Origin: a virus
Virus record (IMG/VR): IMGVR_UViG_3300022858_001224
Span: 1 to 37,158 of that record
Reading direction: 5' to 3' (one strand)
Length of the DNA: 37,158 nt
This document shows positions 1 to 37,158 of this stretch, in pieces. Both the position numbers and the translations under genes were made by a program. Within the stretch, counting starts at the first letter, position 1. Every line of letters starts with the position of its first letter. Under the pieces are notes generated by a model. It searched no databases. It had not been told where the DNA came from and saw only the letters and a list, made by a program, of their open reading frames with translations.

Positions 1-2
1 CT

Positions 3-218
3 GAAAAAGTAAATTTGTTTGATCCTAAGAATCTAGCTATTGGTGCAGTAATTATGATTATTGGTATTGGTGGTAATATGGCGCTTCCAAATGGTTTATT
101 CCCATTTAGTGTTCCCGTATTTTTCCCTAATGGTATTCCTGCAATTGTTTTTGCTGCAATTCTTGGAATTAGTCTAAATGCAATTTTTCAAATTTTCTCC
201 CCTAAAGAAACAGTATAG
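3..218 (+). CDS. Uracil/xanthine permease-like protein, C-terminal fragment
   Basis: The reading frame is open to the left window edge, so only the last 71 residues are present. They form two hydrophobic segments, separated by a Pro/Gly/Phe-rich loop, and end in a short polar tail (SPKETV). The pattern NLxIGAVIMIIGIGGN, then GIPAIVFAAILGISLNAIF, resembles the last two membrane helices of NCS2-family uracil permeases (UraA type), which import nucleobases with protons across the cytoplasmic membrane. This family call rests on a short fragment and is an inference. A rho-independent terminator follows at 249-274. The gene could be host DNA flanking a prophage or a phage-borne nucleobase transporter; the window does not decide between them. 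Confidence 0.6.
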   Translation, partial: EKVNLFDPKNLAIGAVIMIIGIGGNMALPNGLFPFSVPVFFPNGIPAIVFAAILGISLNAIFQIFSPKETV

Positions 219-248
219 ATAGTAAATATAGATGCGTACTTTATTAAG

Positions 249-274
249 AGGGCAGCCATTGGTTGCCCTTTTTG
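249..274 (+). terminator. Rho-independent terminator after permease
   Basis: AGGGCAGCC, loop ATT, GGTTGCCCT forms a 9-bp GC-rich stem with one G-U pair, followed directly by a T run. It sits 30 nt after the permease stop and just before the PhoH ribosome binding site. Confidence 0.85.
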
Positions 275-292
275 ACATTAAGGAGGTCTATC

Positions 293-1141
293 ATATCTGA
301 AGCTACTTATAATGGAATTTATGAAAAAGATTTAAGTGATGAAGAAATGGCTGGAGTTTATGAAAACAGAAATGTAATTGGTTTATTAATAAATCAATAT
401 GTTTTTATAAAGAATAATGATGGGAAAGTTGTAGATAAGTTTAGATGGGATGGCGAAAAATTCTCGCCTCTTAAGTATTCAAATTATCCAGGTCAAAGAC
501 TTGGCGGAAAGATTGTTAAGCCAATAAATGATGAGCAACAAGCATTGTTTGATTTATTGGCAAATGATGATATAAAAATCAAGGAAATAAAAGGTGTGGC
601 AGGGTCGGGAAAAAATTATTGTGCTATGGCCTTTGCTTTATCGAAAATATATAAGGGTGGGAGTCATTCTAAATATCAGAAGATTGTGCTAGTGAGAAAT
701 AACGTGGAAGTAAAGAATTCAAGCCCTTTGGGTGCTTTGCCTTCTGGAATTAATGAAAAGCTTTTGCCTTATGCTATGCCAGCCGCAGATATTCTTGGAA
801 GTAAGTTGGCATTAAATAGAATGATTGCAGATGAAAAAATAGAATTGCTACATCTTGGTTTTGCAAGAGGTCGCAATTTTGATAACAGTATTTTGATCGT
901 GGACGAGAGTGAAAATTTGACAAGCGCTCATGTGGCATTGTTAGTTTCTCGTGTTGGTAAAAACTCGATTATATTGTTTTTAGGAGATCAAAGACAAGTA
1001 GATAGGGTTGTCTTTGAAAAAGATTCAGGATTGGTTAGATTGAATTCTAGGCTGTCTGGGAATCCACTATACGGATGTGTGCATTTGAAATCGGTTGAGC
1101 GTTCTGAAACAGCTCGATTGGCTGAGTTATTACAAGACTGA
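293..1141 (+). CDS. PhoH-like P-loop ATPase, non-AUG start
   Basis: The protein of about 282 residues has the PhoH layout: PINDEQQALFDLL, then a P-loop GVAGSGKN (about residues 101-108), RNNVEV, LGALPSGINEKLLPYAMPAAD, FARGRNFDNS, a Walker B ILIVDESEN (D204, E205) and LGDQRQVD. PhoH proteins are predicted RNA-associated ATPases common in phages, with unclear function. Two things are odd. The ribosome binding site AGGAGG (281-286) is followed by no ATG, GTG or TTG at proper spacing; the best placed codon is ATA at 293 (6-nt spacer) or ATC at 290. The Walker A ends GKN instead of GKT/S, and the usual DEAQN is DESEN, so ATP hydrolysis may be weakened. The next in-frame ATG lies near 344-349 and has no comparable ribosome binding site. 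Confidence 0.85.
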   Translation: MSEATYNGIYEKDLSDEEMAGVYENRNVIGLLINQYVFIKNNDGKVVDKFRWDGEKFSPLKYSNYPGQRLGGKIVKPINDEQQALFDLLANDDIKIKEIKGVAGSGKNYCAMAFALSKIYKGGSHSKYQKIVLVRNNVEVKNSSPLGALPSGINEKLLPYAMPAADILGSKLALNRMIADEKIELLHLGFARGRNFDNSILIVDESENLTSAHVALLVSRVGKNSIILFLGDQRQVDRVVFEKDSGLVRLNSRLSGNPLYGCVHLKSVERSETARLAELLQD

Positions 1142-1198
1142 TAATTACTTTGAGATTGATAAATAAAAAATATTTTGTAGGGTTAGAGAGGTGAAAAA

Positions 1199-2125
1199 AT
1201 GCCTTCGAGCAAACGCACGAGCGCAAAAGAGGAAAAGACAAAAATTTATTGCAGAAAATGCATGAGAAGCTTATCAGAAGGAAAGTTTTATAAAGCGGCA
1301 GATCACTTTCTAGATAGCAATGGACACATGTCTATTTGTAGTGAGTGTATTGCTGACATGTATCATAATTTTTATTCTACTGATACAGATATATCAAGAA
1401 CTATTTACAGAATGTGTAAAATATTGAATATTCAATATAATGAGGGTGCTGTAGATTCTGCTAAAAGACATGTTGCAACAATGGAAGGAAATGGAAAAAC
1501 GGTATCAAATCCTTTTGGTATATATAAAACAAAACTTTTAAAATCTCAAAAAACAAGTTTAACAAATAGAGATATGGCAGAAGATTTTACGTTTGAAGAA
1601 ATTACTCCAGAAGTAAGAGAAAAACTTCAACCAAACGGAAAAACAGAGGCGGATTTAATATATTTTTGGGGAGATAATTTTACTCAGGATGACTATATTT
1701 TTCTTGAAAGAGAATTATCTGAATATCAAGGATCAAATGTTTGTGATACAAAACAGCAATTTTCTTTATTTAAAAATATATGTATAAAATCATTGCAAAT
1801 GAGAATAGCCAGATCGGAAGGTAGAAGCGATTCCGCATTATTAAAGGATTATCAGGCTTTGTTGAAGACTGCTGGAATTGATCCTTCGAGAGCTACGGCA
1901 GCCAATACTGGTGAAAGTATAGATACGTTTGGAAAGAAAATAGAGCTTTATGAAAACTTTGATCCTTGCGAAGTTTATACGGATAGAGAATTATATAAAG
2001 ATTATTTTGGAATCGGGAAATATTATGATTATCATGTTACTCGTCCAATACAAAACTTTACTGGACAAACTAAAAGATTTCCTATTTCTGAAAAGGATAC
2101 TAAAGAAGATGAAACTTTTGATTAG
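1199..2125 (+). CDS. Zinc-finger protein, putative small terminase subunit
   Basis: A 308-residue protein lies directly upstream of the large terminase and its stop is 11 nt before the terminase ATG. The N-terminus carries two Cys pairs, CRKC (near residue 18) and CSEC (near residue 48), consistent with one zinc-binding domain. The rest is mostly charged and helical, with a Tyr/Phe-rich C-terminal part. I recognise no enzymatic motif. Position suggests the DNA-recognition (small) subunit of the packaging terminase; this is inference from gene order. The ATG at 1199 follows a GAGAGGTG ribosome binding site. Confidence 0.6.
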   Translation: MPSSKRTSAKEEKTKIYCRKCMRSLSEGKFYKAADHFLDSNGHMSICSECIADMYHNFYSTDTDISRTIYRMCKILNIQYNEGAVDSAKRHVATMEGNGKTVSNPFGIYKTKLLKSQKTSLTNRDMAEDFTFEEITPEVREKLQPNGKTEADLIYFWGDNFTQDDYIFLERELSEYQGSNVCDTKQQFSLFKNICIKSLQMRIARSEGRSDSALLKDYQALLKTAGIDPSRATAANTGESIDTFGKKIELYENFDPCEVYTDRELYKDYFGIGKYYDYHVTRPIQNFTGQTKRFPISEKDTKEDETFD

Positions 2126-2136
2126 AGGTGAAATAT

Positions 2137-3966
2137 ATGGCTACTTTTCAAAGACCGTATAAAAATCAGAAAATAAAAGATTCACAATCGGACAATGTTT
2201 TTATAAAACCACAAAATATGGTTTTAGCAAAAGATATTGATGAAGAAAGAAGGGAAAGATTTGTTAAATGGGTTACGTTTTTTAGAAGAAATCCCCATAA
2301 ATTTATTGAGGATTATTTTGAAATACGTCTTTATCCATATCAAGTTATGATGATATGGGCATTACAAAAAAGCGAATTGGCTTATTTTGTAGCTGCTCGT
2401 GGTACTGCAAAAACATGGATTATTGCTGTTTGGTCTTTGACTTTAGCAGTTTTGTATCCTGGAATTAGAATTGTTGTTTGTGCAAAAACAATTAAACAAG
2501 CTGGACTTATTGTATCTGAAAAAATAGGTGATTTGAGAGAAAAACATCCCAATGTTGATAGGGAAATATCTAAATTCACATCATCAAAAGATTCTTATGG
2601 GGTTGAATTTCAGAATGGTTCAAAACTAACGATTGTAGCAAGTAGCGACACTTCGCGCGGTAATAGAAGCAATTACACTATTATTGAAGAAGCAAGGCTT
2701 GTTCCTCAAGAAGTTTTAGATGCAGTTATTCTTCCGTTTCTTGTTATTAGAACCCCTCCATATAAGACAAGGCCAGAATATATAGATAATAAAGGGTTGA
2801 ATGAAGAAGGAAGACTCACCTATATTACATCTGCCTGGTATAAATCTGAACCATGGTTTAATACTGTATTGAAATGCATGGAACGTATTTCTAATGGGGA
2901 TGAAACTGTCGCATTTTTAGCTTTTGATTATCTTACAACATTGACGCATGATATAAAAACAAAATCGATTATTAGAAATGAAACTGCTAGTATGGATAAA
3001 TCCAATATTAATATGGAATATAAAAATCTTCCAAGTGGTAGCAGTGGAAAATCATATTTTGAAATGTCTTTATTTAAGAGAAATTTAAAACAATCTTTTT
3101 ATCCACAAAAAGATGATACATTTAGAAAAAAGAATCCTTATGATATTCCAAGAGCAATAGGGGAATTGAGGTTTGTATGTGTTGATGTTGCTACTCGTGC
3201 GAATAATCCAAACGATAATTCTATTATTTCGTGTATACGAGCAATACCTACAAAGAAAGGATATGAAAGACATCTTTCTTATATGGAAAGCCATGAAGGA
3301 CAGCATGTGGGCGTTCAGGCTGAAAGAATTAAGGAAATATTTGTAGATTTTGACGCAAATTATATTGTCCTAGATATTCAAAATGCCGGAATTTCCATCT
3401 TCGATTTATTAAGTGAAAATACTGAATCTAAAAAAAGAGGTATTGTTTTTCCGCCTTATACTGTTGTTGATGAAAGTTTTCAGTCTGTAAAAAAAGAATC
3501 AAGAAAAGAATTACTTTATAATCATACGAGAGGCGTAAATGCATTTCCAGTTATTTTTCCAATTTCTGCAAGTCAGGGATTGAATAGCGATATAGCTTCT
3601 GCATTTAAAGTATCACTTCAGAAAAAATTATGGAAACTTTTAAGTACAGATGTAGAAGGTGAACTTTACTTACAGAAAAATTTAAAAGAGTTTAGTATTT
3701 CTGATAATGATTCCGATAATTATGCATTTTTTATGAATCCTTATATTCAAACGGGTTTATTTATTAGAGAATGTGTTAATTTAGATATGAGACTCGTAGG
3801 AGGAGATGTAAAACTTGAAGAAAAATCTGGCGCTTATAAAGATAGGTATTCTTCCGTAAGTTATGGAAACTGGATAATAAGTGCAGAATTTGATAAAAAT
3901 TTATTAACACAAGAAACTGATGAAGATGAATTAGATTTAATGACATCTTTAGTCCAGTTCTTTTAA
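2137..3966 (+). CDS. terL: Terminase large subunit
   Basis: This is the motor and nuclease that pumps phage DNA into the prohead. The 609-residue protein has an N-terminal ATPase: YFVAARGTAKTW is the Walker A-like motif (about residues 86-93, K92) and YTIIEEARLV fits the Walker B with catalytic Glu. The C-terminal half has RNase H-like nuclease features: FVCVDVATRANNPNDNS (first Asp), YIVLDIQNAG (second) and SDNYAFFMNPY near the end. The length is normal for the family. I chose the ATG at 2137 because GAGGTG (2125-2130) lies 6 nt upstream. It sits between the putative small subunit and the portal, the usual packaging order. Confidence 0.92.
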   Translation: MATFQRPYKNQKIKDSQSDNVFIKPQNMVLAKDIDEERRERFVKWVTFFRRNPHKFIEDYFEIRLYPYQVMMIWALQKSELAYFVAARGTAKTWIIAVWSLTLAVLYPGIRIVVCAKTIKQAGLIVSEKIGDLREKHPNVDREISKFTSSKDSYGVEFQNGSKLTIVASSDTSRGNRSNYTIIEEARLVPQEVLDAVILPFLVIRTPPYKTRPEYIDNKGLNEEGRLTYITSAWYKSEPWFNTVLKCMERISNGDETVAFLAFDYLTTLTHDIKTKSIIRNETASMDKSNINMEYKNLPSGSSGKSYFEMSLFKRNLKQSFYPQKDDTFRKKNPYDIPRAIGELRFVCVDVATRANNPNDNSIISCIRAIPTKKGYERHLSYMESHEGQHVGVQAERIKEIFVDFDANYIVLDIQNAGISIFDLLSENTESKKRGIVFPPYTVVDESFQSVKKESRKELLYNHTRGVNAFPVIFPISASQGLNSDIASAFKVSLQKKLWKLLSTDVEGELYLQKNLKEFSISDNDSDNYAFFMNPYIQTGLFIRECVNLDMRLVGGDVKLEEKSGAYKDRYSSVSYGNWIISAEFDKNLLTQETDEDELDLMTSLVQFF

Positions 3967-3981
3967 TGGGAGGAGGTAATT

Positions 3982-5574
3982 TTGACAGAAAAAGAAATTA
4001 AGAAAGAAGAAAAGGATGACGAAATCTTACTTTCTCCGAAAGAGGTTGGCGATGTTTTAGACGTAGCTTATGCTGCAACAGTTTTCAACAGTAATTATTT
4101 TGGTGGGATACTAACGCCGTCATTATTGAATCAGGCGTTTAAAGATATTACATTAAATCCTAGTCAGGCAACTGAAGCAACGTTGACTGCATCATTGAAG
4201 TCTCCAAAAGACAACGAAAAGAATTTGCAAGAATTTAGTCAAGATTTTGAAATTCAATCTCAGATTTATAAAAAGTTATTGTCTTATCTTGGAAATCTTT
4301 TAGCGTTTGATATTACTTATTCTTCAGATGCAGAAGGTAAGCAGTATAAATCTGCGAAATACAAAAAGGACTTAAAAATTGTAAAAGATTTTTTGACCCG
4401 ATTTAATTACAAGCAAGAATTTGCAACTGTGGTTCAAGAAATGTTGAGAAACGATGCTTATTTTTGTTGCCCAAGAGGAATTGAGGGTGGGGATAAAATT
4501 GTTTTGCAAGAACTTCCAAACTCAATTGATTATACCATGATTATTGGAAAATCTGAATATGGGTTTTTATTTGCCTTTAATATGGGATGGTTTTTACAAT
4601 CTGGTGTTGATATTGATATGTATCCGTCTTATTTCAAGAAATTATACAATGAAACTTTTAAAAATGGTGAAGAAAAAGTAACCCCAACGCAAGACCTTGT
4701 TTCTAAACATTCTTCATGGGCTTACTGGGCTGAAATTGATCAAGATGTTGGTTGGTGTTGGAAAATGAACTCAAGTCAAGCTGTTCGACTTCCGTTTTAT
4801 AGTGGTCTATTCTTAGATTTATTATCCCAGCCAACAATGAGAACATTGCAGAAGAGTATTAATATGTCTGCGGCTTCTAAGATGTTGATTGGTGAAATTC
4901 CGCTTTTGGATAAAGCGCAATCTTCACAAAAAGACCAATTTGCTTTGTCTGCTGAGAATCTTGGCAGATTCCTTTCAGTTGTGAAACAGGCGATTGGCGA
5001 TGGTGTAAAAACTGCTGCTGTGCCTTTGTCTGGGGTTCAATCTATTGACTTTGATGCAGATAACGAAATGTATTCATCTTATCTTAGAACAGTAGTTGGT
5101 GCATCGGGAGTAAATGCAAACCTGATTTTCTCAACTGATGTTAGACCAAATGCTGTAGAATCTCAACTTTCTTTGAACGTTGATGAAGCGCAGATGATGT
5201 CCTTATATCCTGCTTTTGAATCATTTATTGAATATCATGTAAATAAGTTAACCTCGGATTTTAAATTTGCTTTTAAATTTGAAGGTACGAATTTCTTTAA
5301 TGATCGTCAACAGAGATTTGATAAAGCAACCGGATTGGCTGCGCTAGGAATGGTGTTGCCACAGAAAATTGCTGCAAGTATTGGCATGAATGTTTTTGAA
5401 TTTCAGAGTCAACTTGAGGAAGCGCAAGAATCTAAATGGGTTGAAAAACTTACCCCAATTGTTTCTTCATTCCAGCAAGGGAGTGAAGATGCAGGTGCTC
5501 CAAAGAAAGACGATGGTGATTTAACAGATAGCGGTGCTGAAACCCGTGACGCTGGCAGTAACGAAGGAAAATAA
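3982..5574 (+). CDS. Portal protein
   Basis: The 530-residue protein directly follows the large terminase and precedes the protease and capsid genes, the standard place for the portal, the dodecameric ring through which DNA enters and leaves the head. The sequence fits a portal: a charged N-terminus, mixed alpha/beta core, a long central helical region (TMRTLQKSINMSAASKM) and an acidic, disordered C-terminal tail. No single diagnostic motif is visible, so the call relies on length and order. It starts at TTG (3982), 5 nt after AGGAGG (3971-3976). Confidence 0.8.
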   Translation: MTEKEIKKEEKDDEILLSPKEVGDVLDVAYAATVFNSNYFGGILTPSLLNQAFKDITLNPSQATEATLTASLKSPKDNEKNLQEFSQDFEIQSQIYKKLLSYLGNLLAFDITYSSDAEGKQYKSAKYKKDLKIVKDFLTRFNYKQEFATVVQEMLRNDAYFCCPRGIEGGDKIVLQELPNSIDYTMIIGKSEYGFLFAFNMGWFLQSGVDIDMYPSYFKKLYNETFKNGEEKVTPTQDLVSKHSSWAYWAEIDQDVGWCWKMNSSQAVRLPFYSGLFLDLLSQPTMRTLQKSINMSAASKMLIGEIPLLDKAQSSQKDQFALSAENLGRFLSVVKQAIGDGVKTAAVPLSGVQSIDFDADNEMYSSYLRTVVGASGVNANLIFSTDVRPNAVESQLSLNVDEAQMMSLYPAFESFIEYHVNKLTSDFKFAFKFEGTNFFNDRQQRFDKATGLAALGMVLPQKIAASIGMNVFEFQSQLEEAQESKWVEKLTPIVSSFQQGSEDAGAPKKDDGDLTDSGAETRDAGSNEGK

Positions 5575-5576
5575 AC

Positions 5577-5600
5577 AGCATAAAATGCAAGTTTTATGCT
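5577..5600 (+). repeat. CATAAAA-N6-TTTTATG palindrome, copy 1
   Basis: AGCATAAAA, loop TGCAAG, TTTTATGCT: a 9-bp perfect stem starting 2 nt after the portal stop. The same core with a 6-nt loop recurs at 10332, 33768 and 34348. It could be a weak terminator, an operator or an RNA processing site. Confidence 0.6.
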
Positions 5601-5676
5601 ACTGTGTGTGACGAATAATAAAATATTTGGCTCCTACACGCAGTATAAAAAGACTTAGTGATGGAGGAATAATATA

Positions 5677-6000
5677 ATGTCACAAATTTCAAATACTACA
5701 AAAAATAAGTTAGATAAAATGAATCGTGCTGCTCAAGATGCCGAACTTGGAACTTTACTTCAAGCTATGCCTTTAAGCGGAACGCATACAATCACTGATG
5801 CAGAAGCAAACGCAAGTTCTGTTACGATTGATACTGGTTTAACGGCTGTTAGTGCTGGTATGGCACAAATTTTCCGTTCTGGAAGTGTTGTTTCTGCTTC
5901 AGCTTCAAGTTTGAAAGTTGTTGCTTCCGCTGAAAATCTGGTTATTTCTCAAGGTTCAGCAGTTGTAAAAGATGATGTTATTAATTGGATAGCGTTCTAA
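5677..6000 (+). CDS. Small Ala/Ser/Val-rich structural protein
   Basis: A 107-residue protein preceded by GGAGG. The N-terminal third is helical and charged (KNKLDKMNRAAQDAELGTLL); the rest is Ser/Ala/Val/Thr-rich and probably beta-structured. The composition fits a small virion protein, such as a head fibre or decoration protein, and its place between portal and protease supports a head role. I do not recognise the family. The 102 nt upstream contain the palindrome at 5577-5600 and no other gene. Confidence 0.6.
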   Translation: MSQISNTTKNKLDKMNRAAQDAELGTLLQAMPLSGTHTITDAEANASSVTIDTGLTAVSAGMAQIFRSGSVVSASASSLKVVASAENLVISQGSAVVKDDVINWIAF

Positions 6001-6027
6001 ATATTTTAGATAATAGAGGTGGACACA

Positions 6028-6219
6028 ATGATTATAAATCACGAAATGATTGAAAAGAAGTTTAAATGCAAAAAGATTCTTGCCGATTATCTGATGTATG
6101 AACGTAATCTACCTCTATTATCTCTAGATGGAAAAGATTACTATTTTACAGATAATGATTTATTGAGAGAAATTTTACAATCACTACCTTTTTGGTTGAA
6201 GTTTATAAAATTCTTTTAA
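6028..6219 (+). CDS. Small hypothetical protein
   Basis: A 63-residue charged protein (MIINHEMIEKKF...) with a hydrophobic end (LPFWLKFIKFF). The ATG at 6028 follows AGAGGTGG with good spacing. No family is recognised. It lies between two head genes in the same direction, so it may be a head-assembly accessory, but nothing in the sequence shows this. Confidence 0.6.
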   Translation: MIINHEMIEKKFKCKKILADYLMYERNLPLLSLDGKDYYFTDNDLLREILQSLPFWLKFIKFF

Positions 6220-6249
6220 TAAAAGGATACTTTTTGAAAGGAGGTATAC

Positions 6250-7839
6250 TTGAAAAAAAACGATAAAATAAAATTTGCGGTTGACAATGTTGAAATGATT
6301 GACAGCGATCCGGATTCAAGATTTGCTTTAATGTCTATGGATTTCTTTGCTTCAGGAAAAAATTTAAATGATTCGTTTGTCTCAACGGAAGTATTGAATC
6401 GTACAGCCTCTTCAATTAAGAAGTGTCCTGTTATTTGGGAATATGATATTTATCGAGATGATATTGGCACGCACTCAAAAAACACAGTTGCTTGTGGTTT
6501 CGTTTCGGAATTATCCGAAATAAAAAGTCGTGTTCTTGATGATGGTCGAACAATGTTGAATGTAATTGTTTATATCTGGAAAAATTACTCCGGTCAAATA
6601 GTTGATTTATTTAAAAGAGATGAGAATAAAAAACCAGTTTCTGTTGAAATGAGTGTTTTTGATGTAAAAAAAACAAGCAAAGGCGATGAACTTTTAGATT
6701 ATCAATTTGAAGCAATAACTATTTTAGGATCGGACGTTACTCCAGCTATTCCATTAGCTCAATCTGAAATTGTAAGATTTTCAAAAGAATATGACGAAGA
6801 TTTTGAACGAGAATTTTCTAGTAAAGAAGACGACGTTCAGAAGGAGAATAATATGACAGACAAGATTAAAGAAGAAGAAAAGGATAATCTTGAGGATTTG
6901 GCTTTTGAACAGGAAAAAGTTTTGCCTGAAGGTTCTTCAGAAAAAGTAGAAGAAGTTGAAAAAGATGAATTCCAAGAAGAAGTCGTTGATGAAGAAATTG
7001 TTGACGAAGAAGTTGACGAAGAAGTTGATGAAGAAGAATCTATGGTTGAAGATGAACCTGTGATTGAGGAAGAAACTCCTGAAATTGAAGATGTTTCTGA
7101 AAAAGAGTTTTCGTTGAATTCAGCTCAAACTCTCAATGTGCTTAGAGAATCTGTTTCAACTTATAAATATACAGATGAATATGGAAGTTGGGATAGATAT
7201 TGGGTTACTGCTTATGATGAAACGTATACTTATTTCTATGATTGTGAAGATGGAAAAATGTATCGTGCGAGTTATAACATTAGTGGAAATGATGTTAGCG
7301 TAGATGTTGAAAATAAAGAATACGTTATTTCAGGCGGATACAAAACCGTTGCTGAATATGATGCATCTAGATTTTCTAAAGAAATGACTGATTCAATTTT
7401 GACTATTTTCAAAGATTATGAAAAATATTCTTTGATAGAAGAAGAATTAGCTAAAGAAGAAAAAGACTATAACAAGATTTTCTCAATATATAATGAGAGA
7501 ATTGTCAGAATGTCTGAAGATAGAAATGCTTATCTTGCAAAGAATGAAGAACTTGAAAAATTCAAATCAGATATTGATCAAAAGAATTTTTCTTCAGAGG
7601 TAAAACTTGTTTTAAAGAAAATTGAAGAGAAAGTTGTAATTTCTCCTGAACAACTTGGAGAAATGGAAAAGAAATCTCTTGAGTTTACTTTGGACAATAT
7701 CAATGAGTGGGAGACAATGTGCAAGGCGGAAACTTTTAGTTTTGATAAAAAAGGTGAAGGAAATAAAAAAGTTTATGCAACACATTGGCAAAAAAGAAGC
7801 CCTGAAAAAGAAGCAAAACCTCTTTGGGTTCACAAATAA
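6250..7839 (+). CDS. Prohead protease-scaffold fusion protein
   Basis: A 529-residue protein just upstream of the capsid genes. Residues 1-180 resemble prohead maturation proteases (FFASGKNLNDSFVSTEVLN..., GFVSELSEIKSRVLDDGRTMLNV, PVSVEMSVFDV, ITILGSDVTPAIPLA). Residues about 190-290 are extremely acidic (DEE/VDEE repeats), and the C-terminal part (about 375-500) is a charged coiled coil, typical of scaffolding. The role would be to template capsid assembly and then cleave scaffold and capsid delta-domain. Exact catalytic residues are not assigned. It starts at TTG (6250) after AAAGGAGG. An in-frame internal start at 6853 probably gives a separate scaffold. Confidence 0.75.
   Translation: MKKNDKIKFAVDNVEMIDSDPDSRFALMSMDFFASGKNLNDSFVSTEVLNRTASSIKKCPVIWEYDIYRDDIGTHSKNTVACGFVSELSEIKSRVLDDGRTMLNVIVYIWKNYSGQIVDLFKRDENKKPVSVEMSVFDVKKTSKGDELLDYQFEAITILGSDVTPAIPLAQSEIVRFSKEYDEDFEREFSSKEDDVQKENNMTDKIKEEEKDNLEDLAFEQEKVLPEGSSEKVEEVEKDEFQEEVVDEEIVDEEVDEEVDEEESMVEDEPVIEEETPEIEDVSEKEFSLNSAQTLNVLRESVSTYKYTDEYGSWDRYWVTAYDETYTYFYDCEDGKMYRASYNISGNDVSVDVENKEYVISGGYKTVAEYDASRFSKEMTDSILTIFKDYEKYSLIEEELAKEEKDYNKIFSIYNERIVRMSEDRNAYLAKNEELEKFKSDIDQKNFSSEVKLVLKKIEEKVVISPEQLGEMEKKSLEFTLDNINEWETMCKAETFSFDKKGEGNKKVYATHWQKRSPEKEAKPLWVHK
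6853..7839 (+). CDS. Nested scaffolding protein (in-frame internal start)
   Basis: AAGGAG (6841-6846) lies 6 nt before ATG at 6853, which is exactly in frame with the protease gene (codon 202). It would give a 328-residue acidic, coiled-coil protein (MTDKIKEEEKDN...) lacking the protease domain. This parallels the lambda C/Nu3 arrangement, where the scaffold is made from an internal start in the protease gene. That the site is used is inference from the ribosome binding site and domain boundary. Confidence 0.65.
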   Translation: MTDKIKEEEKDNLEDLAFEQEKVLPEGSSEKVEEVEKDEFQEEVVDEEIVDEEVDEEVDEEESMVEDEPVIEEETPEIEDVSEKEFSLNSAQTLNVLRESVSTYKYTDEYGSWDRYWVTAYDETYTYFYDCEDGKMYRASYNISGNDVSVDVENKEYVISGGYKTVAEYDASRFSKEMTDSILTIFKDYEKYSLIEEELAKEEKDYNKIFSIYNERIVRMSEDRNAYLAKNEELEKFKSDIDQKNFSSEVKLVLKKIEEKVVISPEQLGEMEKKSLEFTLDNINEWETMCKAETFSFDKKGEGNKKVYATHWQKRSPEKEAKPLWVHK

Positions 7840-7844
7840 TTTAG

Positions 7845-7868
7845 GAATAGTCTAGCGAATAGTCTAGT
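7845..7868 (+). repeat. 12-nt tandem repeat
   Basis: GAATAGTCTAG appears twice in tandem (7845-7855 and 7857-7867), each followed by one spacer base, in the short gap between the protease/scaffold gene and the next gene. It looks like a simple duplication. Confidence 0.7.
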
Positions 7869-7889
7869 AAAATAAAGGAGAAAATAAAT

Positions 7890-8420
7890 ATGTCACATAA
7901 CATTTTAATCAAAAATGCCGTTGATGAAAAAAACAACGCTTTGAATCGCTCTGCATGGAGTGCTTCGGCTTTGGACAACGGATGGGTTTTTAGCCTTAAT
8001 TCACAGAGTGCAATTACCGGATACAGTGAAGTTTGGCTTGCAACTCAGCCTTCAACCGGTTCATTGAGCGGTCTTTGGATGGCTTCGGATTCAGAAGTTG
8101 TATTGACTGATAGCAAATATAAAGGTATCAACCCCGATCCTCGTGATTTTAACATTGGTGCATCCACTGTTTTCACAGCTTTTAAACCGATGCCTGGAGA
8201 TATTATCACTATTACCAAAGATGCCATGAATGATACTACAACTCAAGCTTTTGCTATTGCTTCCACCGCAGATTATGAATTTACATGGTCAGACAATCCC
8301 GTTGGAACAGACACAATGTGCCTGCGCTATCTGGATACAACCTATATTCCCGTTGGTAGTGGTTCCGCCATGGGCGATAGTCGTGTTGTTGCTTACCAAT
8401 TTGAAGTATTGTACAACTAA
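7890..8420 (+). CDS. Capsid decoration-like structural protein
   Basis: A 176-residue protein rich in Ser, Thr, Gly and aromatic residues (DNGWVFSLNSQSAITGYSEVWLATQPSTGSL...), ending FEVLYN, with few charged stretches. It sits between the scaffold and the major capsid gene and ends 18 nt before it, the usual place of a head decoration or stabilisation protein. Its bases are less AT-skewed than nearby non-structural genes, as in highly expressed virion genes. I recognise no family motif; the role is inferred from position. AAAGGAG precedes the ATG. Confidence 0.65.
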   Translation: MSHNILIKNAVDEKNNALNRSAWSASALDNGWVFSLNSQSAITGYSEVWLATQPSTGSLSGLWMASDSEVVLTDSKYKGINPDPRDFNIGASTVFTAFKPMPGDIITITKDAMNDTTTQAFAIASTADYEFTWSDNPVGTDTMCLRYLDTTYIPVGSGSAMGDSRVVAYQFEVLYN

Positions 8421-8438
8421 GGAAGGAGGAAAAAAGAT

Positions 8439-9536
8439 ATGAAAATGACATCACAAGCAATGAATTTTGCTAAAAGTAATGAAGATTTATTCAAGAAATA
8501 TCAGGATACGATGAATCATTGGCTTCATAAAAATGAAGGACTTGATACTGATTATAATGCTGAATTTTCTCTTGACGAAAAAGAATCCCAACTTAGTGAC
8601 GCTTTAATTGAAGCAACTCTTAAACGAGCTGGTGCAGACTATGCTGTTGGTCAGAAAGTGGACGTTTGGTTTAATGATCGCCACATTCAAGAACATCTGT
8701 TTGCCATCGTTGGTGAAATGGTTGATGCGAATATTCCTGATACAATTAATCGTTCTATTGGTGCTTATACTGACATCCGCGTAGGTGGGTTTGGTGATAG
8801 CTTTAATTTCGATGTAAAATCTAACGATCTTTTCTTGGTTTCAAGAGCAGGTCGAGGCAAACGAAACTCTGAAATTCATCGCGAATTTAAGGGTCAGACA
8901 TCGATCATCCCAGAAGCTCGTCAATTGAGTGCTGGTGTTAATATGTATCGTGTTCTTTCTGGACATGCCTCATTGGCAGAACTTACCATGAAGATTATTA
9001 AATCTATTGAAACAGAAATTACTAAAGACACATATGATGTTTTTGCTGCCGCAATGGATGCTGTTGATTCAACTGCTACAACTGGACTGTTAGTTTCTGG
9101 TTACACTCAGGAAACACTGGTTCGTATTTGTGGTCAGGTTGGTGCATGGAATAATGGTGCAAAGCCTATCGTTATGGGAACTCAGTTAGCCATGGTTAAC
9201 GTACTTCCTGACGATGCTAACTATCGTTATGATTTAGAAAGTGATTATGCAAAACTTGGTTATGTTAAAACCGCTTTTGGTTATGACACTATGGTGATCC
9301 CTCAGATCGCTAATCGTGCAACCCAATTTGGTGCAAATGTAATCTCTGATGATCGTCTGTGGATTCTTTCACCTGGCGCTCCCAAACTCTTGAAACTTTG
9401 TTTAGAGGGTAAAACTCTGTCCTTCTTGGATGGTGCTATGGATAATGCAAATCTTTCACAGAATGTTTCATTTATGAAAATGTGGAAATCTGCTTTCTGT
9501 TCAAACTCGGTTGCTGGCGTTATTCAGTTAACTTAA
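8439..9536 (+). CDS. Major capsid protein
   Basis: A 365-residue protein following protease/scaffold and decoration genes. The charged helical N-terminus (about residues 1-60) could be the delta-domain removed during maturation. The rest fits an HK97-fold capsid protein: long E-loop-like section (FNFDVKSNDLFLVSRAGRGKRNSEIHREFKG), spine-helix-like region (LAELTMKIIKSIETEITKDTYDVF), and a C-terminal A-domain with KPIVMGTQLAMVNVLP and DDRLWILSPGAPKLLKLCLEG. The strong site AAGGAGGAAAAAAGAT precedes the ATG. Call from length, order and overall pattern. Confidence 0.85.
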   Translation: MKMTSQAMNFAKSNEDLFKKYQDTMNHWLHKNEGLDTDYNAEFSLDEKESQLSDALIEATLKRAGADYAVGQKVDVWFNDRHIQEHLFAIVGEMVDANIPDTINRSIGAYTDIRVGGFGDSFNFDVKSNDLFLVSRAGRGKRNSEIHREFKGQTSIIPEARQLSAGVNMYRVLSGHASLAELTMKIIKSIETEITKDTYDVFAAAMDAVDSTATTGLLVSGYTQETLVRICGQVGAWNNGAKPIVMGTQLAMVNVLPDDANYRYDLESDYAKLGYVKTAFGYDTMVIPQIANRATQFGANVISDDRLWILSPGAPKLLKLCLEGKTLSFLDGAMDNANLSQNVSFMKMWKSAFCSNSVAGVIQLT

Positions 9537-9549
9537 GTTGAAAATTTAA

Positions 9550-9575
9550 TGGAGGGGTTGAAATATATCCCTCCA
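9550..9575 (+). other. Intergenic hairpin after capsid gene
   Basis: TGGAGGG and CCCTCCA form a 7-bp stem around a 12-nt loop, 13 nt after the capsid stop. No T run follows, so it is more likely a transcript-stability or processing hairpin than a full terminator. Confidence 0.5.
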
Positions 9576-9610
9576 GTAGTTTAGAGGAAAAATAGAAGAG
9601 GAAAAATAAA

Positions 9611-10336
9611 ATGACTAGAAAAGTAACATCAAAAAGATTGCCTGGTGAATATAATAAAGTCGAAGTTGAAAAAGTTTTAGACATTAAAGAACCAGAGGTA
9701 AAACCTGAAGTTGATACTATTGAATTAATGAAAATGATTAATGAATTAAAAGAAAAAATAAATTCTATGGAAGCTGAAAAACCAAAAGATAAAAATATTC
9801 CAGTTTCTAATGAAGAAAAAATTAATTCAGATGATTATATTAAAGTGATGAGCTTGAATCCTTATGAATTAAACTTGACAACCGAGAGAAATGGAAGAGG
9901 AAAGATATTTTCTTTTAAAACTTTTGGCGAAGTGAAGAATATTTTATACGGTGATTTAGTTCTTATTGTCGAAACTCATGGGTCATTTTTGAATCAAGGT
10001 AGATTTGTTATTTTAGATCGAAGGGTTATTCGACGACACGGATTAGATGAATCTTACGGAAAACTGCTTACAAAAGAAAATTTTGAAGCAATTTTAGACG
10101 GAAGATTATCTAATAATAGTAGCGGTAATCAATCTGATGCTGTGAAATTATTTGAAGGTGCAAATGATGTTCAAAGGGAAGCCGTGTCACGGATTTTTGT
10201 TGACAAGATTCTTGCAGGAGAAGATGTTGACTTAAATTTTCTTTATAGGTTGAAAAGAATTATTGGTTATAGTATTGTTGAAAAGGCTGAAGGAATCCGT
10301 AAGACAATCGAGGATTCTAAAGAAGAAAACGCATAA
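9611..10336 (+). CDS. Hypothetical head-region protein with N-terminal coiled coil
   Basis: A 241-residue protein. Residues about 1-75 are charged and Pro/Lys/Glu-rich with a predicted coiled coil (IELMKMINELKEKINSMEAEKPKDK). The remainder is compact (DYIKVMSLNPYELNLTTERNGRGKIFSFKTFGEVKNILYGDLVLIVE). It lies between the capsid gene and the tRNA cluster. No family is recognised; position fits a head-completion protein or internal scaffold-like factor. The stop codon overlaps a palindrome at 10332-10351. Confidence 0.6.
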   Translation: MTRKVTSKRLPGEYNKVEVEKVLDIKEPEVKPEVDTIELMKMINELKEKINSMEAEKPKDKNIPVSNEEKINSDDYIKVMSLNPYELNLTTERNGRGKIFSFKTFGEVKNILYGDLVLIVETHGSFLNQGRFVILDRRVIRRHGLDESYGKLLTKENFEAILDGRLSNNSSGNQSDAVKLFEGANDVQREAVSRIFVDKILAGEDVDLNFLYRLKRIIGYSIVEKAEGIRKTIEDSKEENA

Positions 10337-10351
10337 AATCGGTCTTTTATG
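10332..10351 (+). repeat. CATAAAA-N6-TTTTATG palindrome, copy 2
   Basis: CATAAAA, loop TCGGTC, TTTTATG: 7-bp stem with a 6-nt loop that includes the stop codon of the upstream gene. Same core and loop length as the copies at 5578 and 34348. Confidence 0.6.
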
Positions 10352-10415
10352 ATATTTAAACATATGCAGTCAAGCCTCTCAACGATGCTCAAATGTTATT
10401 GCATTTTTGATTTAC

Positions 10416-10441
10416 CCCAACGGTGTTGCAACACCGTTGGG
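10416..10441 (+). other. Strong hairpin before tRNA cluster
   Basis: CCCAACGGTG, loop TTGCAA, CACCGTTGGG: a perfect 10-bp GC-rich stem 8 nt before tRNA-Ser. It lacks a clear T run, so it may be a leaky terminator or a processing site that releases the tRNAs from the late transcript. Confidence 0.7.
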
Positions 10442-10449
10442 TTCTCAAA

Positions 10450-10540
10450 GGAGAAATGACAGAAATGGCAATTGTGTCCGTCTTGAAAATGGTAGCCACG
10501 GTAGATATTCCGTGTGAGGGTTCGAGTCCTTCTTTCTCCG
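10450..10540 (+). tRNA. tRNA-Ser (UGA)
   Basis: The acceptor stem GGAGAAA/TTTCTCC pairs perfectly with discriminator G at 10540. The anticodon loop CTTGAAA has anticodon TGA at 10484-10486. A long variable arm (CACGG...CCGTG) marks a type II tRNA, and the T arm is GAGGG-TTCGAGT-CCTTC. One end pair of the anticodon stem is a T-T mismatch. CCA is not encoded. It would read UCA and related serine codons. Confidence 0.9.
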
Positions 10541-10551
10541 TTTAGTTTATT

Positions 10552-10624
10552 GGGTTTCTAGCCCATTTGGGAGAGCGCCTGTTCTGCAAGCAGGAGGTAA
10601 AGAGTTCGATCCTCTTGAAATCCA
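10552..10624 (+). tRNA. tRNA-Ala (UGC), unusual C33
   Basis: The acceptor stem GGGTTTC/GAAATCC contains the G3-U70 wobble pair that is the alanine identity element, with discriminator A73. The block GGGAGAGCGCCTG...GCAGGAGGT matches typical bacterial tRNA-Ala. The anticodon loop reads TCTGCAA, anticodon TGC at 10585-10587. Position 33, almost always U, is C (10584). One D-stem pair is a C-A mismatch. CCA is not encoded. The anticodon rests on a 7-nt loop closed by CCTGT/GCAGG. Confidence 0.8.
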
Positions 10625-10628
10625 CTCT

Positions 10629-10702
10629 GCTCTTGTAGCATAGTCAGGCAATGCGCTATCCTTGTAAGGTAGAAACCGTGAGTTCAAATCTCACCGAGAG
10701 CT
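10629..10702 (+). tRNA. tRNA-Thr (UGU)
   Basis: Acceptor stem GCTCTTG/CGAGAGC (one G-U pair), D stem GCAT/ATGC, anticodon stem CTATC/GGTAG with loop CTTGTAA and anticodon TGT at 10663-10665, and T arm GTGAG-TTCAAAT-CTCAC. The discriminator is T and CCA is not encoded. It starts 5 nt after tRNA-Ala. Confidence 0.92.
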
Positions 10703-10734
10703 TTTACAAAAAATATATTAATAAAGGAGGTCTT

Positions 10735-11196
10735 ATGACAACTCAGGCATCTACTATTAACGATCTCTTTTTGGCTGGGATTGATGATTATAGAATTGAT
10801 AACATTTATTCTACATCTGGAAGTGCCACTCTAACAACTTATTTAGAACCATTTTTATTGCATAGCATTGTTGAATTTGATGTTTGTAATCAAACCCTAA
10901 CTTTTACAGAATCTACGGATGATGTCGAAGGATATTTTGATGTAACATTGACTACTAAAAATAAGTTGATTTTATCAACGATTATGCAGAAATATTGGCT
11001 TCAGAGAGATTTGAATAACGTTATTGGTATGAAATCATTTGTTAGTGACAGGGACTTTAAGCGCCATTCGGCTGCACAAAACCTAAATGCCAGAAGAGAA
11101 TTGTATAATATGAAAACAGAAGAAGTTTCTCAAATGATTAATGATTATGGGTATGACGAAAATGATTGGACTTCATGGAAAAATCAGGATTACTAG
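10735..11196 (+). CDS. Putative head-tail connector protein
   Basis: A 153-residue acidic protein (MTTQASTINDLFLAGIDDYRIDNIY...) beginning at ATG 10735 after AAAGGAGG (10722-10729); a longer frame running back into tRNA-Thr is not used. It combines a beta-like first half with a charged helical second half (KRHSAAQNLNARRELYNMKTEEVSQM). Its place between capsid and tail genes fits a connector or adaptor. No family is recognised. Confidence 0.6.
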   Translation: MTTQASTINDLFLAGIDDYRIDNIYSTSGSATLTTYLEPFLLHSIVEFDVCNQTLTFTESTDDVEGYFDVTLTTKNKLILSTIMQKYWLQRDLNNVIGMKSFVSDRDFKRHSAAQNLNARRELYNMKTEEVSQMINDYGYDENDWTSWKNQDY

Positions 11197-11214
11197 AAAA
11201 AAGGAGAATAAATA

Positions 11215-12495
11215 ATGGCATACAAATATTATAAAACTTCTCCCGATATAAACACAAATATAAACGATATATTTGTTGATGATTTTCAAGAAATGCTAGA
11301 TTCCGAATTTAGTGCCGCAAGTGATGTGCATGATATTTTGGAGGAAACAAGTTTTGCATCAGGTTCTTATGTAAGCACAACGGTTAGAGTTAACGAAGCT
11401 GTTGCTGCTGAAACTGGATTAAAATTAGGTGATGATTTTAAAAGAATATTATTCAAAGAGGCATCGCACACAGTCGAACAGGGATTAAAATATTATTTCA
11501 ATGAAAATTACTGGATTACTACAAACACTATGGAACTAAAAAATCTTGCCATAGCTTGTACAATTAGGCGATGCAACAATGTCTTGCGGTGGGTGAATAC
11601 AAATGGTCAGAGTTATGAAGAACCTTGTGCAATTGAATATGTAATCAATCGTTCTATTGATTCTTTGGCAACTAAAGATCCAACTACTCCAGAAGGATAT
11701 GTGAAAATTTATTGTCAAGAAAATACAAATACTAAAAAAATAAAAGTTGGACAACGATTTTTATTTGGAAATACAAGTCACTGGACAGCCTACAAAACGT
11801 TTGGCAATGGGCTCAACAGTTTTCTAAATCAACAAACTTATGATAATAATAGTTCCCAATTATTGACGCTTCAAATGGGAGCCGTTTTTGTGAATGACGA
11901 TACTGATGATTTAGTAAATGGCATTGCGGATAAGTATGACAATACGTTCACTGTAACACCATATCCTTCTTCAATCTCTGGAAGTATTGGAAAAACATTC
12001 CAAATCAATCCAAATGTTGAAATAAATGACATTGCTGTAACCAAGACAATGCTTTATGCGAGTAGCGATAAAACTATTGCAACTGTAACTGGTTCTGGTG
12101 GAGCCGTTTCACTTATCGGTAACGGTTCTACAACTATTGGAATGCATATGGTTGATAATACATCGGCTTCTGCTAATGTGACGGTTACTGTTTCTGCAAG
12201 CAGTGTTCCAAATTATGATATAAGGGTTTCTCCTTCAGATAGATTTGTTTTAGAAGGTGATACAACTACGTTTACTGTTTATGGTTATAATGGTGGTGTT
12301 TTATCTTTGGATGAATTTGTATTCTCTATTACAGGAAGTGCTGTTCCAACTGCAAATTATTTGTTGACTACAGTAGATGAAAATAGCTTTACGCTTCAGA
12401 ATATTGAGAAATATTTGACAGGATCATTAGTTATTACTTCTACGAGTGGTTCAAACGCAAAATCTGTTGGAATAACCCTCAAGGGAGCATGGTGA
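11215..12495 (+). CDS. Connector-region structural protein with Ig-like C-terminus
   Basis: A 426-residue protein. Residues about 1-230 form a mixed domain with a DUF-like appearance (MELKNLAIACTIRRCNNVLRWVN) that I cannot name. From about residue 240 the sequence becomes Ser/Thr/Val-rich with two Ig-like repeats: PSSISGSIGKTFQINP...SSDKTIATVTGSGGAVSLIGNGSTTI (BIG2-like) and PSDRFVLEGDTTTFTVYGYNGG. Such add-on domains are common on phage virion surfaces and are thought to bind carbohydrates weakly. Likely a neck or head-tail joining protein displayed on the virion. Confidence 0.6.
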   Translation: MAYKYYKTSPDINTNINDIFVDDFQEMLDSEFSAASDVHDILEETSFASGSYVSTTVRVNEAVAAETGLKLGDDFKRILFKEASHTVEQGLKYYFNENYWITTNTMELKNLAIACTIRRCNNVLRWVNTNGQSYEEPCAIEYVINRSIDSLATKDPTTPEGYVKIYCQENTNTKKIKVGQRFLFGNTSHWTAYKTFGNGLNSFLNQQTYDNNSSQLLTLQMGAVFVNDDTDDLVNGIADKYDNTFTVTPYPSSISGSIGKTFQINPNVEINDIAVTKTMLYASSDKTIATVTGSGGAVSLIGNGSTTIGMHMVDNTSASANVTVTVSASSVPNYDIRVSPSDRFVLEGDTTTFTVYGYNGGVLSLDEFVFSITGSAVPTANYLLTTVDENSFTLQNIEKYLTGSLVITSTSGSNAKSVGITLKGAW

Positions 12496-12499
12496 AATT

Positions 12500-13048
12500 A
12501 TGGCTATAAATAAGGATTCTTATAATACTTATATTGAATTTCCAGAACTATCTTATAACTGTATTGCCTATCTTGTAGATAGTTCGGATGCTGAAATATT
12601 ATGGAGATTATTGAAATATAATGATAATGATGCTTGGAGGTTAGATACAGATCATCCTAATTTAACAAAAGCTGAAAAGGGTGCATTGATTTATTCTGGA
12701 GAAGCAAATGATGATGAGTTCAGGGTTTTTCTAGATATTGGTGCAGATACGGCTGTAACAAAAGAGATGACTACATTGAGAGTATCACCATTAACACTAA
12801 ATCCTTCCAATTATGTTCTTGGCAGGGTAGTAATGTCTTTTGAAATTTATTCTCATTTTCATATTAATACATTATCTAATAAAAAAACTAGAACTGATAT
12901 GATTGTTCAAAATATTTTGAAAAATTTAAATGGGCAAGAAGTAGATGGAATTGGAAGACTTGCATTTAATCAAAGATGTAGAATGACAACAATCGGAAAA
13001 GTTCCATATAAAGGAAGATCTTTGACAATGACAAATTGGCTGGGATAA
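12500..13048 (+). CDS. Hypothetical neck/tail-completion protein
   Basis: A 182-residue protein beginning 4 nt after the upstream stop, so probably translationally coupled. The centre (EFRVFLDIGADTAVTKEMTTLRVSPLTLNPSNYVLGRVVMSFEIYSHFHINTLSNKKTRTDMIVQNILKNLNG) has the pattern of a compact alpha/beta neck or tail-terminator protein: a beta strand pair giving an 'ExxSHFHI' segment, followed by a helix that lists subunit-size residues. Family not recognised; role inferred from gene order (between connectors and tail tube). Confidence 0.55.
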   Translation: MAINKDSYNTYIEFPELSYNCIAYLVDSSDAEILWRLLKYNDNDAWRLDTDHPNLTKAEKGALIYSGEANDDEFRVFLDIGADTAVTKEMTTLRVSPLTLNPSNYVLGRVVMSFEIYSHFHINTLSNKKTRTDMIVQNILKNLNGQEVDGIGRLAFNQRCRMTTIGKVPYKGRSLTMTNWLG

Positions 13049-13051
13049 AAT

Positions 13052-13828
13052 ATGAATAATGAAGTGAAACAAATTTATAGGGAAGGAAATGATATTTTTG
13101 GATTACCTCAAGTATATAAAGGCATAAAATTTCATCCATTAAAAATAGTGGATTTAGAGTACATTGAGAAATTTCATGAGTTATTTACATATCCTAAAAT
13201 ATCTATGGATCAAAAAGATCCGACAGTATTCAAGATGAGTTATTTAAAGTTTTTATTAACTGTGATACTTCCTTCTATTAATCCTGGTGTAAATCCAGGC
13301 ATTAAATTAAGGGATTTTCTTGAGTTTACAACAAAAGAAGATGTTTCTTTTGAAAACACCGAAGTTGGTGATAATGTATTGATAACAATTTATATTGGCA
13401 ATTCTTCTTTTAATGAGATGGAATTTTCTAACATTAGAGAAATAATTCTTGAGCAAAATGGCTCTTTCATAGAGTACATTGAGGAAGAATATAATGAGCA
13501 ACTTGAAAAGGACTTAAAATGGGTGCACAGAGATTCAGAAAACTATACTATGAAAGATCAAATATTTTTATTTGCATCAATGTATAGTAAAACAATCCAA
13601 GAAATTGCAGATTGCACATTATTTCAAATGAAGTATGCATTAGAAAGCATGTCGTCTTTCTTAGAATTTAGGATGCAGACTATTCCACTAACGAATGTTA
13701 GCGAAAACTACGTCGTTAAGTCATACATTCAACATAATGATAGAAAAGGAAGATATGATGAAGTTGTTGAAGATAAAGATGAGTTTATAAAAAAATCACC
13801 CTATTTTAAATCAGATAACGAAAAATAA
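13052..13828 (+). CDS. Hypothetical tail-region protein (possible assembly chaperone)
   Basis: A 258-residue protein whose ATG lies 4 nt after the previous stop. It begins YREGNDIFGLPQVYKGIKFHPLKIVDLEYIEKFHELF, a pattern seen in proteins that regulate tail assembly (a cytosolic globular domain acting on a defined 'Y-x-G-I-x-F-x-P' start), and has a helical, charged C-terminal half. It sits immediately before the major tail protein rather than after it, so a chaperone role is uncertain. Confidence 0.5.
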   Translation: MNNEVKQIYREGNDIFGLPQVYKGIKFHPLKIVDLEYIEKFHELFTYPKISMDQKDPTVFKMSYLKFLLTVILPSINPGVNPGIKLRDFLEFTTKEDVSFENTEVGDNVLITIYIGNSSFNEMEFSNIREIILEQNGSFIEYIEEEYNEQLEKDLKWVHRDSENYTMKDQIFLFASMYSKTIQEIADCTLFQMKYALESMSSFLEFRMQTIPLTNVSENYVVKSYIQHNDRKGRYDEVVEDKDEFIKKSPYFKSDNEK

Positions 13829-13840
13829 AGGAGATAAAAA

Positions 13841-14881
13841 ATGGCAAATAAATTTCAAGCTTCAGTTGGTGACATTGTTTTAAGAAATGCTACCACAAGA
13901 CAAGCTATAATGCATGGTAAGTCAAATATTAGTACAGCTATGCAGATGGCAATGACCAACACAGAGGTTCGTGGTGGAGTTGGTAATGCACTATTGTATA
14001 ACTATTTTCACGATAGAACGGTAAATTTCACAATTGAAACACCGATTTGGGGCGAAAACTTTTTAGCTCTTCAGACTGGTGCAACAATTGGAACAGATAC
14101 TTATGAGGTTATGGCGAATGAATGTGTAGTTCTTTCTTCAGGATCAGCAACTTTGGACAATACTCCTGTTGGAAATGTTACATTCTTATTTGATGATAAC
14201 GATGCTAGTGTTTTAGTAACACCAACGGGCGATGACATTGTTGTTTCCGATGGAGCTGATCGTAAGGGTGTAGCTGTCTATGATTACAACACTTCTGCTG
14301 ATCGGATTACTGTTGAAACAGCCACTCCGCCTAGCACAATTGAATTAGTGATGACCGCTAATGTGTATAAGCAAGGTACAACCGCTGCTGTTGAAACATT
14401 CCAGGTTATCGTTCCTAACTTCCAGTTAGATGGTTCTTATGATTTGACTCTTGGTGCAGACGCAGTAAGTAATCAGACTCTCAAAGGTTATGCTTTGGAA
14501 GTTAGTTCTACAGATTGTACAACGGGTGCTTATTATTATAAGGCTACCTATATTTCTGTATCTGGTACTTCTTCGGCTTATACTCAGTTAGCTTCTGCTC
14601 CTGATCCTATGAGCTTCTCGGTAGCTGCTGGTTCAGCCACTCAACAGATTACAGTTCTTGGTTACAAAGGTGTTCTTCATTCTGCTCAAGCATTAACTGA
14701 TAGTTGTACCTATGTTCGTACTTCTGGTTGTGAATGTATTAATGTTGGTGCTGCTACTGGTTTAGTGTCTGTGACTGGTTCTTCAATGGTAGATGGCGAT
14801 GATGCCGTAATTGGTGTATCATATTGGGACGTTACCTCTGGTTCTTTGACAGACTCTTTGTCCGTAGCCGTTACAGCATAG
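13841..14881 (+). CDS. Major tail (tube) protein with Ig-like domain
   Basis: A 346-residue Ala/Thr/Val/Ser-rich protein. The first part (MANKFQASVGDIVLRNATTRQAIMHGKSNISTAMQ) and the beta-rich core fit siphovirus tail tube subunits. The last 90 residues (AAGSATQQITVLGYKGVLHSAQ...SGCECINVGAATGLVSVTGSS) resemble a BIG2-type Ig-like domain, a frequent C-terminal extension of tail tube proteins that decorates the tail surface. A GGAG site precedes the ATG, and codon choice looks like the capsid gene, consistent with high expression. Confidence 0.8.
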   Translation: MANKFQASVGDIVLRNATTRQAIMHGKSNISTAMQMAMTNTEVRGGVGNALLYNYFHDRTVNFTIETPIWGENFLALQTGATIGTDTYEVMANECVVLSSGSATLDNTPVGNVTFLFDDNDASVLVTPTGDDIVVSDGADRKGVAVYDYNTSADRITVETATPPSTIELVMTANVYKQGTTAAVETFQVIVPNFQLDGSYDLTLGADAVSNQTLKGYALEVSSTDCTTGAYYYKATYISVSGTSSAYTQLASAPDPMSFSVAAGSATQQITVLGYKGVLHSAQALTDSCTYVRTSGCECINVGAATGLVSVTGSSMVDGDDAVIGVSYWDVTSGSLTDSLSVAVTA

Positions 14882-14891
14882 GAGTAATCTT

Positions 14892-15212
14892 ATGATTTGC
14901 AAACATGGTAGAAATGAAATTCCTGAAGGGCAAACTGGTAGATATTTTATCTGCAAGTTTCCTGGAAGAGAAGGAACGTCATGTCATTGGACAAGATGGA
15001 ATTATGCAAAAAAGAAATTTGTTCCTTCAGATCATCCCCTTGGGGCACTGTGTCCAGATATGATTCTAATAGATGAAGACGCTGTTGAAGAAGTGGCGAT
15101 AAAACAGGAAGAAGTTATTCCAGTAGTTAAAAAACCATCTCGAAAAACAACGGTTAAAAAACCTTCTACTAGAAAAACAAAAGTTAAGAAATCTAGTGAG
15201 AATAAAAAATAA
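14892..15212 (+). CDS. Cys-containing protein with Lys-rich tail
   Basis: A 106-residue protein. The first 55 residues have four Cys and two His (CKHG...FICKFPG...SCHW...LCPD) and could bind zinc. The last 40 are Lys/Thr/Ser/Pro-rich with the repeat KKPSRKTTVKKPSTRKTKVKK-like pattern (positions about 15,130-15,200), resembling histone H1-like nucleic-acid-binding tails. Function unknown; it is the second gene after the tail tube gene in a block usually holding tail chaperones. Confidence 0.6.
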   Translation: MICKHGRNEIPEGQTGRYFICKFPGREGTSCHWTRWNYAKKKFVPSDHPLGALCPDMILIDEDAVEEVAIKQEEVIPVVKKPSRKTTVKKPSTRKTKVKKSSENKK

Positions 15213-15224
15213 TTATTTCGGTAA

Positions 15225-15250
15225 TAGGGGTTATGTAAAAATAACCCCTA
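15225..15250 (+). other. Intergenic perfect hairpin
   Basis: TAGGGGTTAT, loop GTAAAA, ATAACCCCTA: a perfect 10-bp stem between two tail-region genes. There is no T run behind it, so a role in transcript stability or partial termination is more likely than full termination. Confidence 0.65.
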
Positions 15251-15274
15251 CTACTAACTATAGAGGAAAAAATA

Positions 15275-15841
15275 ATGATTGAAAAAACAAAATTCGACTT
15301 TCCGATTATCAAAGAATCTACTATTACATTTAATGAAAAAATAATTTATGTGGATAGTTTTATAGGTCTCGGCGATGAGATAACGCTTTACAGCAATTAT
15401 CTTGAAACATACTTTGATGAATCAGAAGATTTAGTAAGTCGATATATGAACGCAAAATATAGTTTTATTTTAGGTATTGTAGATTTGTGTACAAATATTG
15501 ATATTAAAAATGAAAACGAAAAAGGTGTTGATGAAGGAATTGATACCGATGGACTAATTGGAAGTGGATTGTGGGATGATATTGTTTCTAAAATCACTAA
15601 TTATAAAGAGGTAAAAGACGGAATCGATAAACTTGTAAAAAATATGGAAGATAGAATTGCATTAGAAAAATCTATTGGTGGTGTAATTGATAGTGCCGTT
15701 AGCAAATTTATGTCATTCATTTCTGAAATTGATTTATCGAGTGAAAACATTGAAAAATTAACAAAAGAACTTCGAGAATTTGGACAGGACGGAATGGAAA
15801 AAAGATTGTCTAATGTTTTTGAAAATCAGGAAGAAAAATAA
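15275..15841 (+). CDS. Hypothetical protein, tail assembly chaperone candidate
   Basis: A 188-residue acidic protein with an alpha-helical second half (VKDGIDKLVKNMEDRIALEKSIGGVIDSAVSKFM). Siphoviruses often carry tail assembly chaperones between the tail tube and tape-measure genes, and size and acidity fit, but no clear frameshift signal or extended product is visible: the next gene is in the same frame after a true stop. Function is inferred only from position. Confidence 0.55.
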   Translation: MIEKTKFDFPIIKESTITFNEKIIYVDSFIGLGDEITLYSNYLETYFDESEDLVSRYMNAKYSFILGIVDLCTNIDIKNENEKGVDEGIDTDGLIGSGLWDDIVSKITNYKEVKDGIDKLVKNMEDRIALEKSIGGVIDSAVSKFMSFISEIDLSSENIEKLTKELREFGQDGMEKRLSNVFENQEEK

Positions 15842-15850
15842 GGTCGAGAT

Positions 15851-16069
15851 ATGAAAGCAGACGGAGAGATTTTAGAAGAGTTGAAAAAGAAATGTTCGTG
15901 TGGTGGTATTATGAATTTAGTTTTATATACAACATCGAAACGGGGCGTTGAACATTTTGAAGAATTCAGAGAGTGCTCTTCTTGTGGTAAAAAAACAAAA
16001 GTAAAAGAACATCATGGTAAGAAACTAGAACGCCCCGACTTCGAGTGGAGGAAAGAAGATGTTCGATAA
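15851..16069 (+). CDS. Small zinc-ribbon protein
   Basis: A 72-residue protein with CSC (about residues 15-17) and CSSC (about 42-45), a plausible zinc ribbon, and a basic end (HHGKKLERPDFEWRKEDVR). It overlaps the start of the next gene by 11 nt, suggesting coupled translation. Family and function not recognised. Confidence 0.6.
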   Translation: MKADGEILEELKKKCSCGGIMNLVLYTTSKRGVEHFEEFRECSSCGKKTKVKEHHGKKLERPDFEWRKEDVR

Positions 16070-16535
16070 TGATGCTATGTTAGAAATGGCAATTTTGAAT
16101 GATCTAGATAAGTCTCTAGACGAAGTGGCAGATGAGATTCTTGAGCTTCTAAAAGAGAATGTTTTTAGTATCGTATATGAACCGTATGAACCATCGATGT
16201 ATGTTCGAGGATATGCAAGTGGTGGTTTCTTAGGAAGTTGGGAAGTCGGAGATTCTGATACTGCCGCTATAAAGAACGTTCTTGAAGCTAAGATTTTCAG
16301 TAATCCAGACGAAATGACTTCTGGCGGATTCCATCACGGAAATGCTAGTACAGATAGACGTGCGTTTATGGATGCTGTTATCGCCGAAGGTACGGATTAT
16401 GATTTCTTTACTTTGGACGGCGGTGACTGGTGGACAGAACCGAGAGATTACTGGACTCCAACTGTTTCACAATTAGATTCAGGTTATTTTGATGCTTTAG
16501 TGACAAGGGCTCTTAAAAGTAAGGGCTTAATTTAA
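16059..16535 (+). CDS. Putative minor tail/neck component
   Basis: A 158-residue acidic protein. An N-terminal helix (MLEMAILNDLDKSLDEVADEILELLKENV) is followed by SIVYEPYEPSMYVRGYASGGFLGSWEV, which resembles the 'YEPxxYxR...GG' stretch of HK97 gp10-like tail-joining proteins. The second half has many Trp, Asp and Gly residues (TLDGGDWWTEPRDYWTPT). The GAGG site for this gene lies inside the upstream gene. Inferred tail-region structural role. Confidence 0.5.
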   Translation: MFDNDAMLEMAILNDLDKSLDEVADEILELLKENVFSIVYEPYEPSMYVRGYASGGFLGSWEVGDSDTAAIKNVLEAKIFSNPDEMTSGGFHHGNASTDRRAFMDAVIAEGTDYDFFTLDGGDWWTEPRDYWTPTVSQLDSGYFDALVTRALKSKGLI

Positions 16536-16560
16536 TTTTTCTAGAAAGAGGAGATTTAGG

Positions 16561-16842
16561 ATGAGTTTGATGGATTTGTTAGTTTGGTTGACTGGTGCAG
16601 GATCATTGATGGCAATTAGTTGGGCAGCGGAATATTTCAATTGGTTTGTAGGAATGGAACCCAAACAAAAGAAACTGGTTTTCTTTGGTATTGCGGCAGG
16701 GATTACGATTGCCTCAATGCTGGCGATTAACTTTGTTCCTGAAGAAGTTATCAAGATGTTGAGCCCCTATCTTACAAGTTTGATTGCATTGTTTACAATG
16801 GTTTTCATTAGTGATGGGTTTCACGCAGTTACAAAAGAGTAG
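16561..16842 (+). CDS. Small membrane protein, holin-like
   Basis: A 93-residue protein with hydrophobic segments at about residues 7-24, 39-58 and 66-85, separated by short polar turns (MEPKQKK), ending in a charged tail. GAGGAG precedes the ATG. This is a holin-like layout, but it is far from the endolysin, so it may instead be a phage membrane protein of unknown role. A strong terminator follows. Confidence 0.55.
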   Translation: MSLMDLLVWLTGAGSLMAISWAAEYFNWFVGMEPKQKKLVFFGIAAGITIASMLAINFVPEEVIKMLSPYLTSLIALFTMVFISDGFHAVTKE

Positions 16843-16855
16843 GTTATAAAATTTA

Positions 16856-16887
16856 AGACACAGAGAGAAATCTCTGTGTCTTTTTTT
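16856..16887 (+). terminator. Strong rho-independent terminator
   Basis: AGACACAGAGA, tetraloop GAAA, TCTCTGTGTCT: a perfect 11-bp stem followed by seven T (16881-16887). It closes the tail-tube segment before the resolvase and recombinase genes. Confidence 0.95.
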
Positions 16888-16900
16888 AGACAAAAAAACA

Positions 16901-16918
16901 ATAAAATGAGGATTTTAT
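16901..16918 (+). promoter_or_regulatory. Palindrome enclosing the resolvase ribosome binding site
   Basis: ATAAAA, loop TGAGGA, TTTTAT: a 6-bp stem with 6-nt loop related to the other CATAAAA palindromes. The loop holds the GAGGA ribosome binding site and the stem reaches the ATG (16917) of the resolvase gene, so folding could affect its translation. Confidence 0.45.
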
Positions 16919-17396
16919 GATGAAAAAAGAAAAAATTATTTTAGCACTCGATTTAAGCCTATCAAATACTGGTGTAGCTATATTTGATATGCAACGTGAA
17001 CTTATTGAAGTTCAAAGTATTCCCACGAATAGTAGAAATGCTAATCATGGTGAAAGACTGAAAATTATCGCAGATAGATTGATTGAAATTAAAAATAAAT
17101 ATAATGTTTGTGAAGTTGCTTTTGAGGCAGGATTTTCTCGTCATTATAAAAGCACGAGAATTTTAAGTAAAGTTGCTGGAGTTGCAGAGTATGTCTTCTA
17201 TGATAAAAAGCAGTATTTTTATCCTCCTTCGACTGTAAAGAAGGCGGTAACAGGTAGTGGACGCGCGAGTAAGGAGGAATTAAAAGAGGTAGTTGAAAAA
17301 AAATATCCAAATATTGCTTTAAAAAATCTAGATATTTCTGATGCAATTTCTGTTGGATTGTGTCATTTTATCAAGGTAGACGAAAAAGATGAATAA
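16917..17396 (+). CDS. RuvC-like Holliday junction resolvase
   Basis: A 159-residue RNase H-fold nuclease. It has ILALDLSLSNTGVAIFD (catalytic D12), CEVAFEAGFS (E70), SGRASKEELKEVVEKKYP (a DNA-contact helix typical of the family) and LDISDAISVGLCH (acidic residues near D139/D142). Phage RuvC-like enzymes cut branched DNA before packaging. The gene is 15 nt before a tyrosine recombinase gene and just after a terminator, so the two may form a small recombination unit placed inside the structural block. Confidence 0.85.
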   Translation: MMKKEKIILALDLSLSNTGVAIFDMQRELIEVQSIPTNSRNANHGERLKIIADRLIEIKNKYNVCEVAFEAGFSRHYKSTRILSKVAGVAEYVFYDKKQYFYPPSTVKKAVTGSGRASKEELKEVVEKKYPNIALKNLDISDAISVGLCHFIKVDEKDE

Positions 17397-17411
17397 AAAT
17401 GGGAGGATTAG

Positions 17412-18425
17412 ATGGGCAGAAAAACATACAAGAAAGTAATTACATCGCCGGAACTATCAAAGAAAATCAATCCTGCTAGTTTGAAACTTGTTGAAAGATT
17501 TCTAAAAACAAAAAAAGCAAGATGTAGCGATTTGACAGTTAAAGGATATGCAAGTGATTTGAATATTTTTTTGACTTGGAATTTGTTGTATAATGACAAT
17601 ATTCCTTTTACGGATATTCGGAAAATTCAATTTGCGGAATTTTTTAACTTTACGCTTACCGATCTCCGCTGGAGTTCTTCAAGATTCAGTAGAGTAAAAT
17701 CTGCGTTATCTTCATTTTCTGATTTCATAGAAAAATATTTCGATACAGATTTTCCGTCATTTCGCAACGTCATTCTTCGAGCTGTAGATTCAGTTCCAAA
17801 ACAAGCAGTCAGAGAGAAGACTATTTTGTCAGATGAACAAGTTGAGTCTGTATTCAATTATATCGAAAATGAACTTGAAGATTTTCAAATGGCCTGCTGG
17901 TTTGCTTTAGCAATTGCAAGTGGTTCGAGATTCTCAGAACTGCTCAGATTTACTACAGAAAATATTGACCCTACGGTTTTGGCTTTTGAAGATATATTTA
18001 TAGAGAGTCTTCCGATTCAAACAAAAGGAAGGGGAAAAAATGGAAAGATGATAAGTAAGTATATCATCAAAGATATATTTTTGCCAAGATATGAAAAGTG
18101 GCTTCCAATTAGAAAAGAAATTCTAAATAAGAATGGCAAAGATCATGATTTTTTATTTATAAAACATAATGGCAATATTGCTCTGGCTTCTACGGCAAGA
18201 ACTTGGGTTCAAAAAATAGAAGATTTCTTGGAAGTTGATGTATATTCTCACTGCCTTCGCCACTTTTTTACTACTTATTTGGCAAAGGCTGGATTACCTG
18301 TTGATTTGATTCAAGAAATCGGAGGGTGGAAAAATACTGAAATGGTAATCCTGTATTCTGATGTTTCAGCTAAAGATAGGAAGTGGAAAGAACTTGAAAA
18401 TTTGAAAAATATTACTAAAAAATAA
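17412..18425 (+). CDS. Tyrosine recombinase (integrase/Xer family)
   Basis: A 337-residue recombinase. Residues about 20-110 form a core-binding domain (LKLVERFLKTKKARCSDLTVKGYASDLNIFLTW). The catalytic domain shows SGSRFSELLRF (R173), K205 in QTKGRGK, SHCLRHFF (H280, R283), GGWKN (W306 in the H/W position) and the nucleophile ILYSD (Y315). All catalytic positions are present. It would cut and join DNA at a specific site, for integration, excision or dimer resolution. Unusually for an integrase it lies between tail genes rather than at a lysogeny module; a lox-like inverted repeat lies at 33825-33862. Confidence 0.9.
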   Translation: MGRKTYKKVITSPELSKKINPASLKLVERFLKTKKARCSDLTVKGYASDLNIFLTWNLLYNDNIPFTDIRKIQFAEFFNFTLTDLRWSSSRFSRVKSALSSFSDFIEKYFDTDFPSFRNVILRAVDSVPKQAVREKTILSDEQVESVFNYIENELEDFQMACWFALAIASGSRFSELLRFTTENIDPTVLAFEDIFIESLPIQTKGRGKNGKMISKYIIKDIFLPRYEKWLPIRKEILNKNGKDHDFLFIKHNGNIALASTARTWVQKIEDFLEVDVYSHCLRHFFTTYLAKAGLPVDLIQEIGGWKNTEMVILYSDVSAKDRKWKELENLKNITKK

Positions 18426-18452
18426 GTTGTAGGCTATTTGAAAGGAGGCTAT

Positions 18453-20312
18453 ATGTCATCATTATCAAAATACACTATCAGAGTTAAAGCTGAGTTAGAT
18501 GATGTAAATCTTACGAAACAATTAAATGCTTTACAAAAAAAGATAAGTAAAGCAAAAAAAGCTGTCAGCGGTGAAAACGATCCTAAAAAATCGGCAGGAG
18601 AATTTTTAGGCATAGGTGAAAAAAGTTTTGAAGGTCTTGCAAGCAGAATAAAAGAATCGTCTGGCGAGTTAACGAAACTCAGAAAACATTTTCTTGGTCT
18701 TAGCGATACTATTCACAATGTAAAAGCAACAAAACTTATTGATGATGGAGAAATGACCTCTTATTCAGTTTCATTAGATAATATACAGGATGGCGTAAAA
18801 GAATCTCAAAAGTGGATGGTAAAACTTGGAGAAGGCGGGCAGTATTTTTTAAAAAAAATTTCTGGTACTGAACAGGAAGCCAAGAAGTTAAAAGAAACTA
18901 TAAAAAAAACTCAAGGTTTAAAAATAGTAGATGACGACAACCTTGATTCAGCAAAAATAAAAATTCAAGAATTTTCCGCAGGATTGCAAAAGGTTAGGGA
19001 AAGTTTTGAAGGTATTGGAGAAAATTTAAAGGTTTCGGGTGATTTTGATGTAAATACTGGAAAATTAAAAGGTTATCAAGTTACATTTGATAAAATAAAA
19101 GATGATGTAAAGCAAACTGAAACTTACATGGTTGGTCTTGATGGAAAAGTTGGTCAAGTTTTAAAAGGTGCAAAAACTACGGCAAAGGCTTTTAAAGAAG
19201 TAAAAAAAACTGTAAAAGACACCTCGTTATCTACGGAACAAGTAGATGCTAATCTTTTGAAATGGAATGATTCTCTTAGAGAAATGGAGAATAGAACTCC
19301 AAAAATATTTGAAAAAAAAGAGATTGTAGGAATAAGAACTGAACTTGACGGAATGATAGCTGCTTTTAATGATCCTAACGTAAAAAAGACACCAGAGATG
19401 GTTGCGGCTATCAATGCAAAAATGACGCATCTTAAATCTACTATACGTTCTACTTCTCTTGAAACTCAAAATCTAACTCACGATAGTGATGATTTTGGTA
19501 GTGTCATGGCGAAAAATATAAAAAAGGTTGTGCAGTGGGCAATTGCTACAACCGCAATTTATGGAACATTGAAGCAAATTAAAGAAGCGATTCAATTTAT
19601 TAAAGATTTAAATAAAGAAATGACAAATATCCAGGTTGTAACTGGAATGTCAAAAAATGAAATTAATGGTTTAACACAAGAATTTAATAAGTTGGCACTT
19701 GCGACAGGATCCACAACTATCGAGATCGCCGCGGGAAGTACAGAATGGTTTCGGGCTGGAAAAACAATAGCAGAAACTTCTGAATTGATGAGAGCGACTA
19801 TGATGCTTTCAAAACTTGGAAATATGGAATCTGCGGAATCAACCACTAAACTTACTGCTGCTTTAAATGGATTTCAACTTGGAGCTGAAGACGCAATTGA
19901 TGTAGTTGATGTACTAATTAATCTTGATAATCAATATTCTACAAGTGTTTCAGAATTAACAGAAGCATTGCAAATGTCTTCTAGTAGTGCTCAACAAGTA
20001 GGTGTTGATTTTAATGAATTAGCTTCTATGATTACCGTAATTTCGAGCACAACTAGACGCAGCGGATCTTCGATAGGAATGAGCATGAAAACTATGTTTG
20101 CCAGATTATCTGCAATAAAACTTGGCAAAATGTTTGAAGATGATGCCACAAATATTAATGATGTTGAAAAAGCATTAAGTTTAGTAAATATTAAATTAAG
20201 AGATAGTGAGACAAGTTTTCGCGATATGGGTAATGTGTTTGAAGATATTGCAGTAAAATGGGACACTATGAACGAATTGGAACAGTCGGCAGTGTCGACA
20301 GCGGTTGCTGGT
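18453..20312 (+). CDS. Tape measure protein, exon 1 (split by group I intron)
   Basis: The first 620 codons of a TP901-type tape measure protein, which sets tail length and forms part of the DNA channel. An N-terminal charged, helical region contains two related copies of a motif (SYSVSLDNIQDGVKESQKWMV and GYQVTFDKIKDDVKQTETYMV). The conserved core follows (NKEMTNIQVVTGMSKNEINGLTQEF..., GSTEWFRAGKTIAET..., SSTTRRSGSSIGMSMKTMFARL). The exon ends ...STAVAG. The open frame continues only to a stop at 20358-20360 inside the intron. The ATG at 18453 follows AAAGGAGG. Joined to exon 2, the protein has about 1,540 residues. Confidence 0.9.
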
Positions 20313-21647
20313 AAAATGTATGCCAGAACATGTAGTGATGCATGGGAGTTCGCTTATTAAACTCTAGAAGATGACCATATCGGAAAAACGCCTATAACAA
20401 GGTCAATTCCGAGGAAAGGCACAATAATTATAGACAAAAATATAGTGTAGATATTTTTGTATTGGAGAAACAATGAGAAAGAATAAAAGATGGACAGAGG
20501 AAAGAAAACAATTTTTAATAGATAACTATCCAAATAAACCAAAAGAATTTTTGATTGAAGAATTGGGAATTGCATGGAGTTCAATATATGCAAAGGCTAG
20601 TGAATTAAAGGTTGTTAGAAGGAATATTTTTACAAAAGAAGACATTGAATTTATTGTTGAAAATTATGAGCACATGAATTATTCTGAAATAGCAAATTTT
20701 TTAGGTAGAGACAAAAGTACTGTTGCCTGTAAAATTAATGGTGTGGGTTTGGTAAAAGTTGAAAAATGGACAAATGAAGAGGTTGATCTTTTAATAAAAA
20801 ATTATCCTAAATATACAAATAGATATTTATCAGATAAAATATTGCCAGGCAGAAAGAATTACAGCATAAGAACTATGGCTTATAAATATGGACTTCATAA
20901 ATCAGAAGAGATGGGAAAAAAAAGATATGATTCAGAAAAAATGATAGAGGACTTAATAAATCTTTCTGAAAAATTAGGAAGAACGCCATTTCTTAGCGAT
21001 TTAGTTGAAAATGGATTGGCTTCTGGAAAAACTTATCAAAGATATTTTGATGGATATCGTAATGCTTGTGAAATCGCTGGTCTAGAAATAAATTCAAATT
21101 TATGGGGAAGATCAATTTCCTGTAAGTCTATCAATGGCGATATATGTTTTTCAAAATCTGAAAAAATTATTACAGACTTTTTCATAGAGAACGACATTGG
21201 ATATAAAAAAGAAATAAAATATAGTAATTTTATAGATGAATCTATTTGCGGAAATAAAATTGTTGATTGGATTTTATCTGAAAATATTTTTGTAGAATAT
21301 TTTGGATTGCCAGAAAAAGAAAATTATAAAAAAAGAATGAATGAAAAAATTAGTATGTGTGAAAAAAATGATATTGTTTTAATAGAAGTGTATAGAAAAG
21401 ATTTGACAAAACTACACGAAGTTTTTAGTCAATTTTTATAGTTATTGTGAATCCGTAACGATCAATCGGGCTGTGTTGGTAACAACATAACCCACGTCAT
21501 CTTTCTTGTGAATAACAAGAAAAAGATATGATCTGAACTGCAACTATAATGAGAATATATGAAATTGCAGAGCATGGTAGAAATTCCATGACGCCATTCG
21601 TAAGAATGGTCAGTAACCTATTTTATGGGTGAAAGCAACAGATTTTG
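20313..21647 (+). other. Group I intron (IA-like) in tape measure gene
   Basis: Splicing joins ...GTTGCTGGT to GTACGACAA, restoring AVAG-VRQR. P1: exon CTGGT (20308-20312) pairs with GCCAG (20322-20326) with the U-G pair at the splice site; the intron ends with G (21647). P10: GTAT (20318-20321) pairs with exon GTAC (21648-21651). P3: GATGAC (20370-20375) with GTCATC (21496-21501). P7: GATCA (21460-21464) with TGATC (21529-21533), within an S-like AAGATATGATCT. P8: TTTCTTGT/ACAAGAAA. A stem CACAATAA/TTATTGTG (20420-20427, 21442-21449) has the endonuclease gene in its loop. P9-type hairpins follow, one capped by GTAA. Confidence 0.93.
20473..21441 (+). CDS. Intron-encoded homing endonuclease
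   Basis: A 322-residue protein lying in a peripheral loop of the intron, its stop directly at the start of the closing stem. Residues about 1-160 contain three similar helix-turn-helix units: WTEERKQFLIDNYP, FTKEDIEFIVENYE and WTNEEVDLLIKNYP, likely for recognising the long homing site. Next is a segment like the homing-endonuclease-associated repeat (LINLSEKLGRTPFLSDL...YRNACEIAGL). The C-terminus (SEKIITDFFIENDIGYKKE...IVDWILSENIFVEYFG) looks like a PD-(D/E)XK or Vsr-like nuclease, with D in VDW and E in VEYFG as candidate catalytic residues. It would cut intron-less tape-measure genes and spread the intron. Confidence 0.82.
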   Translation: MRKNKRWTEERKQFLIDNYPNKPKEFLIEELGIAWSSIYAKASELKVVRRNIFTKEDIEFIVENYEHMNYSEIANFLGRDKSTVACKINGVGLVKVEKWTNEEVDLLIKNYPKYTNRYLSDKILPGRKNYSIRTMAYKYGLHKSEEMGKKRYDSEKMIEDLINLSEKLGRTPFLSDLVENGLASGKTYQRYFDGYRNACEIAGLEINSNLWGRSISCKSINGDICFSKSEKIITDFFIENDIGYKKEIKYSNFIDESICGNKIVDWILSENIFVEYFGLPEKENYKKRMNEKISMCEKNDIVLIEVYRKDLTKLHEVFSQFL

Positions 21648-24410
21648 GTACGACAAAGAGAAGCATTTTTAGTATTAATGAGCAATTATAATCAAGTATT
21701 AGATGCACAGGCAATTGCAGCCGATTCTGCTGGTTTAGCAACAGAACGGTATGAAATTTATATGGAAGGTCTTGAAGCGACTGCTAATCGTTTTACTGCT
21801 ACATGGGAACAGTTATGGACAAAAACCATTAATTCAGAAGCTGTTGAAATTGTTATCAATATGGGAATTGCGATAATGCGATGGGGTATTGAGATGGGTG
21901 GATTATTGCCTATAATAAAGGTGTTGTCCGGTGTTTTAATTGCTCTCAATATTGAAAAAATTACTGGCGTTATAGTTGGTATTATAGGTTCGATTAAAAA
22001 TCTTGGTGTTGCTATAGCTAAGTTTGCAGTACTTGCCGCATCTAATATGGCTATAGCTACCGCCGGTGTTACACTTCTTATTGCTGCGATTATCGGTATT
22101 GGTTATGCTATAGATGAATCATCAAAAAAAATGAGTAGTTTGGCGGAATCTTTTGATGAAATAAATTCAGAGGCATTATCTAGACAAGATGAGTTAAAAT
22201 CTCTTGGTGAAGAATATGAGACTTTATCGGAAAAACAAAATAAAAATAAAGATGATTTAATCAGGCTGCTCGATATTCAAACAATTATGAATACAAAATA
22301 TGGCGCTGCTGCGGATGAAATAACATTATATTCTGATGCGGTAGACAATAATAGCGATGCTATTAAAGAGAATATTGAGTGGATAAAAAAACAAGCAGAA
22401 GTTGACGCTCAATCATATATTGATACGAACAGGCTGAAATATGATAAAGCAAAAGAATTTTTAGATAAAGAAGGTGTTGTTCCGAAAATGTTTTTTGAAA
22501 GTGAAGACGATGCTGGTTATAGGTTATATGAGGACATTCCAGAAAATGCAGGACAAAGAGATATTCTTGAATATTACGCCAAAGTCGCTGAAGCTGGAGA
22601 AAAAGGTTATAAAAAATATGAAAAATGGTATAATGAATTAATAAAAGAGGTTTCTACCGCCGAAGATCTTGTGATTGGATACGACCATTTTGTAAATGTT
22701 TTACAGGGCGTTAGTGATGGGGTTGAATCGGTTAGTGATTCTAGCGATGATACAATTCCTTCTATTTATGATACCGCAGAATCATTTGAAGAACTTGCAA
22801 AAGCCGCCGATGATGCTACAGATTCTATGCGTTCTGCAATGGACGTTTCGGTCTCTTTACTGAAGGCTTATAAAGAAAAAGATTCTTTGACATCTTCACA
22901 AATAGATCAATTGAAAAACGCATTTCCAGATTCTTATATGCAAGCACTTACAATAGAGGGTAATTTAATAAAATTAAATATAGAAACTCTCAAAGAGATG
23001 GTTATTGCTCGTGCTAGAGAATCTCTTGTAGCTTCAAAGACAGCATTGTCTAATATTGAAGCTAAAAGAAAAGAGGCATTATCATCTATAAGTACAGCAA
23101 GAGCCATTATTGAAAGTAATAGTGCGGTAGAAATTTCTATGTCTGGGCTAGGTTTGTTCTACAATAAAATAGCTGTTGAAGCTGTAAATAGCGCAAATAA
23201 TCAAATCGCTGCGCAACAGGCACTTCTAGAAGGTACTGAAGCTCAATATAAATCTCTTCAGGACGATATTAAGCTAAATTCTATTTATCTCAGCCAACTA
23301 GAAGACGGTAGTTATTGGACAAATGAGTTAGCCGATGCAACCAGTGGGGATTCCGATAGTTTGGCTGAATCTGAAAAAGCGTATAGCGATCTTTTAGCTT
23401 TGACAATAAAAATGTTGAAACAAAAAAAGAATGCAGAAAAAGACGCTTTGCAAGATGAATTAGCTGGTTATAAAAAAATTATTGATGCTCGTAAAAGAAT
23501 CATCGATCTTCGTGAAGAAGAACGTGATTTTCAAAACGATCTTGATGATAAAAACGAGAAACTAGCAGATATTGATGCTGAATTATTACAACTTCAGTTT
23601 GATAACAGTGAAGAAGCAGTAGCAAGACGATTGGTTCTTGAAGATGAAAAAGCCAAGCAAATTGAGGATATTGACGAATTACAGAATGATCGTAGCGTTG
23701 AAATCCAGAAAGATGCTTTGGATGAAGAATATGATGATTATGAAGAACTTATCGACAAAAAAATTGCATTAATAGATAGCTATCTTAGCCGTGAAGGTGA
23801 GATTGCTCAAGAAGCTATTGCCATGATGAAGAATAGAACCGATGGGTTCTACCAATCATTATTGAGCTGGAATAGAGCTTATGGCGATGGAATTGATAGT
23901 ACGATCTCGAAATTATGGGCACAAGTAAGTGCTGCTCATGCGGCTTCAAGTATCAGTATGAATGTTCAACAAGTTTCCACAGAACCAGAAAAGAAACCAT
24001 ATATTGCTCCTGCAAAGACGCAACAAGATTACTATCAGGACTTTCAATCTGGTGGTTTAGTATGGGTTGAAAAAGGGACTGGTTCTAGAATTGTTCAAAG
24101 TCAGTATGATATGCTCCCCCGTTATCACGAGGGTGGCGTTGTTGGTATGCGGGGTTCTAAGGTTGGCGAAGTATTTGCAAACCTAATGAAAGGCGAAGTT
24201 GTTGTCAATCAACAACAAATGTCTGACTTTTTAGGATCTACATTACCAGATATTGCGAATAGTGGAATAACTATCAGTATGCCGATTACAGTTCAAGGAA
24301 ATCTTGATAAATCAGTTCTTCCAGAATTGAAATCTATGATTTTTGACACTATAAAGAAAGCAACTGATAATCGTGGAATAAGGAGAGGTGTAAAAAGCTT
24401 CTCAGTTTAA
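21648..24410 (+). CDS. Tape measure protein, exon 2
   Basis: The remaining 920 codons of the tape measure gene, beginning VRQREAFLVLMSNYNQVLDAQ, the sequence expected right after the core motif in exon 1. Membrane-like segments lie early (GLLPIIKVLSGVLIALN; AAIIGIGYAID), followed by long charged coiled coils (KQKKNAEKDALQDELAGYKKIIDARKRIIDLREEERDFQNDLDDKNEKL). The C-terminus is typical of tape measures (GGLVWVEKGTGSRIV...YHEGGVVGMRG...NLMKGEVVVNQQQM). An upstream TTG in frame is the last intron codon and is not used. A terminator follows. Confidence 0.9.
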   Translation, partial: VRQREAFLVLMSNYNQVLDAQAIAADSAGLATERYEIYMEGLEATANRFTATWEQLWTKTINSEAVEIVINMGIAIMRWGIEMGGLLPIIKVLSGVLIALNIEKITGVIVGIIGSIKNLGVAIAKFAVLAASNMAIATAGVTLLIAAIIGIGYAIDESSKKMSSLAESFDEINSEALSRQDELKSLGEEYETLSEKQNKNKDDLIRLLDIQTIMNTKYGAAADEITLYSDAVDNNSDAIKENIEWIKKQAEVDAQSYIDTNRLKYDKAKEFLDKEGVVPKMFFESEDDAGYRLYEDIPENAGQRDILEYYAKVAEAGEKGYKKYEKWYNELIKEVSTAEDLVIGYDHFVNVLQGVSDGVESVSDSSDDTIPSIYDTAESFEELAKAADDATDSMRSAMDVSVSLLKAYKEKDSLTSSQIDQLKNAFPDSYMQALTIEGNLIKLNIETLKEMVIARARESLVASKTALSNIEAKRKEALSSISTARAIIESNSAVEISMSGLGLFYNKIAVEAVNSANNQIAAQQALLEGTEAQYKSLQDDIKLNSIYLSQLEDGSYWTNELADATSGDSDSLAESEKAYSDLLALTIKMLKQKKNAEKDALQDELAGYKKIIDARKRIIDLREEERDFQNDLDDKNEKLADIDAELLQLQFDNSEEAVARRLVLEDEKAKQIEDIDELQNDRSVEIQKDALDEEYDDYEELIDKKIALIDSYLSREGEIAQEAIAMMKNRTDGFYQSLLSWNRAYGDGIDSTISKLWAQVSAAHAASSISMNVQQVSTEPEKKPYIAPAKTQQDYYQDFQSGGLVWVEKGTGSRIVQSQYDMLPRYHEGGVVGMRGSKVGEVFANLMKGEVVVNQQQMSDFLGSTLPDIANSGITISMPITVQGNLDKSVLPELKSMIFDTIKKATDNRGIRRGVKSFSV

Positions 24411-24420
24411 TAACATTTAA

Positions 24421-24448
24421 AGGGGTAGGGAAACCTGCCCCTTTTATT
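24421..24448 (+). terminator. Rho-independent terminator after tape measure gene
   Basis: AGGGGTAGG, tetraloop GAAA, CCTGCCCCT: 9-bp stem with one G-U pair, followed by TTTTATTAAT. It separates the tape measure gene from Dit. Confidence 0.9.
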
Positions 24449-24476
24449 AATAATTCAACATCTATAGGAGGTGAAA

Positions 24477-25277
24477 ATGTTTAACGGGAAGAGTTTTACG
24501 TTTGACTCTATTCCATCAGAGTTATACAACTTGAGGATATTGAATTTCAGATCTTCAGGACTTACATCAACCTCCGCTGGTTCAGAGGTTGAATTACAGA
24601 AAAAATGGCCGTTGAAAAAACTGAAACCATATTATTTTGGGAGAAGTTTGCAAACGCCATTAAAAATAGATATGACCATTGGTGCTGTCGCAGGAACATT
24701 TATTGAAGTATCAGATATGATTCTTATAAAGAGATGGTTATTGGCTAGAAATGGTTATAAAGAACTCATTATTCAACAGGACGACATGCTGGGATATACA
24801 TTTAATTGTATTGCAATCTCTGGTTCTGATAAATATATCGGGAATCAATTAGTAGGATTAGACCTTACTTTTGAGTGTGATTCTCCATGGGCGTGGACTT
24901 CGGAAAAGACATTGACATATACTCTTCCAAATAGTTTTATTAGCTCATTTAATTTCAATTTTTACAATGATTCGGATTCAGATGACTACTATTATCCTGA
25001 AACAACATTTACAATGAATAATATTGGAACAACTTTTTATTTAGTGAATGGTTCAGATGGTGGCAGATCAATGTTTTTTGACGAATTATCTAGCGAAGAG
25101 AAAATTACACTAGATAATGATAGACAAATTATTACGTCTAGTAAAGGTTTGAGAAGATTATCTAATTTTAATAAACACTGGTTTAGATTAATTCCAGGCA
25201 TGAATTCATTAACATTAACTGCCGGAGTTACAGAATTTACAATGACTTATAAAAATGCGAGGAAGATTGGAGGGTAA
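24477..25277 (+). CDS. Distal tail protein (Dit)
   Basis: A 266-residue protein following the tape measure gene, where Dit is found in siphoviruses of Gram-positive hosts; Dit rings link the tail tube to the baseplate. The N-terminal half has the Dit pattern (FTFDSIPSELYNLRIL..., KPYYFGRSLQTPLKIDMTIGAV, IKRWLLARNGYKELIIQQDD) ending with the characteristic LTFECDSPWAW. The C-terminal half is a galectin-like beta domain (FYLVNGSDGG..., NSLTLTAGVTEFTMTYKNARKIGG). ATG at 24477 follows AGGAGG. Confidence 0.88.
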   Translation: MFNGKSFTFDSIPSELYNLRILNFRSSGLTSTSAGSEVELQKKWPLKKLKPYYFGRSLQTPLKIDMTIGAVAGTFIEVSDMILIKRWLLARNGYKELIIQQDDMLGYTFNCIAISGSDKYIGNQLVGLDLTFECDSPWAWTSEKTLTYTLPNSFISSFNFNFYNDSDSDDYYYPETTFTMNNIGTTFYLVNGSDGGRSMFFDELSSEEKITLDNDRQIITSSKGLRRLSNFNKHWFRLIPGMNSLTLTAGVTEFTMTYKNARKIGG

Positions 25278-25280
25278 GAA

Positions 25281-27941
25281 ATGACTACTTTTGATTATTT
25301 TGGTTTGCCTGAAGAACCTCAGTTTATTCTCTGTAATCCAGATAAAAGTGAATTATATGCTTTAGGAGAAATATATAACAAAGAATATAAACCTAGATAT
25401 AATGCATTTTCTGAAATTTCATTTACCGCAGATTCCATAATAGATGGTGAAGAAACAGAATATTTTGATTTACTTACTTATCGTAGAATAATTTATTTTA
25501 TTGATATCGGATATTTTATGATTTCCGATGTTGAAATAAATGACAATGGAGAAATGAGAGCGAAAGAGATTGTGGCGAAATCATTAGAAGTTGAAATGGT
25601 TTTAAAGAATCTTACGAATTTAACTGGAACTTACAAGTTTTATGATTTCTTAACCCCAGGGCCTACGTTGATTGGAAGTATTTTGGCGTATCTTCCTGGT
25701 TGGAGTATTGGAAGTGTTGATGCTTCTTTAGCTGCTTTATACAGAACTTTCGATGGTTATAATGGCACAATCTATGACTTCTTGATGACTGAGACAGAAG
25801 AAGCGTTTCAGAATATTTTTACTTTTGATACAGTAAATAAAAGAATTAATGCTTATACAATTGATTCTGCGACATCTTCTTCTGACATTTTTCTTTCATT
25901 TGATAATTTGGTTGAAGATGTAACCATAAAGGAGATTACAGATGAAATCACGACTGCTCTTAATGTATATGGTGGTGGTGATTTGTCGGTTAATCAAGTC
26001 AATCCTCTTGGAACAGATACAATCTATAACTTTGATTATTATAAAACAACTGAATGGATGTCAGATAATTTAATTGATGCGGTTGTAGCCTGGGAAACCA
26101 TTGTTGATGATAATCAATCTGATTATGCAGATTTATTGACTGTATTGCTTGCTTATAATACATCCCTAATTACGCTTAATAGTGAATTAGTAACACTTCA
26201 GGGCGAATTATTAGTCTTAGAAGGTGTACAATCTGTGAAAATACAACAAGGTTTAAGTATATCTGCAATCAATATTGAAATTAATGCTAAAAAAACAGAG
26301 ATAACGAGCAAATCTTCTGAAATTACTGCAATGGAAACACTTATTACTAATGTTACGATAGGATTAACCGACATTAATACAACAGTTAGTTTTGCAACAA
26401 ACTTTACGGACGATCAATTGACTGAATTATCACCTTATATTGTTGGAAATACTTATCAGAATAACAATTTTATTCAGACAGATACGATGACACTGGTTGA
26501 AATTCAAGAAATGGCACAAGATTTATACGATCAAGCTGTTGCAGTTTTAACAAAAGTTTCATCGCCAAGATATGAGTTTTCAATAAGCGCAGTCAATTTT
26601 ATGATGCTAGAAGAGTTTTCAACTTTTAGTGATCAATTACAAATGGGCAGTATTGTAACCTTTGAATTAGAAGAAGATGTTTTTATCTATCCTGCTTTAT
26701 TGGGTTATGATTTGAACTATGAAGATCCAACTGATTTTACTTTGATATTTGGAAATCGTCTTCGGTTAGATGGTAGTGATTACTCTTATTCTGATCTCTT
26801 TGGTGATACAGTAAAATCTTCTATGCGAACAACTTTTGAATCGTTGCAGTGGTCAAATTTCGATACAAATTATAAGGATGACGTATCCACATTTATTGAT
26901 TCAGCTTTAGATGCTGCTAAAAATAGCGTTATAAGTAGTTCAGCGCAAGATATTATTTTCGATCAAAATGGCATTCGGATTAGAAAGACAATTGGTGAAG
27001 GAACATTTGATCCAAAACAAATCTGGATGAATAATGGTATCATCGCATTTACAGATGATAATTGGGATTCAGCTAAATTAGCATTAGGAGCTATTGAGTT
27101 TAATGGAAGTACACTTTTCGGTCTAGTGGGCGAGATAATCGTGGGTCGTGTGGTCGCGTCCAATCAGTTGACAATAACTAATGAAAATAACACTTTTATT
27201 GTTGATGGAAGCGGTGCAACCTTAACCGATGCTAGTTTTACAATTTTGAAAAACAATTCAAAAATCGTCTTAGACCCAATTGAAGGAATTTCAATTTCTA
27301 AAAAAATTTCAACTGGAACAGGATGGGAAAAGAATTTCTACATTGACACTTACGGAAACCTAGTTTTCGCAGGCAATCTTTCTGGTGCTTCAGGAACATT
27401 TTCTGGCGCAATTGAAGCTAGTTCTGGCAAAATCGGAGCATGGACAATTGACGCTTATGGATTGAAAGATGACTCTGGTAATTATATTTATGGAGATGGA
27501 AGAGTTAGACTTGGCGCACTTCAAATAGATGGAAACACAGCTACTTTTTATGGTGATATTTATGCAAATAATCTTCAAGGATATGTTTATGGAGAACAAC
27601 TCCGTAATATCAATGCAGATTATATTGATGCTGGAACAATAAGAGGTATCAATATCTACGGGACAAATATTTATGGTAGCAATATTGAATGGGCTGGCGT
27701 AAAAATGACATCATCTGGTTTTGGAATTTCTCTTTTAGAGGTGGAAAACTCATTAGTTCTTAGAAAAGGAAATGGGCCGTTTTCAGAAATTGGTATAAGT
27801 GAAAACGGAATTTATATGGCAAGTTTGGGAGGACGCGTACAAATAGGAGATTCTAATGAACCAAGCATACACAATCTGTTTTTATATGGAAGTATTTATA
27901 CCAATGATTATAAAGGTATTACAGGAACCTTTTTGGTTTAA
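25281..27941 (+). CDS. Tal-like tail tip / baseplate hub protein
   Basis: An 886-residue protein starting 4 nt after Dit. The first 370 residues match the Tal/gp27-like hub of siphovirus baseplates (FDYFGLPEEPQFILCNPDKSELYAL, YRRIIYFIDIGYFMISDVEIN, TALNVYGGG). A helical segment (about 290-370) follows, then a fibre-like C-terminus with repeated GASGTFSGAIEASSGKIGAWTIDAYGLKD and GTIRGINIYGTNIYGSNIEWAGV, as in tail-tip fibres of such phages. No peptidase motif is recognised in it, so I call it a hub/fibre rather than a tail lysin. Confidence 0.82.
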   Translation: MTTFDYFGLPEEPQFILCNPDKSELYALGEIYNKEYKPRYNAFSEISFTADSIIDGEETEYFDLLTYRRIIYFIDIGYFMISDVEINDNGEMRAKEIVAKSLEVEMVLKNLTNLTGTYKFYDFLTPGPTLIGSILAYLPGWSIGSVDASLAALYRTFDGYNGTIYDFLMTETEEAFQNIFTFDTVNKRINAYTIDSATSSSDIFLSFDNLVEDVTIKEITDEITTALNVYGGGDLSVNQVNPLGTDTIYNFDYYKTTEWMSDNLIDAVVAWETIVDDNQSDYADLLTVLLAYNTSLITLNSELVTLQGELLVLEGVQSVKIQQGLSISAINIEINAKKTEITSKSSEITAMETLITNVTIGLTDINTTVSFATNFTDDQLTELSPYIVGNTYQNNNFIQTDTMTLVEIQEMAQDLYDQAVAVLTKVSSPRYEFSISAVNFMMLEEFSTFSDQLQMGSIVTFELEEDVFIYPALLGYDLNYEDPTDFTLIFGNRLRLDGSDYSYSDLFGDTVKSSMRTTFESLQWSNFDTNYKDDVSTFIDSALDAAKNSVISSSAQDIIFDQNGIRIRKTIGEGTFDPKQIWMNNGIIAFTDDNWDSAKLALGAIEFNGSTLFGLVGEIIVGRVVASNQLTITNENNTFIVDGSGATLTDASFTILKNNSKIVLDPIEGISISKKISTGTGWEKNFYIDTYGNLVFAGNLSGASGTFSGAIEASSGKIGAWTIDAYGLKDDSGNYIYGDGRVRLGALQIDGNTATFYGDIYANNLQGYVYGEQLRNINADYIDAGTIRGINIYGTNIYGSNIEWAGVKMTSSGFGISLLEVENSLVLRKGNGPFSEIGISENGIYMASLGGRVQIGDSNEPSIHNLFLYGSIYTNDYKGITGTFLV

Positions 27942-27950
27942 CGGAGAATT

Positions 27951-28700
27951 ATGAGAAGATTATTAGGATTTAATAATGGATTGCTAACAGATGTTTCGAC
28001 AAGCGGTTCTGAAAGAAGCTTTAAAAAGAGATGTACCTTTAAAAACGGGATATTGACAAACATTATTGACACAGAAGTACCGACTACAGGTTTCCGAAGC
28101 CTTTCTTTTAGAAATGGATTTTTGACTGGTATTGGTGGTGAAGTATATTCTGATCCTGTTGTGTATTTGGGAGAAACAATAGAACATACGATGTCTGTTA
28201 CGAGTTATTCTGGATGGAAACATCTTCCGCCAGTCTCATTTGAAGAATTTACTGTAGACCCTTATCTTCCAATTACGATAGGAACTGAAGTCAAGGGGCT
28301 TATTTTTGGAATGAAAGATTTTATTTACACATATCCAGATACAGGATATCCTTATTCTTATCATTGTGATATGGTTTATCCCGATGATCCTGTCTCAACA
28401 CATATATATGGGATAAACAATAGATCATATGTAGCAAGAGGAATAGATTCTGATTTAGATTGGTGGAATGATCCAAGTATAGAAGCTGATGTTCTAGCTT
28501 TAGTGGATGATTTTGCTGAGGGAACTCCTGGTTTTGGCTATGCTAACTGGTTTGACTGGAGTTTAAAATATATAAGCGATATTCCTACCGTTTTTGATCT
28601 TTGGATTGGAGCATATTGTGATAGTCGTAATGTTGGCGGAACAACTTTTGGGGTCACTTTCTTTTGGACACCAATTTATTACGGGATTCCGCCATTTTAA
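27951..28700 (+). CDS. Tail protein with FxNGxLT repeats
   Basis: A 249-residue protein. The N-terminal 60 residues carry three copies of a short repeat: GFNNGLLTDV, TFKNGILTNI, SFRNGFLTGI, spaced about 26 residues. The remainder is rich in Tyr, Trp, Pro and Gly and looks like a beta-rich structural domain. No family is recognised. It lies between the tail hub and the fibre gene, so it is probably a tail-tip or baseplate accessory protein. Confidence 0.6.
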   Translation: MRRLLGFNNGLLTDVSTSGSERSFKKRCTFKNGILTNIIDTEVPTTGFRSLSFRNGFLTGIGGEVYSDPVVYLGETIEHTMSVTSYSGWKHLPPVSFEEFTVDPYLPITIGTEVKGLIFGMKDFIYTYPDTGYPYSYHCDMVYPDDPVSTHIYGINNRSYVARGIDSDLDWWNDPSIEADVLALVDDFAEGTPGFGYANWFDWSLKYISDIPTVFDLWIGAYCDSRNVGGTTFGVTFFWTPIYYGIPPF

Positions 28701-28718
28701 TGGCGATAGGAGGAAATA

Positions 28719-29915
28719 ATGGCAACAACCCCAAATATAGGGTTGACAACTTATACATCTGCCGCAGGTAGTGCTGTTAGTTTTTCAACATACAGATTAT
28801 CAATGGCGGATACGCTTTCAAATATGTCTATCATAGATAGTTATTTGGGTGGTGTAGGTGGTTCAATCGTTAGTTTAAATATTAGCTCAGTTCGTAACGT
28901 TGATGCTACATGGATTTCAACGAATTACTTTACTTGTACGGCTCCATCAATAACGAGTTATTTAACTGGACAAATTATTAATGTACAGTTTAATCTTGAA
29001 ATTGCTGGAGATACAACAATAGATATTAATAGTGTTGGAAGTACAGTATTAAAAAAATTAGATCTTCAAGGAACTAAAGTGGCTTTAGTTTCTGGAGACT
29101 TATTATCTGATTTATATTATTATTTTATTTATGATGGAACAAATTTTGTTTTAATGAATCAATTAGCAGAACATATTACTATTTCTGGATCATCTAGTAA
29201 TTTTGTTAGTATAGGGGCGAGCAATGTTTTACAGGATAGTGGAGTTCCAATTTTAATTGATAGAACAACCGGTTCTTATAATGCAGTTCAGATTGATGAA
29301 TATGGCAGAGTGGTATCTGGTAGTGTGATGGATTATAGTGGTGGTGGTGGAGCAACATCTATCGCTGGTTCTGAAGTGATGTCTAATTCTAACGGTTCTG
29401 TTGTGGTTCACAATGACTCTGGAATATTGAGTGGTTCATATACACAGGTTGAAGTGGATATTTACGGACACGTTATTTCTGGTAGTATAACTGCCGCTGG
29501 TGGAACATCTTCTATTGCTGGTTCTGAAGTAATGTCGGATACAACAGGATCGGTTGTTATTCATAATGTTTCCGGTGTTTCAAGCGGTTCTTACAATGCT
29601 TTAGAGGTAGATATATATGGACATGTTGTTTCTGGAAGTGTAACTGCGTCTACAACAGTAATTACGGGTTCTGAAGTAATGTCTAGTACCCATGATTCTG
29701 TTGTTGTACATAATGAATCTGGTATTGCTTCTGGTTCATATACTTCTGTGGGAATTGATACTTTTGGACATGTAACGTCTGCTAGTCTTGTTGAAGGAAT
29801 GACTCTATATACAAGTTTTTATTCTGCATCAGAAATGGGCGGTGCGGCAAACACATATAATGATATAGGATTTTCAAACGGAATGCTTGTATATTGGTCT
29901 AATGAGGAGCCGTAA
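28719..29915 (+). CDS. Tail fibre protein with tandem repeats
   Basis: A 398-residue protein. The N-terminus (TTPNIGLTTYTSAAGSAVSFSTYRLSMADTLSNMSIID) resembles the start of many tail fibre proteins. Residues about 217-355 hold three repeats of 49-51 residues, each with GSEVMS, SVVVHN or SVVIHN, SGSY, and VDIYGHVxSGS, plus a half repeat before (TTGSYNAVQIDEYGRVVSGS). Such repeats build a rigid beta-helical shaft. The C-terminus is short (TYNDIGFSNGMLVYWSNEEP), so receptor binding may sit in other proteins. AGGAGG precedes the ATG. Confidence 0.7.
   Translation: MATTPNIGLTTYTSAAGSAVSFSTYRLSMADTLSNMSIIDSYLGGVGGSIVSLNISSVRNVDATWISTNYFTCTAPSITSYLTGQIINVQFNLEIAGDTTIDINSVGSTVLKKLDLQGTKVALVSGDLLSDLYYYFIYDGTNFVLMNQLAEHITISGSSSNFVSIGASNVLQDSGVPILIDRTTGSYNAVQIDEYGRVVSGSVMDYSGGGGATSIAGSEVMSNSNGSVVVHNDSGILSGSYTQVEVDIYGHVISGSITAAGGTSSIAGSEVMSDTTGSVVIHNVSGVSSGSYNALEVDIYGHVVSGSVTASTTVITGSEVMSSTHDSVVVHNESGIASGSYTSVGIDTFGHVTSASLVEGMTLYTSFYSASEMGGAANTYNDIGFSNGMLVYWSNEEP
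29367..29790 (+). repeat. Tandem repeat coding for fibre shaft
   Basis: Three diverged DNA/protein repeats begin at 29367, 29520 and 29667 (GGTTCTGAAGT at each start), with periods of 153 and 147 nt. They encode the GSEVMS...YGHVxSGS units of the tail fibre. Confidence 0.8.
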
Positions 29916-29916
29916 A

Positions 29917-30126
29917 ATGTATAACATATCTACAGAATCAATTCAAAAAATATTTGAAATTCAGAAGTTAATTAATAACATAGAAATCAAGGGAGCGGGA
30001 AACGTTCTTTCTATGTATAACACTATGGTTCTTCTTCAAAACGTAGTTGATGAACTACAAAAAACATTAAAAGAAGGACAAAATATAGTAATAGACAATA
30101 CAAAGGAGGTTGAAAATGACATCTAG
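29917..30126 (+). CDS. Small helical tail-region protein
   Basis: A 69-residue, helical, acidic protein (MYNISTESIQKIFEIQKLINN...NTMVLLQNVVDELQKTL). ATG at 29917 follows GAGGAG that lies in the end of the fibre gene. It overlaps the next gene by 11 nt. No family is recognised; it is short and shows no similarity by eye to the four-helix Avd protein of DGRs. Confidence 0.6.
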   Translation: MYNISTESIQKIFEIQKLINNIEIKGAGNVLSMYNTMVLLQNVVDELQKTLKEGQNIVIDNTKEVENDI

Positions 30127-30451
30127 TATTTTTGATTTAGCAGAAATCACCATGACTGCTGGAGCAAGCAGAAGGCTCACCTTTGCGGTATATGACACCT
30201 TGGGAAGTGCTGTTTCTCTAAGTGGAGCGACAATTACATGGTATTTATCTCATTATGGTGATGCAACTGCCGTAGTAACAAAAACAGGAACATCTGGTTC
30301 TGCAACAAATCAGTTTGTTATTGATTTAGTAGAAGCTGATACAACTGGTTTTTCTGGAACATTTATACAACAATACAAAATGGTTGATGCTTCTGGAAGC
30401 ACTTTCCGACCCTCAAATGGAATTATAAAAATGACGCAAAATACAGCGTAA
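30116..30451 (+). CDS. BppU-like baseplate protein
   Basis: A 111-residue protein with ITMTAGASRRLTFAVYDTLGSAVSLSGATITWYLSHYGDATAVVTKTGT..., a beta-sandwich pattern similar to the N-terminal domain of baseplate upper proteins, with FRPSNGIIKM near the end. ATG at 30116 follows AAAGGAGG (30101-30108). Probably a baseplate or fibre adaptor. Confidence 0.65.
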   Translation: MTSSIFDLAEITMTAGASRRLTFAVYDTLGSAVSLSGATITWYLSHYGDATAVVTKTGTSGSATNQFVIDLVEADTTGFSGTFIQQYKMVDASGSTFRPSNGIIKMTQNTA

Positions 30452-30462
30452 AGGAGTAAAAT

Positions 30463-30864
30463 ATGTCTTCAACAATTTATACAAAAAATTTGTCGCAAGA
30501 TAAGATGTTTGGAGGGGTTGATTTTACTCCCCCAGCAAGCTATTTTCTTGCATTAAGTACAACGGCTATTTCTGTAGCTGGCTCGAATGTTACTGAACCA
30601 TCTGGAAACGGATATTTAAGATCTGAAGTTCCTAATACGAAATCTTACCTTACCTATTCATCATCTGGGTGTGTTGTAAATTCGGGATCAATTGTGTTCC
30701 CGACTTCAAGTGGAGCATGGGGAACAATTGTGGATGTTGCGATAATGAGCGCGTCCTCATCTGGAAGCACGATGTTTTATACAACGTTAACGACACCAAT
30801 TGTCGTTCAGACTGGTACTTCATTATTCTTCTCAGCGAGTGCTTTGAACATTAAGCAGAGTTAG
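30463..30864 (+). CDS. Tail fibre-associated structural protein
   Basis: A 133-residue protein with the pattern YFLALSTTAISVAGSNVTEPSGNGYLRSEVPNTKSYLTYS...IVFPTSSGAWGTIVDVAIMSASSSGSTMFYTTLTTPIVVQTGTSLFFSASAL, found in a widespread group of small phage structural proteins in tail fibre/baseplate regions. Function beyond being a virion protein is unknown. AAAGGAG precedes the ATG. Confidence 0.7.
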   Translation: MSSTIYTKNLSQDKMFGGVDFTPPASYFLALSTTAISVAGSNVTEPSGNGYLRSEVPNTKSYLTYSSSGCVVNSGSIVFPTSSGAWGTIVDVAIMSASSSGSTMFYTTLTTPIVVQTGTSLFFSASALNIKQS

Positions 30865-30871
30865 GTGAGAT

Positions 30872-31423
30872 ATGACGAATTACTATAATTTCGATTCAAA
30901 TCTTCTTCAAGTAAGTAATTTTGATTCTATTCTAGTATCCGTCAATAGTTTTGATTCTACGATAATATCAAATACTTGTTATGATACTACTATTCAAGGA
31001 TTTTTAGAAACTGAAAGTTTATTTGTTGATTTTGTTCAAGAAAAAACAATAACGATAAGTCTTATTTCGTCAGATATTTCAACGGATTCAGATTTTGATT
31101 CTAGTCTTGTAATGACGATTGATGAAGATTTGATAGGATTTGATTCTAGTTTAATTGCTGATTTTATTCAGAATAACACTATTGTTGTTTCACTTAATTC
31201 TACTATAGATATTGAAAAAGTTTACTTTGAAAATACAAATGTAATCACTTTAAGTTTAACTCAATCTATAGGTCTTGGAACTGCAACAATAGAAATTTTA
31301 GATGTAGATATTGAAGCAGATATTACTCAAGCAGAATATTATATGCTATCACACTGGGATAGTTCATTACTTAGCGACCTAGACAGTATGTTATTAGAAG
31401 ATATGGAATATCAGATTATATAG
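30872..31423 (+). CDS. Asp/Ser/Ile-rich protein with FDS repeats
   Basis: A 183-residue acidic protein with a repeated FDS or WDS triplet (NFDSNLL, NFDSILV, SFDSTII, DFDSSLV, GFDSSLI, HWDSSLL) spread over its whole length, alternating with Thr/Ile/Ser-rich beta-like stretches. No family is recognised. It may be a solenoid-like tail accessory protein. It starts 8 nt after the previous gene and is followed by the lysis genes. Confidence 0.55.
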   Translation: MTNYYNFDSNLLQVSNFDSILVSVNSFDSTIISNTCYDTTIQGFLETESLFVDFVQEKTITISLISSDISTDSDFDSSLVMTIDEDLIGFDSSLIADFIQNNTIVVSLNSTIDIEKVYFENTNVITLSLTQSIGLGTATIEILDVDIEADITQAEYYMLSHWDSSLLSDLDSMLLEDMEYQII

Positions 31424-31432
31424 GAGGTTTTG

Positions 31433-32188
31433 ATGGGTTTAAAAAAAGGTACTTTATGGAATAATTTTCCAGAGATTCCTTCTTCTTCTACGCAATTTAC
31501 TTATTATATTGCAATGGAAGGAATGAATAGAGATGTTCAATTTGATGAGAAATTTATGAAGTGTAGTTCTGAAAAAAGAGGATTGATGTTTATACCGTTT
31601 TTTATTGGCGATATGTATAATACTCAAGATCTTGCTTCTGCTCATTATTCAAAATTAACAGAATTGAATCCTCATTTTCAAAATGATATTCCGGTTATTA
31701 TCAATGTTTTTGATAATACTAATGGAAGTACAAGATTAGATTTAGATGCTATTAAAGAATATGCAGATTATCTTACTTCTCGTATTGATTTCAAAACAAA
31801 ACCAATTATAAGAATTGTTGGTGGACAATGGGATAATTGGATGAAAGAATTTGAATCTAAAAAACAGGCGATGACACTTTTGAAAACTTGTGACTTATTG
31901 CTTTCAAATCCTGGAAAATTTCCATATAAATTAGACCAATATGGACTTCCATTATGGTGGGAAAATGAATATGGAAAGTATATTTATGATTCAACTAGAA
32001 TTTGGAGCGAATTTATAATCGATGACGAACCTGTCACTATTATTCCTCCAGAAGTTGAGGAGCCGCCAGTAATTGATGAACCAACACTTCCACAAGAAGA
32101 ACCTGTCGTAAAAAGATACTTTGTTACATATAAAGGTTTCTTAGGAATTCAAAAAAGAAAAATTGTAGAGGTGGAAGAAATAATTTAG
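31433..32188 (+). CDS. Hypothetical protein, possible degenerate GH25-like fold
   Basis: A 251-residue protein next to the endolysin gene. Several parts line up by eye with the GH25 neighbour: PVIINVFDNTNGS with its NLDVEDTNFTHG, KPIIRIVGGQWDNWM with KPKIYTAEWFM, and LLLSNPGKFPYKLDQYGLPLWW with the later barrel strands. The acidic catalytic pair (DxE) is replaced by FDN, so it may be a non-catalytic barrel that binds cell wall. The C-terminus has a Pro/Glu-rich linker and a short basic domain. Low-confidence inference. ATG at 31433 follows AGGAGG. Confidence 0.5.
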   Translation: MGLKKGTLWNNFPEIPSSSTQFTYYIAMEGMNRDVQFDEKFMKCSSEKRGLMFIPFFIGDMYNTQDLASAHYSKLTELNPHFQNDIPVIINVFDNTNGSTRLDLDAIKEYADYLTSRIDFKTKPIIRIVGGQWDNWMKEFESKKQAMTLLKTCDLLLSNPGKFPYKLDQYGLPLWWENEYGKYIYDSTRIWSEFIIDDEPVTIIPPEVEEPPVIDEPTLPQEEPVVKRYFVTYKGFLGIQKRKIVEVEEII

Positions 32189-32210
32189 GGGTTGTGTTTT
32201 GGGAGGCGGA

Positions 32211-33143
32211 ATGACTATTTTTAGTAAATTAAGAAAAAGTGATGAATCAATCCGTAATTATTTTGTGGATGTTTCACATTGGCAGAATATTATTGATTGG
32301 GAAAAATTGAAAAATTTTGATAATGGTTCTATCCAAATGGTTATGATCAAAGCTACTGATAGCAACGGATTAGGACGAATGTTCTTAGATAGTAAAGCTA
32401 TTGCTAACATTCAGGGTGCAATAAGTGTTGGATTACCATTTGGAGTTTATCATTGGTTGAAAGACGATGTGGCTCCAAAAACAGCAGTAGAATTTTTGAT
32501 GGATAACATTGGACAATACGATCCATCTATATATAATCTAGATGTTGAAGATACTAATTTTACACACGGTGCAAGCGATTATGTTTGGCGAGCACAAGAA
32601 TATCTTAAACTCATCGAAGAATCTTCAGGTAAAAAACCCAAGATTTATACCGCGGAATGGTTTATGAGTCAATACCTAAGAGCGCCATTAAAAAATGAAG
32701 GAAAAGACCCTTCAAAATATTTGGGTTGGATGGGGTTATACGATTTATGGGTGGCACAATATCCGAATTCAAAATATGATTATTTAGGGAATTTGACCAC
32801 ACCCAAAATTCCAGAAGAATGGGACGAATATAAAATGTGGCAATTTGCTTCAAATGTATATTATCCTTATCCTGGAGTTAGCGAGTGGGCAAATAAATGG
32901 TATGCAAATGGATGGGATTTATGGGGTGCTAATGCATCTAAATCGTTTGATATGAATGTATTTCATTGCTCATTAGAAGAATTGATTGGCGATGAAGTAA
33001 TTGTTGAGCCAGAAATTCCTGAAATTCCAGATGAATGTGAAGCAGCAAGAAAAATCTTAGAAATAAAAATTGCAGAAAAATCTGCGAAATTAAATGTTTT
33101 AGAAAATAAAATTGATGAAATTAATCAGATAGTTGTAAGATAA
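32211..33143 (+). CDS. GH25 family endolysin (muramidase)
   Basis: A 310-residue lysozyme-type hydrolase that would cut the MurNAc-GlcNAc bond of host peptidoglycan. Visible GH25 features: FVDVSHWQNIIDWEKL (D20), QMVMIKATDSNG, PFGVYHWLKDD, YNLDVEDTNF (D111, E113 as catalytic acidic pair), PKIYTAEWFM, and YKMWQFAS. After residue 255 a Pro-rich linker leads to a C-terminal coiled coil (AARKILEIKIAEKSAKLNVLENKIDEINQI) instead of a known wall-binding repeat. No signal peptide is seen, so release depends on a holin. ATG at 32211 follows GGGAGG. Confidence 0.9.
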   Translation: MTIFSKLRKSDESIRNYFVDVSHWQNIIDWEKLKNFDNGSIQMVMIKATDSNGLGRMFLDSKAIANIQGAISVGLPFGVYHWLKDDVAPKTAVEFLMDNIGQYDPSIYNLDVEDTNFTHGASDYVWRAQEYLKLIEESSGKKPKIYTAEWFMSQYLRAPLKNEGKDPSKYLGWMGLYDLWVAQYPNSKYDYLGNLTTPKIPEEWDEYKMWQFASNVYYPYPGVSEWANKWYANGWDLWGANASKSFDMNVFHCSLEELIGDEVIVEPEIPEIPDECEAARKILEIKIAEKSAKLNVLENKIDEINQIVVR

Positions 33144-33156
33144 GAGAACATAATCT

Positions 33157-33438
33157 ATGAATACATCACAAATAATATCTCTTATACTAGCTTGTATTGT
33201 AGTTATTTTTGAAATAAGATGGATGTTTAAAAATAAAGAAGTATGGATTGTGGCTATTCCTGAATTATCTTGGCTAATTCATGTTGTTATTTTTTACCTG
33301 TCTCTTATGTTTGGGTGGTGGCCTCATGGAGAATATTCTTGGTGGTCTAGTGGATTAAGATTCCATGCAGTTATAACCATCTTTTTATTGGTATTATATC
33401 GTAATGTCGGGAAAGGATGGCGAAGCAATGGAAAATAA
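33157..33438 (+). CDS. Three-helix membrane protein, holin candidate
   Basis: A 93-residue protein with hydrophobic segments at about residues 4-20, 30-52 and 68-84 and a basic end (RNVGKGWRSNGK). It sits 13 nt after the endolysin gene, where holins are common; holins form the membrane hole that lets endolysin reach the wall. The ribosome binding site is weak (AGAGA). It overlaps the next gene by 11 nt. Confidence 0.65.
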   Translation: MNTSQIISLILACIVVIFEIRWMFKNKEVWIVAIPELSWLIHVVIFYLSLMFGWWPHGEYSWWSSGLRFHAVITIFLLVLYRNVGKGWRSNGK

Positions 33439-33772
33439 CTTAGCGATTTGGATAGCAATTATCGGATCGTTGCCTGGTTTAAGCGCAATTATAATTCAAA
33501 TAGTTCGATCCAAAAAAGAGAATAAAAAAATTGACGCAGACATTACTATAAAAATTACTGAAGCGGCAAGCAAAATGCTTGACCAACTACAAGAACAGAT
33601 AGACAAGCTAGATAAGAAAGTTCATGATTTAGAGATAGGGGCGTTATGCAATAAACGAGAAATTGTCAGATTAATTTCCGGTATCAATAGATTGATTGCC
33701 CAAATACGAAAGCTTGGAGAAGAACCTGTTTGGACTCCTGACATGGTAGAAGAAGAAGATAAAATCACATAA
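33428..33772 (+). CDS. Membrane-anchored coiled-coil lysis protein
   Basis: A 114-residue protein with an N-terminal hydrophobic segment (LAIWIAIIGSLPGLSAIIIQIV, about residues 4-25) and a long coiled coil (about 35-70, MLDQLQEQIDKLDKKVHDLE). I chose the ATG at 33428 because GGAAAGGATGG lies upstream. The layout is similar to small holin or holin-partner proteins; together with the neighbouring membrane protein it forms the likely lysis cassette. Confidence 0.6.
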   Translation: MENNLAIWIAIIGSLPGLSAIIIQIVRSKKENKKIDADITIKITEAASKMLDQLQEQIDKLDKKVHDLEIGALCNKREIVRLISGINRLIAQIRKLGEEPVWTPDMVEEEDKIT

Positions 33773-33787
33773 AATGTTTATTTTATT
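33768..33787 (+). repeat. CATAAAA-type palindrome, degenerate copy
   Basis: CATAAAA, loop TGTTTA, TTTTATT: 6-bp stem and 6-nt loop that includes the stop codon of the lysis gene. It differs from the other copies only in the last base. Confidence 0.5.
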
Positions 33788-33811
33788 TGGTTTTGAATTT
33801 TTGATGTTAAA

Positions 33812-33875
33812 ATGGTGTTTTTTGTATAGATAGATTAACTTACGTAGGTTAATCTATCTATATAGAATACACCAT
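33812..33875 (+). repeat. Long inverted repeat with lox-like 15-8-15 core
   Basis: TATAGATAGATTAAC (33825-33839) and GTTAATCTATCTATA (33848-33862) are perfect inverted arms around the 8-nt spacer TTACGTAG. The pairing continues outward with five further pairs (two G-U), one mismatch and then ATGGTGT/ACACCAT, about 27 pairs in all. It lies between the lysis genes and the next structural gene. It may be a recombination site, an RNase III site or a transcript-stability hairpin. Confidence 0.9.
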
Positions 33876-33896
33876 AATAAAGTAAAGGAGGTTTTT

Positions 33897-34301
33897 ATGT
33901 CTGATTCAGTTATAAGTAAAGTGCCTATGGAAATGTTTACATATTCTAGTAATACAATAACAGTTGCATGCGCAGATGCTGATGAAATTTGGTTTACAAT
34001 GAAATCTTTATCATCACAAACTGATGACGAAGCTATGCTTCAAGTCAGTAAGACGGGAAGTCTTTTAAGACTTGATGGGCAGAGTCCTTCTGCGCTTGGC
34101 TTAACTGCTTCTTATGCAACCTTAATACAATCTGGCAGTTCTGTTGTTATATTCATTAGTGGTAGTGCTGCACCAAGATTGAAAGGTGCTGGAAATAAGA
34201 ATTTTACTGGCGAAGTTAAAAGGCGTATGAATACTGGAACGATGCCAATTGTATTACAAAAACCGATAGAGTTAAAAAGTGGTTTTACAAGAACAACTTA
34301 A
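33897..34301 (+). CDS. Hypothetical beta-rich structural protein
   Basis: A 134-residue protein (MSDSVISKVPMEMFTYSSNTITVACADADEIWFTMK...) with a Ser/Ala/Val-rich centre and a basic C-terminus (KRRMNTGTMPIVLQKPIELKSGFTRTT). AAAGGAGG precedes the ATG. No family is recognised. It heads a three-gene set leading to the DGR target, so it could be an accessory to the receptor-binding protein. Confidence 0.6.
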   Translation: MSDSVISKVPMEMFTYSSNTITVACADADEIWFTMKSLSSQTDDEAMLQVSKTGSLLRLDGQSPSALGLTASYATLIQSGSSVVIFISGSAAPRLKGAGNKNFTGEVKRRMNTGTMPIVLQKPIELKSGFTRTT

Positions 34302-34310
34302 AAAATTAAA

Positions 34311-34334
34311 CATAATGATTGATTAGTCATTATG
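34311..34334 (+). other. Intergenic 8-8-8 hairpin
   Basis: CATAATGA, loop TTGATTAG, TCATTATG: a perfect 8-bp stem with 8-nt loop just after the gene ending at 34301. AT-rich and without T run; role unknown. Confidence 0.5.
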
Positions 34335-34347
34335 ACTTAGAAAACAG

Positions 34348-34367
34348 CATAAAATTCGCATTTTATG
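34348..34367 (+). repeat. CATAAAA-N6-TTTTATG palindrome, copy 3
   Basis: CATAAAA, loop TTCGCA, TTTTATG: 7-bp stem and 6-nt loop, inside a larger imperfect pairing of flanking AAAAC and GTTTT. It lies in the 131-nt gap before the next gene. Confidence 0.6.
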
Positions 34368-34432
34368 AGTTTTAAGACAAAACAGGTCATAAAGCTCATA
34401 ATTTGCCTTATTTTGCGAAAAGGAGCATAAAA

Positions 34433-34783
34433 ATGGCTTTGAGAGATGTAATACCAGGTAGTTTCGTGATTGGGCAGTCCCAAACGAATTCTATATTAAT
34501 GAATGAAAATACACTTGTTGGTTTGACTGTAACTGGAAGTTATTTGACAGCTTCCGAAATAACATTCTTGGTTTCTACAGATAACACAAATTTTTATCCG
34601 ATGTACAATTCTTCTAGTACGGAACTTAGTATTACGACTGGTTCTTATGCTAGAAGTTATAGTCTTGATGCAGAATCATTTTTTGCATGGGATTATGTGA
34701 AAGCACGTCAAGGAAATAGTGCTTCTGCTGTAAATCAAACTGAAAAAGATATAGATGTGAAATTTATAACAAAAAGACTGTAA
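34433..34783 (+). CDS. Hypothetical beta-rich protein upstream of DGR target
   Basis: A 116-residue protein (MALRDVIPGSFVIGQSQTNSILMNENTLVGLTVTGSYLTASEITFLVSTDNTNFYPMY...) with alternating hydrophobic residues typical of a small beta-sandwich. ATG at 34433 follows AAAAGGAG. It ends 12 nt before the variable protein gene, so it probably works with it on the virion, but no family is recognised. Confidence 0.6.
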   Translation: MALRDVIPGSFVIGQSQTNSILMNENTLVGLTVTGSYLTASEITFLVSTDNTNFYPMYNSSSTELSITTGSYARSYSLDAESFFAWDYVKARQGNSASAVNQTEKDIDVKFITKRL

Positions 34784-34795
34784 GGTAGGTGAAAT

Positions 34796-36157
34796 ATGCG
34801 TAGAACAAAAAGAATGACGCTAATTTTTAGAAATAAATCTAAAGGTACACCTACACCTATCGGAGAGAATTCAATCTATGGAGTGAGCTGGGACAAGTCC
34901 AGTTCTCCAACATTGACACGAACCGACGATTCTGTCGGATTTACAGCGGAAGCAGGAGTTGGAGCCGGAACAGTTGTGAATGATTTTGACACGGCTGAAA
35001 TTTATAAAGACATTACAACCTCAGTGGATGCACTCGGAAACACATTCGTAAAGATTCCAAAATTTTACATCAAGAAAACAAATGGAGTTGGAAGCTACAC
35101 TATTCAAATCAGCCGGTATCAACACAGTGGCTATTATCTTCCCTATTGTTTCTGGGACTTTGATAATAGTGTTGAGCTTGATTATTTTTATGTCGGAGCA
35201 TATACGACCAGCCTTGACGGATCGAGTCGGTTAGAAAGTAAGAGTGGAAACTATCCGCTTGTCAATACAAATATTGTAAACATGCGAACATATGCTGAGA
35301 ACAATGGCGCAGGTTATCATCAATTTGATATACATGCTCATGATCTATTGTCCTGTTTATTCATGGTAGAATTTGCGACTCTGAATAGCCAGTCCATTAT
35401 GTTTGGATTTGCTAATGGAAGATATTCAGCCAGCGATTTAGCGACAGCTACTGAAAATGGTGTCAATAGAATTATTGTAGCTAACGCAATAGCGGATTAT
35501 TATAGAGTTGGACAACCGATAGGAATTGGAACATCGCGGGGAGGCAATCAAATATTTTATGGCCGAGATATTACTGTGATAGACGTTTATGATGCCAGTA
35601 ATAAAGCAATCTCATTTGATGGGGCTGCTGTTAATATAGCAACTGGGAACTATTTATATAATGTTGGTTGGAAATCAGGGTTTAGTTCTGGGATTTCAGC
35701 TACGTCAGGCAGTTTAGTAAGTAATTCTGATGGTAAGTATCCTTTTGTTTATCGAGGAGTTGAAAATTTATGGGGAAATGTCTGGCAGTTTATAGATGGT
35801 ATTAACATCAATGATCACCAATCATGGGTGGCACTTAACCATGTCGATTATGCCAGCAATGTTTTTGCATCACCGTACCTACAGTTAGATTATGCTAACC
35901 ATAACGCGAGTGGATATATAACTGAAATGGGGTTTGACAGCAATTATCCATTTGCACAGTATCCAATTAGTGTTGGTGGAGGAGCAGCAACTTATTATAG
36001 CGATTATTATTATCAAGCCACTGGACAAAGAATTGCGTTTGCTGGTGGTAATTGGTATTTCGGTGCGATTGCTGGGTTGTCGTATTGGGTTTTGAGCAGC
36101 TCTTCTTCTAGCGCGTACGTCAGTCTTGGCGGGCGGCTTCTTAAATCCTCTCTTTAG
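34796..36157 (+). CDS. DGR variable protein, C-type-lectin/FGE-like
   Basis: A 453-residue protein, the target of the retroelement. The first 110 residues differ from the rest and may attach it to the virion (GENSIYGVSWDKSSSPTLTRTDDSVGF). The central and C-terminal part has the features of formylglycine-generating-enzyme-like C-type lectin folds, including KIPKFYIKK, FDIHAHDLLSCLFMVEFAT, YRGVENLWGNVWQFIDGI and GGNW. The variable residues (about 413-448) are at the very C-terminus, as in other DGR targets, where they form the ligand-binding face. AGGTG precedes the ATG at 34796. Likely a receptor-binding protein. Confidence 0.92.
   Translation: MRRTKRMTLIFRNKSKGTPTPIGENSIYGVSWDKSSSPTLTRTDDSVGFTAEAGVGAGTVVNDFDTAEIYKDITTSVDALGNTFVKIPKFYIKKTNGVGSYTIQISRYQHSGYYLPYCFWDFDNSVELDYFYVGAYTTSLDGSSRLESKSGNYPLVNTNIVNMRTYAENNGAGYHQFDIHAHDLLSCLFMVEFATLNSQSIMFGFANGRYSASDLATATENGVNRIIVANAIADYYRVGQPIGIGTSRGGNQIFYGRDITVIDVYDASNKAISFDGAAVNIATGNYLYNVGWKSGFSSGISATSGSLVSNSDGKYPFVYRGVENLWGNVWQFIDGININDHQSWVALNHVDYASNVFASPYLQLDYANHNASGYITEMGFDSNYPFAQYPISVGGGAATYYSDYYYQATGQRIAFAGGNWYFGAIAGLSYWVLSSSSSSAYVSLGGRLLKSSL
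36033..36137 (+). repeat. DGR variable repeat (VR)
   Basis: A 105-nt block at the 3' end of the target gene aligns without gaps with TR at 36216-36320. By hand count 23 positions differ, and each is A in TR. Upstream of 36033 and shortly downstream of 36137 similarity stops (a few further bases, CTCTT/TTCTT, match with one T/C mismatch). Confidence 0.95.
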
Positions 36158-36163
36158 GGGGTT

Positions 36164-36177
36164 TGGGGGTCTCCCCA
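36164..36177 (+). other. GC hairpin downstream of VR
   Basis: TGGGG, loop GTCT, CCCCA: a 5-bp stem with a 4-nt loop, 7 nt after the target gene stop. GC-rich hairpins just after VR assist retrohoming in the Bordetella phage DGR, so this is a candidate equivalent; the neighbouring GGGGGG run allows alternative pairing. Confidence 0.5.
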
Positions 36178-36215
36178 CAAGGTTTTGAATAAAATACGGG
36201 GTACAAGATGTGCTC

Positions 36216-36320
36216 TTGCGATTGCTGGTGGTAATTGGAATAACAGTGCGAATGATGGGTTGTCAAATTGGAATTTGAACAACACTTCTTCAAACGCGAA
36301 CATCAATATTGGCAGGCAGA
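36216..36320 (+). repeat. DGR template repeat (TR)
   Basis: A non-coding copy of VR located between the target gene and the reverse transcriptase. It contains 33 adenines, mostly in AAT/AAC codons in the VR frame (NWNNSANDGLSNWNLNN), which allow the widest amino-acid range when adenines are mutated. It has its own open frame, but that is a by-product of the copied coding sequence. Confidence 0.95.
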
Positions 36321-36330
36321 CTCTTATTAG

Positions 36331-36352
36331 AAAATGTAAAAAAATACATTTT
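36331..36352 (+). other. Hairpin in TR-RT spacer
   Basis: AAAATGTA, loop of six A, TACATTTT: a perfect 8-bp AT stem 10 nt after TR. The spacer RNA between TR and RT is needed for cDNA priming in the Bordetella system, so this may be part of that RNA structure. Confidence 0.5.
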
Positions 36353-36445
36353 GTATTCCACACCTCTTGGTGAAAATTAAGCCGTAAAGAGCATAGTTTA
36401 GTAGGTTTATTCTCGAAATACTATGAGGCTAATAAGAAGGAAATT

Positions 36446-37158
36446 ATGAAAAGAATTGGATATATCTATGAAAAAATATATTCTTACGAGAATATACAAA
36501 ACGCAATATTAAAGGCTTCACTAGGAAAAAGAAATAGGAAGTATGTAAAAAACAAAATAGACAATATGGATAATACAATCCTTGAAATTCAACATATGTT
36601 AAAAAATAAACTTTACAAGCCATCGCCTTATAACATAAAAATAATTCTTGATGGTGCAAACAAAAAGAAAAGAATGATTTATAAACCAAAATTTTATCCC
36701 GACCAAATTATACACTGGGCATTGATATTGCAAATTCAAGATATACTTTTAAAAGGAATGTACAAATATACTTGCGGAAGTGTTCCGGGAAGAGGAACAA
36801 GCTATGGTCAAAAAATTGTTCGCAAATGGCTTGATAAAGATTATAAAAATACAAAATATTGTTTCAAGGCAGATATTACCAAGTTTTATCCATCCATAAA
36901 TATCAACATATTAAAAAATATGTTTTATAAAAAAATTAAAGATAAAAATTGTATATGGCTAATAAACAAAATATTAGATAGTGCCGATGATGGTTTACCG
37001 ATTGGCAATTATACAAGCCAATGGTTTTCTAATTTCTTTTTGCAAGATTTAGATCATTATATAAAGGAAAAACTTGATGTAAAATATTATATTAGGTATG
37101 TAGATGATATTGTTTTATTAGGTAGCAATAAGAAGAAATTACATTTAGCAAAAATAAA
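36446..37158 (+). CDS. DGR reverse transcriptase (3' end missing)
   Basis: The first 237 residues are in the window. Visible reverse transcriptase motifs are CGSVPGRGT (about 110-117), FKADITKFYPSIN (catalytic D143), GLPIGNYTSQWFSNFFLQDLD with the DGR-type IGNxxSQ (186-192) and YYIRYVDDIVLL (catalytic YVDD, 218-221). The enzyme would copy TR RNA and misincorporate opposite adenines. ATG at 36446 follows AGAAGG. The gene continues past the window edge, so an avd or other accessory gene could lie beyond. Confidence 0.95.
   Translation, partial: MKRIGYIYEKIYSYENIQNAILKASLGKRNRKYVKNKIDNMDNTILEIQHMLKNKLYKPSPYNIKIILDGANKKKRMIYKPKFYPDQIIHWALILQIQDILLKGMYKYTCGSVPGRGTSYGQKIVRKWLDKDYKNTKYCFKADITKFYPSININILKNMFYKKIKDKNCIWLINKILDSADDGLPIGNYTSQWFSNFFLQDLDHYIKEKLDVKYYIRYVDDIVLLGSNKKKLHLAKI

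Follow-up and report, generated by a model that had tools for sequence, protein, structure and literature searches.

The window analyzed here comprises one entire linear virus record (37,158 bases). Its 3′ end carries the parts of a diversity-generating retroelement (DGR) in the order target gene, template copy (TR), and reverse transcriptase (RT) gene, all on the plus strand. The target gene (34796–36157, 453 amino acids) is of the tail-collar-fiber type (PHROG tail family, 1.3e-56), and its 3′ end contains the variable copy (VR; 36033–36143). The intergenic TR (36216–36326), identical in the related contig L002, lies 183 nt downstream of the VR. The spacer between the TR and the RT gene is occupied by an RT-18 RNA (Rfam RF03021; 36361–36439, plus strand; 74.4 bits with a gathering score of 41.3, E = 1.1e-11), which begins 34 nt past the TR and ends 6 nt ahead of the RT start. 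The RT open reading frame (36446–37158; RVT_1, 1.6e-9; phrog_1423, 1.9e-78) contains the motifs IGNYTSQ and YVDD and is incomplete at the record end (237 codons). The first-pass annotation had listed a target with a C-terminal VR, a TR 183 nt downstream, and an RT with its motifs, in this order and on a single strand, and all of these are present. Its phrase “complete core” is too strong, since the RT runs off the record after 237 of about 355 amino acids; the full-length RT of the sister contig L003 has 355 amino acids, and the window RT is 84% identical to the RTs of L003 and of a second sister contig, L044.

The VR differs from the TR at 24 of 111 positions. Twenty-three of these mismatches are at TR adenines, of which there are 34, and one is at a C; relative to random placement, the adenine bias has a hypergeometric p of 1.6e-14. 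The non-adenine positions of the TR are matched in the VR at 76 of 77 sites, and elsewhere in the window no site matches them above 52%. The VR is located inside the coding end of the target open reading frame, with the TR outside it and before the RT. Twenty codons of the VR, read in frame, are open to change via TR adenines; 11 of them are AAY, a codon type that adenine mutation can turn into codons for many amino acids without ever creating a stop. An IMH-like stretch (36128–36143) forms the 3′ end of the VR homology and includes the sole non-adenine mismatch (36138). Directly past the target stop codon, a hairpin, TGGGG-GTCT-CCCCA (36164–36177), folds with five pairs in the window; its sequence recurs in L003, and the counterpart in a sister phage, L005, has a 7-bp stem. 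By analogy with the Bordetella phage BPP-1, the 36128–36143 stretch would serve as the IMH, and the hairpin is a candidate target-recognition stem-loop. L005 also has two homologous target genes (1–1329 and 3355–4707), each with its own VR, and a single TR.

A model of the target protein built from a 42-sequence alignment reached a pLDDT of 90.4; an earlier model from 14 sequences (pLDDT 50) was dropped. At E ≤ 0.001, the only PDB chains matched by the model were those of 5vf4 (best, 1.5e-10), the Thermus aquaticus protein TaqVP, while the best matches among viral structures were tail collar fiber proteins (2e-39). TaqVP is a DGR variable protein with a C-type lectin fold and the VR at its C terminus (PMC6328139), and the same fold is predicted for the C terminus of the target. 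However, the two proteins have 12% identity and a TM-score of 0.42–0.50, and the TaqVP system has avd. A DGR with a C-terminal VR, as originally proposed, in a target of the tail-fiber type is thus borne out by the adenine bias, the tail-family match, and the fold match. A profile comparison of the target with Mtd of BPP-1 was not significant (probability 3.5%), and therefore we do not claim sequence likeness to Mtd.

The first-pass annotation suggested asking whether the VR varies among relatives while the TR stays constant. This pattern was seen in five near-identical pairs of relatives. L003 and L044, aligned over 3626 bases, are distinguished by 22 columns: 19 substitutions plus a 3-nt gap. 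Every one of these lies within the VR, and the TRs are identical. In the L046/L049 pair, 20 of 20 changes across 11.3 kb are in the VR, and the corresponding values are 19 of 20 for L041/L039, 19 of 26 for L121/L096, and 18 of 25 for L113/L115, with the TR unchanged in every case. Three looser pairs (L124/L114, L104/L124, and L114/L127) have a constant TR and VR changes nearly all at TR adenines, together with many further changes outside the VR. The L050/L056, L052/L054, and L011/L012 pairs were outside the comparison because the script detected no TR/VR pair there. When 25 loci were pooled, 395 of 415 mismatches were at TR adenines. The sister contigs show that this DGR lineage is changing its VR in nature. 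Since the sole close match to the window cassette, L002, has the same VR, activity in the window phage itself is inferred from its kin.

The other proposed check, a comparison of the RT with DGR families, was made by phylogeny and by structure search, and both place the RT where the annotation expected it. A tree of 51 RTs set the group II RTs apart at 100/100 and placed the window RT with known DGR RTs, inside a 42-row clade (99/100) that leaves out all four RTs from bAvd-bearing records. Because several deep branches of the tree are long, we make no claim about finer placement. A single-sequence structure search with the L003 RT returned PDB entry 8ub7 on top (8.6e-31; runner-up, 6.7e-9). 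This entry is titled merely “Reverse transcriptase”; we take it to be the BPP-1 RT, with whose row in our RT alignment its printed sequence agrees. A match of the RT alignment A3 to 8ub7 was discarded as circular, since A3 contains the BPP-1 RT.

The annotation had likened the cassette to that of BPP-1. The likeness holds for adenine mutagenesis of the TR/VR type, for the target-TR-RT order on one strand, and for a structured RNA between TR and RT. It does not extend to the accessory gene or to the identity of the spacer: BPP-1 has avd between VR and TR, its spacer is RF03022 (Phage_DGR, 133 nt) rather than the 79-nt RT-18, and the RTs are 29% identical. A bAvd model that recovered the positive controls BPP-1 (2.2e-37), BalMu-1, Haboob, and an Acaryochloris plasmid gave no match either in the window or among 40-odd relatives, one of them Lactobacillus phage LBR48 with its complete genome; many of these relatives are fragments, so that single absences are weak. 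The window itself has no room for avd in the gaps that separate target, TR, and RT. PF05635 was uninformative as an Avd probe, having missed BPP-1’s own Avd. While the window ends inside the RT, in L003 the RT is followed by genes for a CBM protein and then a NAGPA protein. Genes downstream of the RT were examined as replacement accessories, and none matched Avd. For the commonest downstream family (14 loci), the three members that were scanned are tail-fiber assembly chaperones; in L003 the neighbor is a carbohydrate-binding protein, and a few other neighbors had no assignment.

Since avd is essential in BPP-1 (PMC12875486), its absence here counts against the explanation that we favor. The crAssphage LMMB and other “lineage 3” DGRs (a name taken from PMC7290462 and not from Wu 2018’s own tree) share the order TG-VR-TR-RT, targets of the C-type lectin kind, and the lack of avd, and an accessory homolog is lacking in about a quarter of DGRs (PMC7290462). 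The window cassette has the same order, no bAvd match, a C-type lectin–type target by prediction, and an RT in the 99/100 clade that includes LMMB. It is an avd-less target-TR-RT DGR, an architecture already published. LMMB differs in belonging to another phage group and in having no RT-18 above the gathering score at its locus. LBR48 (GU967410) resembles the window lineage in its RT (51.6% identical, 97% covered, compared with the full-length L003 RT), in a homologous target end, in RT-18 placed before the RT, and in the lack of bAvd from a complete genome. It differs in the next gene and in the target, of which the linear LBR48 record opens with no more than the 3′ part, 46% similar to the target of the window lineage over a third of it.

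RT-18 was found at the same place in dozens of relatives, most of those examined; among them are LBR48, a plasmid record from Apilactobacillus, and three MAG contigs. The equivalent place is taken in BPP-1 by the match to RF03022 and in other DGR-type RT loci by RT-3, RT-4, RT-14, RT-15, or RT-17 directly before the RT; group II control loci have group II intron RNAs instead. Across 29 RT-18 sequences, 91% of pairs are kept, double-change cells number 123 compared to 38 in shuffles, and the covariation score is 0.75, compared to 0.25 in shuffles and ≤0.14 when slid. To avoid sampling by RT, viral contigs were also scanned RNA-first with an RT-18 sequence pattern. This yielded 44 newly fetched stretches, a few from contigs fetched earlier under other locus identifiers. 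A complete first hairpin was present in 31 of the 44, and a DGR-type RT followed in 30 of 30 with enough downstream sequence; 26 of the stretches with a complete first hairpin had a strict A-biased repeat pair upstream. Twelve of the 13 stretches lacking a complete first hairpin had no RT, and one, cut by a contig edge, had one. At two further loci, RT-18 overlaps another family before a DGR-type RT, both matches being below their cut-offs: RT-4 in L070 (2870–2979) and RT-17 in L028 (4895–4996). The RT-18, RT-4, and RT-17 families may, judging by these overlaps, be kin.

The title of RF03021 states no function, and neither RF03021 nor RF03022 was named in any paper found by a search that did not cover Weinberg 2017, reportedly the source of the RT-n families. 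The BPP-1 spacer recruits bRT-Avd and primes complementary DNA (cDNA) synthesis (PMC12875486). Judged by its position and by analogy with BPP-1, RT-18 most likely does likewise with the RT alone, recruiting it and priming cDNA synthesis. This link is the most interesting part of the finding. We lean, by a small measure, toward a broader proposal: that RT-18 is a DGR spacer RNA, as are RT-3, RT-4, RT-14, RT-15, and RT-17, judging from where they sit, and that in the RT-18 lineage a compact spacer of ~80 nt and an Avd-less RT are enough for adenine-specific mutagenesis, making this lineage a naturally active, Avd-independent, minimal DGR.

Taken together, we are highly confident that the cassette is a genuine DGR of the avd-less target-TR-RT kind in a tailed phage akin to phages of Gram-positive hosts, and we propose that it would work as follows. 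The TR transcript, together with the adjoining RT-18 spacer RNA, would be bound by the RT, which would copy the TR to cDNA, pairing template adenines with random bases. This cDNA would then take the place of the VR in the tail-fiber gene upstream, at its 3′ end. Up to about 20 residues at the C-type lectin–like tip could vary in this way, so that the phage could change its binding; that VR variation would alter host binding is suggested by BPP-1. As a DGR, the locus is one more among thousands, of a kind already known. What is useful is the combination of a VR that changes in nature without the helper protein that BPP-1 needs and a conserved RNA at the place of the spacer. It offers a likely function for RF03021, a database family named by number only, and a simple marker, RT-18, for finding such DGRs. 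The lineage is also a candidate smaller hypermutation system, in which DGR function without Avd becomes directly testable.

Two other readings of the cassette were weighed. It could be a DGR by descent that has decayed or become inactive in this phage, its VR-TR differences dating from old activity. The end of the RT lies beyond the record, and L002 and the window share a VR even though this is the fastest-changing stretch among the sister contigs. Yet neither the target frame nor the RT frame, as far as it is visible, is interrupted, the motifs and the TR are intact, and change is under way in sister contigs whose RTs are 84% identical. A very recent shared ancestor would explain the common VR equally well, since the remainder of the block is also identical. 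We therefore regard decay as improbable. A far smaller chance, close to negligible, is left for a group II intron, retron, or abortive-infection RT beside an incidental repeat. The RT does match group II, retron, and Drt3a models under the curated cut-off, as expected of related RTs. Against this reading stand the 100/100 separation from group II RTs and the grouping with known DGR RTs, the lead of 8ub7 over all other PDB chains by 22 orders of magnitude, the adenine bias, and the VR-only change among near-identical relatives. The window also contains no group II RNA, whereas the group II control loci have such RNA.

Inside the target gene, the contig changes from one mosaic block to another. 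The block at 33767–35206 matches L003/L044 exactly, on a background of about 80–85%, and the block at 35180–37158 matches L002 exactly as far as L002 reaches. Outside these blocks, L002 and L003/L044 are about 80–85% identical to the window. The average identity of 95% to L002 masks two blocks, an observation that led to the mosaic. The switch occurs inside the target gene, within 27 shared bases (35180–35206), and the junction is either a recent recombination or an assembly chimera. In the latter case, sequence from an L003-like phage and sequence from an L002-like phage would have been joined inside the target gene, so that the DGR and the 5′ part of its target would derive from two phages. 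The exact identity to different contigs on either side of the 27 bases, and the absence of the junction from every other fetched contig, agree with a chimera. However, 27 shared bases are short for an assembler to join on, and the window is mosaic elsewhere as well (97.9% identity to L130 at 1–1813, but 87% at 2668–9948). Recombination within DGR target open reading frames has also been described (PMC3521204), and VR, TR, RT-18, and RT are all on one side of the junction and together again in L002. A chimera is thus a possibility that we take seriously but doubt. In either case, the DGR itself is beyond doubt, since all four of its elements fall past the switch point and are found together in L002. 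Near the left edge of the L003/L044 block (33767), there is a 37-nt inverted repeat (33807–33880) that is 84% complementary and has no loop.

The remainder of the record agrees with the phage context first assigned to it, a siphovirus akin to phages of Gram-positive hosts with the cassette placed after the lysis genes. Upstream of the cassette are a GH25 endolysin gene (32199–33143, plus strand; PF01183, 5.9e-25) and a small membrane-protein–like open reading frame (33157–33438, plus strand), a possible holin by its sequence, which had no match above cut-off among protein-family and PHROG profiles. An SPP1-type Dit points to a siphovirus-like context, and the terminase and capsid have relatives in phages of Bacillota. 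Since the best of these relatives belong to phages of about 90–130 kb, the record is probably a fragment of a larger phage genome. A scan of genomes for kin of the RT found distant relatives only, and hence no host is named. Three consecutive tRNA genes (Ser-TGA, Ala-TGC, and Thr-TGT; 10450–10702) stand amid structural genes. A tyrosine recombinase gene (17412–18425; PF00589, 2.6e-20) lies within the tail module, directly before the tape-measure gene, which is an odd site for a phage integrase. The tape-measure gene itself (18438–24410) is in two open reading frames, 18438–20360 and 21645–24410. The interruption had no Rfam family match at E ≤ 5; it looks like an intron and contains, between the two halves, a 322–amino acid homing-endonuclease–like open reading frame (20473–21441; HNH_repeat, 3.1e-13).

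Follow-up and report, generated by a model that had tools for sequence, protein, structure and literature searches.

Most diversity-generating retroelements (DGRs), though not all of them, include the accessory protein Avd. Bordetella phage BPP-1 carries a DGR in the order mtd, avd, template repeat (TR) and brt. In BPP-1, the folded spacer RNA brings in the reverse transcriptase (RT) along with Avd and serves as primer for cDNA synthesis close to the 3' junction of the TR (PMC12875486). Phage DGRs of clades 1, 4 and 6 diversify host-attachment proteins and are active in metagenomes (Roux et al. 2021, PMC8144416). In this study, we describe an element from a virus record which we read as a DGR of a tailed phage, working by the mechanism proposed below, with a probability of about 0.96. 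It may already be listed in the catalogue of Roux et al. (PMC8144416).

The window, i.e. the whole stretch of DNA that was analysed, corresponds to one entire virus record of IMG/VR, 37,158 bp long. It encodes a terminase, a portal protein, a tape measure protein, Dit, a minor tail protein and a GH25 endolysin, and is therefore assigned to a tailed phage. A DNA-level search for the DGR locus in a phage collection gave no match. The tape measure gene (18438-24410) looks interrupted by an insert; an ORF in this insert (20473-21441) carries a homing-endonuclease-associated HNH repeat (PF18780), and the two halves of the tape measure gene match neighbouring parts of phrog_4211. Immediately upstream of this gene, at an unusual site, lies a tyrosine-recombinase integrase (17412-18425; PF00589, E 2.6e-20). 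The window further contains three tRNA genes in a row (10450-10702; Ser(tga), Ala(tgc) and Thr(tgt)) and an intergenic inverted repeat (33807-33880) with 37-nt arms that are 84% complementary and have zero gap between them. The features of the DGR locus are collected in Table 1.

Table 1. Positions of the DGR features in the window, in order along the sequence.
Feature	Position	Strand	Details
DGR target gene, 453 aa tail protein	34796..36157	+	ORF; PHROG 5302 tail protein, E 1.3e-56; VR C-terminal
Variable repeat (VR)	36033..36137	+	23/33 TR adenines altered, 0/72 others; hypermutated core ~36033-36130
IMH-like VR 3' end	36131..36143	+	VR-side GGGCGGCTTCTTAAA conserved in close relatives; TR reads AGGCAGACTCTTATTA
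Post-VR hairpin TGGGG-GTCT-CCCCA	36164..36177	+	Inverted-repeat scan, DNA fold; just 3' of target stop codon
Template repeat (TR)	36216..36320	+	VR, TR and RT all on + strand
TR-spacer helix, 5' arm TCTTATTAG	36322..36330	+	9 bp with 36429-36437, shuffle p 0.0004
RT-18 structured RNA (Rfam RF03021), TR-RT spacer	36361..36439	+	74.4 bits vs gathering score 41.3, E 1.1e-11
TR-spacer helix, 3' arm CTAATAAGA	36429..36437	+	Adjoins the RT gene's likely ribosome-binding site; unpaired in Rfam model
DGR-type reverse transcriptase, partial	36446..37158	+	Record ends after 237 aa; RVT_1 E 1.6e-9; phrog_1423 E 1.9e-78

The last part of the window calls for some care concerning its assembly. The 1,979 bases from 35180 to 37158 are identical to the related record L002, identity just upstream is about 84%, and the switch at 35180 is sharp. 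Moreover, the window (37158), L002 (4483) and a further relative, L003 (5988), end within 29 bases of one another inside the RT gene, probably due to strains that share identical sequence in the assembly. Both the sharp switch and the clustered ends would be accounted for if the cassette end of one contig, either the window or L002, were a co-assembly artefact and the VR did not belong to the same phage as the remainder of the window. We consider this unlikely, as the target frame runs unbroken across 35180 and recent recombination between co-resident phages, here with a junction within the target gene, gives a like pattern. Even if true, such an artefact would not change the reading of the locus as a DGR.

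VR and TR were compared base by base. They align at an offset of 183 without gaps over 105 positions and are separated by 78 nt. The VR differs at 23 of the 33 TR adenines (A to T 10, A to G 10, A to C 3) and at none of the 72 other positions, exactly the count given in the original prediction, which had also called such a pattern very unlikely by chance; the hypergeometric probability that all 23 mismatches fall on 33 of 105 positions is 1.05e-15. The first non-adenine mismatch is found immediately outside the interval, at 36138 (T where the TR has C), and the five following bases (36139-36143) match again. When the whole window was searched on both strands for a second VR belonging to this TR, the next-best place agreed in only 38 of the 72 non-A letters. 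At the codon level 20 codons differ, which results in 18 amino-acid replacements and two silent changes at third-position adenines (TCA to TCG, TCA to TCT). These two silent changes speak for a mutational signature rather than one due to selection alone. AAT and AAC codons are mainly affected, as had been predicted (10 of 11 replaced, giving Y, F, I, Y, V, S, S, S, Y and S), but the glycines listed with these replacements stem from AGT and AGG. No stop codon is reachable in the VR by a change of an adenine.

Three of the 23 differences (36131, 36135 and 36137) fall within the VR-side GGGCGGCTTCTTAAA stretch. This stretch, including near variants, is conserved in L004, L020, L006 and L009, with a TR side that is identical or close to that of the window; it encodes GGRLLK, which is conserved as well, and R447 is invariant among 27 targets. 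Because both the VR-side 3' end and the encoded peptide are conserved in relatives, the three differences are probably fixed IMH/IMH* differences, as judged from sequence comparison, which leaves a hypermutated core of 20 of 30 adenines. Thus, all 23 sites described before as replaced do lie at TR adenines, but about three of them probably represent fixed differences of the 3' end. The hairpin downstream is weak in the window (DNA fold z only -1.2), and at the same place after the VR many relatives carry GC-rich stems of 7-8 bp with loops of 4-5 nt.

Concerning the target protein, neither a Pfam scan nor a search for sequence relatives in the PDB gave a result, and the match described here comes from fold comparison only. 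The AlphaFold2 model, based on 27 aligned sequences (pLDDT 83.5, pTM 0.84), gave a single kind of significant match among PDB folds, the Thermus aquaticus variable protein TaqVP (5vf4, E 3.6e-10), over nearly the full length. The VR accordingly occupies the C-terminus of a target with a predicted C-type lectin fold. The replaced residues had been placed at lectin-face positions; the TaqVP match supports a lectin-like fold as a prediction, and the face itself would be deduced from that predicted fold. More than one target gene is seen in some relatives. In L020 (238-303 and 3583-3689) the end of a second target gene, located upstream on the contig, also pairs with the TR, so that two targets seem to be supplied by a single TR. 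L010 and L012 are one contig of 61,309 bp with two related target genes tens of kb apart.

The RT of the window carries the motifs IGNYTSQ and YVDD, the former corresponding to the [I/V/L]GxxxSQ pattern, beside the TR. Among solved structures, the full-length RT of L004 matched best the DGR RT of BPP-1 (8ub7, 110.7 bits; next match 38.7 bits), and NCBIfam returned weak matches to other RT classes, below the cut-off. In many relatives a small gene overlaps the 3' end of the RT gene by 10-80 nt (e.g. L022, 5025-5528), and L004, L006 and L007 instead have a gene of 271-276 aa after the RT (CBM5/12 in L004). The small overlapping ORFs were considered as a substitute for Avd or another DGR accessory and were rejected, since the one that was tested matches the phage tail assembly chaperone family PF16778.

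Sister genomes were compared in two pairs of contigs from different metagenome samples. L006 and L009 show 20 differences in 11,302 aligned bp, and 20 of 20 are located at TR-adenine sites in the VR. Over 3,626 aligned bp of L004 and L003 every difference lies inside the VR, namely 19 substitutions, of which 18 are at TR-A sites and one at C, and one in-frame deletion of 3 nt. The deletion sits at an AATAAT repeat of the TR, as expected from a slip on the template; a slippage model has been mentioned for AAC repeats (PMC12875486). The pairs L056/L054 and L016/L010 have 13 VR differences each at A sites plus five and four, respectively, at non-A sites, which indicates that adenine specificity in this clade, though strong, has exceptions. 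In 31 VR/TR pairs, including the window, 506 of 819 adenines are changed (262 to G, 154 to T, 90 to C) as compared to 13 of 2,423 other bases, the latter figure being biased downwards because pair detection demanded adenine-tolerant matches. The 20 of 20 differences at template-adenine sites in 11 kb provide clean natural evidence for the confinement of change by a DGR.

The past activity postulated in the original prediction is upheld by the adenine-only differences, the adjacent DGR-type RT, the TaqVP-like predicted fold of the target and the two sister pairs with VR-confined differences. New changes at A sites, the expected mark of a working element, are present between these relatives and absent between the window and L002, its most similar record, whose VR and TR are identical to those of the window; recent activity is thus demonstrated in relatives, not in the exact window phage. 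This identity over 1,979 bases, an RT reading frame that runs off the record and the imperfect stem of the post-VR hairpin would also suit a decayed DGR, inactive in the window phage, with a VR that records one old event. We regard such decay as improbable, given that the TR, the RT-18 RNA, the TR-spacer helix, the RT motifs and the target frame are all intact, and that nothing outside the VR differs between L003 and L004, which are 83-84% relatives with this layout. An ordinary tandem duplication whose copies came to differ through selection on the lectin surface, without dedicated mutagenesis, would fit repeats so close together and differences clustered at surface-type codons, but it is already refuted by the base specificity, which extends to silent third-position adenines, and is further opposed by the adjoining DGR-type RT and by sister genomes of relatives that differ almost only at TR-A sites.

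The spacer between TR and RT contains a structured RNA that matches the Rfam family RT-18 over the full model (1-84). The window and 16 of 20 relatives have RT-18 in the interval that separates TR from RT, and compensatory changes are seen at 11 of the 12 consensus pairs among 16 sequences. A scan of 291 related Clostridia genomes, which started from RT-18 and not from DGRs, revealed four matches, one of them in the centre genome that was already known; each of the four has a DGR-type RT and a VR/TR pair with adenine-specific differences beside it. The slot between TR and RT is occupied elsewhere by the Phage_DGR RNA in BPP-1, by RT-4 in Faecalibacterium phage FP_Epona and by RT-17 in a Dysgonomonas genome. 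On the grounds of its position in relatives, the four of four Clostridia matches and the presence of Phage_DGR RNA, RT-4 and RT-17 in the equivalent slot, RT-18 is most plausibly the spacer portion of the template RNA of the DGR. This ties to DGRs an RNA family left unassigned by Rfam. No paper naming RT-18 or RF03021 was found in a literature search, and the link between RT-18 and DGRs may have been recognized earlier.

Folding of the spacer revealed an additional helix, absent from the Rfam model, that joins the 3' end of the TR to the 3' end of RT-18. Its arms covary across 20 loci, with own pairs beating re-paired arms in 5,000 of 5,000 permutations under two scores. The loci from the genome scan have similar TR-spacer helices, which are significant individually in some of them only. 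By analogy, the helix would place the end of the TR at a site corresponding to the priming region of BPP-1.

No member of the bAvd family (PF22296) turned up in the window, the related phage records, four annotated relatives or the four RT-18-bearing bacterial genomes; the model used detects the BPP-1 control (E 2.2e-37), a divergent Avd could escape it, and absence from the window phage is unproven because fragments are common among the records and the window breaks off inside the RT. PF05635 (23S_rRNA_IVP) gave zero matches anywhere, controls included, and is hence uninformative. Two bacterial genomes reached via the RT search carry bAvd-family genes. We infer that Avd is not needed in the RT-18 lineage. 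Tentatively, and at somewhat under even odds, we propose that RT-18, not designated a DGR RNA in Rfam, serves as the 3' domain that presents the template in a DGR lineage devoid of Avd. In such a lineage the TR-spacer helix would position the template, and RNA structure would do part of the work of RT and Avd in BPP-1. A TR-spacer helix in a lineage without detectable Avd could be a simpler system for the study of targeted mutagenesis.

For the DGR as a whole, we envisage that the TR is transcribed together with the downstream RT-18 spacer RNA and that the RT would make a cDNA copy of the TR in which errors arise opposite adenines. In this lineage, the 3' end of the TR appears to be kept in place by the spacer RNA via the helix 36322-36330/36429-36437, where reverse transcription may start. 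The mutated cDNA would then take the place of the VR that closes the tail-protein gene, altering up to about 18 residues on a surface predicted to be C-type-lectin-like. Assuming a role of this protein in receptor binding, replacement would probably change receptor specificity, i.e. which bacteria the phage binds.

The comparison with known systems places the locus among phage-encoded DGRs, as are those of clades 1, 4 and 6 (PMC8144416). With the BPP-1 DGR it shares the location of the VR in the 3'-terminal part of a gene for a tail protein, an intergenic TR, adenine-specific VR/TR differences, a DGR RT with IGxxxSQ and YxDD, a structured TR-RT spacer RNA and, although weak in the window, a short hairpin after the VR (PMC3240598). 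The loop of that hairpin, GTCT, does not fit the consensus GRNA of phage DGR hairpins (PMC3240598). Unlike the window, in which no Avd was found, BPP-1 has Avd, and its spacer RNA is Phage_DGR (RF03022) instead of RT-18. A DGR-like locus of Lactobacillus phage LBR48 encodes an RT about 52% identical to that of L004 and has an RT-18 RNA directly 5' of the RT as well as a related target protein. In contrast to the window, LBR48 shows no VR/TR pair in its first 4,850 bases by the criterion used, its annotated record beginning inside the target gene. The target protein finally shares its overall fold, nearly full length, with TaqVP, which stems from a bacterial DGR and not from a phage tail gene, although the two are only about 14% identical in sequence.
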